DNA of 64,000 bases, taken from the NCBI RefSeq assembly GCF_964355755.1, contig NC_092680.1, forward strand, positions 16,595,001 through 16,659,000, in the 5' to 3' direction. Positions 1 through 64,000 of this stretch are shown here, piece after piece (the first letter of the stretch is position 1; each line of letters opens with the position of its first letter). Source of the stretch: Antedon mediterranea (taxonomy: Eukaryota > Echinodermata > Crinoidea > Comatulida > Antedonidae). The notes under the pieces were generated by a model. That model saw only the letters and a list, made by a program, of their open reading frames with translations. It made no database searches and was not told where the DNA came from. The position numbers were made by a program, and so were the translations under genes.

Positions 1-443
1 AATGAAATGAAATGAAAAAAAAAATTTCATATTCGTAAAGCGTTTTCGTGTTGACGAATATCACCAGTCATATTTGTAACTACAAAACGAGTATAGTTTT
101 TGGGTCTATTTTGCACATTTTGCATTTGAATCAGGAATGATTCATGATTATAATATAATTATACTTTTATTGAAAGTAATTTACTAAAGTAATTTACTAA
201 AATACCAGGTCAATTTTGATAAATAGCAGTTTTTAAAGTCCTCACTCGCTTTGATGTTACGCTAGGCCTAGGCAGCCAAGCACCAAGAAACACGTACTTG
301 CGCTTCGCTCAAATTTACCGCAGTCATATTTTGGACGACGCCATCAATATTTCGTTTTTATTTTTACTGGCTTACAAAAAACGAATATGTGTGCGTGACG
401 TATCCGTTTTCGTTATCGTATTCGTAAGATTGCGAAACCTCCC
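1..443 (+). mobile_element. TIR/MITE copy (GGGAGGTTTCGCAA family), 5' part off the window
   Basis: The sequence matches the element at 48209-50408 along its length and ends with the same terminus, TTGCGAAACCTCCC, at 443, followed by TA. The left terminus is missing: the window begins inside it. It sits in or upstream of an LRRK1 intron. The short open frame at 298-486 is only a reading of this repeat. It also holds an intact copy of the sequence into which the foldback element at 48598 inserted. Confidence 0.75.
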
Positions 444-744
444 TATTAAAAAAAAAAACCTTTCTGGATATCAAACCAAACATTGATGCACTATAAACAA
501 GAGCAGATCTTGCATTGTGTATAAGAGGGGGCACATTTCAAAGGCACAAAAAATTGCCTGAGATGAAGTGAAGTATGGGGTTAAGGGGAGGGAGGAGCTG
601 ACAGCTTAAAACAAAAATAAAATCTAATTTGCTTAAGTAAAACATTTGGATATTGTATTTTTATTTTATTTACAGATTATTAAAATATAAAGATATTGCA
701 TTTTTCAGTTCTGCTTTCAGAAATATTTCTCTTTTATTCCATAG

Positions 745-901
745 GTTCCACGAAGCTATGTTTTATTGAGAAATATTATTGAAGAAGAGGCATCCATGTT
801 GATAAAATCTCATCGCCCACCTTACCTGACAGAAGCTAGTTTGACTGACATTGTCCAAATACATCGACTTGATCTTGAAACAGATGAGGAGCTTCGAAAT
901 G
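745..901 (+). CDS. LRRK1: LRRK1 exon (COR domain, first part seen)
   Basis: Acceptor CATAG ends at 744 and donor GTAATT starts at 902. Translation begins VPRSYVLLRNIIEEEA and continues to DEELRN, matching the start of the COR segment after the Roc GTPase in LRRK proteins. The exon leaves one base, completed by the next exon to Ala. The coding start phase is inferred from this match, since the preceding exon lies outside the window. Confidence 0.7.
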
Positions 902-3900
902 GTAATTATTTTTATTTTTATTGACCATACAATTCAAATGTACTGAACTCATCCACTTTATTTAAAAATGATTCAAGTCATTTTCTTTTTGTTAATTTTA
1001 TTTCATCACCCAACAGTGACCATACGTCACCATCGATAGGGCTGAAAGACATATAATGTAATATACATAGGCAAGAATCTACAAATAACAAAAAGACAAA
1101 AACAATTTAGACATTCGTGATATTCAACAAAACTTTTGAAGAAAACAAGCAATCAAATGGAAGGAAACAGCACCATGAACTTTACACAGTAAATAATATA
1201 ACTTGGGTAGTATACTATAGTGGAGGAATATATAGCTCGGTGATCAATGTGCTTGCCTTTTGATCTCAAGGTCAACAGTTCTTTCTACTCCACTCATAAA
1301 ATCAGGAATAAATAAGGATATATTAGTTTTAAAAACGTAACACATCTTGCAGATAATTAAAATTCCATATATACGTAATCAGGTCTCTATTATGATAACA
1401 ACCTCCTTGCACAATGTAAAAATATCGCGTTGTAAAACAACCTCAGTACATCATAAAACCACTTATCAAAGTTTCTAATTTTAGATCTGGTACTTTATGT
1501 TTTGGTGACATTTATGTTTACCATTCAAAGGACCAGTGAACTTTGATCAGTTTTTCAACAAACACAAATCAATTTCTCAATATATTATTACAATCACTAC
1601 AATACTTTCTTTTTGTGAAATGAAATAGAAAGAAATCATACCATTTTTTTGTAGTTGAGCTGTAGCTTGGTGGTTAACATGCTTGCCTTCCAATCTTAAG
1701 GTCCAGAGTTCATTTCTAACCTAGTGCCAGGGTTGTAACTCACAACTCTTTCAACTCAACAATTTAACAATTTATACGCACGATAAATGATATAATACGG
1801 TAGTTTATCCATCCTGTAAGCGAGCTAATCGCTGTTGGATGAGTATGAAATTTATACAAAATAAATAACATCTCAAACTACTTTTATAAATATACAATTA
1901 ATTAAAACAAAGGGTAAACTCTAAATAGAGAGACAAAACCCATGTTGAGGATTAAATCTATTTGATCACTATCAGGAATCAGAGCACAACTTGTTCTGTA
2001 TACAGTATACAGTATTTTAAAAAGTAATAATGATCACATGCATCAAAATGTCAAATTCTCATCTTGTCTCCTTATTATGAGTTAACTTTGTTTTAATTCT
2101 GAAATTGTTCAGTGAATCTCCTCCTTTTTTTTATCACTAAATTTATTATATTTTTTATTGTGTTTAATGTTCTACTCTTTTCTTTTTAGCTGTGTTATTT
2201 CTATGTGACACTGGAACAGTTTTACATTTCAATGACAATATAAACAGCATGGACACAGTATATTTCTTAAGCCCAGCCTGGTTGTCAAAGATGTTGAGTA
2301 TAGTACTCAAAATTCCTAAAACTATGTTTCAGAATGGAAAAATTAAAATTGAGGAGGTAAAGGAAAGATATCTGAGCTCTAAAGAAAATGATGATTGGTT
2401 TGACCAGTATCTACACTTGTTGGCTAAATTTGAAATTGCTATCAGGATAGATGAGAGAAGGTAGGTTTGTAGGTAAATTCTTGCATAATGGACTTAGCTT
2501 AAAGGCTCTATGTCATGCAATTATTCAGTTACATATTTATATATTTTTTAAACTATTGCAACAAAAAAATCAAAGTCATTCCTTATCTTTTTTATTACAA
2601 TTTGTCTACAAGAAAAGAGAAAAATACTATCAAATGAAATATCAAATATACCAGCATTTGTAAGTGCTTGAGTGCTCACTGGCAAGAGGTCGCAAAGCTT
2701 AAGGGGCTCCAAAAAATGAGTAGCCCAATGCAACTATCTAGTGTTGGAGGGCCCCCTAGGAGTGCTAAACCAAGGCCTTTGTCCCCTCCATTACACTGAG
2801 GTCTCATACAGTTAGTATACTGCTGTTATTAAGCAAAAGAATAAGAAAGATATGTATTGTTAATGTACTGTTTTTTATGAAACCTTGACATAGAATTGTG
2901 TACAAGGATATCTTTAACATTTTAAGATTACCTGTTTCTTCATTTTAAGCATTGTTTATCATTAAACTGTAAAATATGTATTGTTATTTTAGACTGTTAG
3001 TGCCATGTAAATTACCCAGCCAGGAGCCAGGTCATACTGTAGAGCATGATTCTGGAAGCCGAAATGAAATAAAAAGAATCTATAAGATGGCGTACATTCC
3101 TGTTGGATTCTGGAACCGGCTCCTTTCCAAGCTCATCATAAGCCTACAGGCTGGTGACCGTGGGGCAATGTGTACAAGACGAGCCAGAAAATTTGGCTTG
3201 ACAAGAAGAAAGTAATATTATTTTTTTTTTCTTCACATAATAACTACTCACAATATTTCAATCACTTGCCAGTAGTGAATGACATAAAAGATACATTTTA
3301 GTGCATCTATAGAATTCGGGAGGATTCACAACTCTACGATAACGAAAACGTATACATCACAAAATTGACCTTGCATTTTTAGTGAATTACTTTCAATAAC
3401 TTATCTATGAGCATATGATGTATAATCATAATCATTCTGGATTCAATGCAAAATGTGCAAAATAGATCAAAAACTATATTCGTTTTGTACTGCTGATATT
3501 AGTCAACACGAAATACGCTTTACGAAATGAAGTTCTGCTCAAAAGTTTAAAAAATGTGTGATGTATCGTTATCGTGTTCGTAAGATTGCAAAACCTTGTT
3601 ATTGACTAAGCACAAACTAAATATTGTTGTTGAGTCATTTAAAAGAACAATTGTATTTCAATTTAAATTATGATTTATTATTTCTAAATTTATTTATAAA
3701 TCATTGAAATCATAATGTCGGTTGTAATATTTGTGGTACTTTTGCTACAGATGTCAAGTGATAAATAGGTTTTAAAAAAATCATTCCATTTTTGTGTTAA
3801 TAAGAATACATTTGCAAGTTGCTCATGCCAAATTGCCTCAATTCTGCAAAGCGTTACTCATTGGAAGATTAGTTAGTTTTACATTGACCTGTTTGTATTT

Positions 3901-6900
3901 TCAATAGTCGTAAAAGGTCTCCTGAAACAGGTAGCAAAACTAGGCAAGAGTTCTATTGGCAAGAAGGCCTTGTGGTGTTAGAAGACGGTGGTACCTTTAT
4001 TGTGAAATCAGCAACTTTGAGTGGTACACCAGCTATTATGATTAGTGTTACAAGAAAAGACTCTGACTTCTCTGCCATTGGCTTCATTGTAGATCATATT
4101 AATAACCTCATTCAGGATGTTTTTCCAGGTATGATCTTAACAAAATAAAGTCGGATATTTTTCATTACATTTATTTATTTCTTATAAATATATATAAGAT
4201 TTAGAATGAATTTGAATGAAGTTTGTTGAACTCTGAAAAAGAGAAAGAAACTTATTTTAAGATGATGTGACATACAGTTTAATGGTCAAAACCAGTGTGT
4301 CTGCACCCTACAATGCATAATAATATATTCAGCACACTTAAAATTTGTACATCCACCCCTATTTCAAAATGCAGTATACCAATTCATAGAAATATTGATT
4401 TTAAAAAGGAAACCTTAAGGTTACTATAGAACAAAGTCAGTATTTATTAAAAACTTAATATTTTTATTAATAAATAATATATTGAAATAATGCATTTTAG
4501 AAATTTTTGTTTAAGCAAAGAATAAGTCTAATTTTCACTGTTTAAAAAAAAAATAAGTTTACTTTTATTGATATGGATTATATCTTAAGTAAAAGAATGA
4601 ATGAATTAAAAGCACAATATTTACATTTGTTTTCAGGACTTATGGGAATTAATGAGATGAATGGTGAAAACATTATGGAAATTCTTATCCCATGTCCAGT
4701 TTGTGATACCAACAAGCGTAAAGACTCTGTGTATGCATCCAGTAACATTACCCATCAGAAGTTCTTCAACTTTGACGACTGTGTCTTCACTGCTACCAAT
4801 GTTAAAGAAGCATATTGCAGGAAACATAATGGTGCAATATCATTACAAATGATCATTCCAGACATATACATGCTTGACCTGAAAGTTGCTGCTCTCGACC
4901 CTGAAGGATTTGAAGTCAGCAAGGATGATCGTCTAGGCCGAGGAGGGTTTGGTTCTGTATTCAAATGTGAACACAACGGTCAAGAACTAGCAGTAAAGCA
5001 GTTTATAAATGTTGATCGATTTCTATCAAAGCAAGGCCTGGAAGATTTTGTGATTACTCCATGCAGTAATGCTTTCGACCACAGTCGTACATCTTCTTGT
5101 AATTCTTGTTGCAGCTCAGTCAGTTCGACGCCTTCAAGCGGATCATCAATGCATGAATCTGATAAAATATCGGCATTAAAGATTGAAGTCGTATCAAAGT
5201 TTGCTAATCTCCGAAGTGAAGTAGCTACAATGACTCGGTTAAAACATGCATGTATTGTACAGTTAGTTGGCGTGTCAATTAGAGGAGTGTGCTTTGCCAT
5301 GGAATGTGCACCACTTGGAGATCTGAAATCTTTACTAGAAAAACAACTTGACAATAAAAAGCAAAATGTTAAATTTGGATCACGATTACAAGGATGTATA
5401 TTGGAGAGGACAATTACCTTCAAAATTGCACACCAGATTGTTGCTGCCATGGAGTACATGCATGGGAAGAATGTTATTCATTGTGACCTGAAAACTGACA
5501 ATGTTTTGGTATGGTCTTTAGCGTCAGAAGATCCAATAAATATCAAGATTGCAGATTATGGAATTTCCAAAATTAGCTTTTTACATCAAGCAGAGGGTGA
5601 AGCAGGCAATCCTGCCTTCTCAGCTCCAGAAATTTCAAGAGGAACATTTGATAAACAGGTATTTTATATTTTATATGAGTTTCTACAATATTTTGTTTGA
5701 CTTTGGCAATTTGTCAAAACTCACTTGTTAATTACTTATAATCAATTATAATTCTTTGATAATTTCTGTGTAATGTTCACGGTTAATTCTCTTTTGATTT
5801 ATTGTTGCAGAGTGATATATTTTCATTCGGTATGCTTATCTATAACTTGATGTCTGGTCGCTGGCCTTTGGTTGAGCTTAAGTCATCTTTAGACGTACGC
5901 AATAAGATAAGACAAGGTGAACGACCCAAGTTCAAGTACATAGAGTTTTGCCAGGAGCCATGTTTTCCATTTTTGGAAGATCTCATGAAGGCATCTTGGC
6001 AGAGTAAACCTGTAGATCGACCAAGCTCGGGAGAGATTTCTGAAAGAATGAAAGATCCCAGCTTTCTATGTTTGAGAGATATTCACGATGTTGACAACAA
6101 TGATGATGTCATCAGCTGTGCCTTTTCATCAAAGGTATGATTTGATTTTTTTAATTTTAGGACCTTTTAGAACTTTTTGATAATCATTAGCTTTTCAAAT
6201 CGATAGAAACAGGCAGACACTTAATTGATCTTTATGGTTCTAATGCTAGTGCAGACAATGTGCCTAAACATTATTTATTTATTGATTCTTATTGTGTGTT
6301 CTATATTTTAGGAACATTCTCTTCTCTGGATTTGGACATACAGTGACAATGTAGAAGGACGTTGCTGCCGTGTGGTGAATATGAATACTGCAAAAACATT
6401 AATTATTCATTGCCCTGGGCCAAAGGTCAACTGTATGGTTGAAGGACATGGTGGTATATGGTTTGGAACTAATGTAAGTTGATTGGTTATAATATTGGAA
6501 AATATAACAAATTTACTCAACACATTTTTATATTTGTGCATGTCAATCACTTTCGAAGATGTCTACATTGCAAAAAACGGTAGAAGTGCCTAAAAGCCAT
6601 GCTGTTGTACTGTAAACACTGATCTATGGCTACCATGCACATGTCATCTAAATTTTCTTTAATTTAATTGACTTTTTACTGCAAAAAAGTAGAAACTGGT
6701 TAGTTTTTGGCCACAGTGATGTAGTTTTGCAAGCTTTGCTGGACATCTCTAACCTAACAAATCTGTACATAACCCAAATTTATTTAGTTTAAAGCTCTGT
6801 CTACACTATCAAACTATTTTGACAAAATCATGTGATGTGCCCATATATAATATGGTAGTGGTAAGCTTAAATATGGTAGTGATATGACATCATGATGTCC

Positions 6901-8995
6901 ACATATGGGCGCATTTTTTGTAACATCAAGTTTGATAGTGTAGACAAAGCTTAAAAGAAGTTTAATCCACATTTAACTTAAGAACTGTGACTTTTATTTG
7001 TGACTGCAGGATAGAAATTCTTTGTTACATTCAAAACATAGCATATTATTTATTCTTAATATTTATTTTTTTAGGAGCATCTTCAATTTTATTACACTCA
7101 AAAGGATGGCTCTATTGTTGATTCACCACATGAATTTAAGATGGATTCTCCAGTCTGCTCTCTTCTCAACTTAAAGGTTGGATATTAGAATAATATACAG
7201 TTTTACATATACCATTATATCCTCTGGTATAATACTACCCCGCTAGAACACAAAATTGGACCAAATTCTGGGGGTGGGACAATACCCGGAGAAACCCTGG
7301 TTCAGGAAAAAATGATTGGTAAGCATTTCTGGCTAGAAAAAAATCTACATCAAGACCAAAAGTCACTACTAGGGCTATACCTGGGGGATATACCTGTTTA
7401 TAAGACATAAAGTAGGGGGTGGGATTAGACCCAAAGTGGGATTATACCTGAGTGTAATGGTACTTTTAAACGATTTCACCTACCGCCTTATGTATAATTG
7501 TTGTCTTCTATTTCTATAAGTACAGTAGTACATAAGACATGTGCCTCTTTACTTTTTCCAGTTTTATTCAACTGAAAACCTCTCATAATTATCTAATGTC
7601 ACTGACAAGCTCATTTTTCTACTCATTTTCTACTCCTTTTCTCACCATCGTTTTACCACATCTTGTGGAAGCCATAAGGTATCTTCATCCACATGTATCA
7701 ACACTATTATTGTCTTACAAGGATTGACTTTTTCAGAGAAATTGGAAGAGACAAGCATTTTGAATCATACCTTAATTTTAAACAATTAGAAAACAATAAA
7801 TTGATAACAATAAACAAATATTGATATACTGTTTTACTTTTTTTAGGATGAAAACGAAAACATTTACACATTTGCTGGTCGTGAAAATGGAAGTTTAGTC
7901 ATTGTGAATAGTTCTTTAGATTTTAATGAAGACGGTACTGTGAAATTGGAAATAAGAGACATGAAAACACTATTTGTAGTTGGACAATTTGGAGTTTCAT
8001 ACAGAAACAGTCCATGCAGAGCCATGGTCCTCACTAAAAACAACGAAGAACTTTGGATTAGTTCTGGAAACACCATCAGAATCGTGAATGTCAACTCTAT
8101 GAGTTTGATAAAGGAATATCTGACAGTTTACCCAAACTCATCAAACCATATTAAAATATTGGTCCATAGGAATGGTCAAGTTTGGTGTAGTGATGGATCG
8201 TCACGCATTCTGCAATTTGATGTTATTAGTAGGTATAATATTGATATGTTTAAGTGTGAAGAGAAAACAGCCCAATCGATATTAAGTGTACTGCCTGAAG
8301 AAGAGCTTTCAAACCGTACGACAAAACCCAGTCATCCAAGGTTGATATTGCAAGGTAACAGGGAATCGCGTGTATGTTCCATCCAAGAAGATAACAATGA
8401 ATTTTATATTGACTGGGTGTATTTTTCAGTCGAAAATGGATCTGAGAAAAAATGCTCTACTCTTCCAAATTCGCCAAATAATTTTCCAAATGGTATGCGT
8501 CCTAGAAGTCAAACTGTTGAACGACAGGAAAATCCTTGTAAGACCAAGATAGTTTCGATACATGTGGTTGAAAATACCCTATGGGTTTCGACAAAAAGTG
8601 GAGAAACAATGGTTATTAATATTGTTGATACTCTGTATAACCGTAGAAGTAGCGAGCTTATTGCATGTATGTCATTAGAAAAGTCATCATTCTTTGTAAA
8701 AGGCAAATCAGAAACTTTACTCGCAGTTGGCCCTGATAAAATGGTATCGTTGGAAAAACTTAAAGGAAATGCTGCAGTTGGCAACAATAGATATCGTCTG
8801 CTTGTCTGGAATAGATGGTCCGGAAAAGATTTCACACGTTTCGATGAGTTCCAGTCAAATGTTCGCAAGGCAGGTCGAAAGCAGAGTAAAACATTTAAAT
8901 GTCAAGTTGAAATGATGGAAAGCGAGAACTGTGATACAACAGTCAATGAAGATGTATTGGAGTCTACTACAGAGCCGAATAAACAAGACATGTAG
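745..8995 (+). CDS. LRRK1: LRRK1-like ROCO protein kinase, 3' part of the gene (nine exons)
   Basis: Joined exons: 745-901, 2190-2460, 2993-3211, 3908-4128, 4637-5658, 5811-6134, 6312-6473, 7075-7176, 7847-8995. They total 3,627 nt (1,208 codons plus stop), every junction is AG/GT and all phases agree. Order in the fragment: end of COR (residues 1 to ~290), Cys-rich linker, kinase (~385-735), WD40/C-terminal domain (~738-1208). Kinase motifs seen: glycine loop GRGGFGSV, lysine in AVKQF, HCDLKTDN catalytic loop, DYG in place of DFG, SAPE. DYG is typical of the LRRK family. LRRK proteins are GTP-regulated Ser/Thr kinases; LRRK1 acts in Rab7-linked endosome traffic and bone-cell biology in vertebrates. 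The LRRK1 choice rests on LVWSL after the catalytic loop, MKDP after the kinase and the VWNRW-type C-terminus. LRR and Roc parts lie upstream of the window. The intron-8 donor (GTTGGA) is weak. Confidence 0.82.
1225..1300 (+). repeat. tRNA-derived SINE fragment in an LRRK1 intron
   Basis: TAGCTCGGTGATCAATGTGC resembles an A box and AAGGTCAACAGTTCTTTC a decayed B box. It is about 75% like the copy at 1655-1868 in the same intron. Confidence 0.4.
1655..1868 (+). repeat. tRNA-derived SINE copy in an LRRK1 intron
   Basis: Begins with TAGCTTGGTGGTTAACATGC (A-box-like), then CTTAAGGTCCAGAGTTC (decayed B box). A non-tRNA body follows, with an AT-rich tail ending in CAAAATAAATAAC. Same family as 1225-1300. 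Confidence 0.45.
2190..2460 (+). CDS. LRRK1: LRRK1 exon (COR domain, middle)
   Basis: Acceptor TTTTTAG ends at 2189 and donor GTAGGT starts at 2461. The translation includes LCDTGTVLHFNDNI, YFLSPAWLSKMLSIVL and FDQYLHLLAKFEIAI. This is the well-conserved COR pattern of the LRRK family: a V-L-H-F strand, then a W-L helix, then a Y-x-x-L-L-x-K-F helix. It ends with two bases of an Arg codon completed by the next exon. Confidence 0.85.
2993..3211 (+). CDS. LRRK1: LRRK1 exon (COR-B)
   Basis: Acceptor TTTTAG ends at 2992; the donor is GTAATA at 3212. It encodes LLVPCKLPSQEPG followed by YKMAYIPVGFWNRLLSKLI, the COR-B segment of LRRK proteins (aromatic-Pro-x-GFW-x-RL). The last two bases pair with the first base of the next exon to give Asn. 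Confidence 0.8.
3317..3596 (-). mobile_element. Diverged internal copy of the GGGAGGTTTCGCAA TIR element
   Basis: Starts GGGAGGATTCACAACTCTAC and then ACGATAACGAAAACG; ends GTTATCGTGTTCGTAAG then ATTGCAAAACC. These are decayed versions of the termini seen at 48209 and 50408. The inner part (ATGCAAAATGTGCAAAATAG) is in the opposite orientation to the copy at 1-443. It lies in the LRRK1 intron between the third and fourth exons seen. Confidence 0.65.
3908..4128 (+). CDS. LRRK1: LRRK1 exon (COR end)
   Basis: Acceptor TCAATAG ends at 3907; donor GTATGA starts at 4129. It encodes YWQEGLVVLEDGGTFIVKS and then MISVTRKDSDFSAIGFIVDHINNLIQDVFP. This fits the last COR strands and helix that precede the linker to the kinase in LRRK family members (compare the W-x-x-G-I/L strand and the D-H-I-x-x-L helix ending in W/F-F-P-G). 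Confidence 0.8.
4637..5658 (+). CDS. LRRK1: LRRK1 exon (Cys-rich linker and most of the kinase domain)
   Basis: The largest kinase exon, between acceptor TTTTCAG and donor GTATTT. It opens with GLMGINEM and a Cys/His-rich stretch (CPVC, then HQKFFNFDDC, then YCRKH) of the kind preceding the kinase in LRRK1. The glycine loop falls near 4933, the beta-3 lysine near 4996, the catalytic loop IHCDLKTDN near 5475 and DYG near 5553. Between the lysine and the alpha-C glutamate (LRSEVATM) there is a long insert rich in Ser and Cys (about 5083-5165). The exon stops at a codon boundary, inside the activation segment after SAPEISRGTFDKQ. Confidence 0.9.
5811..6134 (+). CDS. LRRK1: LRRK1 exon (kinase C-lobe)
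   Basis: Acceptor TTGCAG and donor GTATGA; length 324 nt, phase 0 at both ends. It starts SDIFSFGMLIYNLMSGRWP, the kinase subdomain IX helix. It then shows WQSKPVDRPSSGEI, the subdomain XI Arg motif, and ends with RMKDPSFLCLRDI, a sequence resembling the region just after the kinase in vertebrate LRRK1. Confidence 0.88.
6312..6473 (+). CDS. LRRK1: LRRK1 exon (WD40 domain, first blade)
   Basis: Acceptor TTTTAG, donor GTAAGT, 162 nt, phase 0 at both ends. It encodes EHSLLWIWTYSDNVEGRC, then RVVNMNTAKTLIIH and GHGGIWFGTN. The W-x-W strand followed by a V-N-x-x-T-x-K turn matches the start of the C-terminal beta-propeller in LRRK proteins. Confidence 0.8.
6789..6954. mobile_element. MITE (CTCTGTCTACACTATCAAAC family) in an LRRK1 intron
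   Basis: About 165 bp with terminal inverted repeats of ~27 bp: AAGCTCTGTCTACACTATC at the left and GATAGTGTAGACAAAGCTT at the right. It has no coding capacity. Related copies lie at 18358-18623 and 25191-25370. Confidence 0.8.
7075..7176 (+). CDS. LRRK1: LRRK1 exon (WD40 domain)
   Basis: A short 102-nt, phase-0 exon after acceptor TTTTTAG. It encodes EHLQFYYTQKDGSIVDSPHE, then SPVCSLLNLK. The donor is AAG followed by GTTGGA, which departs from the usual GTRAGT. It is supported by the frame, the next exon's phase and the stop TAG soon after (near 7187) if the exon were extended. Confidence 0.72.
7847..8995 (+). CDS. LRRK1: LRRK1 last coding exon (WD40 domain and C-terminus)
   Basis: A 1,149-nt open exon after acceptor TTTTTTAG, ending in TAG at 8993-8995. 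It encodes DENENIYTFAGRENGSLVIVN, propeller strands such as ELWISSGNTIRIVNV, VWCSDGSSRILQFD and LWVSTKSGETMVINI, and finishes LLVWNRWSGKDFTRFDEF followed by a basic helix. The W-x-x-W-x-x-x-x-F ending is the LRRK1-type C-terminal helix. The 3' UTR starts directly at a SINE. Confidence 0.88.
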   Translation, partial: DENENIYTFAGRENGSLVIVNSSLDFNEDGTVKLEIRDMKTLFVVGQFGVSYRNSPCRAMVLTKNNEELWISSGNTIRIVNVNSMSLIKEYLTVYPNSSNHIKILVHRNGQVWCSDGSSRILQFDVISRYNIDMFKCEEKTAQSILSVLPEEELSNRTTKPSHPRLILQGNRESRVCSIQEDNNEFYIDWVYFSVENGSEKKCSTLPNSPNNFPNGMRPRSQTVERQENPCKTKIVSIHVVENTLWVSTKSGETMVINIVDTLYNRRSSELIACMSLEKSSFFVKGKSETLLAVGPDKMVSLEKLKGNAAVGNNRYRLLVWNRWSGKDFTRFDEFQSNVRKAGRKQSKTFKCQVEMMESENCDTTVNEDVLESTTEPNKQDM

Positions 8996-9018
8996 AACCG
9001 ATTTTGTAGTTGAAACCA

Positions 9019-9330
9019 GTGGCCGAGCGGTTAAGACAGTGGAACCGTCATTACCTAGCCATAACAACGGCAGGGGTTCGAGGCTCACTCACTCCATGGT
9101 TCTGGTGGTAGAACGAGTCTTCTCGGATAAGGACTATAAACCGTAGGTCCAGTGTACACATCTAGCTCGTGTGCACTTTAAAGAACCTAGTAAATCTTTC
9201 GAGATGAGTAGGGGGTTACCCCGGTGTATTAGTACATCACAGCCACTGATCACCAACTGGGCCCTCTGGGAGACCAGTCATTGACTGAAGAGGTTACCCA
9301 GTATAAATATATATTTCAATAATCAATAAA
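9019..9330 (+). repeat. tRNA-derived SINE in the LRRK1 3' UTR
   Basis: A tRNA-like head with A box TGGCCGAGCGG (9020-9030) and B box GGTTCGAGGCT (9075-9085), resembling a Leu/Ser-type tRNA. It is followed by a body with GTGTACACATCTAGCTCGTG, a GGGGGTTACCCC palindrome and GGGCCCTCTGGGAGACCAG. The AT-rich tail contains AATAAA near 9325, a likely poly(A) signal for LRRK1. A related half copy is at 30120-30225. Confidence 0.75.
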
Positions 9331-9680
9331 CCATATCTCTACTAAAATATATACATAGTATATCAAGATTTACCTAAAGTTTAATAGGAATCACATCTAG
9401 AAAGTTGTTTTATTTCATTATTTACACTATTGTATAGCTATTCATCAATGTGCCTTGTATTCAATATCTAATTGTGCCTATGTGGATGCTGTGACAAATG
9501 TAGTTCAGTATACTTAGAAAACAACATGTATAGTAAATGGTATAAAGTAGAGCAAACACCTTGGTCATATTATAACAGAAGAACTGCATCTTTAAAACAG
9601 AGATTTACACTTTAAAACAGAAATGTTGATATGGCTAAGAAAGTACAACTCATAAAAACATACATAAGCTAAATATATAT
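9331..9680. other. Intergenic, nothing recognised
   Basis: AT-rich unique-looking DNA between the SINE and the LINE remnant; it probably includes the end of the LRRK1 transcript. No open frame or RNA gene is visible. Confidence 0.4.
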
Positions 9681-9682
9681 GC

Positions 9683-9925
9683 CTGTGAAAGCTGGACAAT
9701 AAACAAAGATATAACAATAGGCATAGAGGCATGTGAGACATAATTTTTTAGAAGAATGCTTAAAAGAGATTTTCAACAGATGCAATTATCAACGGAGTCT
9801 GCTAAAAAGAAATTAAGAGGCGACAACTGAAATATCTCGGACATATAATAAGGAAAGAAGAAATACAACTGTTGACACTATGTGAAAAAGTAGAAGGAAG
9901 AAGTCGTTGGCTTCAACGTTTAGCA
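9683..9925 (+). pseudogene. Decayed LINE reverse-transcriptase C-terminus
   Basis: One frame reads CESWTINKDITIGIEACET then a stop, then FFRRMLKRDFQ. After a frame change it reads QLKYLGHIIRKEEIQLLTLC and KVEGRSRWLQR. This succession (E-x-W-T, F-x-R-R-M-L, L-x-Y-L-G-H-I-I-R-x-E, K-x-E-G-R-x-R) is the characteristic C-terminal part of RTE/Jockey-type non-LTR retrotransposon polyproteins. At least two stops and one frameshift show it is dead. It passes directly into the 166-bp tandem repeat. Confidence 0.75.
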
Positions 9926-10610
9926 TATATCTCCACAATCAATAACACTCAGTTCACCACCAACAATTTCATTCCAAATGCATATGACAGGGAACTAACT
10001 CTGGAGAACAAAGCCTCATCAACGTCTGCAACCAGACATGATACCAACAGAAGAAGTTGTATAGAAGAAAAGATTCTCAACAGTTGACTATCTCTCCACA
10101 ATCAATAACAATCAGCTCACCAACAACAATGTCATTCAAACTGCATATAAGTTATAACGGGGAACTCTGGAGAACAAAGCCTCATCAACGTCTGCAAGCA
10201 GACATAATACCAACAGAAGAAGTTATATAGAAGCAAAGATTCTCAACAGTTGACTATCTCTCCACAATCAATAACACTCAGCTCACCAACAACAATGTCA
10301 TTCAAACTGCATATAAGTTATAACGGGGAACTCTGGAAAACAAAGCCTCATCAACGTCTGCAAGCAGACATAATACCAACAGAAGAAGTTATATAGAAGA
10401 AAAGATTCTCAACAGTTGACTATCTCTCCACAATCAATAACACTCAGCTCACCAACAACAATGTCATTCAAACTGAATATAAGTTATAACGGGGAACTCT
10501 GAAGAACAAAGCCTCATCAACGTCTGCAAGCAGACATGATACCAACAAACAAAGACAAAGCCTCATCAACGTCTGCAAGCAGACATAATACCAGAAGAAG
10601 AAGAAGAATA
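9925..10610 (+). repeat. 166-bp tandem repeat, about four copies
   Basis: The marker CTCCACAATCAATAACA recurs at about 9931, 10094, 10260 and 10426, that is at steps of 163, 166 and 166. Each unit also holds CCTCATCAACGTCTGCAA and GACATAATACCAACAG. The last unit is shortened and rearranged. The first unit joins the LINE remnant without a gap, so the array probably grew from that element's 3' end. Confidence 0.85.
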
Positions 10611-10888
10611 CTATAAAAGAAAAGATTAATTGAAACTATATAAATAAAGATTTAATTTAATATGTTAATAGATACTATTTGTAATATAGAATAATAGATG
10701 TATGATAACATTTTATAGTAAATTGTATTTTATGATCATTGGAATAGTACACACTTTATATGACAGATAATTTATAATAAATTGTATGCTAAAATGTCGA
10801 GGAATAAACGAATGTAAATCTGTTCCATAAGTATTGAAAGGTTTTTAAAAAAAGTCAAATTTGTTTTGCTACATACATAAACAGTTAA
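10611..10888. other. AT-rich intergenic DNA, nothing recognised
   Basis: Low-complexity AT-rich DNA between the tandem array and the next TIR element. No coding or RNA signal seen. Confidence 0.4.
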
Positions 10889-11030
10889 GTGTCTTTCACA
10901 CCTGTTGTTGTCCATATTGATTTGCGCATGACTGCGTGGAGTGTCGTGAAAACAAAACATTGACGTTCGACTTGATTTGCCGGCGGCGGACCGAAACCGT
11001 GCGTGCCGGAACATGTGTGAAAGCCCCTTT
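10889..11030. mobile_element. Small CpG-rich TIR element
   Basis: Imperfect terminal repeats GTCTTTCACACCTGTTG and AACATGTGTGAAAGCC enclose a GC- and CpG-rich core (CGGCGGCGGACCGAAACC). No coding content; looks like a MITE. Confidence 0.5.
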
Positions 11031-12412
11031 TACACATGGCTACATATTTGGAATATGTATACAATATGTTACACTGTACGCTTCATCGTCGTTAGACATA
11101 ACGCGTTCTTCTATTTCGCGCCATTTTATTCGTGTCGTTGGTCGGTTGTGTCTCAATATTCTATTTTGTTATTACCGTTGCCGCTCGTCTGTGTAAATTA
11201 GCCTTTACATGCCGTATCAATTAGTCGTCGTCTTTTTATCTTACGGCTTCATTTTTGTCAGGTTTGCCCATTCTGTAAATGTCTTCTTCTTCGTCATTCC
11301 ATTTTGATGAGCGTCCCTTTGTGAATATAAAGTAAATAAAAACACATTAACAAACAAAAAATGTAAATAATTCATAAAGGGTGGTGTTGTAAGTGAACTT
11401 CGTCCAACACATTTTTTTTTTCAAATTACAGTTTTGCAAAATAAGTGTAACGATGTTTAGACAGCCCACTATGTCGGTCGGTTGGTCGGTCGTTAAATAC
11501 TAACTAACTCAAATTTGAGTTGGAGCATCGATACTAGCCGTATGTCATTCAATATTTCTTCATCAAGATATCCGCAAACGAAATATCTTGGCAAATTCAT
11601 AGATTTTCTTAGCCCACAGGACAATACGCTTATTATCTTTATTAATAATTTCAAAGGGAAAATTAACCTAATACTGAGTAAGATTCCTTATATATTTTTA
11701 GTCCGCTCGAGTTAGACGTCGCCGGAGGTGCGCTCTCGTGAAGTGCTGTTTATCAATTAATAATAATATGTCTTTTGATGAAGTTAGACGTCAGAGATAA
11801 TATTTTTGTTTGAATAGACGTTGTCTGTGTTTTGTTGTTTTTAAGTCAAAGAATTTTTCTTTAGCTTTCATATCTTAGAAGCCTCATATCATTTAACGTT
11901 TCTTCAAAGCATTCCAATACCGTTTGTGACGTGCGCCTTTAATTTTCTGCTGATCGAATTCATAAATTACCTCAGTATAACATTATTGATGAAAGAAACC
12001 TTCGTGTATTATGATATGATATATTATTTGTTGGGAACATTTATGGAACATGCACCAACTGTTGAAATCAAAAATCCCCTTCGAACGTAGATACATCCAG
12101 AATACATACATTTAAAATATATCTACTTCGCTTAAGATTGAGTGATTGTGTAACATTTATCTGTAATTGAACTGAAGTTTTATGTAAACATCGTACAATC
12201 CAGACCCATTTTCTAATGTATAATATATCAATGTTTAACGATAGTGTTTTAAATGCATACGCACTCCAGCTTCTTAATGCGTTCAGAGTCAAAGTCTCTG
12301 CTGTTACTAAACACGAGTGCCATTCAACCACTTCATAGAAAAGGAATTTATTACAGCGTTGTAAATCGTCATAACACTAAAAAAGACAAAGTATCTGAAG
12401 TGCACATTCTAA
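11031..12412. other. Intergenic, with one GGTCGGTC-repeat copy
   Basis: At 11461-11520 there is CAGCCCACTATGTCGGTCGG followed by TTGGTCGGTCG and ACTAACTCAAATTTGAG, an interspersed repeat shared with 25078 and 28184. The rest is AT-rich without recognisable genes. Confidence 0.5.
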
Positions 12413-12547
12413 TTTCTACTAGGTGAATTTGTTCGCTCGAATTGAAAGCGTCAGCTTATACGCATGCGTAGAGAGGGATTGAAACATGAATACGCATGCG
12501 TATGAGCTGAAACTTTCGTTTCGTCAAACGAATTTGCTCAGTAGAAA
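12413..12547. mobile_element. Diverged MITE related to 42218-42376
   Basis: Ends TTTCTACTAGGTGAATTTG and CGAATTTGCTCAGTAGAAA form an inverted repeat. The core has two TACGCATGCGTA palindromes, as in the better preserved copy at 42218. Confidence 0.65.
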
Positions 12548-14106
12548 CGACGACCGCCACGCATAAACCGACGTGATTTTCTTTACGCTGATAGACACGT
12601 ATTTCGTATCTCGTATCTCAACTCATCATTCACCATCAATTTTAAGACCGACCAGGTGGCTTTTTAACTTTTTTTATATTTATTTTTTGCACTCAACCTT
12701 ATCCTGAAGACAATGTTTATGAATGTGTTTGTATATTTGCCCTTGAGCAGTCTCAGTATTCCTAGCCACTGATTTTTTTTAGTGGTGTGTTTTATTAAAT
12801 AATTGCTGTTTGTTAACGTACCGTAGTCTACAAGTGGATTTATAGTGTATTCAAATTTAAAGGAATTAAAGTATTATGATGATAATCCTGTAAAATATGT
12901 ATGCAAACTGTACAGAGTAGAGTTTAATCTGAATTATTGTTTTTGTGAGATAACAGTAATAATGATTAGCATGTTATTACATGATGACGCAAGCATTCAT
13001 CTTGAAACGAATACAGTTTAGATTGATTGAGCCATTACGGCGGTATGAAAAAGTGCCATCAAATTAATTTTACGATACGAAAAAAGGTCCATCAGTTTAA
13101 TGTACGAAAGACAAGTAAAGAAATTAAAACCTACTAACTGATTCCCCCTCCCTCCCCCCAACCTTAATGAAGGTGGTGTCCACTGATTAGAGACTGACCG
13201 TTAATATTAAATGTTATTTGCCCTTCGTTTGTTTTTTAAAGTCCTTCTTGGAAAAGGGTGTCTCTTAGGCCATTTCGCAGCCATAACAAAATTATCGGTA
13301 ATTTTTTAACTAATCAGATAAATAATAAAAAGTAAAGTGCGCATTATCAGACATAACCGAACAACCAAGTGCCCAAACACAACCCAACATTTTGTGCTTC
13401 AGGTCAAAGGGTAAAAATTATCAGATTTATCCGATAATTATCCGATTTAAATAAGATAATTATCGGTGTATTTTTCTCGAGCGGAATCGCTTAAACCCCG
13501 TTTTCCACAAGAATTTGGTTGGTAGTAACTAACTTACCCGTTCGGACGGAACAAATTTACACGTGTAATGGTCGCGTGTGGTGTAAATTTTGAGATAAAC
13601 TTGCTGTTTCAAAAATCCACCTCATGAGGTGAATTTTTCAATTACACCTTAAACCGCAAGCTGATTAACCGCAAGATAAGGAGCAATTTGACATTAATAT
13701 TGTAAAGCAAATTAGTCTAAACCAAAATAAAATTCATCGCGGTTGACAAAACAAGCATTTGTTTGAATAATGGAATAGTAATAATTAAAATTTCATAATA
13801 GTTGACATACCATAGATAATTGTATTATTATATAATATTAGTTGGGTTTAAATAGCCTTCGTTTAACATTTATAATAGTGACATAAACTCTGAGTACATA
13901 CATTTTAAATATAATCTAAAAATCTGATAGTGTTTGCTCTCACACAAAGGTTCCGCTTCGGTTGAAAATCATCTTAGATCGCTAAGCTTAATTATTTGTA
14001 GAGAGCTATTGATTTCCCAAAGGGTCACGAAATCCAATGGTTCTCGATAAGTACCTGGTAACATTGCGTCGTGCAAAACGTCAGGTTTTCACACATCGCG
14101 TGGGTT
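12548..14106. other. Intergenic, upstream of the synaptotagmin gene
   Basis: AT-rich. A run of inverted GATAAT/ATTATC motifs occurs around 13290-13470, and a palindrome (CACCTCATGAGGTG) at about 13619-13632; both look like remnants of foldback elements. No gene seen. Confidence 0.4.
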
Positions 14107-14252
14107 TAGATATCGTATGCGCCGCGTGCTTAGATATCGTACGCGCCGCGTGCTCGTTTACTAACGTATCCGTCTGTAAACACAGTATAGGCTTAGATAT
14201 CGTACACGCCGCGTGCTCGTTTACTAACGTATTCGTCTGTAAACACAGTATA
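14107..14252 (+). repeat. 63-bp tandem repeat upstream of the predicted Syt4/11 exon 1
   Basis: Two 59-60 bp units at 14131-14190 and 14194-14252 each start TAGATATCGTACRCGCCGCG and end GTCTGTAAACACAGTATA. A 24-bp partial unit precedes them (14107-14130). It sits about 500 bp before the predicted initiation codon. CpG is denser than around it. Confidence 0.85.
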
Positions 14253-14745
14253 TTCTATAATGAAATCTTCATGCATTTCAATCGGTAAACATTGTAAAGA
14301 TTAATAATATACCCGGTATCCAATCAGGACACTGCAATTAATTGCATAATGCGTACGGAGACATTCACACAACCTACCCATTTTCACAATGGTACTTACC
14401 GAATATTAACTATGTCTGAAAATGAACCGAAATGAACGTTTATTATCAATGGATGAGGCATTCGTAACAGTATACACCATTTCTTTGTGCGCATTTACTT
14501 TCCTGTCATTATCATAATTGCACTAATTATAATCAAAGCACCTGTACATCGTTTGAGACCCACTCACTTTTCCTGCCAATGAAGGCAGATTCACGTCTGT
14601 TGTCTTGTTTCATGGCTTAGGACAATCATAAGCCTTCGTATTGTACACTCGACGTAAATTTATCACTCACAGCCATAGGCCCAAGCGTGATCACCTTTTT
14701 TATTTACTTGGACATTATTAGTGCTGGAGTTACGTACATCTGATT

Positions 14746-14797
14746 ATGGCTGGCGAAAATCATTACGCTGGTGATTCTTATCATAATGCTGTAACAA
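14746..14797 (+). CDS. SYT4: Predicted first coding exon of the Syt4/11-like gene
   Basis: ATG at 14746 opens [17 protein letters not shown] and leaves one base (A) before a perfect GTAAGT donor at 14798. The next exon begins with TG, so the junction codon is ATG (Met). In vertebrate SYT4 the first coding exon also encodes a short ~16-residue N-terminus before the membrane segment. The size, phase and donor all fit; residue-level similarity is too low to prove it. Upstream untranslated exons are possible. Confidence 0.6.
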
Positions 14798-17700
14798 GTA
14801 AGTAATTTTATATTTTATTATCGCTGATAAATAAATATACATGCAATATGTTTGTTTTGTTCTCGTTTTGAATCGGGTGTATTATCTTCACAATGCGCAT
14901 GCTCATTTTCTTTCCATTGCTCTCTGTTTTTCAATAATCTGAAATCGTGGCCGATTTAAGCATTAGCGAAAACAAATTAACACACATAATACGTTAGGTT
15001 AACACTATTGCCGGCCCTATTATATCCATACATGGGCATACAAGTCATATTTTCAATGCAAAGTAATTACTGAAATAACTCATCTTCTTCAATCTCAATT
15101 ATTTACTATTCAATCTCCTTGATATATGGCATCGATAATTCAACAATTGAAAAAAAAGAGGGGGAGAATTAGTAGCCCTGTCTTTGTAACGTATTGTTAC
15201 AAGTATATGATATTTCCTGTTCCCCACATTAATTCGCTTTGGAATGGTCTTTTAATCTTCGTGAAAATAGTTTGTACTACAGGTGGACAGTGCGACCGTT
15301 TGTACTACAGGTGGACACTGTACTACAGGTGGACACTGCGTCACACCTTTTAAACAGTAATTTAAAGCACATAGGTTTCTTGTTGTTTCTTATTAATTAT
15401 TCATTAATTACATTTTGTGCATTATGAATATAGTATAATAATTGGATTAGGTCAAATATTATAATCATTATGTTTGCAGTGAGTGACGTAAGTCATCAGG
15501 ATGTTTTCTCGTTATTTCCACGAAAAGATACTTAGGCTATATAGTCACTCTGGATGTATACTGTGCCTACACTAATCATGGAGGAATCCATAATTCTCAA
15601 CCTTGTTGGATTAATTTTCATCGAAAATCATGCATAAAATCTTGAATTAATGCATTTATGTCTTTCTCCGAAAGTAGTTTACCTAAAATAGTCTTGTAGT
15701 AATATTTGCATTCAGATTTTACAGAATATTGTGGATGTTTGTGATTCTTCATGTAATTTTCCATGAAACAATAAATTAATTATCGGTACTATATACTGTA
15801 TCTAGATGTCTCAAGTATCATAGGAATGTGTTCACAAAGTTAGTACAGACATATTTTGCATAAGCTGATGAAAGTCTTGTTATAGAGTCACAAATGTTTT
15901 GTGATTTGATTTCTATACTATTATACCAGGATAGTAGCGTAAGAATTGGGCTTTTAACAAAAATGTAAGAGCTAACACTTATTATACCAAGGCATGTAAG
16001 CCTGAAACCAACTTTTACCGTTGATAAACCTACCAGAAACAAGTGTCCTTGCAAGTGACTCAATGGCAGGAGGTAGACAGGTAGTTGCTGACACGAGATG
16101 GGTTTCAACAATAGCTATCCACAGATGATGACATTAAGACGAACTTCAATAAGATATACCTTAATGGTATGTTTAATAATCAATCAGCAATACCACTATG
16201 CATTTTCAACTTAATACAAATTCATTATATTTCAAAATCTTTTATGATAAGCAAAATGCATATTTTATTAATCATGATTGCTCTTACTATATACTTTCAC
16301 ATGCATTCATAAGAGAGGTAGGCCAACTATATCTTCTACTTGTTCCCTATCTGTGATTGTAACTAGTTAAAGCTCTTGTTCGTACTGCATAATAAACATA
16401 CGGTACTTAACGCTGGTCGATATAACCTCCCTTGTGTACTATCTAAATCCATTATTAAAACATAATCAGGTTGTGTTTTTAACAATGATATATCATATGC
16501 CTATCATAACTTGATCCAACAGCAAACTATACTATAATAAAGATCTCTATGCGTCTTGAATTGCGTTTTTGTTGTTTCTCACGTTCGTTTCTTATTTCCA
16601 ATTTCTGTTTTGTAATAGGTCCTAACGAGTGGCAATCATGAAAAATGAAGTATGTTTATATACAAGGTTTCTTCTTTTATCTTATTTATACCTCTCTTCC
16701 TTCCTTCCTTCAATCATTCATTCATTCATTCATTCATTTTATCTTTAATTCAGAATTTACAATCCATAATGTGCACACACAATGGAATAGCATATAGCAC
16801 AATGTAATGGCATAGTACAATTGAATAAAACATATTATTCTGGCTAATGACATATACACCATTAAGATGATGTCTTTTAAATCTAATAATAATATCAATA
16901 CAATGGTCTACCTTCTGACATGTCGTTGAGCCTGTTTAACGGTTAGTTTGTGGAAAGAGAAGAACAAATAGCCGCATTGAAATTATTATTATAGTATTGA
17001 TTTTATATCATGATAATGATTATTACATTCCTCAGGCTTTATTTAGTTGTATTGGTATTTTAACTTATTATAGCAAATTTTCTTCTACAAAAACCACCGT
17101 TTCGGAAACATCTAACGTTAACATAAACAATAAAACTCGTAAAATGGGACATAAATACTGTACAATATAAAAAAAAAATACAAATTCAAACTAAATGAAT
17201 GTCAAATTGATATGACTTTGCCTCCATAGTTTATCATCTTACTGACGTATTAACTAACGTCATAAAGGATGAAAATGGTATTTACGGTAACTCGTGTAAA
17301 CACAAGGGATATATCTATCAATTCATGTCAAATGGCAATATGAAAAGCAAATCAGAAATGCAGCGATTTTGGAGATATATTATTATTTGATTCACCAATA
17401 GTTGTTATAGTTTACGTTACCATGGTAATGTCGCGTATCCGGAAGACCTAAAAGTCTTATGACGTATATAAATATCTATGCCATTCGTATTCAATATAAT
17501 ACTTCATGCCTAATGATGGTTTGAGCGTATACAAAAAAAAATAAAAAATTTCTCCTCCGGACTGACTCTCTACGCGGTGGAAAATAATTGGATAACGGAT
17601 AACAGTTAATCGCTGTGTCGTCATGCATGATTGTTTAATTTATTTACTAATATTAATTGGTTACTCCTATAATTAATTCTATGATTAAATGACGCATGTG

Positions 17701-20700
17701 GAATACTTGAATTTTACATTTCTGTACTTTACCAAGCATGTAAGTATTGATTGGTTTCAGATCATTGCGTCACAGATTTGATCATTGATGATGAACCGGA
17801 ATTTTGTTAAAAATATGTCAATGCGTGTCCATGGTAACGTTTTCCACGCTTGTCATCTTTTAGTATCGATACGGTATAACGTGAATAAGTTGTCATGGAA
17901 ATGATTTCCGAGTCTGCGGCCAACTAATTACTACCCTTTACGTACGTCCACGCATATAAATGAGTAAAATCGATAACAAACGCGTTCGATGTTCAAGTTA
18001 ACACACTGTTGATGATGAAAACAACACCACTTTGCGTTAGTGATATCAATGAATCTTACGTTGCGTCGATATATTTCTTGAGGTTATTTGTGATGTATCT
18101 GAAACCGATATCCGATTCCTAAAAGTGCCTCTTATATTATATAGAATTGCACACATGAGTATTCAAGGAATTAATGTAAGCTGTAAAGTTAACTGATGTA
18201 TTAAATTTCTACTAGGTTTTAACATTGGTTTAATATAACAGACCTTAGCTTAGGATTTTCATTTGAAGGACATTTATTGATTTCAATAATGGCAAATGGC
18301 AGCAACACATAATGATTTAAACATTTTTAAAACTTCACAAGTAATAGGTACTGTATATAAAGCTCTGTCTACACTATCAAACGTTATGTGACCAAACAAA
18401 AAATATGATGTGCCCATATATGGACATGATGAAATCATATCACTACCATTTTTGGGGGCACATCACACTTTTTTTGTCAAACTAGATTGAAAGACTGCCC
18501 TGTCATGCAAGAACGTCTCAACTGACAAATTTTTCAAAACAAAAAATAGGATGTGTCCATGGACATGATGATGTCATATCACTACTTATTGTCAAACTAG
18601 TTTGTAGTGTAGACAGAGCTTAAGACGAAGAAGTATTTATTTTTTTTAAAAATTTCTGGTTACATTATTGTCTTGCTTCTTTTGAAATAACGTTTTAGTT
18701 TCAAACTCAAGCGGATACAATTGACAAAATTCTAGCATAATAGGCCTAAGTACAACTTCATGTGGTATAATATATTATGCCACCATTTTTTTATGTATAA
18801 AACATTTTGAATGTTGAATTTTGTTATGTCTGATATTTTAATAACTAAAATCTTTCAACCACGTACACTATATTGCAAAACGATCCGCTCTAACGAATCT
18901 TGTTTGTCCAAATGCTCCACAGGGAGTGTTCTATAATGGCATAATAATGACATAATTAGTATTATTTATCTTAAGAACATGAACACATCCATATGCTGCT
19001 GAGAGAATCTTATGAAGACGTTTGATATTTATAATTACAGTAACTGGGTTATTGTATGTTGTCGGACTACTGTGAATAAAATTAAGGCATCTTATTAATA
19101 TCTCAATGCATACTACACTGTATATACACGTTGTACTTTATATGAATTCATTAATAGAGTGTTGCTTTTATCACGGGTACATACATTACTTTTTATTATA
19201 TTGACACGTATAGCCACTTGATATTGGTTTTAAACCAGTGGAGATATAGTGTAAATATTTAATGACAACGCTTTAAACTGTCTTTAAAGCACGTGTGCAC
19301 TTTGAAATGTCGTAAGGACACATGTGCGTTTGACATATGAACATTTAGGCTGAAATTATTTTATATATTAATTCAATTGATCCAACAATACCAATATACA
19401 ATTTCATTCATGGTTTTTCCATAAAAAAATATACCTACCATTTTAACAATTTGGTTTACCGTAGACAAAAATAATTTTTTTTATACATATAGCAAAGGAA
19501 CATGAGTGGCGTTTATTGTACGAAACTTAAGTATATTAGTGAAATAGTTAGGCATTACATTAAGAGGAATGGTATATATATATTTTAAGTATATAAGACG
19601 ATTTATGGTTTGCATTTTTACACTATGTTATTCACGGGTTATACATTCAGTAGGCTAATATTTTATGCGTCGTCGTAGGCGTAATGAAAAAGAGTTACAT
19701 TGCACCGTGGTCTACGCAACTTAGGGCAATTATACTAATCATAATAGGCTATTTAAAATGAAAATATCAAATGATAAATTCCGAAAACGAAAGGAATGAT
19801 ATTTAATCCAACACGCCATATTTTATGTCACACTATGATATTTGAAAAACTCATTTAAAATACCAAATCAGCCTGCTATATTTATACAGACAAAAGACTG
19901 AAAGTGAATAAAGTATTTAACTCATCGATTAACTCCCTAAACCAACCTCAATTTACAAATTTATTCCAACCAAACGCATCTTTTCACAATTATAGAACTC
20001 GAACTGTACAGGATATGCATATCCCTCTTCATAAAAAAACTTCATTTCAATATAACTTAAGATTTAGTGGACCTAAACTATGGAATAAACTACCTTCAAA
20101 TATTAAAGTTGCTGTATCTAAGAAAAGCTTTTCATTTAAACTTAAAAGATATATCACATCCAAGTATTAATTTTTTATTATATTACATTTTATGATAATA
20201 ATGTTAATGATGAGTAGCAAGAAGACGACGAACCAATTCTTTATTTATACCAAAATTGTTTTTTTTTTTGTTATTTTACTTATTTAGTTTAACCCATGTT
20301 ATGTAAATTGTTTAATTGTTATTTATTTATTTTTTTAATTTATTTATTTATTTATTTATTTATTTTCTTTTTCCGTGTTGTTTTTATCTAATCTTTGTTT
20401 AGGCATGTCTGTCACAAGCTTTTTGCTTTTTTGATCATGCCTTCTTCAATCATATTACCTTTCTTTACACCATTTTGTTGACTGTTTTATTTTGAAGAAA
20501 AATAAATGTTACTTTGAATTATATTTCTGATTATGAATAAAACGTGCATGCTATACTAAATTAATACATAGGCCTCCCATTAAATTATTATTGTAACTAT
20601 TTGAATTTACTCATCTTTGGCGTTTCATATTTATCGCTACTGCTGATCAGTTTTTTAGAGTTACAGTATCTTATTTAATATTTATATTGGTATTTTACTT

Positions 20701-23700
20701 AATTTACCATGAAATGCTGAAATGTTATTTTGCATGAATATTATTCCTTCTATATTTATTCTACATTACGCCTACTTATTAATTGAACTTTGATTGTCAC
20801 AAAACAAATTTCTTTGTTTTACTAATTGTAAGCCAAATGAGTTTAGTGTAGCTGCTGTCAAACCTACGTAATAAAGCGGTTTGTAGTTAGGCCTACGACA
20901 TGTTACAAGGCAATTTACTAAAATACAGTAATTACCATTAGTGGTCATAGTTAATAACATCTTTTACCACCACACTAATGAACTTGCTAATTAACCCAGA
21001 TTTATTCTTTGATCTTCCCTTTCAACGTTATGAATTTCCCCTAAGACTAATATCAAACATGTGATAATTTATTTATCACCGTTTTAATTTATTACAGGTG
21101 ATAGTTTGTATTAAATCTATAGCTTATCAGCATTTGATATCGCTACGTTGGTTTATAAAATAAAATATTCTAAATCGATAGTATCTACTGATAATAATGA
21201 CCAATTACCTTGCATTAAAGCCAAAACTGTTACCAAAAAAACACAAACATACACACCTTATTTCACAAAGGAAACGATCAATATAATCTGCTTCATGTTA
21301 GAACTGCTACATTTGTAAAGATCGTTGATTATTATTTAGAATTAGGTTAATCAATTTAATTCTTCGTTTATTTGAGAAATTTTTAGGACACATCTTTTTT
21401 TTTTTTTTTTGGTCACAAATTTTTAAAAAAATGGAAAATCAAAATTCCATAAACCTATTAATATTACCTCTATATTTAGTTTTCAATTTATAATTTATGT
21501 AATTTTTCTGTAATGGAAAATATACTAGCTCGTTACAGATAAGTTGCATGTATTTGTATTATTATTATATTAATATTAAAATTGTATTATTTGTAATAAT
21601 TAATTTAATTTATCAAAGAAAAGTGCATATACACATCTTAAAGATAGTATACAAACAAAAACAAAATGTATTTGGTACTGCTTATGCAATATCTGTAAGA
21701 TCTCTTGAAAAATTTAATTGAACCTCAGAGTACAACATTATCATTTCAAATCTAAAATTATATCATTGTATTGTATAAGTTTAAGCCAATTATGTAGCCA
21801 TAATAAGTTATAAATTGTGTTATTCTTTTATTACCTCCGCCTAGGTAGGCAATTTCTATCCATTTGGGTATCTGTTTGTCTGTGAACTGCATATAGGCCC
21901 AAGTTTCAATCCAAATTACACTAAACTGTATAACACCCAAACTTCTACTTTTACAGACTTTTTATCTGGCCAATCTTTCCCAATTCAATTTCGAAAGGGG
22001 TAACTTAGGGGAAAGATAATATCACAATTCACGCACAACTTAAACAAAAAAATAATTTTAATAGGGTTTGAATCAGGTCATCATGGAAAGTTAAATACGT
22101 CTCATTATTACACCATGTTTTCACATTTTTTGTTGTAGCCACATTTTTTTGTTTTTAATTTCGGAAAGGTTTTTTATGTAGGGAAGTTGTAACGTAGGTG
22201 AAAGTATTCAGTTTGGAATGCCCATCAATTGTGAAAATTAACACTGAGAAACAAATACAGAAATAACTTGAAGTGGGACGCATGCGTACAATTGTGTCCC
22301 TTAGTGATATGATGACAAATTTCCTGTTTAATTATCAATTCAACACATTGAATAACACCATTTACCATGATAATATCGTTGCCACGACTAGAATTTACGT
22401 AATTTCGATTTATATTCTATTAGACAAAGTGCATTTATGCTATAAATAGATCTAACAACGCAGGCGGATTAGCTGAAAATAGAAACCCAATAATATACCC
22501 TAATTGTCACACAGTTTGTATTATTAGAATGTCATTCAATATATATTTTTTTAATGCAAATATCAGTATTTGAAGGTAGATAATTACACAATGTTTGTCT
22601 ACGTTTACAAACTTTACCTCGTGGTGGTTTAACTTTTTAAATCAAACTATTTCATAAGAATGTTATGAGACAGACAGCAAACACAGTTGGAAGATGATAA
22701 CATTGATTTTAATAGACGACTGGGTTTTAGACACTTGAAACATCTCTTCACACCTTACGCGACGAGACGTAGGCTATTTAGTTGTTGACCGTTTTCTAGG
22801 CCTAACTATACAGCGGAGGTCCATACAACAACATGTTTTTTTGCGAAGGGAAATGTTCCGTTGTTTGCTAATACTAATCTTGGTTTTTTTTTCTACAAAC
22901 ATGGATAAATAAGTAAATGTTAATTAAATGTATAATAACTAACGTTACGATACTAATTGATGAAGCGCCGCTGATTATAATTAAAATGTTGTATAAATGT
23001 GCGCTATACAAGTAATAATAATAATAATAATAACGTATTTTCTTCTCCGGAAAACCTACGTATTGAAGGAAAATAAATGATGTTTATGTTTTTCACAATA
23101 TATATATTATATTAACACAGCTGTCTCACGAGCTTCGACGTGTAAAATCGAATCTCATTGGCAGTTGCGGAACTACACCTAACTTGTATAAATACCCATC
23201 TCATCGATCATAGTCAATTTTGTTTACCTCCCCGATGACTGAGTTCTAGCAGAGATTCTAGCATTCAATACTATTCGATATTTATAATGAGTAGACCAAA
23301 TAAGGCAATTAGGCTTAAGGTGGTGTGATGTTGATGTCTCTTTTTTCATGGAAATCCAAATGTGGTAATGTATATATTTATTTATTCAAATTCAAACAAA
23401 CTTGAAAGACAAGGAAATACCAAACAGGTGCTAATACATATACTAGTAGGTCAACCCAAAACAGATAACTTAATTACGATTTAAAATTAAAAAATCTACA
23501 ATTGACCAACATACATTTTAGACATTGTAAAAATTGCAAAAATAAGTATTAAAATGATTATGTTTACTTTAGTTTGTTCTCTTCATTTACCTGATCGTAA
23601 GCCGAACATAAAATTGCATTTTCTCTCTACTAAATTTGTTTATGTTCAATCTAGTGATGTTGTGATCGCTGGACATACGGGTCTACTAATTCACAAAGAA

Positions 23701-26700
23701 AACTAACGATAGATGACCAATCACATATATTCCTTCTTAACAGCTTGCGACGCGCTGCATTAAAGTTAATTAACCATTTATTGAATAACCATTAATCCAT
23801 TTGGTTCTAAGTAATATAAATTATTCTGAAAGGTTCATGTTATTCATCGTTTGTGAATTAGGATATTAAAGGGTAAAATAATCTTGTTGAATTATATAGA
23901 TAAATAATTAAAACGTTTTAAGCTGCTACCGTCAACATATCCCTTAATTGAAAGTAGACAGATTATCAAAAGTCGCGTGCGTAATACATCACATCAAAAG
24001 TTGAAATCTGTATATTATAGATCTATCAATCTATGTAAGCGCCTAACATTACTAGCATTATTAATTAAAAAGTTGACGTTTAAAATATATATTGCTGTGT
24101 CTTCTTTCCTATGTTAGAATACTATTGAAATCACATGCAATTAAAGAAAATAGTCCTCTAACAAAAGAGGCATTTCAGCCTGCAGATGACAGCATAATTA
24201 ACCGAATTACAATATACAACGTACCAATGAGAACGCATTTGGTATCTTGTTTTTCTGCTGCATAAACGTAAACTACATCGCACTGACAAAAACATTACTC
24301 TTACTATTCCTTAGATGAAGCCGTCGTTTTGAATAAAAAAACGAATTGTAAAAGAAGAAAGAGAACAACAAATCTATGTTTATTGTTTATACACGAAATT
24401 GATTATTCCATCTAGACTAACAAAATCTCGTTTATCTGTAAACCGCCAATGTAAACCATCCAATCGAACAAGCTTAGTATAAAATAAAACAATCTATTTA
24501 AAATAGAAATAAAGAAATATCTTTTACTTAAATATTAAGCATTTCACGCTTATTATTATATTATTACTGAGGCTTCATTATTCTCACTATTTCTTTTTGC
24601 CAAATGAGACAAATGAACTTCTAGGTCGTCATTTTTCTGCTCTATATTATTATGAAATATATGTTTGTTGAATTTGAAGATACTATGATAATAGTTACCC
24701 ATTTCAACACATTTGTCTAACGGAAAATAAAAAGCTGAATTTATGTAGAAATTCCTTCAAAATTTATGTCTGCACATGTCTTTATTTTTCGTCCGTGTTC
24801 TCGCGATATACATGTAACAAACTTGTTTGTGCAATGATTTACAATGCGACTCTTGCTGCATAAAGTTTGATCCCATAACAATTACTAGTAAGTTCGTTTC
24901 CATTTACACAATATCGTAATGTTTGTGTTTGTTAAAACAACGATTATTCAGAAATACCTAGGAGCGGATAATTAGATTTCTAGTCTGTAAACTGTTTGTA
25001 AATTGTATAGTTGTTACTACATCCTGCTCGTGTCCAATATATTCATTTTTCAAGTGTTCTCGAAAATACGTAAATACTCTACAGCTCACTATGTCGGACG
25101 ATTGGTCGGTCGATAAACACTAACTCAAATTTGATCACGCGACTGCAGCCATGTATATGGCCTTGTTCGAGATCCTGGTAACCGTACAATTTAAAGCTCT
25201 GTCTATACATCAAACCCTATGCGACAAAAAGATGTGATGTGCCAATATAATTATGGAAATAATGATGTCGTATCACTACCTTATAAGGGCATATCACTAC
25301 CATATTTGGTCACATCACACTTTTTGTGTTACACTGACACCACGCCCTGTTTTTTAAGGTGAACAAAGGCTTTTTTGGAAACTTATCCGTGTTTATTGAT
25401 AGCTTGTTTTCAAATTAACTATATATAGATAGATAATTACCAAATAAATATAGATATGGTCTGAGTAGCAAATGGGCACCTGGAGTGTTGAAATAATACC
25501 ACACCCACACGCACGTCATTTAGTTAAATAAAACTATGTGATTGATATGAAAAAATGAAAACCGATTACCTAAGCGCATCTAATTCATAAAATAAATTTC
25601 CATCTGTATTTTGGACACATACATGCAGACATTAAACTCAGATAAAAAAATTAATCTACCGTATTGATATTCGTAAAACAATTCCATTTGTCCTATCTCA
25701 TAATCTTAACAATTCTGAGAGGAAAAAAATTCAAAATCTATAAGCCAGGTAGCATGCTTCAATTGGGTTACCATTTAGATTGGTATCCGAAATGTTCTTT
25801 CAAACACAAAAGATACGGTAATGGTTATGCTCTGACAAAAATAATAACTATGATGGTAAAATTATAAAAATTTAATCCAAAGAACGAGTTTCATGAGAAA
25901 ACAAAATGTTTCCGCGTGATTTGAAATCAATACGATTTAATATTACATTGCATCAAGATTTTAGCATTATGTGTTGTATCTATTTTGTGAGTGCATTAGT
26001 GATTTAACAGTGTAATAGCATATCGGTGACGTAATCAGCAGAACCCAAGGCTACTGTTCCTATATTATACATTTAGACTAATTTAATCAAACAACAACGT
26101 GTTTTATATGTGCATTTAGTATGTATTGATTTTACAAATTACTGCCGAGGATCAAAAGTTTTTTTTTCGCCTTGGCGGTATTTTTGAATCGGTTGACGTT
26201 GTGCGTGGGAATGTAAAATCGGTTTTTGATACCGTGATCTCCCCTTATTATATAATGGTTGAAGTATGAGAGATGATATGTTATTTTCCCGAAAGAAGGA
26301 TGTATGCCTAAACGCTTTGTTGAGCTAACGTTGTAAGTAGATATTTAAACTATTCTACCTTGATGCTGTTGCATATATTTATAATATAATACCGATAATA
26401 TTATTGTACTGAATAAACTTACCATGTTAAAGTATATTGAACATGTTATATTGCATCCATAGTTGGTGACGTAATGGTTGGTGTGATTTCGGTTTTAAGT
26501 TAGTAACTTGATTCAGTTTTTTCCTCTTCTAATGTAGACATTATGTATTCATGCATTCATCTTTTTATTTCGGAATACCATGATGAATTAATATATCCAT
26601 AGCAAAAAACAAGGAACTTAATCTAAAAAATAATTGTACAGATAAAAAAAATAAGGTTGTACAAAATAACAGACAAATATATAAATATATAAAGTCAATG

Positions 26701-29700
26701 CAAGAAGGCATTCTACTGTCTATGTATTCTTGACAAATTAATGGCCATGATCAAAGAATTACTACTTGAGTTCACACAATTTGTTTAACTAAAAACAGAT
26801 GGAACGTCATTTAAAACAAACATGTTAGCACTATAATTTCTAGGCTGCTTCAGCAGCAAACGCAAGGCATTGTTATAGAATAGTTTCAATAATCTCAAAG
26901 CGCTCTTATTGTAGGCCTATCTACACCATAAGGTGAACAGTACATGCTGACACACACACAGTCGTAGTAGAACAATTACCAAACTTTCTACTTAGAGAAT
27001 TTGACCTAACTAGATGGTACGCTCCCTTCGCTCGCGTACCATCTAGGTCGTGCCCATAATACATGTCGTTTACAGGAACGAATAAATAGACACTGATTTA
27101 TGTACTCAACTAAAATTAGCACCCTGAGAATTACTTCCGAAAGAGAAACTTTTCACAAAATGAGACCAATTGTTTAATTCAAATTTAAACAAACTTAATT
27201 TGTGTTTTGTCCTCTACTGGCTTTACAACGCCACTCATGCCAGTGAGGGAAGGGTGATGATGTGGGTGGTTTAAATGCAATAATAAAGATTTGTACATAA
27301 TATACGGCGACTGAAAACGCTAGCTCATTATCCGTTAAAAAAAATTATATCCAACCTCTGCAGCACAGATTGAAAAAAAATGGATCGAATTTCTGTTATG
27401 AGTATACAGTCAAGACGGACATCCATTAGACAGTGTATACCACGATCGAAAAACACCCCTATTTGGGGCAAATCGTTGAACCTAAATTCGTTTTAATTGT
27501 CAATAACTAATTATCTAACTCAATTTAATTAGTAAACAGGGTTACATCAGGTGGTTAAAATCAGTACCGAGATTCTAACCAACTTTATATACCATCGAGT
27601 AAACATTCTAGAAAAAACGCGCGATTTACCGAATTTTGCCCTTACGTAAATTTATATATAGATACACATAGATTGAAATTGACGTTTGATGTCACTTTCA
27701 TCACTCAGATTGTTACTGATCACATGACCAAGTTAGGTTATGGAATTATCAAAGTTTAGTGGTGCCCAATTCAAGTTATATAATACACATACATACACGG
27801 TATGATGAAGAAGATAAGTAAAAAATATTATTTCTGGAAATCAACATGATCCTATCATTTCTGCATCTATCATCGAACCAAAGCAATAACTAATTCTGTT
27901 AACCGAACCAAATCATTACCAATGCAAAAGTGTATACCATCATGTCCACGAATTATACTGCACCGTTGAGTAATGCAATATTATGTTATAAATATGTCGG
28001 ACGTTCACATTTTCTGGTTGTCATCTAAGCATTAAAATATTTTTTTAATGAAAATTTAACTACTTTATATTAAAATTAAAAAATATATTATATATGGTTT
28101 TGGTTTTAATTTGAGTTGACTATTGATGGAATATTTTTACTTATTGTTTTCAGTTCAGTTTAATTGTTATTTTGTAGGTTTTTCTACAGCCCACTATGTC
28201 GGTCGGTTGGCCGGTCGATTGGTCGGTCGGTTGGTCGGTCGTTGGTCGATAAACACTAACTTGAGCACGCGACTGCAGCCATGTGTATGGCCTTGTTAGA
28301 GTTGCCATGACACTCTGTACTCTGTTAATTTCCTGAAATTAATACTAATATATTTCTGAGATAGCAATTATTATAACAGTATTTTTATTAGCTTATGATA
28401 GTATAGCATTAATAGAAACCAATTATTATAGATTATGGAATTCTTCTAAATATTATTTCTTCATTCTGTTAGGTTAGGTTAGTTTACTTATTGTTGGTTT
28501 GAAAACAAGAATATTTCCAAAATAAATCATTCTATTGGTGCAAAACAAGTGTATATGCCTACTCCTACGTACAATATAGTATTAAAAGTACTGTGGGGGT
28601 TTTTTTTGTATTTTTTTCAATTTAAAGTCTAGTCAGTGGGCTAATAATTAATTATATTACTATCGTTTCTATTGGAAAATAATATTCAAATTGAAGACAA
28701 GCACGTTAACCAACAAGCTACATATCATTGCAATGTCTCTTTCACTTTTATTTTTATAATATGTAAATGTTTTATTATGATGAATGAATAAACTTACATT
28801 GAACTTCCTTAAAAATAAGAAGAAATAACAAGCGCATGTTTCTAAGCTTAGCAGTCAGTAGAGCAATATATGATTATCGGTTTTATTTATATTTAAAATA
28901 AAATGATCTGATGTGTGGGGGAAATCGGAATCCACACAGGAAAAGACGAAAATGCAATGGAATAAATCGTGCGTAATTATACCCTATTAATTATTAATAT
29001 TTATTAACAGTGTTATCATTTATTAATGATCCTTTTTGGAGAATTTTAAGTTACGTTGGTACTAAATGCAACAAAAAGCTACAGTACGCAAGATATAGAA
29101 TTGATAAGAATGTTTGATTGCACTGCAATATCTGTCAAAAGCAATCGGACATTCTAACGAGAACAAAACTAATGAAATCTTGTTACCGTAAGGTTCCCTT
29201 CAATAAATGCCAGATTTGTTTTAGTCAGATAATAAATGCAAGCGCATAATAATGTCAATTGCCATAAAAAAGTAGTACGGTCGACGGCGAGCCAACTCTA
29301 AAAACAGCACGAAGTAAAATAAGGTTAGAATGGTATCTTCGGATTTGATTGAAAAGAAGTGTCCATATTTATTTATCATTACAAACCACCTAAAGATTTA
29401 CAAAAGTATCTCTAAACGCAATTAGAGAAAGCTAAGACTATTATAGTATGATAAATTGTTTTTTATCTGTAGACGTTTACTTTCATTTTTGAAAGTCTAG
29501 CTTGTTGATATTTATTTAGTATCCTAATTGAGATCCAACCACGTCTCTTGTTTTTTTTCAAATATTGTTTTAACAAACTGTTTAACTGTTTAAATACAAC
29601 AAAAAAAACAACCTGTCAGAACGAATCATTTACTGTAATCTGATAAAATGCCTAAAAATAACATCTGAAATTCGAAGAATTGAGATTAAAGAATACATTA

Positions 29701-32700
29701 ATCTTCTTGTTGCAGTGTTTTCAATCTATCACACGTTAGTATTTGACCAAAAGTAAAGACGTAAATAATGAGCCGATTTATGCCTGGTAGGTGGGACAAA
29801 ATAATGTTTAGAGACGGTAGACATAATAATTATTATTGGTCAAATGTTTGCTCTACTCTAACGTAGTACATTAAGAATACTAGCGAAAAAATAATTAATT
29901 CTCAATGTCCTTAGTATAAAGTACAGATTACGTGAGAGTAGGGCAAAAATCTGACCAATTACTTAACACGCTTATGCGAAGCTACCCCACAGTAGTTACA
30001 AACAATTGCAATTATTATTACAAAAATGGAAAGACCAGCCTTTTGCGAGAAAGTTTTGAATGAAAGCAAAGCCGATAGATTAACCAAAAATGACATATCA
30101 GACAATTACTTCGTATTGTAACAGGAGGTCCAATGTACACATGTGGCTCGGGTGCATTCCAAGAAACTGAGAGTAGATGGTTACCCATCCCAGTGCATCC
30201 GTGCATTGGACCATGTCATGTATTCATTTCGAGCCAAGTCTGCCCCAAGTCAACTCGACCTCATGGCAACTCGAAAACATTATATTTTAATTTCAGATTG
30301 AGAATGTATCTAAAAACAAACAATATACCTTCAACAAATAATACAGATGTACATCATCATGGGAAGAGTAAAGTTAAAATTGTAATTTCACTTTTTTCAT
30401 TGTAAGCAATTAGGAATACAAATCTAATTAATTGATTATATTATTATTGTGGGCATTCACTATGTTAATCAGTGACAAGATCACAATCTAATGAATAATC
30501 TTTGCACAAGGTCAATGAAGGATTATAATATATCATGAAATCTGAATACCATTATCGTCTTTATATAATATGTTTTCATGGTAAAATGAAAACATTCGTT
30601 TCCTGAAAAAAAAAACGGCCTTTAGTTTTATAGAAAACTAAAAAAGAAATTATTGAGTTTCTTTGTGGTACTAAACACAACATTAATGATGCTACCAATT
30701 TATTTTAAATTTAATGTATTTTTAAAAATATTGCAAATTATTTCGAGAACACAATGTGAACCGACCTTTTTCGTACAGCGAATTATTTAATTACGTTAAG
30801 ATCAACATGTTTGGAGATAAGAAGCGATGCTATAGATTTGTAAAAGTCATTTCATTTGAAGACAGATTAATGAATTCACTGAGTGGTAAACGAGAGATCT
30901 AAGCGGAAGGATGTCTTTTAATGCTCTCTTAGGCCATCTTCTAAGTACTCTTACTATGTTAAGTTTGATTGCAATCACGACAGCTTGAAAATAATAGATT
31001 ACAGTAATATAAATAAATATTCAAAATTCAGCAATCATTGTCTTCATATTGTCAAGGGAAGGGTCAACATTATTATATAACAGTAATAACTAAATTAGCA
31101 GTTACTGCAGTTACTGCAGTAAGTACATTTTGTTTACTCTATAACATGTTTATATAGCAGCATTCCGTTAGGCCTGTCGCTCATTTCTTTCATCTGTATT
31201 GAAAGAAATCATGATCATCATCATAACCATCATCATTATCATAATCATCATTATCATCATCACAATCATAATCATAACCATCATCATCATCATCATCATC
31301 ATCATCACCGTAACCATCATCATTATCATCTTAACCATCATCATTAGCATCATAACCATCATCATTAGCATCATAATTATCATCATCACAATCATCATCA
31401 TAACCATCATCATCATAATCATCATCATAATCATAATCGTCATCATAACGATCATCATCATTACCATAACCATCATCATTATCATCATAACCATCATCAT
31501 TACTATCATAATTATCATCATCATAATCATAATTATCATCATCATAACCATCATCATCATAACCATCATCATCATAACCATCATCACTATCATCATAACC
31601 ATCATCATTACTATCATAATTATCATCATCATAATCATAACCATCATCATCATAACCATCATCATCATAACCATCATCATCATAACCATCATCACTATCA
31701 TCATAACCATCATCATTACTATCATAATTATCATCATCATAATCATCATCATCATAATCATCATCATCATAACCATCATCATCATCATAACCATCATCAT
31801 TATCACCATAACCATCATCATCACCATAACCATCATCATCATAACCATCATCATTATCATCATCAGCGGCATTATGTTAGTCTACTCTAACGTTGTGAAA
31901 TTGTTTTCAAGTAAAAAAATAGAATTACATACATGAAGATGCTTTTCTTGACAATTCCTCTCCAGCTTTCTTGACTATCCGAACGAAAACACAATATGAA
32001 TTTCATATGGTAAATTAGGTTACGTGATTTAGTGTCAACCTTTTTTGTTTTCAAAATGATTTAGTTTCGTATTACTCTTGTTCAGATTGAATTCTTCTAT
32101 TATTATGTGGCATTCTTTATTTAAACCATTACTTTTATTTCTTTGAAAAAGTGTATATGCACATTACTTCCGTCAATCCACCGTGACATTGTTTGGGGAA
32201 TCAACTTAACGGCATTATACTTATACTGGATAGCAAGTTCAATCACATCTATAGAAGACTTTTGTCAGAAGTAGTTAATCACTTCGCTAAAATCTAAGCT
32301 ACTGACGTCACTAAATCCATGATATTTGTTCATGTTATTCGAATACTAGCTATACAAATCCACTGTTTTTATTTGGTGCGTTCATACTGCTGCAGATTAT
32401 GTATTTTTACAATTATTTCAATCTGATAATGGAATTGCCATTAGCTACAGCCACCTGCTTGTCTGCTAAATTTAGCGCGCTTTGATGTATTGTTACTGAA
32501 AGAATAGTTTGCGATACATTGTCGTTTGGATAGATATTTTTGTTCGTTTCAATTGAAAATCTCACTAAAGCTTGGTTCCTTTTAGGACGCAACGCAAGGA
32601 CGTAAGCGCAGCGCAAATAATTTTAACTATCACGACGCGATGTACTATCCGCCGAACTGTTGCTTGTGATTGGTCAAATTACTTGCTTAGCGCTTACGTC

Positions 32701-35700
32701 CTTGTGTTATAGTGGGAACCAAGCATTAGATTGAATATTTTCTAGCAAATGCCTACTTGTTTATTTTCTGTGTGCGTAACTTCAAATTACTCATCCGATT
32801 CTGGATTCTTGCAACCAAGCAAGATTGGTATTAATCTTTTCCGGATATTCTATCATTATATAACATCTAAATAAATGCCTGTCATTTGGTTGGACGATTG
32901 TGGGTCACATGGCGTGCAATAGTACGCACTATTAAATGATCGTTTAATAGTACTTTAAATTTAAATTAGTAGTAGGTTTTAGTATTTTTATTTATTAATG
33001 GGAACATCTCTACAAGACGTGGAATCGTTGGAAAAAACATAATTAGCCTAGATGATTGCCTGTCGAAATTTCGTATTGCTGTCTTTCAGCCTAGACCTAG
33101 TAGTAGGCCTAGGCCTGTTAATATTAGGCTAGACCTAGGCGTTTTAACCTTGCTATGCCTAGTATTATTTGGTCGTTTGTTGACATAATTAACACTAACA
33201 GTAGGTGCGTTTATGAAATACATATAAATAATAATAATAATTAATATAATTATTAAAAACCAAATGTTACTGTTTTAATCAATGGGAATCAAAAGCAGGC
33301 CTTGGCTAGGCCTACCTTTTTATTGATTCAAATGACAGGAATCTATTTAGATGTTATATAAAACAAATAATGAATGTTTTATATTCGTGTAATGGTACAA
33401 ATAATTGCATTTGGTGAATGGTGGAAGGTTATATATCAACTCGGCTGTCGCCTCGTTGAAATATAACATTATCATTCACCTCATGCCATTATTTGTACCA
33501 TTACACGAATATAAAACATTCATTATTTGTATAATAAATGGTAGTATTTGAAAGCACTAACACTAACAATGTTTCATTTTATTTGTGTGTCAGTCATAGT
33601 GTACTGAAAATGTTCGTGTCATATTTAAATTCACTGAATGATTTAAGAGATAGTTTCTATAAAGTTTACCTGTTCATATGGGTTTTAATGTAAAGAAAAT
33701 CTCAGTTTCTATCCTAATCAAGAAAGAGATTGCATTTTAATGATTTCTGAGTTTTTAATGTCCCTATAGTATATTTTAGTACGTGATGATTATTGTCAGA
33801 AAGGTTGCTTGCATGGAGTTGGAAACCTTTTAAATGTATTTTATAGTTCATACTCTTTGATAGAAAATGTGTGGGAGCGACAACATATCTTATTTTATAT
33901 ACCCTTTAGGAACCTTTAATACTAAATTAGGCATAAATGTAAAGTAAGTGGGCATATTCAGTCAGTGGGCTTTTAATGATTCTGTCTGAATTATATTATG
34001 CAAAATATCACAGTAATAATATTTTATTGATTTTATAGTTTCTTTCTATAGTATACGGTACTTTCTACTACATTAGCATTTCAATATTGTAAATATTCGA
34101 TATGCGTATTGTAGTCACCCGATTATCGGCATTGCAAGCCACTCTATCTAGAATATCACAGCGTAACATGTATTTCCTAGTATAATGTAGCTTAGCCCTT
34201 AACCTAACCTTACACGATGCAGGTACCGCATATGATACAAATTAGATGATGTATTTCCAAATAGTCCTATAATACTGGGTATATATTGTAGTAAGTGGAA
34301 ATATAACACTGAGAAACGAATAGGTCAAACTCTGATGCTAATGCTATCAACAACCTTCCTTGCAGCCAAAAATAGAACATAAATGTAAGCCTTGATATTC
34401 ATTTATATAATTATAAAATTGGCATACAAAATACAGCACCTGAACGCTGTAGGCATTTTTCGCCGATTTTTTTTTATGTACTGACCCACGGCGTGTGGCG
34501 CAGGGTATTGGACGTTCGACTACTGATCGTGAGATCGAGGTTCGAATCCAACTCTCGCCGCATTGCTGGTATCCTTAGGCACAAGATACTTTACTTACGT
34601 TTGCCTCTCTCCACCCAGGTGTGTAAATGGGAACCCGGTTAGACCAAGACACAACTTTGGGCTGATTACTAGCTGCATTATGGGAGTATGTTTCCATACG
34701 TGTTTGATCCAAACAAATGACTGGGATAATAATGTTCAGCTCTTAGAGGTTTCACAACATTAAGCGCTATATCAATCCAGGATATTATTATTATTATTAT
34801 TATTAACTCTCAATATCATTTTTTTAATTAATTATAATTCAACTTGATTAGTATTTTGGCGAATGTTTATGAATGTTTAAAGTTTATTCTCAAATTGAAG
34901 TTGACATTTTCATCGGAACACGAAGAAATAAATCTTCATAATCTAACTACTACGGCGCTACAATGTATTGCGCCACCTATCGTTTAAGTGTTTTACATCA
35001 CTTTGATCATCAAATTCAACATTCATAATGAATCTGATTGCAATCTTATATTTATTGTTTTTCTTTCTGGAACATAGAGACCTATGTAAGGTTATTAAGT
35101 TTCTATTAACTCCAGGCCACATCACTATTAATATTCATTAACGTATAGCTAATTATCTCGTCTTATTTCAATCTACGACAGAGTACAACTGTCAAGTTGT
35201 ACAGAATTTTGGAGGAATGCAGGGGTACATATCTCTACTGAAAGTGTAGGATAAGACATTTGATATACATGATGCCGAGTAATTGTTATGTGATGGACAT
35301 TTAGAACAATGTAATGCATGCAAAATTCAGTCTTTCCAGGGAAGGGTACACTCCTTCGAGGTCTTGCACAAATATTATTAACAAATGATACAAATATCCC
35401 ATAATAAGTAAATCTTGGCTCTTACAACTCAGATGAGAGATCTGAAATACGATGCCAGTTTTAAAATAAATACTTTACTGTATCACTTAAATCTGTAAAC
35501 ATAGCATTTTGCACAGTCTACTATTAATAAATGTCATGAAACGTATTATTCACTTCATAGGTTGTAAAAGATTTTATCGGTAGATTAGCCGGTTGTTTTG
35601 TCGGCTGGTTGGGTGGTTCAATGTCCACTCTGTTGGTCATTCAACTAATTGGAATATTGTGGATTATTTTGGTTGATTTACGAATTCTTGCCAGTCCATT

Positions 35701-38700
35701 ATCCGGAACAGGTCCTTCTGATTTACAACTAAGTCTAAATTAAGTTAAAATAATACGTGTGTCTGTCAGATAGGCCTAATGATGTTCCAAATCGCCGATT
35801 AGTAGTATTTTTCTATTTTATCGAGGCGACAGCCGATTTAAAAAAGAATTTTATATTTCACCGAATGAAATTATTTGTACCATTGCATGAATACAAAACA
35901 TTCATTAATTGTTTTATACATGTCATCAACCGAAACATATTTGTAGGCCTAGTAGGTTACGCTTAGTGTAGAGGCAGAATACGAAAAATTGCCAGGCAAC
36001 TGATTCCACTTTTTTTAAAGTGTTTTTTTCACTTTGGAATACGAATTTAAATTACTTTAATGTATTTGACAATACATTCTATCTTGAACTTTAACTTAAA
36101 CTAATTGTAATTAATCAAAATCATATAAACTATCTCAAGCTAATGCTTTTTGGTATAAATTCGCTCTACAAATTAATGTTACTATACCAAATTACTAAAT
36201 GGAGTGTTATTTCTACAAATGAAAAAATAGGTGGTGCTATTGAATGACCCTTTGTCGTTCGCTATGATCGTTTAATAGTATATAATAATGAATGTTTATT
36301 GATGATATGTATGCGTAATAATATAAATAATGTAAAGAAGTGAAAGTGAAAAAAAACGTATATTTAAATATAGTTTATTTTTTATCATGTGACCCACAAT
36401 CTTCCAATTAAATGACAGGAATCCATTTAGCGTCTATTGAACGCCATGTGACCACAATTGTCCAATCAATTGGTACAAATATATTTGTGTGTTTTAGGCC
36501 TAACATTAAAATTGTATTTTTTAATAATCATAATCGCTTTTTGTGTAGATGTGATAGAATTATAGTATGATGTGAGAAGTATTGCAATTCTTCAAAATTG
36601 AGTGGTTTAAGTCTAAGATAAATTAATTCAGCCAAAACTTTAAATTGATGACCGAATTAAATAAATCAATAGACTAAACGTTTGATAGGCTGTCGACAAC
36701 GTAGAGATATACAGCAAATGCAGAATTATTCAATACCTTATAATTGTTATGCATTAAAATCGCTGCACGAAAATAATTATGACCTAGCTCTCGTCATTTC
36801 TGAGTTCGTTGCCTTCAAGTCTCAATGAAAGTAACATGCTCGCGTCCAATCTGTATAGTTTATACATGTATATTCAGCGTATTTGAGTTATTCTATACTA
36901 TACGTTGGAATTGAATTTCTATCGTACGTTGCTTTGCGTGTTTTATGCTGCAGTTTTAATGGCAACCGCATCTAGTTTTAATGTTCACGCGTGGTGGAAC
37001 GTCTAATCTAAATGAATAGTTTGGCAGCATAAAAGGTAACTGTTTTTAAAAGTATTAATTTTCAATTATTTGCCCTAAGTGTTAATCTCTATGACGCAAT
37101 TTTTCAGCAGTAGCTGATGAATAACAATTTACATTGTGGTGTGCAATATAATGCGCAATTTCCACGTTAGAAAATCACCGCATATACGGAAGATAAGATT
37201 ATCGTTTCTCTCATATTTACAACATTTTAAAACACTTCAATGCTGTATAAACGGTTATTTGTATATCGGAAGAGTGCTGTATCTTTTTTATTACCATTTC
37301 GTCCAAAAATTGATTGAGAGATATCTGGCTCATTTGTGTTACAGCGAATACAGCTTCTACTCTGAATTTGCATATGGTGCATTGTATGTTATTATTGATG
37401 CTATGCTCTGGTCAAATAAATAGAATAGATGAAGTGAACCTCCAGATTGTTCATTTGTATAAAGCCAGCGTAGAAATGAACAGTAGATCAAAGAGTAGAT
37501 TAATAATAGATATATGCTGCTCCGAACAATTTTATTTTAAGAATTACTTAAAATCACTGTTGTACATACCGTACTTATTATTGCGTGCGTTAGGTATTTC
37601 TCTCATGCAAATGACATATGTAATCAATGTAAAATTGCAATTAATCGGATCTTGGTGGGGTACACATGTGTGTGTTTGTTTCTAATAATAACCAATGCTT
37701 CATAATACAGTGTAATAGACCTATATATAATTATAGGAGCTGTCATATACATGGCGAACGTCACCTTTGTAGTTCAGTTCCCCAGTTCTGTGTAGATTTT
37801 TGTTTTGTGATATGGAATATAAAAATGACTAAAAGGACGAACCTTATAAGCTCAATAAACCCAATATTGAAATAGTCTAAAGCGCTGTTATATTGGTATA
37901 ATTAAACAAACAAATGTAGTATATTAAAAAGCGCACTCATGTTTGAAACGTGCATTAAATATTGTATCAGATGATCTTCGCACAAAATAAACATAACATT
38001 TAATGCTTAATTAAAGTCCTGAGCTCCAAGACTCAAATACTCTTTGGAATGCTTTATCAAAAAGTATTTTAATACCTCATTTACATTCAATAGTATTCAT
38101 ATTAAATTGTATGTAACCTATACATTTATATTACTATACTTTATGCATTGTAATCGATCTTTCTTGTATTTCTTTCGTATTGGCCGTTTCAGGTGATTAA
38201 ATATACTTACTGTATAAATAACACATTTATTCGTAGTCCAACGTGTGGAAATATGCAATGTAAATGACTAAGTAAACACTTATACTGTGTCTATTCACCC
38301 GGTTCTCGGTACTGTATCTGTTTAGCAAAGATGCTTTTAGCTTATTGATTATTACAATGTTATGCGACACGCATTACACTGATTACATAGATTGATTGAA
38401 CATTCCTACGCTATCGTTAAATCAACTCGTGTGCATTTGTCTCTTCTTCCAACATCTCCCTAGAAAATATTATTTACTCAGACGCTATACACACTATACA
38501 GCATGTATGTAAATCAACATCTTATAGATAATTGCCTACTTTTCATATTCTGTATACCTCAGGGTTATAAGCAATTGTATATGTAAATCAGCCCATTATG
38601 CGTAGAAAAACAACGATTGGCTTGTAACTTCTTTCTTCTTCTTAATTAGAATCTTTGCCAATTTAAAATAACGCTTTGATTGTGACTCACGGTCACTCCT

Positions 38701-41700
38701 CACTAACGCGTTGACGTATGATATTTAGGTCTAAATCTATTGTGTTAATTAGCTTATTCAGAACATGGTTCATTATATTGACTTAACTTGATTTGTTTTT
38801 CTTTTTTTGTTTTGCAGTGTCCTCTACAGTTTTGGTGGGAATTTTTGCAGCTTCGTTTACAGTTTTCATATTTCTTGTGGTTGGTTTCTATCATTACTGT
38901 CGACGTCGTAAACAGTCGCCATTTTCAAGCAACTCGAATCGGTCATATGTAACGAAGAGTTATTGCGCAAAGACAAGCAGACCCCCGAGCAGTCCTGAAA
39001 GTCTATCGTCTCCAGAGTTTCCTTCTGATTACGCTCCGTCAATGTCATCACTCCATCCGTCCCAGTCATTTTCGTCACAATCTATATCATCGCTTGAACG
39101 TAAACTAACTGTTAAAAATAGGACATTCTCTGGGAGTACAGGAAGCATGATTGATCCAACGACATTGAATAAAGATTGTTATTCGGAAGATGGCTTCGAA
39201 AGTAGTTGTGCCATTGAGGAAGCACCACCATCTCCGAGACTGATAGAGCCCGGTGCGCTAGGAGAGCTCGACTTCACCGTCGAATACAACTCGGCTAGGC
39301 AGACGTTCCTTGTGACTATACACAAAGCAAGTAATCTACCTAAGCGGGATCCATTGGCATCTGGTTGTACTTCAGATCCGTACGTCAAGCTGTATCTTCT
39401 ACCAGAAAAGAAGCATAAAGTAAAGACGAGGGTAATGAGAAAGACATCCGATCCCGTGTATGAAGAAACTTTCTCATTTTATAATCTGGAGTACTACCAG
39501 CTTCAAGGAATAACCCTGCATTTTGTGATCATGAGCTTCGATCGATTCTCGCGTGACCAACTTATTGGCGAGGTCGTTGTCTCCACGGCGAATGTAGACC
39601 TTGGCCAAGGTCCTGTCCACATGACAAAAGATATAACGCCTAGAAAACCAAGGGTAAGTAATATTTCTTCTGATTGATTTTTGTAATTTTGTTTGATCTT
39701 GCGTTAAATCTTTGCTATATTACATTGGCTGCAACTTTAATTTATTTAAATTACTAAGTTTTGATATTTGTTTTTTTCCGCTTACTTTTTTTTTGTTATT
39801 AGGTAATCTTTTTGTTGGAAAAAGATCACCTATTGTTATTTTACAAAATCGTTATTTTTCTTTTTCTTTGTTTATTTTGTGGTCCGATTATTTAAAAAAA
39901 TTTCAATTAATTGTAAATGTTCACAATATCTTATAACAACAACAGCTCGGCCACTGACTCGCTTCAATTCAAATGACGTCACCATATCAAACAAATTGAT
40001 AATTTCTCCTAATGTATATTTAATGTTTATAACTTTTTATTAAAGGTGTTGTATTGTAGAATATGAATCCATGTAGACATTCTGCATATCGGAAGTTTGA
40101 CGTCATCATGGCCATCTGAATTTAAAAAGTATTATTTTCATTCATCACATTCAAAAGAGGGCGCATCTCGCTTTGTGTATTCTTGCTTAGACAATTATTT
40201 TCTAAAATTGTTAACTTCATTTTCATTTTAATGACGAAATGTCAAAAATTGGAATGTATGATAGACCTGTATTCAGCAATTGGTAGACGACGGTAATAAA
40301 GCATAGAATTCCACTGAGACTGAAAGACAGTGAAAACACAAATTTGACTTCAACACGTTTACAACACAAACTACCGAGTGTAGTTTAGCTAGTAAACACC
40401 GACAATGTGCCTTACCTTTCCATTATTAATTTCATCAGAAAAATTCAAACATTGTTGGCCACATGTCAAGATGACTAAAAAAACTGTGTTAAAATTCCAC
40501 TAGAAATTTTACCTTTTCAATAAACTATAGTAGGAGCACGTGTTCCACTTCCAAATGTGGAACTTGTACCACACGCCATAATTCCGGAAGAACCACCCCA
40601 TTCCATTATTGATAAACTTGGTCTGTAAGTACTTCACCATGGTCAGTTGATCTTCCAGGTTGAGTTATAATAAAGCCTATTCACAATGCCTCACGTCGAT
40701 TATTATTATTATCACGAGGATAGCAAATTAATATAGGCCTGCAGATTGTAGGCCTAATGATGATGGTAACTTACTTTACCTGTCGGAGTGCCACCTACAG
40801 TTATTACTATAGGTGGCACTCCGACGGTGCATACCTCAGGCAGTATAACTTCCTTACATACAAAAAATTCCCTTCATAAAACAATTCTCCTCGAACAAAA
40901 AAAAAAACAATTGTTAATTGTGTCTCTTTGTACTGTGACACTGTGGCCTGTAATTAAAAATAAATATTTTGCGTGTATTATGAATGAAATCCTTCTTCCT
41001 AGTAAACTTCCAGATTATGTATTCATGAAAAAAGTTTGCCTATCGGATGTTGTGACGTCATCATCCGATCAGCTGAATAACAAACAATAGTTTTTAGATA
41101 TCTTTCATCAAAGTGTACATCGCGCGTCAATTTTGTTATATAAATATACATATTTATATAATATCTTTCTGCTGACAATTGAATATTGTCATCTTCATGT
41201 TTTATTGTGAAGACGTCATCATGCCAATACATAAGAATATAATGTGGATCCCGTAATTTTTAAGTGACGAATTAAAATCTGTTTTTTCAGACACTCCCGT
41301 TTCCATTCTTCATTACAACACTGAATTATTATCTTAAGTATGGTTATTAATATAACACATTTCAGTATTTACCTTTTGTGTAACATAAATATTACTGTTT
41401 TGCTATTTTTTGTGATGTTGTATTATTTGTTTTTAAATGATTTGTGTTATTGTTTCTCTTTCACATTGTAGAACTTTTCTTATAATATTTTTACTGATAT
41501 TTGAATGTTGCATATGTTGTAAAAGATACTAATTACATAATATGTTTTAATAACTGAACATAATAGAGCATTGATAGCTCATTTAATTAACAATTCTCTG
41601 CTGCAGTGCGTTCCTCGTAATTACAATTGCATCTATTAGATGCAAATTCGTTTTACTAACGACAGGTTGAAATAAAAGATTGTTGTTCTCGAGTCTATAA

Positions 41701-44012
41701 CCTGACCATTATGAACTTTCAATCGTAATATAATATGATAATCCACCCACTCATAAATTATATACAGCCCACACATTATTTTTTTCCTGTAAACCTAACA
41801 CTATCAAGATAGCAATCCTAGCCTAGTACACGATGTTGTTGATCAAAGGTTGAGAAAAAAACGTAATATTTTAGATTTGGAATTGTAAGAGAAAAGGGTT
41901 GGAATGTAGTATTCCTCAAATACCACTGGTACGCAACGCAAGGACGTAAGCGCAACGCACCGTGATTGATTTTAATCGTGGTTCCCATTTAGGACGCAAC
42001 GCAGACGTAAGCGCAACTGGCGTAATTTGACCATTCACGACGTGATGCATCATCCTAACTGTCGCTTGCGCTTTGTCATGTGAATTTCATTGTTACAAAT
42101 TACCCACGTGACTAACGTAGTAATTACATGCGTATTTCAGGAGTACATGTGCGTTAGTTGCTCTCATATCAAGCAACCAACATTAATAAAGGTAGAAAGC
42201 TATAAAACGGTCTGTTAAGCCGATTTTCCACTAGGCGAATTTGTTCGCGCGAATCGAAGGCGTCAGCTAATACGCATGCGTAGAGAAGGATTTGGAAGAT
42301 GTAAACATGAATACACATGCGTACAAGCTGGCGCGTTCGATTCGCGCGAACAAATTCGCCTAGTGGAAAATCTGCTTTACAAACTACCGCTAATTTATAC
42401 GAACTAGATTGAGAACGGAATGAATATTTTATTTTAGAATGATACTTTGAAATGAACACAATCACATTCGAATTTATCATGAATGTCAGGTTGATCTTAT
42501 TGAAACACAATATACAGTAAAAAGTACTGGACATTAAATGTACATTTTGTTCACCCTATCGTCAAGAGTCATTTTGATTGATTGAAAGATGTATTTTTGT
42601 AACTTATAAACTATTATTTTCACGTCACGTGTATATACCTGCAGTCTCTACAAAAACAGCGTCTACAATCCACCCGGTTTTACGCGTGTGAACACGTACT
42701 CAAATCATTAAGTATCAATCTATACATCGGCAGCAACAGCTGGAAATACTTGTTTACAGACAGTTTTGTTTCTTGTATTTATAACTTAATATGCAGTCGT
42801 ATTCCGCATGACTGTTTTCAACAGAAATTTGAATTAAGTAAATGAATAGTATGAAAAGGTCAAAGGTTTAAGAATTCGTTTTAATTAGTAATGCAACATG
42901 TAATGCAGCATAGTCTCATATTTGTGTAGTACACAAAATAAGACGATAGTTATAAAATCAAATGAAAATATCTTTTGTCCTAGCCATGTAATTTTGGCGT
43001 ATTATTAATATTTAACAACAGTTTCTTGTCTTGTAATTGACATTGAGGCGAAGCTTTTCTGGTTACAGGACGAGTTCTTTTCTCTTCCTGGAATTGCTGG
43101 TTAGAGCTGCATAAAATGAGTTCAATCAGGATAGAATTGATTTTGATGTTCTCTGTCTTGTTTTTTTTTTTTTTTAAGGTAGCGAAGAGTCAGGGTCGTG
43201 GTGAGCTACTAGTATCCCTAGGCTATCAACCGGCGCTCAATAAGCTAACTGTCGTCGTATTGAAGGCGAAAAATCTACCAAAGATGGATGTTACTGGGCT
43301 CTCTGGTACGTAGTCAATATTTTGCAAAATACTGACAGCCTTAAGATCTTAGGAACTTTCTGTATTTAAATGTTATATTTTGGTTATGAATAGTATGCGT
43401 CATTTTAAAGAATACCACTTAATAATATAATAAATATCATTGTAATCAGATAATTCAATTGGTTAAAGTTCAAGTTCAAATTTATTGTCAAATATATAGC
43501 AATTAAAATGTTTTCCCAAGGTTAAAAACACCATAAAAATAGTTACACGCAAATACATACAAAAAAACAATTCAATATTAAGATAGGTTAAAACAGTAAA
43601 AGATGAACTTGATAAATTGCACTATGATTTAGTTAAGATTTAAAAATACAGAAAACTTATCTTTTCAATTGCTTATTAAATATTCTAACTGCACATTTAT
43701 TTTTCAGATCCATACGTAAAGATGTATCTCATGTATGGAACACAACGACTTGCTAAGAAAAAAACACGATTAAAAAAGAGAACACTTAATCCGGTTTTCA
43801 ACGAATCTTTCATGTTCGATGTTCCGATAGATGGGCTTGAGAATATCCATTTAGAATTTCATGTGCTTGACCATGATCGAGTAACAAAAAATGAAATAAT
43901 TGGGCGACTTAACATCGGTAAAAATGCCAATGAACTGGAAGCTAAACACTGGGACGACATTGTTCAGAATCCACGACGTCAATTTGCGGAGTGGCACGCC
44001 CTTACAGCATGA
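14746..44012 (+). CDS. SYT4: Synaptotagmin-4/11-like vesicle protein, whole coding region in four exons
   Basis: Join 14746-14797 (predicted), 38818-39653, 43179-43305 and 43708-44012: 1,320 nt, 439 residues plus stop, all phases agree; vertebrate SYT4 is about 425 residues. Layout: short lumenal N-terminus, membrane segment ~22-45 followed by CRRRK, Ser/Pro-rich linker, C2A ~166-295, GRGELLVSL hinge, C2B ~300-439 ending in a WHALTA tail. Synaptotagmin-4/11 proteins sit on secretory vesicles and post-Golgi/dense-core carriers and tune exocytosis. The subfamily call rests on SFDRFSRD in C2A (Ser where SYT1 has a Ca2+-binding Asp), [21 protein letters not shown], and the PRRQ-x-A-x-WH ending. 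Exon 1 is inferred; the remainder is near certain. Intron 1 would be about 24 kb. The vertebrate SYT4/SYT11 split means it may be co-orthologous to both. Confidence 0.85.
15280..15331. promoter_or_regulatory. Three CAGGTG E-boxes in a short tandem repeat
   Basis: The motif TACTACAGGTGGACA occurs three times; CAGGTG at 15280-15285, 15308-15313 and 15326-15331. It sits ~480 bp into intron 1 of the Syt4/11 gene. CAGGTG is the core bound by Snail/Scratch and some bHLH factors. Function here is inference. Confidence 0.4.
15341..16690. other. Syt4/11 intron 1, nothing recognised
   Basis: AT-rich intronic DNA without supported coding, RNA or repeat features. Confidence 0.4.
16691..16830 (-). repeat. 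Microsatellite and probable LINE 3' tail (minus strand)
   Basis: (CTTC)n and (ATTC)n runs are followed by TTTATCTTTAATTCAGAATT and a unique stretch. A microsatellite next to such sequence is typical of the 3' end of CR1/L2-type LINEs read on the opposite strand. Confidence 0.4.
17419..17838. promoter_or_regulatory. Two RFX X-box-like sites in intron 1
   Basis: GTTACCATGGTAAT near 17419 and GTGTCCATGGTAAC near 17825 both fit the palindromic X-box pattern (GTNRCC, two bases, RGNAAC), the second very closely. RFX factors control neuronal and ciliary genes. The role here is not shown. Confidence 0.35.
18358..18623. mobile_element. MITE (CTCTGTCTACACTATCAAAC family), longer copy
   Basis: Starts TAAAGCTCTGTCTACACTAT and ends TAGTGTAGACAGAGCTTAA. 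The core contains repeated GATGTGCCCATATATGGAC and ATGATGTCATATCACTAC blocks, suggesting a partial internal duplication compared with 6789-6954. Confidence 0.8.
18624..19870. other. Syt4/11 intron 1, nothing recognised
   Basis: AT-rich; no supported feature. Confidence 0.4.
19871..20515 (+). mobile_element. 5'-truncated CR1/L2-type LINE (C-terminus of the polyprotein plus 3' end)
   Basis: An open frame to the TAA at 20168-20170 encodes a ~90-residue C-terminus containing [15 protein letters not shown] and [17 protein letters not shown]. The Y-x-T-R then S-G-P-x-L-W-N-x-L-P pattern is the hallmark of the extreme C-terminus of CR1/Rex/L2-like reverse-transcriptase proteins. A 3' region with a (TTTA)n tract near 20325-20360 follows, ending with AATAAATGTTACTTTGAATT, a LINE-style 3' terminus. 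No stop or frameshift in the surviving part. Confidence 0.8.
20516..22960. other. Syt4/11 intron 1, nothing recognised
   Basis: AT-rich unique-looking DNA with short poly-T tracts. No gene seen. Confidence 0.4.
22961..23035 (+). repeat. SINE 3' tail with (AAT)n
   Basis: GTATAAATGTGCGCTATACA followed by (ATA)n resembles the 3' end of the SINE at 34490-34805 (AAGCGCTATATCAA then ATT repeats). Only the tail remains. Confidence 0.5.
23375..23470 (-). repeat. Probable LINE 3' fragment, minus strand
   Basis: TTTATTCAAATTCAAACAAAC then AAGACAAGGAAATACC; the first part read in reverse is a TTTGAATTTGAATAAA tail, typical of CR1-like LINE 3' ends. Confidence 0.35.
23471..25077. other. Syt4/11 intron 1, nothing recognised
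   Basis: AT-rich; no feature supported. Confidence 0.4.
25078..25190 (+). repeat. Interspersed repeat with GGTCGGTC units
   Basis: CTACAGCTCACTATGTCGGA, TTGGTCGGTCGATAAACACT, AACTCAAATTTGA, then GCGACTGCAGCCATGT and ATGGCCTTGTT. Shares order and sequence with 28184-28305, and its first half with 11461-11520. The TE class is unknown. Confidence 0.65.
25191..25370. mobile_element. Partial MITE (CTCTGTCTACACT family)
   Basis: Left end TTAAAGCTCTGTCTATACAT and the GATGTGATGTGCC and CATATCACTACC blocks are present. The right terminus has decayed. It abuts the repeat at 25078-25190. Confidence 0.65.
25371..28183. other. Syt4/11 intron 1, mostly unrecognised
   Basis: AT-rich. Only a short hairpin at 27010-27046 stands out (stem CTAGATGGTACGC with its exact complement). 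No gene seen. Confidence 0.4.
28184..28305 (+). repeat. Interspersed repeat with expanded GGTCGGTC units
   Basis: CTACAGCCCACTATGTCGGT then about six units of TTGGTCGG/GGTCGGTC, followed by GATAAACACTAACTTGAGC and GCGACTGCAGCCATGT. It is the same family as 25078-25190, but with more copies of the 8-bp unit. Confidence 0.7.
28306..31195. other. Syt4/11 intron 1 with a SINE-like half copy near 30120-30225
   Basis: Mostly AT-rich and unrecognised. At 30127 GGTCCAATGTACACATGTGG begins a stretch like the body of the 9019 SINE and ends with its inverted end GTGCATTGGACC near 30208. Confidence 0.4.
31200..31866. repeat. (ATC/ATA)n trinucleotide microsatellite, ~665 bp
   Basis: Nearly uninterrupted ATC, ATA and ACC triplets, with higher-order blocks such as ATCATCATAACCATC recurring. 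Long open frames on both strands (poly-Ile/Thr and poly-Met) are artefacts of its composition. Confidence 0.97.
32570..32724. mobile_element. MITE (GCTTGGTTCC family)
   Basis: Termini GCTTGGTTCC and GGAACCAAGC are exact complements. Inner arms AGGACGCAACGCAAGGACGT and CTTACGTCCTTGTGTTATAG extend the inverted repeat. It also contains GCTTGTGATTGGTCAAATTA. Related copies at 41930-42080 and 44429-44565. Confidence 0.8.
32860..33362. mobile_element. TIR element (TATAACATCTAAATA family)
   Basis: Left TATAACATCTAAATAAATGC CTGTCATTT and right AAATGACAGG AATCTATTTAGATGTTATA are inverted repeats of ~30 bp. The interior holds CTAGGCCTAG palindromes and GTGGGTCACATGGCG. A related stretch lies at 36375-36480. 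No coding capacity. Confidence 0.7.
33363..33530. repeat. Large near-perfect palindrome
   Basis: The arm beginning ACAAATAATGAATGTTTTAT is matched by an exact 42-bp complement ending at about 33530. Imperfect pairing continues inward around TGGTGAATG / CATTCACCTCATGCC. Total span ~170 bp. A decayed single arm occurs at 35868-35915. Confidence 0.85.
33531..34489. other. Syt4/11 intron 1, nothing recognised
   Basis: AT-rich, no supported feature. Confidence 0.4.
34490..34805 (+). repeat. tRNA-derived SINE, near full length, with (ATT)n tail
   Basis: Head GGCGTGTGGCGCAGGG (A box) and GGTTCGAATCC (B box, 34539-34549), with no clean cloverleaf. The body has GCCTCTCTCCACCCAGGTGT, AATGGGAACCCGGTTAGACC and GGGCTGATTACTAGCTGCAT. 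The 3' end is AAGCGCTATATCAATCCAGG followed by (ATT)n. This is a full SINE layout: tRNA promoter, body, LINE-type tail. Confidence 0.85.
34806..38817. other. Syt4/11 intron 1, 3' part
   Basis: AT-rich. It holds fragments of the elements at 32860 and 33363 (about 35820-35915 and 36230-36480). Several unspliced open frames at 37136-37875 lack any domain or codon signal and are judged chance. The pyrimidine-rich tract and acceptor of the next exon end it. Confidence 0.45.
38818..39653 (+). CDS. SYT4: Syt4/11 exon: membrane segment, linker and C2A domain
   Basis: Acceptor TTTTGCAG ends at 38817 and donor GTAAGT starts at 39654. Encoded order: membrane segment ([20 protein letters not shown]), Cys and basic stop-transfer residues (YCRRRK), a ~115-residue Ser/Pro-rich linker, then C2A from [17 protein letters not shown]2A loop 1 keeps Asp in KRDPLAS and in SDPYVK. 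Loop 3 reads SFDRFSRDQ, so the first loop-3 Asp is Ser and the last is Gln. Confidence 0.93.
39974..41060. promoter_or_regulatory. Three perfect CRE palindromes in intron 2
   Basis: TGACGTCA at 39974-39981, 40098-40105 and 41053-41060. CREB/ATF factors bind this octamer, and mammalian SYT4 is known as an activity- and cAMP-induced gene. Whether these intronic sites act is inference. Confidence 0.3.
42218..42376. mobile_element. MITE with ~37-bp terminal inverted repeats
   Basis: GATTTTCCACTAGGCGAATT at 42222 continues to TGTTCGCGCGAATCGAA. It is matched exactly by TTCGATTCGCGCGAACA ending GCCTAGTGGAAAATC at 42372. Flanking TTA on both sides (42215-42217, 42377-42379 approx.) may be a 3-bp target duplication, as for PIF/Harbinger elements. 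Related copy at 12413-12547. Confidence 0.85.
43179..43305 (+). CDS. SYT4: Syt4/11 exon: C2A-C2B hinge and C2B start
   Basis: Acceptor is a long T-tract then AAG; donor GTACGT at 43306. It encodes [20 protein letters not shown] and then [20 protein letters not shown], matching the start of the C2B domain in SYT4/11. It leaves one base of the Asp codon of DPYVK. Confidence 0.92.
43306..43707. other. Syt4/11 intron 3 with a minus-strand LINE 3' fragment
   Basis: Around 43462-43560 it reads AAGTTCAAGTTCAAATTTAT then TTTTCCCAAGGTTAAAAACA. The reverse complement ends in a TTGAACTTGAACTT tail, typical of CR1-like LINEs. Confidence 0.45.
43708..44012 (+). CDS. SYT4: Syt4/11 last exon: rest of the C2B domain
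   Basis: Acceptor TTTTCAG ends at 43707; stop TGA at 44010-44012. It encodes [11 protein letters not shown], the polybasic strand [43 protein letters not shown] and the ending [13 protein letters not shown]. Loop 3 keeps two Asp residues (LDHDR). Confidence 0.95.
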
Positions 44013-44300
44013 ATAACAATCATTGGTTACATAAAAGTATGGCGTACTTAAAGCGTCAAATAAGCTTTCATTGTCAAGATCTGTTTATTGTACTGAGAAG
44101 GAATTCAGTTATACATTTATATATTACGTAACTTTGTCTTCATTATATGTTATATTGTACTTTGTATAATGTGTCATTATGACTGAAACATTTATAACCA
44201 TGGTATGTTAACAATAATGTTAAAGTCTAATCCCAATATCAAATAATCACTATATTATTGGAAATATTACATTTCATTTAATTGAATTGAATGTCATGAA

Positions 44301-44306
44301 AATAAA
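44301..44306 (+). terminator. Probable poly(A) signal of the Syt4/11 gene
   Basis: AATAAA about 290 bases after the stop codon in AT-rich 3' UTR sequence, followed by T-rich DNA. The first canonical signal after the gene. Confidence 0.55.
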
Positions 44307-44428
44307 TGTGCAAATTAATACAATCTCTTTTAGAAGTAACTGAATTTTTCTAAAAATGCTTTGTTAATTATTGAATGTTGTTTTCGTTATTTATAAAGTG
44401 TTCTACGGCAACCATGCCATGTGTCCAA

Positions 44429-44565
44429 CGGTTCCTTCTAGGACGCAAGCGCAACAGAAGCGAGTTGACCAAAAACGACAAAATTCAGATGATACATCGC
44501 TTGTGATTGGTCGAATTAATTGCGTTGCGCGTATTACTTCATTGCGTTGTATAGTGAGAACCAAG
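44429..44565. mobile_element. MITE (GCTTGGTTCC family), diverged
   Basis: GGTTCCTTCTAGGACGCAAG at the left and GTATAGTGAGAACCAAGC at the right, with the shared core CGCTTGTGATTGGTCGAATT. Confidence 0.7.
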
Positions 44566-44654
44566 CATAAGAAGCGTGTGTAGAAAATAAGTGGGGCCTC
44601 CTACGCGGCGCTATACAATCTTTGCTCCTACATGCATGGAATGATTGTTCTTTT

Positions 44655-45265
44655 TCACGCTGCTGCTCTAGCCCGCTACGTCCCATTAGGACTACTCAAT
44701 CAGAAGCTAAAGCAAGCAGCAGCTATAGTTCTAAGGACAGACAGTTTTGTGAAAATGGAAATTCCACTATAATTTATTGATTCCAGCTGCTACAGTTGTA
44801 GACCCAAAAAACGTCTGGGAAAGAGTCTATTAGGACATTTCATGCTAAAATTACAAATCCCTAAGCATTTCTGGTATATTCACTGTCAGATATTCATTGA
44901 ATTATTATCGAAACAGTCCATTAAAGTTTGTGTTTGTAATAGGATACTTCACAATTGAAATATCTAGGGTGATGAAGTGACCCCCAGATTTGACCGTAGC
45001 AATAAAATTAACTAAAGTGACAGAAATTGAGTATTCACTTCTGTAACAAAAAAATAATATTTATTCACATATAAAAAAAAGAAAAGAAACCCAAAAACCA
45101 TTGTCTGACAGACAATTTAAGTATTTGTTGCTTTAAATTACATTTTTTTCAGGTAAAATAACTATTATGTGACAATAAAATGACACATTCAAAAACATTT
45201 GAAATAAAAAATATTTTTCAATAAGCGAGCAGCGTTTTTTGTAAGAAATATTTCTTGTTTACATT
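44655..45265 (+). repeat. ~0.6-kb inverted repeat, left copy
   Basis: Starts TTTTCACGCTGCTGCTCTAG and ends AGCGAGCAGCGTTTTTTGTA. The whole stretch recurs as reverse complement at 55655-56230, with high identity and small indels. Its own ends (CACGCTGCTGCT and AGCGAGCAGCG) form a short imperfect TIR, so it may be a MITE-like unit by itself. Confidence 0.85.
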
Positions 45266-45286
45266 AAACAATGTGAATGTGTAGCA

Positions 45287-45601
45287 CCAAGCTACACGTA
45301 CCTCCTGCACTTCGCTCAAATTTACCGCAGTCATATTTTGGATAGCGCCCTTAATATTTCGTTACCATGCGAAACAGATTTTTACTGGCTTACGAAAAAC
45401 GAATAATTGTGCGTGACGTATCCGTTTTCGTTATCGTATTCGTAAGATTGCGAAACCTCCCTAATGACAATATTTTGACGCGTGAAAGGGACGTTTTTTT
45501 AAACCCTTTTCTATTGTCACCGATAATTTAGATATACAATTAATTATCTAACCATAATCAATACTTTTGCAAGGTACCTATAAAGTGATCATACATATCA
45601 C
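45287..45601 (+). mobile_element. Truncated GGGAGGTTTCGCAA element plus duplicated flank
   Basis: Contains the right half of the TIR element (terminus AACCTCCC ending at 45461) and then ~140 bp of flank that is also present, apparently identical, at 50409-50548. It keeps the uninterrupted CATATTTTGGATAGCGCCC, the empty version of the foldback insertion site. The left half of the element is absent. Confidence 0.8.
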
Positions 45602-46340
45602 CTGACTTTTGTCATCCGAACCACCGCTTCTTTTTTTCTGATCAATGTATATATTTCAAGGAAAAAACAAGACGTGTTTTTAAAAGCAGTATAATGAAAG
45701 TTGTTGAATTATTTTAGGCCTATACCATCGATGTACTGTATATAAATATCTTATTATACGCCTATTCCCATTGTATTTATTGAATGACCAATATACTGTG
45801 ATAACTATACCGAAACAAATCAAATGTTGTTATAATTGATTTAATACATTTTAGTCAAGACATTAATACCAGAGTCATTTTGTACATGGCTCCTATAAAG
45901 TGCGCCGCCTATGGCAAAGACGTGTTTATAATAGACGTTGGTGGCGTTATTGATACTCTGACTGAGACATTTCAAATTTGAATTATTGTCTCAGGATGAA
46001 TGATAAATGAGGGTTCTAAAATTTCCATTAATGTTTGTTAAAACATGTCAAATTTGTTTTAACTATGATGAAAAAACAGTCGCAAAGACTTCTTTTTTAG
46101 CACTTTTTCGCGGGTAGGCCTATGTGTTCAGGAGCAGTGTTCATGGCTTGTTTTTAATACACTTGGCTAATTACTGTAATGTAAATAATATATGAAATAA
46201 ATGTTTATGTTTGCTATGAATTAATTGTGTTTTATTGAGTCTCTTTAATGACATTTATAAGGCATAGGTGTGTATAATTAATCAATCCTGATCTCGTCTT
46301 TGAAAAAAGAGAAACTGTTGTTTGCACCCTCCTTGTATTT
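45602..46340. other. Intergenic, nothing recognised
   Basis: AT-rich DNA without supported features. Confidence 0.35.
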
Positions 46341-46344
46341 TGTG

Positions 46345-46359
46345 TGCTAACAGAGCCAC

Positions 46360-46409
<50 letters not shown>

Positions 46410-46420
46410 TCTGTGTGCTA
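46345..46420. repeat. (AT)n microsatellite inside a CAGAGCCA palindrome
   Basis: TGTGTGCTAACAGAGCCACC, then (AT)n, then ATGGCTCTGTGTGCTAATCC. CAGAGCCA and TGGCTCTG pair across the AT tract. TGTGTGCTAA is repeated in direct orientation on both sides. Confidence 0.8.
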
Positions 46421-48206
46421 ATCCATTAGAGCGCCCCCAAGGGGGTATAGAAAAAATCCGGAGGTGGCGCTATTTTAAAATTTTGAGCATTCTTGTTGGC
46501 CTAAATTTATTATTCGAAGAAAATAAAATAGAAAATGAACTTATGTCTTTCATAATAAAGCATGTTCAACACTATTTAGACTATTTAAAGTGATTTATGG
46601 AGGCGGATCGGTGAGGTCTGAGGTAATTGAAGACGATAGCATGGAAAATTCCAAGTACAGTAGGCCTTACTCCTTCATAGCATTATCTATTTCTTAAATT
46701 GTTTGATCCAGCCCCGTGGATAAATAAATTTGAATACAATGATAGTTGTTGTGCAATCAGAAAAAACACGTTACTATGGTTACACGCATGGTAAATGCAA
46801 CCGTACAACACGTTGAACTCAAATTATAAAACGGTATAGAGTTATGGGACTGGCTCAGGGCTATTGACTGGTGCTAGAGGGCTACCAAGAGATTGCCACA
46901 AATGTCATGCAAGTGGCGCTATTTTAAGAGACCTAACAGCTACTGTAAGTGTACACATAGGTAAAAGTTTATTTAATTGTGCACAGAAAAATGAACAATA
47001 ATATTATTATCATTGAAGCATCCTTAGGTTGTAGTTGTGGTGGTGCAGCTCACCTGGCTCCAGGTAATTGATATGCAAATTAGGTTTGCCTGGCATGCCT
47101 GGCTTTTGTTAACTAGCATAGGTTAGTGCTGTAGCTGTTCAATTCTAAGTTTACTTTAGGCCTAGAGACATATCTTTGGTAAGTGTTTAATAAAATGCGT
47201 GTATCTATAATGTACACTTTTAAGTATGATACAGACTTATAAGCTGGTTTCTACTGTTAGGCATAATAGTCTGTAGAGATGTAGGCATTCTTTTGTTGTA
47301 TGTTGGTACTAAGCATTTATTTTGTTATTATTATTAATAGTCAATCCGGAATAAGGCGTCCGATGAGATGCAAATAAACTGAATTGCAATTTTGTGACCA
47401 CCTGCTAATGTACCATTAACACTGTCACCACAACTTCGTATACGGTATCTATGGCTTAGTAACTGTTATTTAACAAGAATAATATTCTTGTAGAGAATTA
47501 AGGTAAGAATGGAGTTTGTCTAATTCTAAAGAAGTAAGCAAAAAGACAACCATGTTAACTTTCTCGATTTGTTGAAATACCGCCCTCTCATTCAAGTAAG
47601 GCGCCAATAACAGTCCTTTGATCTTATGTCTGACTGCGACATACCAGCATTACTGTACCATGTACATATTCTTCGCGGCGCGCGGTGCATGTTGAGGGGC
47701 ATGGAACTGAACGTGTCGCAGTCACAGATAAACTTTCATCTCCGGAGTTCAGCATCCTGATGTTAGATTGCCTTGATCCATACACGGAGCTAGCTGTTTA
47801 AATTGCGAACGCGGGGCGGAGTGGCTGAGCTGAATACATTGTACTTCTAACCTTTTGTGGATACATGCATATCCTTTATATTGCTTTAAATACCTCCTTT
47901 AAATTCTCTAATAACATGATTTATTAATGAATTGTGCATGGAATATAATTAAAACTATTAATGAAAACATTGCACAAAAGCATCGTTAAAATAATATTAT
48001 TGAAATACAAAATAATGTTTTAAGTGTATTTACTATGTAAGCAAAATTTATCCGTAATGTGAAATAATGACATGACAGCTTATTAGATAGTTGTGTCATA
48101 TTCCAAGGAAGTAGATGACAGCTATGCAATTATAGCACATTGACTGTTGGTATCATGAATACATTGAGTTGGATTAATTTTTGGTACTGTGTAATAATGT
48201 ATACAA
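46421..48206. other. Intergenic, mostly unrecognised
   Basis: Contains GGCGGAGTGGCTGAGCTGAA at about 47815, a possible tRNA-derived SINE A-box remnant. No host gene is apparent. Confidence 0.35.
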
Positions 48207-48597
48207 TAGGGAGGTTTCGCAACCCTTACGAATACGATAACGAAAACGGATACGTCACACATTTGTGAAACTTTTTGAGCTGATCCCCATTTCATATTCG
48301 TAAAGCGTATTCGTGAAGACGAATATCACCAGTCATATTCGTAACTACAAAACGAGTATAGTTTTTGCTCTATTTTGCACATTTTGCATTTGAATCAGGA
48401 ATGATTTATGATTATAATATACTTATAGATTTATTGAAAGTAATTTACTAAAGTAATTCACTAAAATGCCAGGTCAATTTTGATAAATAGCAGTTTTTAA
48501 AATCCTCGCTTTGATGTTACGCTAGGCCTAGGCAGCCAAGCACCAAGCTACACGTACCTCCTGCACTTCGCTCAAATTTACCGCAGTCATATTTTGG

Positions 48598-50279
48598 GGT
48601 TCTAGGACACCTACCCCCTAGACAGTTACCCCCCGGATGTTTACCACCCGGACAACTACCCCCTTAGGACAACTACCCCCCGGACAACTACCCCCCGGAC
48701 AACTACCCCCTTAGGACAACTACCCCCTTAGGATAACAACCCCCCGGACAACTACCCCCCGGACAACCACCCCCTTAGGACAACTACCCCCTTAGGATAA
48801 CTACCCCCCGGGTAACTACCCCCCGGTCAACTACCCCCCGGTCAACTACCCCCCCCCCCCCCATCCAAAAGTAGACAAATATATAGGACCGGTTTCTGTA
48901 AAAATGAAATCATCTGTTTTTAACGGGTGTTTCGAAACTAGAGACCCGAGACCAGAGACCTGACACGAGACCCAATACGAAAAGGGAGACCTATATTTGG
49001 GTCTCCCTTTTCGTATAGTGTGGTCTCTCTTTTCGTATAGTGGGGTCTCCTTTTTCGTATATTTGGGTCTCCCTTTTCGTATAGTGTGGTCTCTCTTTTC
49101 GTATAGTGGGTCTCCCTTTTCGTATATTTGGGTCTCCCATTTTGTATATTTGGGTCTCCCTTTCGTATAATTGGGTCTCCCTTTTCGTATATTAGGGTCT
49201 CCTTTTTCGTATAGTGGGGTCTCCCTTTTCGTATAGTGGGGTCTCCCTTTTCGTACGTGGGTCTCCCTTTTCGTATATTTAGGTCTCCCTTTTCGTATTG
49301 GGTCTCGGGTCTCTGGTCTCTGGTCTCGGGTCTCTAGTTTCAAAACACCCGTTTTTAACCGATTATTCTGTTTAACAGCACGCTAGACCCTAGATGTGCT
49401 AGATTTAAAGTACCGTATTTATTGAAAAAACGGCCTGGGCTGTTTATTGTTTAGGTGGTTTTTAGGTGGACATTTATTGGAAGAAAGTTGTTTATTCAAT
49501 GGGAGGGGGTATAATCTAATGGAAATAGACGCCGATTATTCCATATGATGTTTCATGGGAGTGACATGGTCACCGTTTATTTGAGGGGAATTTATTTAAA
49601 GATCGACGTTTATTCGGCGAGTGAACATTGAGGTCAAATATCAAAAGTGATATTATTCTTCAAGTGTACAAAAATACATATATGACAAATTTGAGACAAA
49701 AATTAATTTTTTTAAGACCAGTGGTTATCGAAGCATTGTCCTGACGCAAAAATTATTATTATTATTAGCGAACCCAGTCTTTACAGTAAATACAGGGAGT
49801 ACTATATAATACGTTCGACTATCCTATGATCATGGGTGACAATCTTCAGTTTATACCAGGCTATATTTATGTTCAATCTTTTACTTTTGTTTACAATAAT
49901 GAATAGTAATTCGTCAAAGTAACGAATTAAAATATAGTTATTAATTCCTATTATACACTGTTGCAGAGTCAGGTTGTTGAATGGTCTGGGTTGTTAGGGT
50001 GTTCTAAAGGGATAGTTTTCTGGGTGGTAATTGTCCGGGGGGTAATTGTCCGGGGAGTAATTGCTCCTAGGGGGTAATTGTCCGGGGGGGTAGTTGTCCA
50101 GGGGGTAGTTGTCCTAAGGGGGTTGTTGTCCTAAGGGGGTAGTTGTCCGGGGGGTATTTGTCCGGGGGGTAGTTGTCCTAAAGGGGTAGTTGTCCTAAGG
50201 GGGTAGTGGTCCAGGTGGTGGTTGTCCGGGGGGTAGTTGTCCGGGGGGTAAATGTCCAGGGGGTGAATATCCGGATACG
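48598..50279. mobile_element. Foldback transposon with tandem-repeat arms
   Basis: 1,682 bp flanked by the 9-bp duplication ATATTTTGG (48589-48597 and 50280-50288). The left arm (48600-48850) is a tandem array of GGACAACTACCCCC variants about 14-17 bp long. The right arm (50020-50270) is the complement, GGGGGTAGTTGTCC. Long inverted arms built of short direct repeats and 9-bp target duplications are the hallmarks of foldback (FB) elements. The middle (49360-49980) holds a further repeat (ACCGTATTTATTG, GGACATTTATTGG) and no transposase. Confidence 0.85.
48925..49350. mobile_element. Small inner foldback element with a tandem core
   Basis: Flanked by the 9-bp duplication GTTTTTAAC (48916-48924 and 49351-49359). 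Ends GGGTGTTTCGAAACTAGAGA and TCTCTAGTTTCAAAACACCC are inverted repeats, extending into GACCCGAGACCAGAGACC. The core is a ~20-bp tandem array of GGGTCTCCCTTTTCGTATA. The 165-residue open frame on the minus strand is a product of this array. Confidence 0.88.
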
Positions 50280-50548
50280 ATATTTTGGATGGCGCCCTTA
50301 ATAATTCGTTACCATGCGAAACAGATTTTTACTGGCTTACGAAAAACGAATAATTGTGCGTGACGTATCCGTTTTCGTTATCGTATTCGTAAGATTGCGA
50401 AACCTCCCTAATGACAATATTTTGACGCGTGAAAGGGACGTTTTTTTAAACCCTTTTCTATTGTCACCGATAATTTAGATATACAATTAATTATCTAACC
50501 ATAATCAATACTTTTGCAAGGTACCTATAAAGTGATCATACATATCAC

Positions 50549-50755
50549 ATCAAGTTGTTTATTCATTCATTATTGATAAGTATAGAAAATGTTATTTTAA
50601 TCATTTTTCAACCTTGCTGATTCTAATATTCCTGTACTTATGCATTATGTTCGATTATAGTATATTTTTAATAATGATTAATTTTAACAAGGTCTTCGGT
50701 AAACTATCAATGACCTTTGCAGGTGACATAATCATTATTAAATCAATGATCGATG
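50549..50755. other. Intergenic, nothing recognised
   Basis: Short AT-rich spacer. Confidence 0.3.
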
Positions 50756-51070
50756 TCTAAGAGATGAAAGGCATCTGGTTGCGTTCTGGATGTAAGACCG
50801 TCCGGGAATCGCGTCTGGTGCTGTATACCCGCGGATAGTGATGATGTACTGATAATATCTGTACCATACTGATTGCATCCTAAGGTAAAATGCTTTACTT
50901 TTATTGTCTCGTCCTTCGGATGGGATGGGATGTAAAGCCGTTGATCCTGTACATATACTGCACGTTAAATAACTTATTCGAAAAGAGTAGGCGATCCTCT
51001 CCCAGTGTGTTGATCTGATAGGCGCTGTACTACTGTAGCCTGTCGTGGGTCCGTGGAGGGCCTGATCCAA
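50756..51070 (+). repeat. SINE-like repeat
   Basis: TCGTCCTTCGGATGGGATGG, GATGTAAAGCCGTTGATCCT, TGCACGTTAAATAAC and AAAAGAGTAGGCGATCCTCT follow in the order of a widespread invertebrate SINE body (CTTCGGATGGGA, TAAA-CCG, CACGTTAAA, AAGAGTAGG). No tRNA promoter is clear at the 5' side. Confidence 0.5.
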
Positions 51071-54000
51071 TTAATTAATAATATATAAGTTTGATTATCT
51101 TTAAATAATAATGATTGGCCTACGCATATACAAACTTATCCAATAACACGTTTCCTTATTTCGGCCGTAATCAGTGTTGTTGGTAGAATTGAGAAATAAA
51201 TGATGGAATAATATTCGCTTTTTCGGAAAAATCACAATATCTACATGAAGATATATAATAAATAATTAGCTTTTTTACAGCCTTTTTACGTCTTACAAGA
51301 AAGTCAACGCTAATCCAATTGTTTAGCAATTACCAACAAGAAATAAGCTGAAGTCGGTAAAGAAAATTAATGGCCATTTTAGCCGATGTACATATTAACA
51401 AACGTCATTTAAAATGTATCAACACGTATTAGTGTGACATACGTGACTAAACCGCAAGACCATTACAATAACCCAGAATCAATCGTGCCTACTAAATGTC
51501 ACTTTCCACTAAACGTTTAGAACAAGTTGGGTGTGAGGTTATTAAGCCTGTGGCAGATCACCTCTTCCAAATTTTTATTTTAGAAAACATCTTTTACCTA
51601 ATTAGGAAATCGTAATGCGTAATTAGTGAGTTTGACACGAACAAGTGATTTAAAATGAAATACTCTCATGCAACTATTGAAAAATCGTTTTGCTACATAG
51701 AACGCCCACTAGCACGTTATATCATACTTCATTCAATTAACCAGAGATGTAGAATATTTATTATATTAATTAATAAATACGTTACGTGTCGTTGTTTGAA
51801 ATCCAGAAGGGACAGAATAAATGCTCTGCATTATGTTACAGAGAAAACTAAAGCTCGCGCGAACTTGTAATTGCCTATTGTCTATACTCTATACAACCCC
51901 TGACCTCTAAACCCACAGGTCATTCTAGAGATCGATTTGTTTATTTTATAAAGATGAGGATTTAAAGAATACATACTCTCGCATTCACTGGTCATTATTC
52001 TGGTCGTTTAACTGGTGTCAATTTGGCATCCTCCATCTGTTGTCTTGGGTTCATTGCGCACTGTATTTTGTGCTTTCTAGGCTGGCCCAGATTGTTATCT
52101 TTTCTGTCATCTGCCTACTTCCTTAATTTCATCTCTACTTCTTTCACGGTCATTTTAACATTTTCTCTTAATTTGTTACTTAATTTAATATGAAAATAGA
52201 GGAAGAAAATAAATATTTATTTGAATTCATTGGCGACCACACATCGTCTAAGCTTTTCAAGTTATGAAGTTAAGTTTTACTTACTATATTTATAAAACTT
52301 TAAAATTGAGTATCTTCAATTGAATAAACTGACGTTACCAAATAGTTTCTACTTTTGACGTTTAGTAACAAAGTGAAGAAAAATAGAAGTTGTTTAGAAT
52401 CCATTAAGATATCATGCCCCACTGACTGTTGGAGTTTTTTAATTGGGTGATCTATTTAATATCAAAGTTCAATTCTAGCATTAACAGAGTTTCGCAGTGC
52501 AACAACATTCCCAAGAAAACAAAAATTGAATGAGAAATGATTTCGTTTCAAAAATGACAATATGGAAATAATGTAGCAGAGTAAGAAGATGATATTGTTG
52601 TTATAATTTTTATATTTTTATGAGGACAAGTGCAAGTAGTCAAGCAGAATACGGTACCCAAAGCCATCATTATAAAATCTATTGTTGACGAATCTGCAGC
52701 TGTCACTAGATACATCTTAACTGACTATTGCATGTCAGACCTTATAATAATTATTATGTGGCATAATATCAAGAACAATCTTCCCAGGGGCAAGAGCAAT
52801 AGACATAGGCCTGGAGAGTTTCAACTACTCCTGCTCCAACAGTTACAGAAACAAGTCGGATGGTCAACGCCTTTTCATTCACCGTTCTTTAAATGTTCAT
52901 CCCTTCCTCATCATCTTCAGCATCATTTGTTATTATATTTATTTTGTGCTGCTAAAATGAAGAAATAATCTCGTTAGAATGCAATTTGTATAAATAGGCG
53001 TCGACTATTTAGTATTTATTGAATGTAGATACTAGCCAATAATTGATAAAATAGAGCTGCAGCCAACCAATAGTTTATTCTTATTAATATTCTCTCCATT
53101 CATTCTGTATACTACATGCAGATTAGGTAAAAATACACACTGAAACACAACCTAATTAATGCCGTAATATAATTATTGCTGCCCATCATCCTTTTTTACT
53201 AACAAAAAGAGAAATTATTACAACTCTCAGATTACTCAACGAGAGTTAAGAGCTGCGTTCTTTCACATGAACCTCAGGCCAATTCTCTTTTGAAATCGAT
53301 CGAGGAGTTTATACACATTAATAATCGTATTTTATATCGTTACAATAATTTAGTTCATAAATTTATAAATTGGATGTTTGATGTTAGTGTTTCTGAGCAT
53401 ATGTCAATAACTTATAAAGGTATATAAATCATTGTAACATTTTAAAGCGTTTCTTGCAATTATTAGTCAACGTTGTGTTAGACATTTTGATAGACATATA
53501 ATGCTGATATATATTAAATGTACAGCAGTAACTCTGAAATTAATAGTCATAATGCTGTATTAGATTTGTATTAAATAGTCAAGGTAAATGTCAATAATAT
53601 TTAAAACATTTTTTTATATAATACATTAAGCAATGACGTCTGCTTAACTTGGGGACTTTGCATATTTCTAATATAATTTGAATTTCGCCTTTGGCATTTC
53701 GGTTGGAATAACATTCCCCTTTTTGAACTGAGTATATGATGCAGATGTGTGTGTAAGAAAAGAAAAAGAAAGTTACTGACGTAATGCAATGCCAAGTATT
53801 GCCGATAACCAAACTTACTGTTTCTTTAAATAACTTGGTTTTTTAGGCCTATATCATTTTATTCATTTACTATAAATACAGGAGAATTCATGTTAACGGT
53901 AAGTGTTCCTACCAGTGCCGATCCCTGAACACCCGATTCTCATATGCTGTATCTCCACATACTATCTATTTCCGAAGTACCATAAGAATATTTGGTAATA

Positions 54001-55654
54001 CAGCATCTAATTTATATCACATGTGGTGCCTGTATCATGTAATGTAAGGTTAGGTTAAAGGCTTATAGACTAGGATGATAACCATCGACGGTAAATAGAC
54101 AAATGTGCATTTTTCGTACATAAAACAAAAGAAATATAAACACGTTTCATTCTATAACTATAGAATAACCCTCTATGCTTTTTTTGATGAAAATAAAATG
54201 TTCACACGTCAAATCAAATGACGTCATGATTAGTAAGAGCCAAAATGTCGTGACAATACAACGATTTTCTTGTTTATTTTTTATCATGACATCATTTTTA
54301 TTTAAAAACACCGTAAATGATTATCCTATAGTTCTAGAACGAAAACTTTTCAAATTTATTTTGTTTTATGTAAAAAAAAAATGCATGCTTATATATTTAT
54401 CGTCGATCGTTATCGTCCTAGTGTAAATGGGCCTTAAGGGTTAGATTACTACTAGATACATGTGATGTTGTATTACCATATATTTCTATGATACTTCAGA
54501 AATAGATACAGTACCGATAATCGGTTGCCCTCAATATGGAAAAACATTTATATCTTTATTCGTTTGTTTCACGGAAAAGTGTCCCTCAATAGGATGTACA
54601 GTGTACGTGTCCCGAAAGATGTCCACTGTAATTATATACATATATTATATTGCGTGTTATTGCGATAGATGTATATAGATATTAATTCCAATATGAATAA
54701 TGTCTATTATACAATGGGCTATTTATATTTGCGCCATATTGTTACCTTGCTACTTCAACCGACAACTGGTTTATTTTTTACCGCCATCGTGTTACCAAAC
54801 AGCATTTAGGTTTTTTGATTGTTACATAGTCTTTGAACAACAATGTAAAGATTTCTTTTGCCAAGCCATTAAAAGAGGCCGTCAAAGGAATATTGCTATA
54901 TTTTACTAGAGAAAACCGAACGTGTGTTTGTTTTTTTTTTTGGTTTTTTTTTTGTGGAGGAGGACAAAAACACATTTTTAGTGTCTTTTTCAAAAGGAAC
55001 TGAGAGAGAGAATACATCCCAACCTAAATTTTTCATTACTTACGTCTATAAGTAATAAGTTCGGCCGCCGTCAATACCGACGATTTGCTACAATCTGTTC
55101 ACATGTCATTATCTCTTTCTTCCAATCATGTCTGATTTGAGTGAGACGCTTAGCTTGCATTAAATTCAATCCATTCTTTGATGTTATCAAACAATTGCTT
55201 CTGTTGACGTCTTCTCTTCCATTCTACCTTTCCTTCTATTATCTGCAGTGGAGTAGGCTAGCTTTCTTTTCACGATCTCTACAAGTATACTTTTGTTTGT
55301 TCTTTTCTCTTTCCGTGTGACATTTCAGCAGCAAGCAGAGTAGAGCTCATCTGCTGTCTTAAGAGAACAGTCCTCCAAGCCGTAAAGAACTACACTTCAA
55401 AGATGTTGTACATCTTTAGTGCTGTTGTAAGACTGCGATCATTCCACAAATCCTGAAGTTCTATCATCCCTTTTGGCAATACGTACTGTATATTATCAAC
55501 TCAAAATTAAATGTTCGAACTTAAGTGTAAAGATAAGATATGTAAAATTAGACCAGCTCAGAGGTTGTTATTTAAGTAGCTACCGTATAGTCACATGCGA
55601 CTTGTTTGTCACTGAAAATATAAAACGCCTTAAAATAAAGCAATAACATGATTA
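51071..55654. other. Intergenic, nothing recognised
   Basis: 4.6 kb of AT-rich DNA. Open frames such as 52630-52968 and 54175-54426 show no domain, splice or codon signal. A single TGACGTCA is at 54219-54226. No gene can be supported. Confidence 0.4.
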
Positions 55655-56230
55655 AATATAAACAAGAAATATTTCTTACAAAAAACGCTGCTCGCTTATT
55701 GAAAAATATTTTTTATTTCAAACGTTTTTGAATGTGTCATTTTATTGTCACATAATATTTATTTTACCTGAAAAAATGTAATTTAAAGCATCAATGGTTT
55801 TTGGGTTTCTTTTCTCTTTTTATATGTGAATAAATATTATTATATTTTTTTGTTACAGAATTGAATATTTAATTTCTGTCACTTTAGTTTTATTGCTAAG
55901 GTCAAGTCTGGGGTCACTTCATCACCATAGATATTCCAAGTGTGAAGTATCCTATTACAAACACAAACTTTAATGAACTGTTTCGATAATAATTCAATGA
56001 ATATCTGACAGTGAATATACCTGAAATGCTTTGGGATTTGTAATTTTAGCATGACAGGTCCTAATAGACTCTTTCCAGACGTTTTTTGGGTCTACTGTAG
56101 CAGTTGGAATCAATAAATTATAGTGGAGTTTCCATTTTCGCAAAACTGTCGTCCTTAACTGCTGCTTGCTTTAGCTTCTGATTGAGTAGTCCTAATGGGA
56201 CGTAGCGGGCTAGAGCAGCAGCGTGAAAAA
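55655..56230 (-). repeat. ~0.6-kb inverted repeat, right copy
   Basis: Reverse complement of 44655-45265: begins TACAAAAAACGCTGCTCGCT-type sequence and ends CTAGAGCAGCAGCGTGAAAA. Small indels and substitutions separate the copies. With the left copy it encloses ~10.4 kb. Confidence 0.85.
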
Positions 56231-57403
56231 AATTGACATAACAAAGGATAAAAATGCAGATGCAAAATTAGTATCAAAATGTGTATTGCTTTTATTAAAA
56301 TGCATTGGTAATTGACAATGATTGAATACAGTAAGTCAATTATAATAATTATATTATTCATTTTACACTAATGTTAATTACTATTTTACAATATTTTCAT
56401 GAAATTACCATAAAATTGACTGATGTCATTCATCACCTAAAAATCAAGAATTAAGAAAATCAATGAAGTATCTTATATTGGAAGTTCAAGGTTTATTTGA
56501 AATATTAGGAAACTAAGATTTCAGGTTTAATTTTTTTCATCCTGACTGACATGTATCTGAGGTCGTCACTCATCCTTTCGACTGGGCTGAAATTTACCAG
56601 CAACCTGGGTATATCTACCAACTTTTCAGAAAGAAGTATATCAGCCAAATGTGGAGAAGACTTTTTAACTTCTATGCCTAGGACCGGATTTCTTTCCCCA
56701 AAACTATGAAAAGGGGGTTGAGCGTATGTCGATATGACTATGGTTGAGCCGCCCTGCCCTTATCCGCTCAGCCACTCGACTCTAATTAATTCAGTTTTTT
56801 CTTGCATTAAATACAACTTCTGGAAATGTTCTTTCTCTTTTTTCAATCAGTAGAACAATAACATCTAAAACTGTTTAGAAGTTTATAAAATACTTTATTT
56901 AATTTAAAGTTCATTTTAGACAATAAAAAATAGGCCTTTTTATAATTGTAAAATATAATAGAAAAAAATAGTGTATTATAAATATCACTCATAAAAATGT
57001 GAGTTGGAATTCATGACACATTTGTTGCTAATTTATTTTCAGTATTGATTATTCTATAGTTAAGCACCTAAAATTTGAATAACTACGTATTTATGTTTCT
57101 ACTCATCTTGTTGGCGACAAAGAAGCTTACACCTCTTTTCCCATATTTAGGATATTATTTATCAGACAAGTTAGAATGACCAATTCTCGGCATCAAAATA
57201 AGGGTACCGGAAGCCAACATTCGAACAGTCAATATCTTATATCTTATATCGATTTTACAAAAAACAAAATGTCAAAACGTACATATTAAAGACCAAGATA
57301 GTTGTCAACAAATCTTGTATAGAAGTGGATAAAGTCAGCCGCTCGTGTTTCTACAATGTTCTAGACGTAAAAACACTAGTTCAATTTCAAATATTCTTAA
57401 AGG
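56231..57403. other. Intergenic with a possible minus-strand SINE
   Basis: On the minus strand around 56735-56785, GAGTGGCTGAGCGGATAAGG resembles a Leu/Ser-type A box. A B box is not clear. The rest is AT-rich and unrecognised. Confidence 0.35.
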
Positions 57404-58399
57404 CCTGTGGCCGTATTCACCAATCTCACTTAGGCTAATGGAAATACTTACCCTTAAATTTAAGAATTCCCTTAACAAAGGGAAACACTTAGTGGGTATT
57501 CACAAATGAGTTAAGGGATTCACTTACCTAAGGAAAACACTTAATTTAGCGTAAAACGTAAGGGTAAAAATAATCATAAATATTCATGAGTTGCTCCATT
57601 GTCCAATCACAGAGGATTTAATTCTCCTATGGTCCAATCACTTTCCTCTCGAAAACTAATTTGCATATTTGAAAAAGAGTAAGGGGATGGGGGACGGGGA
57701 GGATGGAGAGAAAAGTGTGTGGACGATGATCAATAAAAAGAAAATGGCAGTCTAAACAAAAACAAGTAAATGAATATTAGACCTAGATTAATTTGTATGA
57801 GGAAATCAAGCAAAATAGTTCTAGCCTAGATGCTACTAACTAACCAACATTCTGTGTAGGCCTAAACCTGTCTGTATTGAGGCATATGAATCCGAGGGTG
57901 GTTACTGGGTAGCATCTCTACCTAGCCTCTACTAAAATGAGGGCTAATTTCTATTACAACGAAATGGGAAGCCATCTTCCACGAAAATAATGCCAGTCAA
58001 AACAAAAAATAAATGAATATATATGCCTAGATAGACTAATTTGTATGGTGAAGATTAGCAAAAAAGGTCTAGGCCTAAATGCTATACTCAAACCAAACAT
58101 GAATCCTAGGCTATCTCTACCTAGCCTAGACTGGGGCTATATACAAGTAAGCATAGTACTCGCACATACAGAATCGCCAGCACAACCAAGGTACTGAATA
58201 GTTAAGGGAACTTATAAGGGACCTCTGAGGTCCCTTTAAAGTTAAGGGGAAAATAGACCAAGTTAAGGGTTTCCCTTAACCTTAAACCCTTTGTGAATCC
58301 CACTTAAGTGAAACCCTTAATATTTTCTTGATTTAAGGGAAATTCTTAGGATTTAACGGAAATATCTCACTTAAGTGTGATTGGTGAATACGGCACAGG
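57404..58399. mobile_element. ~1-kb non-autonomous TIR element
   Basis: Left CCTGTGGCCGTATTCACCAA TC and right GATTGGTGAATACGGCACAGG are inverted repeats (about 21 bp, one indel). Inner sub-terminal arms carry many copies of CCCTTAA / TTAAGGG in opposite orientations, so the arms could fold further. The core contains a repeated AATTTGTATGRNGAA block. No coding capacity; target duplication not clear. Confidence 0.8.
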
Positions 58400-58944
58400 T
58401 GCGGGCAAAAAATACATTTCAATAATTATCAATGTATTGTTTCCCCTATGTTTCATAAATGTTGGGATTTTACACAAGCTTGTGGAATATAAGCACTTTC
58501 TTATCAGTGGGGGATAGTTCAAATTACACAGTAACATCTATATTCTTTGGTACACAAATGTTGTAAATAGAGAGGCATTTTCAAAAACTATGAAAAATAA
58601 ACGGTGTGGTAAAAAAATGTTATCAGACGACTAAATATAGGTAATATAACTTGAATTTTACGTTTCTATTATTTTTATTCAACTTCATAGTTTTATTTTT
58701 ATGCTATAGCAAAAATTATCCACCGTATATCCACCATCTGTTTTCACCTTCTAGAGAGTTACCAGACATGTTATTTCATTATGAAAAAAAGTCTTCCTGG
58801 TTTTTATAGCAGCAGAATTTTGCCAAATTTTGTATTTGACCATTTTAAAGAAAATTCATGTTGTTTCATCTTGATTTCTTGTACAAATATTTTATTTAGA
58901 TATTATATTTAAAATCCATGCCTGTACCTGAGCTTTAAACCAAG
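58400..58944. other. Intergenic, target region of the LINE insertion
   Basis: AT-rich unique-looking DNA; nothing else recognised. Confidence 0.4.
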
Positions 58945-58960
58945 AAACATCTATCAAATT

Positions 58961-59707
58961 GACGCTATTCCAAGAAACTGGAAAGTTATAGTGGTTGAGA
59001 AACCCTATTGTTATATACATAAAGAGGTTGATACAATAGACAAAAATGTTAATGTTACTTCAAATTATACAACTGTCAAACAATTCTATTTCACTTTTAC
59101 CGAGGTAGCATATAAAGCGTGCATACCAAAAGCACAAGATAAATGGGAAAACCAACTTCAAAATTGTTTTATCGACTGGAATCTATGTTGGAAAAACAAA
59201 GTTAAGAGTATGTTGCACATAAAAAGAGTGGCTTTCTTTAATTTTAAGTTGCTACATAAAATTTTACCAACTAGGTGTAAGCTAAAATTATGGAATTTGT
59301 CAAACAGTAATTATTGTGAATATTGTAATGAGGAGGTTGAAAATGAAAAGCATATGTTATTTACATGCAAAGAAGTAAAACATTGCTGGGTAAAATGTTG
59401 CGCTATGCTGAAAACATGTTTTGCATTTACTCAGGAAGTTACATGGGAGAAAATTTTACTTGGAAAATATGATGTCAAAATTAATGAAATATTTTCCATT
59501 TTAACTTTCTGTGTTTATAAAAATAAAGTCAAACACAGACTAGGACTTGTTAAAAAATGTCCATGGTTAATTTTCACTGCGGAGTTAGAAGATATAATCA
59601 ATTGTGAGTTTTTAATAAATAAAGAAAAGGCAAAAAAAATGTGGTCAGATATGAACCGTAACAATTTAGCAAGGTATAAAATTAACGTTTATAAAATTGA
59701 TATTTAG
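58961..59707 (+). pseudogene. ORF2 C-terminal fragment with a zf-RVT-type zinc knuckle
   Basis: 248 codons open from the insertion junction to TAG (59705-59707). It includes WNLCWKNKVKSMLHIKRVAF, FNFKLLHKILPTRCKLKLWN and CEYCNEEVENEKHMLFTC. The C-x2-C-x8-H-x4-C motif after a K-x-x-x-F-x-x-K-L-L-H-x-I-L-P-T helix is the zf-RVT-like domain at the C-terminus of L1/Tx1-clade reverse-transcriptase proteins. The reverse-transcriptase and endonuclease parts are missing, so it is dead on its own. Confidence 0.85.
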
Positions 59708-59723
59708 GTAAAGTAAAATATAA

Positions 59724-59754
<31 letters not shown>

Positions 59755-60021
59755 GATTGCCTGAAAGAGATAAAAAGAGTTATAAAATTAAGAATTCTGT
59801 GGTAAATTATACGTACATTGTTGTTTTTTTCTTTCCTTATACAGTACTATTATATATAAAATGCAATGGTAGGAGTGAGATATCAGTTGTACTGAAAGTT
59901 AGTTAATGTCAATTATATTGTATTGTATCATTACATTACTCATGTGCTCAATGTACTCATTGTAAACGAACATTTTATTGATGAAGAAATAAAAGTGGGT
60001 CGATCCTACATAAGACAAAAA
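58961..60021 (+). mobile_element. 5'-truncated LINE (L1/Tx1-like) flanked by a 16-bp target-site duplication
   Basis: AAACATCTATCAAATT occurs at 58945-58960 and again at 60022-60037. Between them lies 1,061 bp starting in mid-frame, with an open ORF2 C-terminus, a long T tract (~59728-59753), a 3' UTR and a short A-rich end (GACAAAAAAA). This is the classic product of target-primed reverse transcription with 5' truncation. The clean open frame and exact duplication suggest a recent insertion. Confidence 0.9.
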
Positions 60022-60037
60022 AAACATCTATCAAATT

Positions 60038-61740
60038 TTAAAATTACTTATAGACTTAAAGATTGTTTTATTCACATCAATGTCATATCACAATTATAAC
60101 TTTAATTAATCGCACTCACCTGTAATGCAATCATAAACCACCTTATGTTAATCCTTCTCACCTGCCTGACGTAGGTAATCAATCGTAGAAAAATAGGCAA
60201 GTGTTGATTTCAGGTTTGACTTTATTGTTGTTATAATTTTGTGTTTGTTAGTAATAGTATTACCTTGACATATAAATTTAACAATTTCCTATTATTAAAC
60301 AAAAATATTTGATTTCTTTTATGTACGTGATATTTGGCTTCCTCAGTTACAAATGTATTACATAAATCTGAAGGATTTTTACCTTTCCCTGTGGCAGTTT
60401 GTATAGAGGAAAATGTATTTAAGTCACAACTAAGAGAAAGAAAGACAGAACATCATGAAATGATAAATATTTTAGATTGAACATCATATACTGTACTAAT
60501 TCTTATCTTCTTAATTTACTTTTATTCAGTTTCAATAAAATAATATTATTGCTGTATGTAACCTGCATAAAGATCGTTGAATTAGGTAGTAGATATCTAT
60601 GTTAATTTGAGCTTAGGACAAGGTACTTAGTTCTTAGTGATGAGTGACGCTGAATGTAATTATCCAATTTCATGAAAATGAAGACATGTATCTACCTGCC
60701 ATGTGAATCGGCGGGGGATAACCCCCTAAATGTAGAAAACTAAAATTCCGCCCAAATTTGGCTCCGTTCTTCGGGAAGAAGTAGCCGAACAAAAAAATAT
60801 ATTAACAATGAGGAGACCCATTGGCATGAATGAACGCTGACCATAAGCTAGATACTAGTTTGTTTAGTTATTATCCACCAGTTGGCGTTTCTATTTTTAC
60901 CTGGAGACTGTTTTGAGCCCAAGTATATGTATCAAACGTCATATGTGCCAAAATGTATTTTTTTTAAATCGTTAATGAACTAACAGATAATTCACGGCAC
61001 GTGCGTGTGTTAAGTATAGGTCTATAAATTGTAATTAAAAGTAAAATTTAAATTATTATTCTTCATTACTTCTTCATATTTTCAAATGCCAACAAAAACC
61101 ATCATAAAAAAGTGTATTGAAAATGATTGATGCTATCGAAATTCATGCATTATTGTAAGATATTGTTTCTTTCTTTTCTTTGTATTATTTATAGCCTGTT
61201 TTGTAAATAAAATTAAAAGGTTAAAGACAATTTAAAATATCAAAGGTTAAAAAATACATGACAATAATAATACGAGTATGATAGTACTGTGCATTACTAC
61301 AGAATCTATTAGTTTAGTTTATAGAATTTTCTATTGTAAATACTGAACTTTAGTTACACTGCATTCTCTTTCAATGCCTATAATTGTCCAGAATATTAAA
61401 ACAAGTTATTTATATATATAAAGATGCTGTCTGAAAAGCATTTTGATTTTAAAGGTCGCCAATCTTAAATACAATAATGATTTCTCCTTCTCGTGTACAT
61501 TGTTTCTATTGTTTTGGCCTATCATCATTATCTTCGGATATATTGGGTCGTTTTTAATGTTCAACTATAACAATAACGTATAATAATAATAATAAAAATG
61601 TGTGTATAATAGTTATTCCATTCCGACTGTGCATCGGGTGCTATCTGTCAAATTGCGTAATTCATGATTCGAGACAACATAAATCATCTGCAATATCAAC
61701 TGCGCACTTACAGTCTGTTTTCCCAGGTACATTTTTAACG
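60038..61740. other. Intergenic, nothing recognised
   Basis: AT-rich DNA; a possible short palindromic repeat is seen around 60710-60735 (GGGGGATAACCCCC). No gene seen. Confidence 0.4.
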
Positions 61741-61749
61741 GTTCTCCTT

Positions 61750-63095
61750 GTTCACTCTGTTGAGAATTATGAAGTCAGTTGTTGGAGACCTCTTTGACCG
61801 TGTACATACTTATTCTCCATACAGTAGCCTTGGTTCAATTGACGATTCATCGGATCCACTCTGTTAAGTATAAAGTCAGTTTTGGATTATTCTTTGACCG
61901 TGTACATAAGTATTCTCCAGACACTGGCCTTGGTTCATTTGACGATTCACCGGATCCACTCTGTTGAGAATTATGAAGTCAGTTGTTGGATTCCTCTGTG
62001 ACCGTGTACATACGTATTCTCAAGATAATTGTCTTGATTCATTTGACGATTCACCTGATCCACTTGTTGAGAATTATGAAGTCAGTTGTTGGATTCCTCT
62101 TTAACAATGTACATAAGTATTCTCAAATAATTTTCTTGGTTCATTTGACGATTAACGGGATCCATTCTGTTGAGATTATGAAGTCAGTTGTTGGATTCCT
62201 CTTTGACCGTGTACATAAGTATTCTCAAGATAGTTGTCTTGGCTCATTTGATAATTCACCGGATCCATTCTGTTGAGATTATGAAGTAAGTTGTTGGATT
62301 CCTCTTTGACCATGTGCAGGCGTATTCTCAAGATAGTTGTCTTGGTTCTCTTGGCGATTCACCGGGTTTACTCTGTTGAGATTATGAAGTCAGTTGTTGG
62401 ATTCCTCTTTGACCGTGTGCAGGCGTATTCTCAAGATAGTTGTCTGGGTTCTATTGGCGATTCACTGGGTTTACTCTGTTGAGATTATGAAGTCAGTTGT
62501 TGGATTCCTCTTTGGCCGTGTGCAGGCGTATTCTCAAGATAGTTGTCTTAGTTCTCTTGGCGATTCACCGGGTTTACTCTGTTGAGATTATGAAGTCAGT
62601 TGTTGGATTCCTCTTTGAACGTGTGCAGGCGTATTCTCAAGATAGTTGTCTTGGTTCTCTTGGCGATTCACCGGGTTTACTCTAAGAATTATGAAGTCAG
62701 TTGTTGGATTCCTCTTTGGCCGTTTGCAGGCGTATTCTCAAGATAGTTGTCTTGGTTCTCTTGGTGGTTCACCAGGTTCTGTTGAGAATTATGAAGTCAG
62801 TTGTTGGATTCCTCTTTGACCGTGTGCAGGCGTATTCTCAAGATAGTTGTCTTGGTTCTCTTGGCGGTTCACCGAGTTCACTCTGAGAATTATGAAGTTA
62901 GTTGTTGGATTCCTCTTTGACCGTGTACAGGCGTATTCTCCAGATAGTTGTCTTTGTTCTCTTGGCGGTTCACCGAGTTTACTCTGAGAATTATGAAGTT
63001 AGTTGTTGGATTCCTCTTTGACCGTGTACAGGCGTTGACGGTTCACTGGCTTCACTCTGTTGATAATTATGATCAAGTCAATTACTGGATTACAC
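61750..63095 (+). repeat. ~103-bp minisatellite, about 13 units
   Basis: The marker ATTATGAAGTCAGTTGTTGG recurs at steps of ~99-106 bp. Each unit goes on with ATTCCTCTTTGACCGTGT, GCGTATTCTCAAGATAGTTG and a GGCGATTCACCGGG block. Central units (62280-62890) are nearly identical; outer ones diverge and shorten. Since 103 is not a multiple of three, the overlapping ~62-codon open frames are artefacts of the array. Confidence 0.95.
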
Positions 63096-64000
63096 TTTAA
63101 CCATATACATGAAGTTCCTCCAGACAGTGGTCTTCGTTCTTTTGATTCGTTGTGTGCCTTTTGTCGGATAGCGTAAGAAGATACGTCACGTGACGATAAC
63201 GGCGTTAAGGCGGAAGGATATTGTCATTTTTATGGCAGCATGTAAAATGTAATATAATAAAACTCCATCTGCTAAAAACTACTGACAAAATGTGGATGCA
63301 TAAAGCTTCTAATCACTCCTTGTGGCTAAGACACGGATGATGTAGGCCAATACTACCTGTGGTCATTTACAAGATTTCTTTACATAATCACTTGCGGAAA
63401 CAAGTTATTCAGAAACCCGATATTTACTCCATCCTATATTACTTTTCAAGGCTGATACTTAAAACTTGACTGGAGGGAAGTAAGAATAATAATTATCCAT
63501 AATGCCATAGAACTGTCTCGTTTAAAATTCGTCTCAAATAAAATTTGATGCGGGTAGTAGTCAAACTATTTCTAGTTGTACTGTATTTACCCCAATCAGA
63601 CTTCCTGCGAGCCAGAAGGTAATTGATGTAATAAGTCTAAGTAACTGATTTTATAAAATGCACTATACAGATGCACTATACTTTCTACCCACAAAACAAA
63701 ATTAACAGTTATTGAAAGATATAGTGACATGGAAATAATTCATTGAAAGTCAATACCAAGGAATAAATTGATGGCCAGCTACTGTATTTTAATCTATAAT
63801 ATTATTATTCTTATAGGCAGGCTTTCATTTCACTGTATACCAACAAGCGTTGTGCACTAGTACTATACTAACATAGACATTTTTTTTCTCGTGGGGCCAA
63901 CCCACTTTTATTTCATTCTTCATATTACACATTGTAGTTATATATAGAAATTGTATAAAATGTCATTAAAAAAATGTTTTAAATATATATATATAAATAA
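63096..64000. other. Intergenic, nothing recognised
   Basis: Contains a 12-bp palindrome CGTCACGTGACG at about 63184-63195 (a CACGTG E-box core). Otherwise AT-rich and featureless. Confidence 0.35.

Follow-up and report, generated by a model that had tools for sequence, protein, structure and literature searches.

A foldback transposon family of the crinoid Antedon mediterranea, very probably of the Phantom branch of the Mutator superfamily, and a likely helper element with the same ends

Foldback elements of the Drosophila FB/NOF type have long inverted arms made of tandem units, which differ from the arm units of the crinoid family reported here, and the TU elements of sea urchins form an echinoderm foldback family with 8-bp duplications, mixed middle segments, and tandem repeats of about 15 bp in the outer domain of the arms. 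Transposons of the Mutator type move by a DDE cut-and-paste mechanism in which the target is cut with a stagger of about 9 bp and repair leaves a duplication, and their short copies are moved in trans. A foldback element has been described in sea urchin (cited in PMC4079207), and descriptions of foldback elements often lack the enzyme responsible for their movement, as is the case for Tetris (PMC4079207). Like the element reported here, Tetris has long inverted arms of tandem units, 8-10-bp duplications, and no transposase in the copies found, but its arm units are about 220 bp long, and a search for its transposase was unsuccessful (PMC4079207). Phantom, group 20 of PMC6446971, is likewise similar in its variable end structure, with a minisatellite in some members (aphids), a FLYWCH domain in some members, and duplications of 8-10 bp where these are given. 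The Phantom hosts tabulated there are Platyhelminthes, Crustacea, Arthropoda, Tunicata, and an Ichnovirus, and echinoderms are not among them (PMC6446971). The family Tm1 of Meloidogyne, designated as Mutator/Foldback, has asymmetric 7-bp tips outside the inverted repeat, then GGA and a variable number of tandem units (PMC3169594). Its duplications are mostly of 9 bp (8-10), and its many short copies are accompanied by a single transposase-bearing element with suggested introns and with FLYWCH and MULE transposase domains (PMC3169594).

The window analysed is a stretch of 64,000 bp (C11:16595001-16659000) in the A. mediterranea assembly of 354 Mb and 18 contigs. It carries an insert of 1682 bp at 48598-50279 on the + strand, and the 9-bp direct duplication noted in the preliminary description was exact, with ATATTTTGG at both 48589-48597 and 50280-50288. 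Very probably, the insert is a foldback DNA transposon of the non-autonomous kind, and the crinoid family to which it belongs is a member of the Phantom branch (FLYWCH and MULE domains) of the Mutator superfamily. It is placed in a small inverted-repeat transposon (48209-50408) with ends GGGAGGTTTCGCAA... and TA flanks at 48207-48208 and 50409-50410. The arms of this host element, 48225-48261 and 50357-50393, are 97% complementary, and stretches related to it lie near 24-445, 3335-3596, and 45283-45463. The uninterrupted ATATTTTGG site was found, as previously claimed, in two other copies of the host element, at 326-334 and 45333-45341 on the + strand. When the insert and one duplicate were removed, the locus aligned with the 45283-45601 copy without gaps and differed from it at 2 of 319 positions; both differences (45283-45601 compared with 48539-50548) are at most about 20 bases from the insertion site. 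An exact 9-mer match at the separation given by the insert occurs at 2 of 62,300 window positions, the insert itself counted. The 45-kb empty copy runs beyond the end of the host element and is part of a short segmental duplication (45283-45601 and 48539-50548), a feature absent from the preliminary description. The insertion postdates the segmental duplication, or the duplication copied an empty chromosome; in the former case, the insertion would be recent. When 48201-50700 was compared with Pfam in six frames (E up to 0.1), the three matches obtained (E 0.013 to 0.087) fell well short of their cut-offs, so no coding domain was recognised in the foldback element, in agreement with the earlier view that it has no transposase.

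The ends of the element are asymmetric, with 7-bp tips followed in each case by GGA and by tandem units mostly of 14-18 bp. Tip A is GGTTCTA (48598-48604, + strand), and tip B is CGTATCC read inward (50273-50279, - strand). The left arm (48605-48862, + strand) is composed of units GGACAACTACCCCC with or without TTA or C, and the right arm (49999-50272, - strand) carries the same tandem unit in opposite orientation. The arms are thus opposed arrays with spacers, as had been described for this locus, and units matched in order from the outer end are 21, 16, and 15 bp long on both sides. Long inverted arms made of short tandem units are the structure of a foldback element. The unit is absent from the rest of the window, even when 2 mismatches are allowed. 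Interior segment 1 (48855-48915, + strand) was found in six of the eight other loci compared, with 96-100% identity, and the first 397 bp of interior segment 2 (49360-49998, + strand) are also present in the candidate helper element described below, with 96% identity. Two spaced arm units had no match in the viral and prokaryote collections, as expected for an animal element, and a literature search with arm-unit strings returned nothing related by title or abstract. Among the papers listed in literature searches for echinoderm foldback or Phantom families, none had a title or abstract describing a crinoid family.

The earlier assignment to a foldback transposon of the Mutator/FB type is supported, and a MULE gene lies between the same tips in another copy, but the element is composite, with a second inverted-repeat element inside it that had not been noticed. 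This nested element of 426 bp (48925-49350, + strand) has near-identical inverted ends GGGTGTTT(C/T)GAAACTAGAGACC, a central 22-bp minisatellite, and its own 9-bp duplication GTTTTTAAC at 48916-48924 and 49351-49359 (+ strand). Its end has 203 + 191 copies in the genome, with 0/0 in the control. It was the sole result when the whole window was scanned for exact 12-bp inverted seeds near 7-11-bp duplications in elements shorter than 5 kb; the outer foldback element is invisible to such a scan because its tips differ. In a protein search, none of 1618 candidates matched a reading frame of the nested minisatellite at E up to 0.001, and the nested unit had no match in the viral collection.

In the window copy and in the six further copies whose junctions were inspected (both sides in L009, L010, L011, L012, and L014; right side in L019), the nested element occupies the same site, with GTTTTTAAC. 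Its left junction was present in 15 of the 20 sampled copies, helper locus L066 included, and its uninterrupted site in none of these 20. The simplest reading of the shared site is that the nested element would have entered an ancestor once and was then copied along with the family. On contig C1, 35 of the 38 listed nested-element places are less than 3 kb from a tip; of the remaining three, one (L082) has the family interior, and the others (L080 with L083, L081 with L084) have a single nested-element end each, and the stretches compared there lack the family interior. Among the C1 places listed, none was a complete independent copy with a duplication of its own, so the status of the nested element as a separate mobile family rests on its duplication in the composite. 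In five of 29 loci compared (L016, L017, L058, L060, and L073), the element is of a short form from which most of the interior is missing, along with the nested element.

The family is dispersed over the genome. Exact arm units GGACAACTACCCCC number 1504 + 1683, i.e., 3187, while the reversed control gave 0/0. Tip A with its next 9 bases (16 bases) has 247 exact copies (118 + 129), and tip B with its next 11 bases (18 bases) has 222 (116 + 106), with controls of 0/0 for both. Two sets of regions were compared, namely 11 from the first 4.3 Mb of C1, picked by arm unit (set 1), and 20 at every fourth listed tip A site from the 13th on, from C1 to C3 (set 2). In eight of the set 1 loci, for which tips played no part in the choice, tip A was present in seven and tip B in seven. 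On contig C1, which was covered whole, 34 of the 47 tip A sites have a partner tip B on the opposite strand at a distance of up to 7 kb, and the other 13 are unpaired. The pairing uses 31 of the 35 different tip B sites, three of them shared by two tip A sites each, and no same-strand pair of tips within 3 kb exists on this contig. The nested element is contained in 32 of the 34 pairs. The number of arm units varies between copies. Interior segment 2 is 93.9-98.7% identical to that of the window element (median 97.6%; 20 of 29 loci with a match of at least 400 bp), which suggests that the family spread fairly recently. One locus of 5285 bp (L079) has family tips and an exact 9-bp duplication, and it was considered as an autonomous copy; this was rejected, as it is a short-form element enlarged by other sequence, with no frame recognised as a transposase by eye.

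Target duplications were compared in 21 elements with both tips, i.e., the window copy, six elements from set 1, and 14 from set 2. An exact duplication was present in 15 of them, with a length of 9 bp in seven, 8 bp in six, 10 bp in one, and 7 bp in one. Because the 14 elements of set 2 were picked by exact tip A, tip A is tested by the other seven only. L056 and L058 have 9 bp with one and two mismatches, respectively, and four elements (L055, L062, L070, and L074) have no duplication or only a poor one. In the control, 420 mismatched flank pairings for each length from 5 to 11 bp gave one duplication at 5 bp, one at 9 bp, and none at 6, 7, 8, 10, or 11 bp; the one at 9 bp is attributed to flanks shared by L016 and L058. 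L058 was retained despite its resemblance to L016 in the flanks (left flank equal); without it, the count is 15 of 20. Left out were L057 (same flanks as L056), L060 (three candidate tips B), L017 (tip A end not found), L061, L063, L066, and L069 (fetched piece without tip B), L013, L015, and L018 (not two opposed arms), and L012 (tip B outside the fetched piece; one tip B 5.5 kb away). The helper element and L079, both with exact 9-bp duplications, stand outside the 21. Target duplications of about 9 bp (8-11) are those of Mutator elements, and dispersed copies with common ends and target duplications are those of a foldback family. The preliminary description had anticipated arrays elsewhere in the genome with consistent 9-bp repeats; dispersed arrays with duplications were indeed found, but the length is 7-10 bp, mostly 8-9, and not strictly 9. 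Different boundaries or a lack of duplications, either of which was to speak against a foldback transposon, were looked for in the genome copies and did not occur.

A genome search for the MULE domain gave 36 matches, the best of which (C2:22961653-22961928) is 2.3-2.6 kb inside a tip A. It belongs to an element of 4659 bp at C2:22959617-22964275 that has both family tips and both arms and is flanked by an exact 9-bp duplication CTTTTAAAT. This element also contains interior segment 1, the nested element, and the first 397 bp of interior segment 2. Compared with positions 1-1159 of the window element, the C2 element is 88% identical, arrays included; positions 1160-1402 are absent from it, so internal deletion alone does not turn the C2 element into the window element. 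On its opposite strand, a MULE domain (PF10551, E = 3.7e-16) and a FLYWCH domain (E = 5.1e-6, 27 bits with a cut-off of 23.6) were identified, and the gene thus combines the two domains of Phantom. Sea-urchin FLYWCH-MULE protein P0122 (464 aa) is covered in order over residues 1-464 on one strand of the element, and the gene was read as about four exons with borders that resemble GT...AG introns. The C2 copy may be inactive, because there is one frame change in exon 2 and the deposited Antedon protein matching the locus (P0121, 287 aa) begins after this change. The acidic residues of DGTFK, IDYE, and NHVEGWH, the D, D, and E of which we take to be the catalytic triad of MULE transposases, are present in the C2 protein and in the aligned homologues, and the surrounding residues vary slightly.

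A genome search with P0122 gave at least 42 matches, and among those listed only the C2 locus covers the whole protein (about 56-71% identity); each of the remaining matches is either partial or more distant. Arm units were not found within 1.5 kb of any of the first 30 MULE loci listed, the C2 helper included, and a link between arms and MULE genes therefore looked absent until tip positions were compared with MULE positions. By its shared ends, the C2 gene is the likely helper of the family. A helper elsewhere in the genome, for which a MULE-type transposase with related ends was to be sought, had been postulated from the window alone, and the C2 element with the same tips and its own 9-bp duplication now provides a candidate.

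In the mechanism proposed, a transposase of the lineage of the C2 element would use its FLYWCH domain to bind both the tips and the repeated units of the arms; it would then cut the element out and join it to a staggered cut of about 9 bp, the repair of which would yield the target duplication. Short copies such as the window element would be moved in trans, and the nested element, after its single entry into an ancestor, would have multiplied with the family. The arm repeats of Galileo contain additional transposase binding sites (PMC4079207), and by analogy the arm units here may act as repeated binding sites.

In plan, the closest relative of the crinoid family is nematode Tm1, with which it shares the asymmetric 7-bp tips, the GGA, the variable number of tandem units (13-15 bp in Tm1, mostly 14-18 bp here), duplications of about 9 bp, many short copies beside a single transposase-bearing element, suggested introns, and the domains of the transposase (PMC3169594). 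It is not Tm1 itself, because the tip and unit sequences differ: those of Tm1 are CGGTTAA, CCTACCC, and CGATTCAGTATCCGC, compared with GGTTCTA, CGTATCC, and GGACAACTACCCCC here (PMC3169594). Tm1 also differs in its nematode hosts and in its copy number, 39 and 22 elements in two nematodes compared with more than 200 exact ends in the crinoid (PMC3169594). A further difference is that most paired copies on C1 carry the nested second element. The plan of asymmetric tips, GGA, and units of about 14 bp is hereby extended from nematodes to an echinoderm, which suggests that this plan is characteristic of one branch of Phantom.

Long arms with internal tandem repeats are known from Galileo as well (PMC3688188, PMC3573991), and exact duplications of 8 bp in 6 of the 21 elements would suit a foldback-like member of the P superfamily that depends on a THAP transposase. 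Nevertheless, this origin is extremely unlikely, as the gene between the same tips has FLYWCH and MULE domains, no THAP domain was reported by Pfam in the scanned C2 stretches, and exact 9-bp duplications are about as frequent as those of 8 bp (seven and six, respectively). The duplications of 9 bp would agree with Rehavkus, a Mutator relative with a minisatellite and a PHD finger, in which the minisatellite is near one end (PMC6446971). In the crinoid family, minisatellite arms are at both ends, the helper has a FLYWCH domain, and no PHD finger was reported by Pfam in the scanned C2 stretches; a Rehavkus-type element is accordingly very unlikely. Expansion of a minisatellite or formation of a palindrome within the host element, without transposition, might be considered since the arms are minisatellites with a unit number that varies between copies. 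The exact target duplication and the two empty sites contradict it, and the boundaries shared by unlinked copies, with common tips and with target duplications elsewhere, refute it, so its probability is negligible. The assignment to a Phantom-type foldback transposon rests on linkage and not on duplication length alone, because short copies, the empty site, duplications, and a transposase-bearing copy with the same ends share one assembly.

The best named relatives of the C2 helper outside Antedon are sea-urchin proteins, with 66% identity in S. purpuratus, 63% in Diadema, and 60% in Lytechinus. For these close FLYWCH-MULE proteins, the identity of 60-66% extends over 99% of the query. In a tree of 42 homologues, among which no rows were recognised as reference Phantom sequences, the Antedon protein pairs with that of S. 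purpuratus inside the urchin group (98/92), although a constraint holding the three urchins together was not rejected (p-AU 0.131). The transposase of Antedon and the urchin protein are 67% identical over 284 residues, while for one host gene, synaptotagmin-4, the value is 56% over 440. Horizontal transfer of the transposase between urchins and Antedon might be suspected from these values, which give a lead only. It is also possible, though doubtful, that the crinoid family and sea-urchin TU form one echinoderm Phantom lineage, with the close urchin FLYWCH-MULE proteins as the TU transposases, and that this lineage also crossed echinoderm classes. In the crinoid family, a likely helper is physically linked by identical ends, and the family makes the question of TU testable.

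Three further FLYWCH-MULE relatives, at C2:34331533, C10:7008773, and C9:2074352, have the same match pattern, about 30% identity to the urchin protein, and stop-free frames; perhaps they represent another recently active Phantom family. Three other MULE families, designated as M651, M637, and M707, were compared and set aside, as their ends are unlike the crinoid foldback tips wherever an end was seen. M651 has five near-identical frames of 651 aa (L042-L046) and was compared at C2:1376800-1387900 (L050, L042, and L051) and C2:15346500-15358600 (L075, L043, and L076). The shared stretch is longer than 9 kb with one end reached, and this end is a tip followed by a 10-bp minisatellite (GGGGTCAGTCTAATTA and then CCGAAAACAA units, read inward). 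M707 (L054 and L077; C3:23574500-23580500 and C5:26126900-26132900) has a frame of about 707 aa, and its one end seen is GGTCCGCCTAAAAA followed by a 10-bp minisatellite. The M637 element at C4:19214000-19224500 (L052, L035, and L053) is 6238 bp long, with identical 24-bp ends GCGAAATTTTTTTTACTCGTCATA, a 9-bp duplication GGCCGGCTA, and a frame of 637 aa. The arrangement of tip and minisatellite thus recurs in the Antedon genome, as M651 and M707 show it at the one end seen, while M637 has its 24-bp ends and 9-bp duplication.

Elsewhere in the window, a synaptotagmin exon was identified at 38820-39677, 100% identical to an Antedon mediterranea protein over 98% of the query. A frame with a zf-RVT domain (E = 4.2e-9) at 58913-59707 is probably a retrotransposon remnant, and two near-palindromic repeats of about 175 bp, at 33357-33536 and 42210-42384, are possibly small inverted-repeat transposons. 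Other minisatellites of the window are at 61751-63035, 9926-10547, and 31208-31865, with a unit of 103 bp (12.6 copies), a unit of 166 bp (3.8 copies), and an ATC-rich array, respectively.
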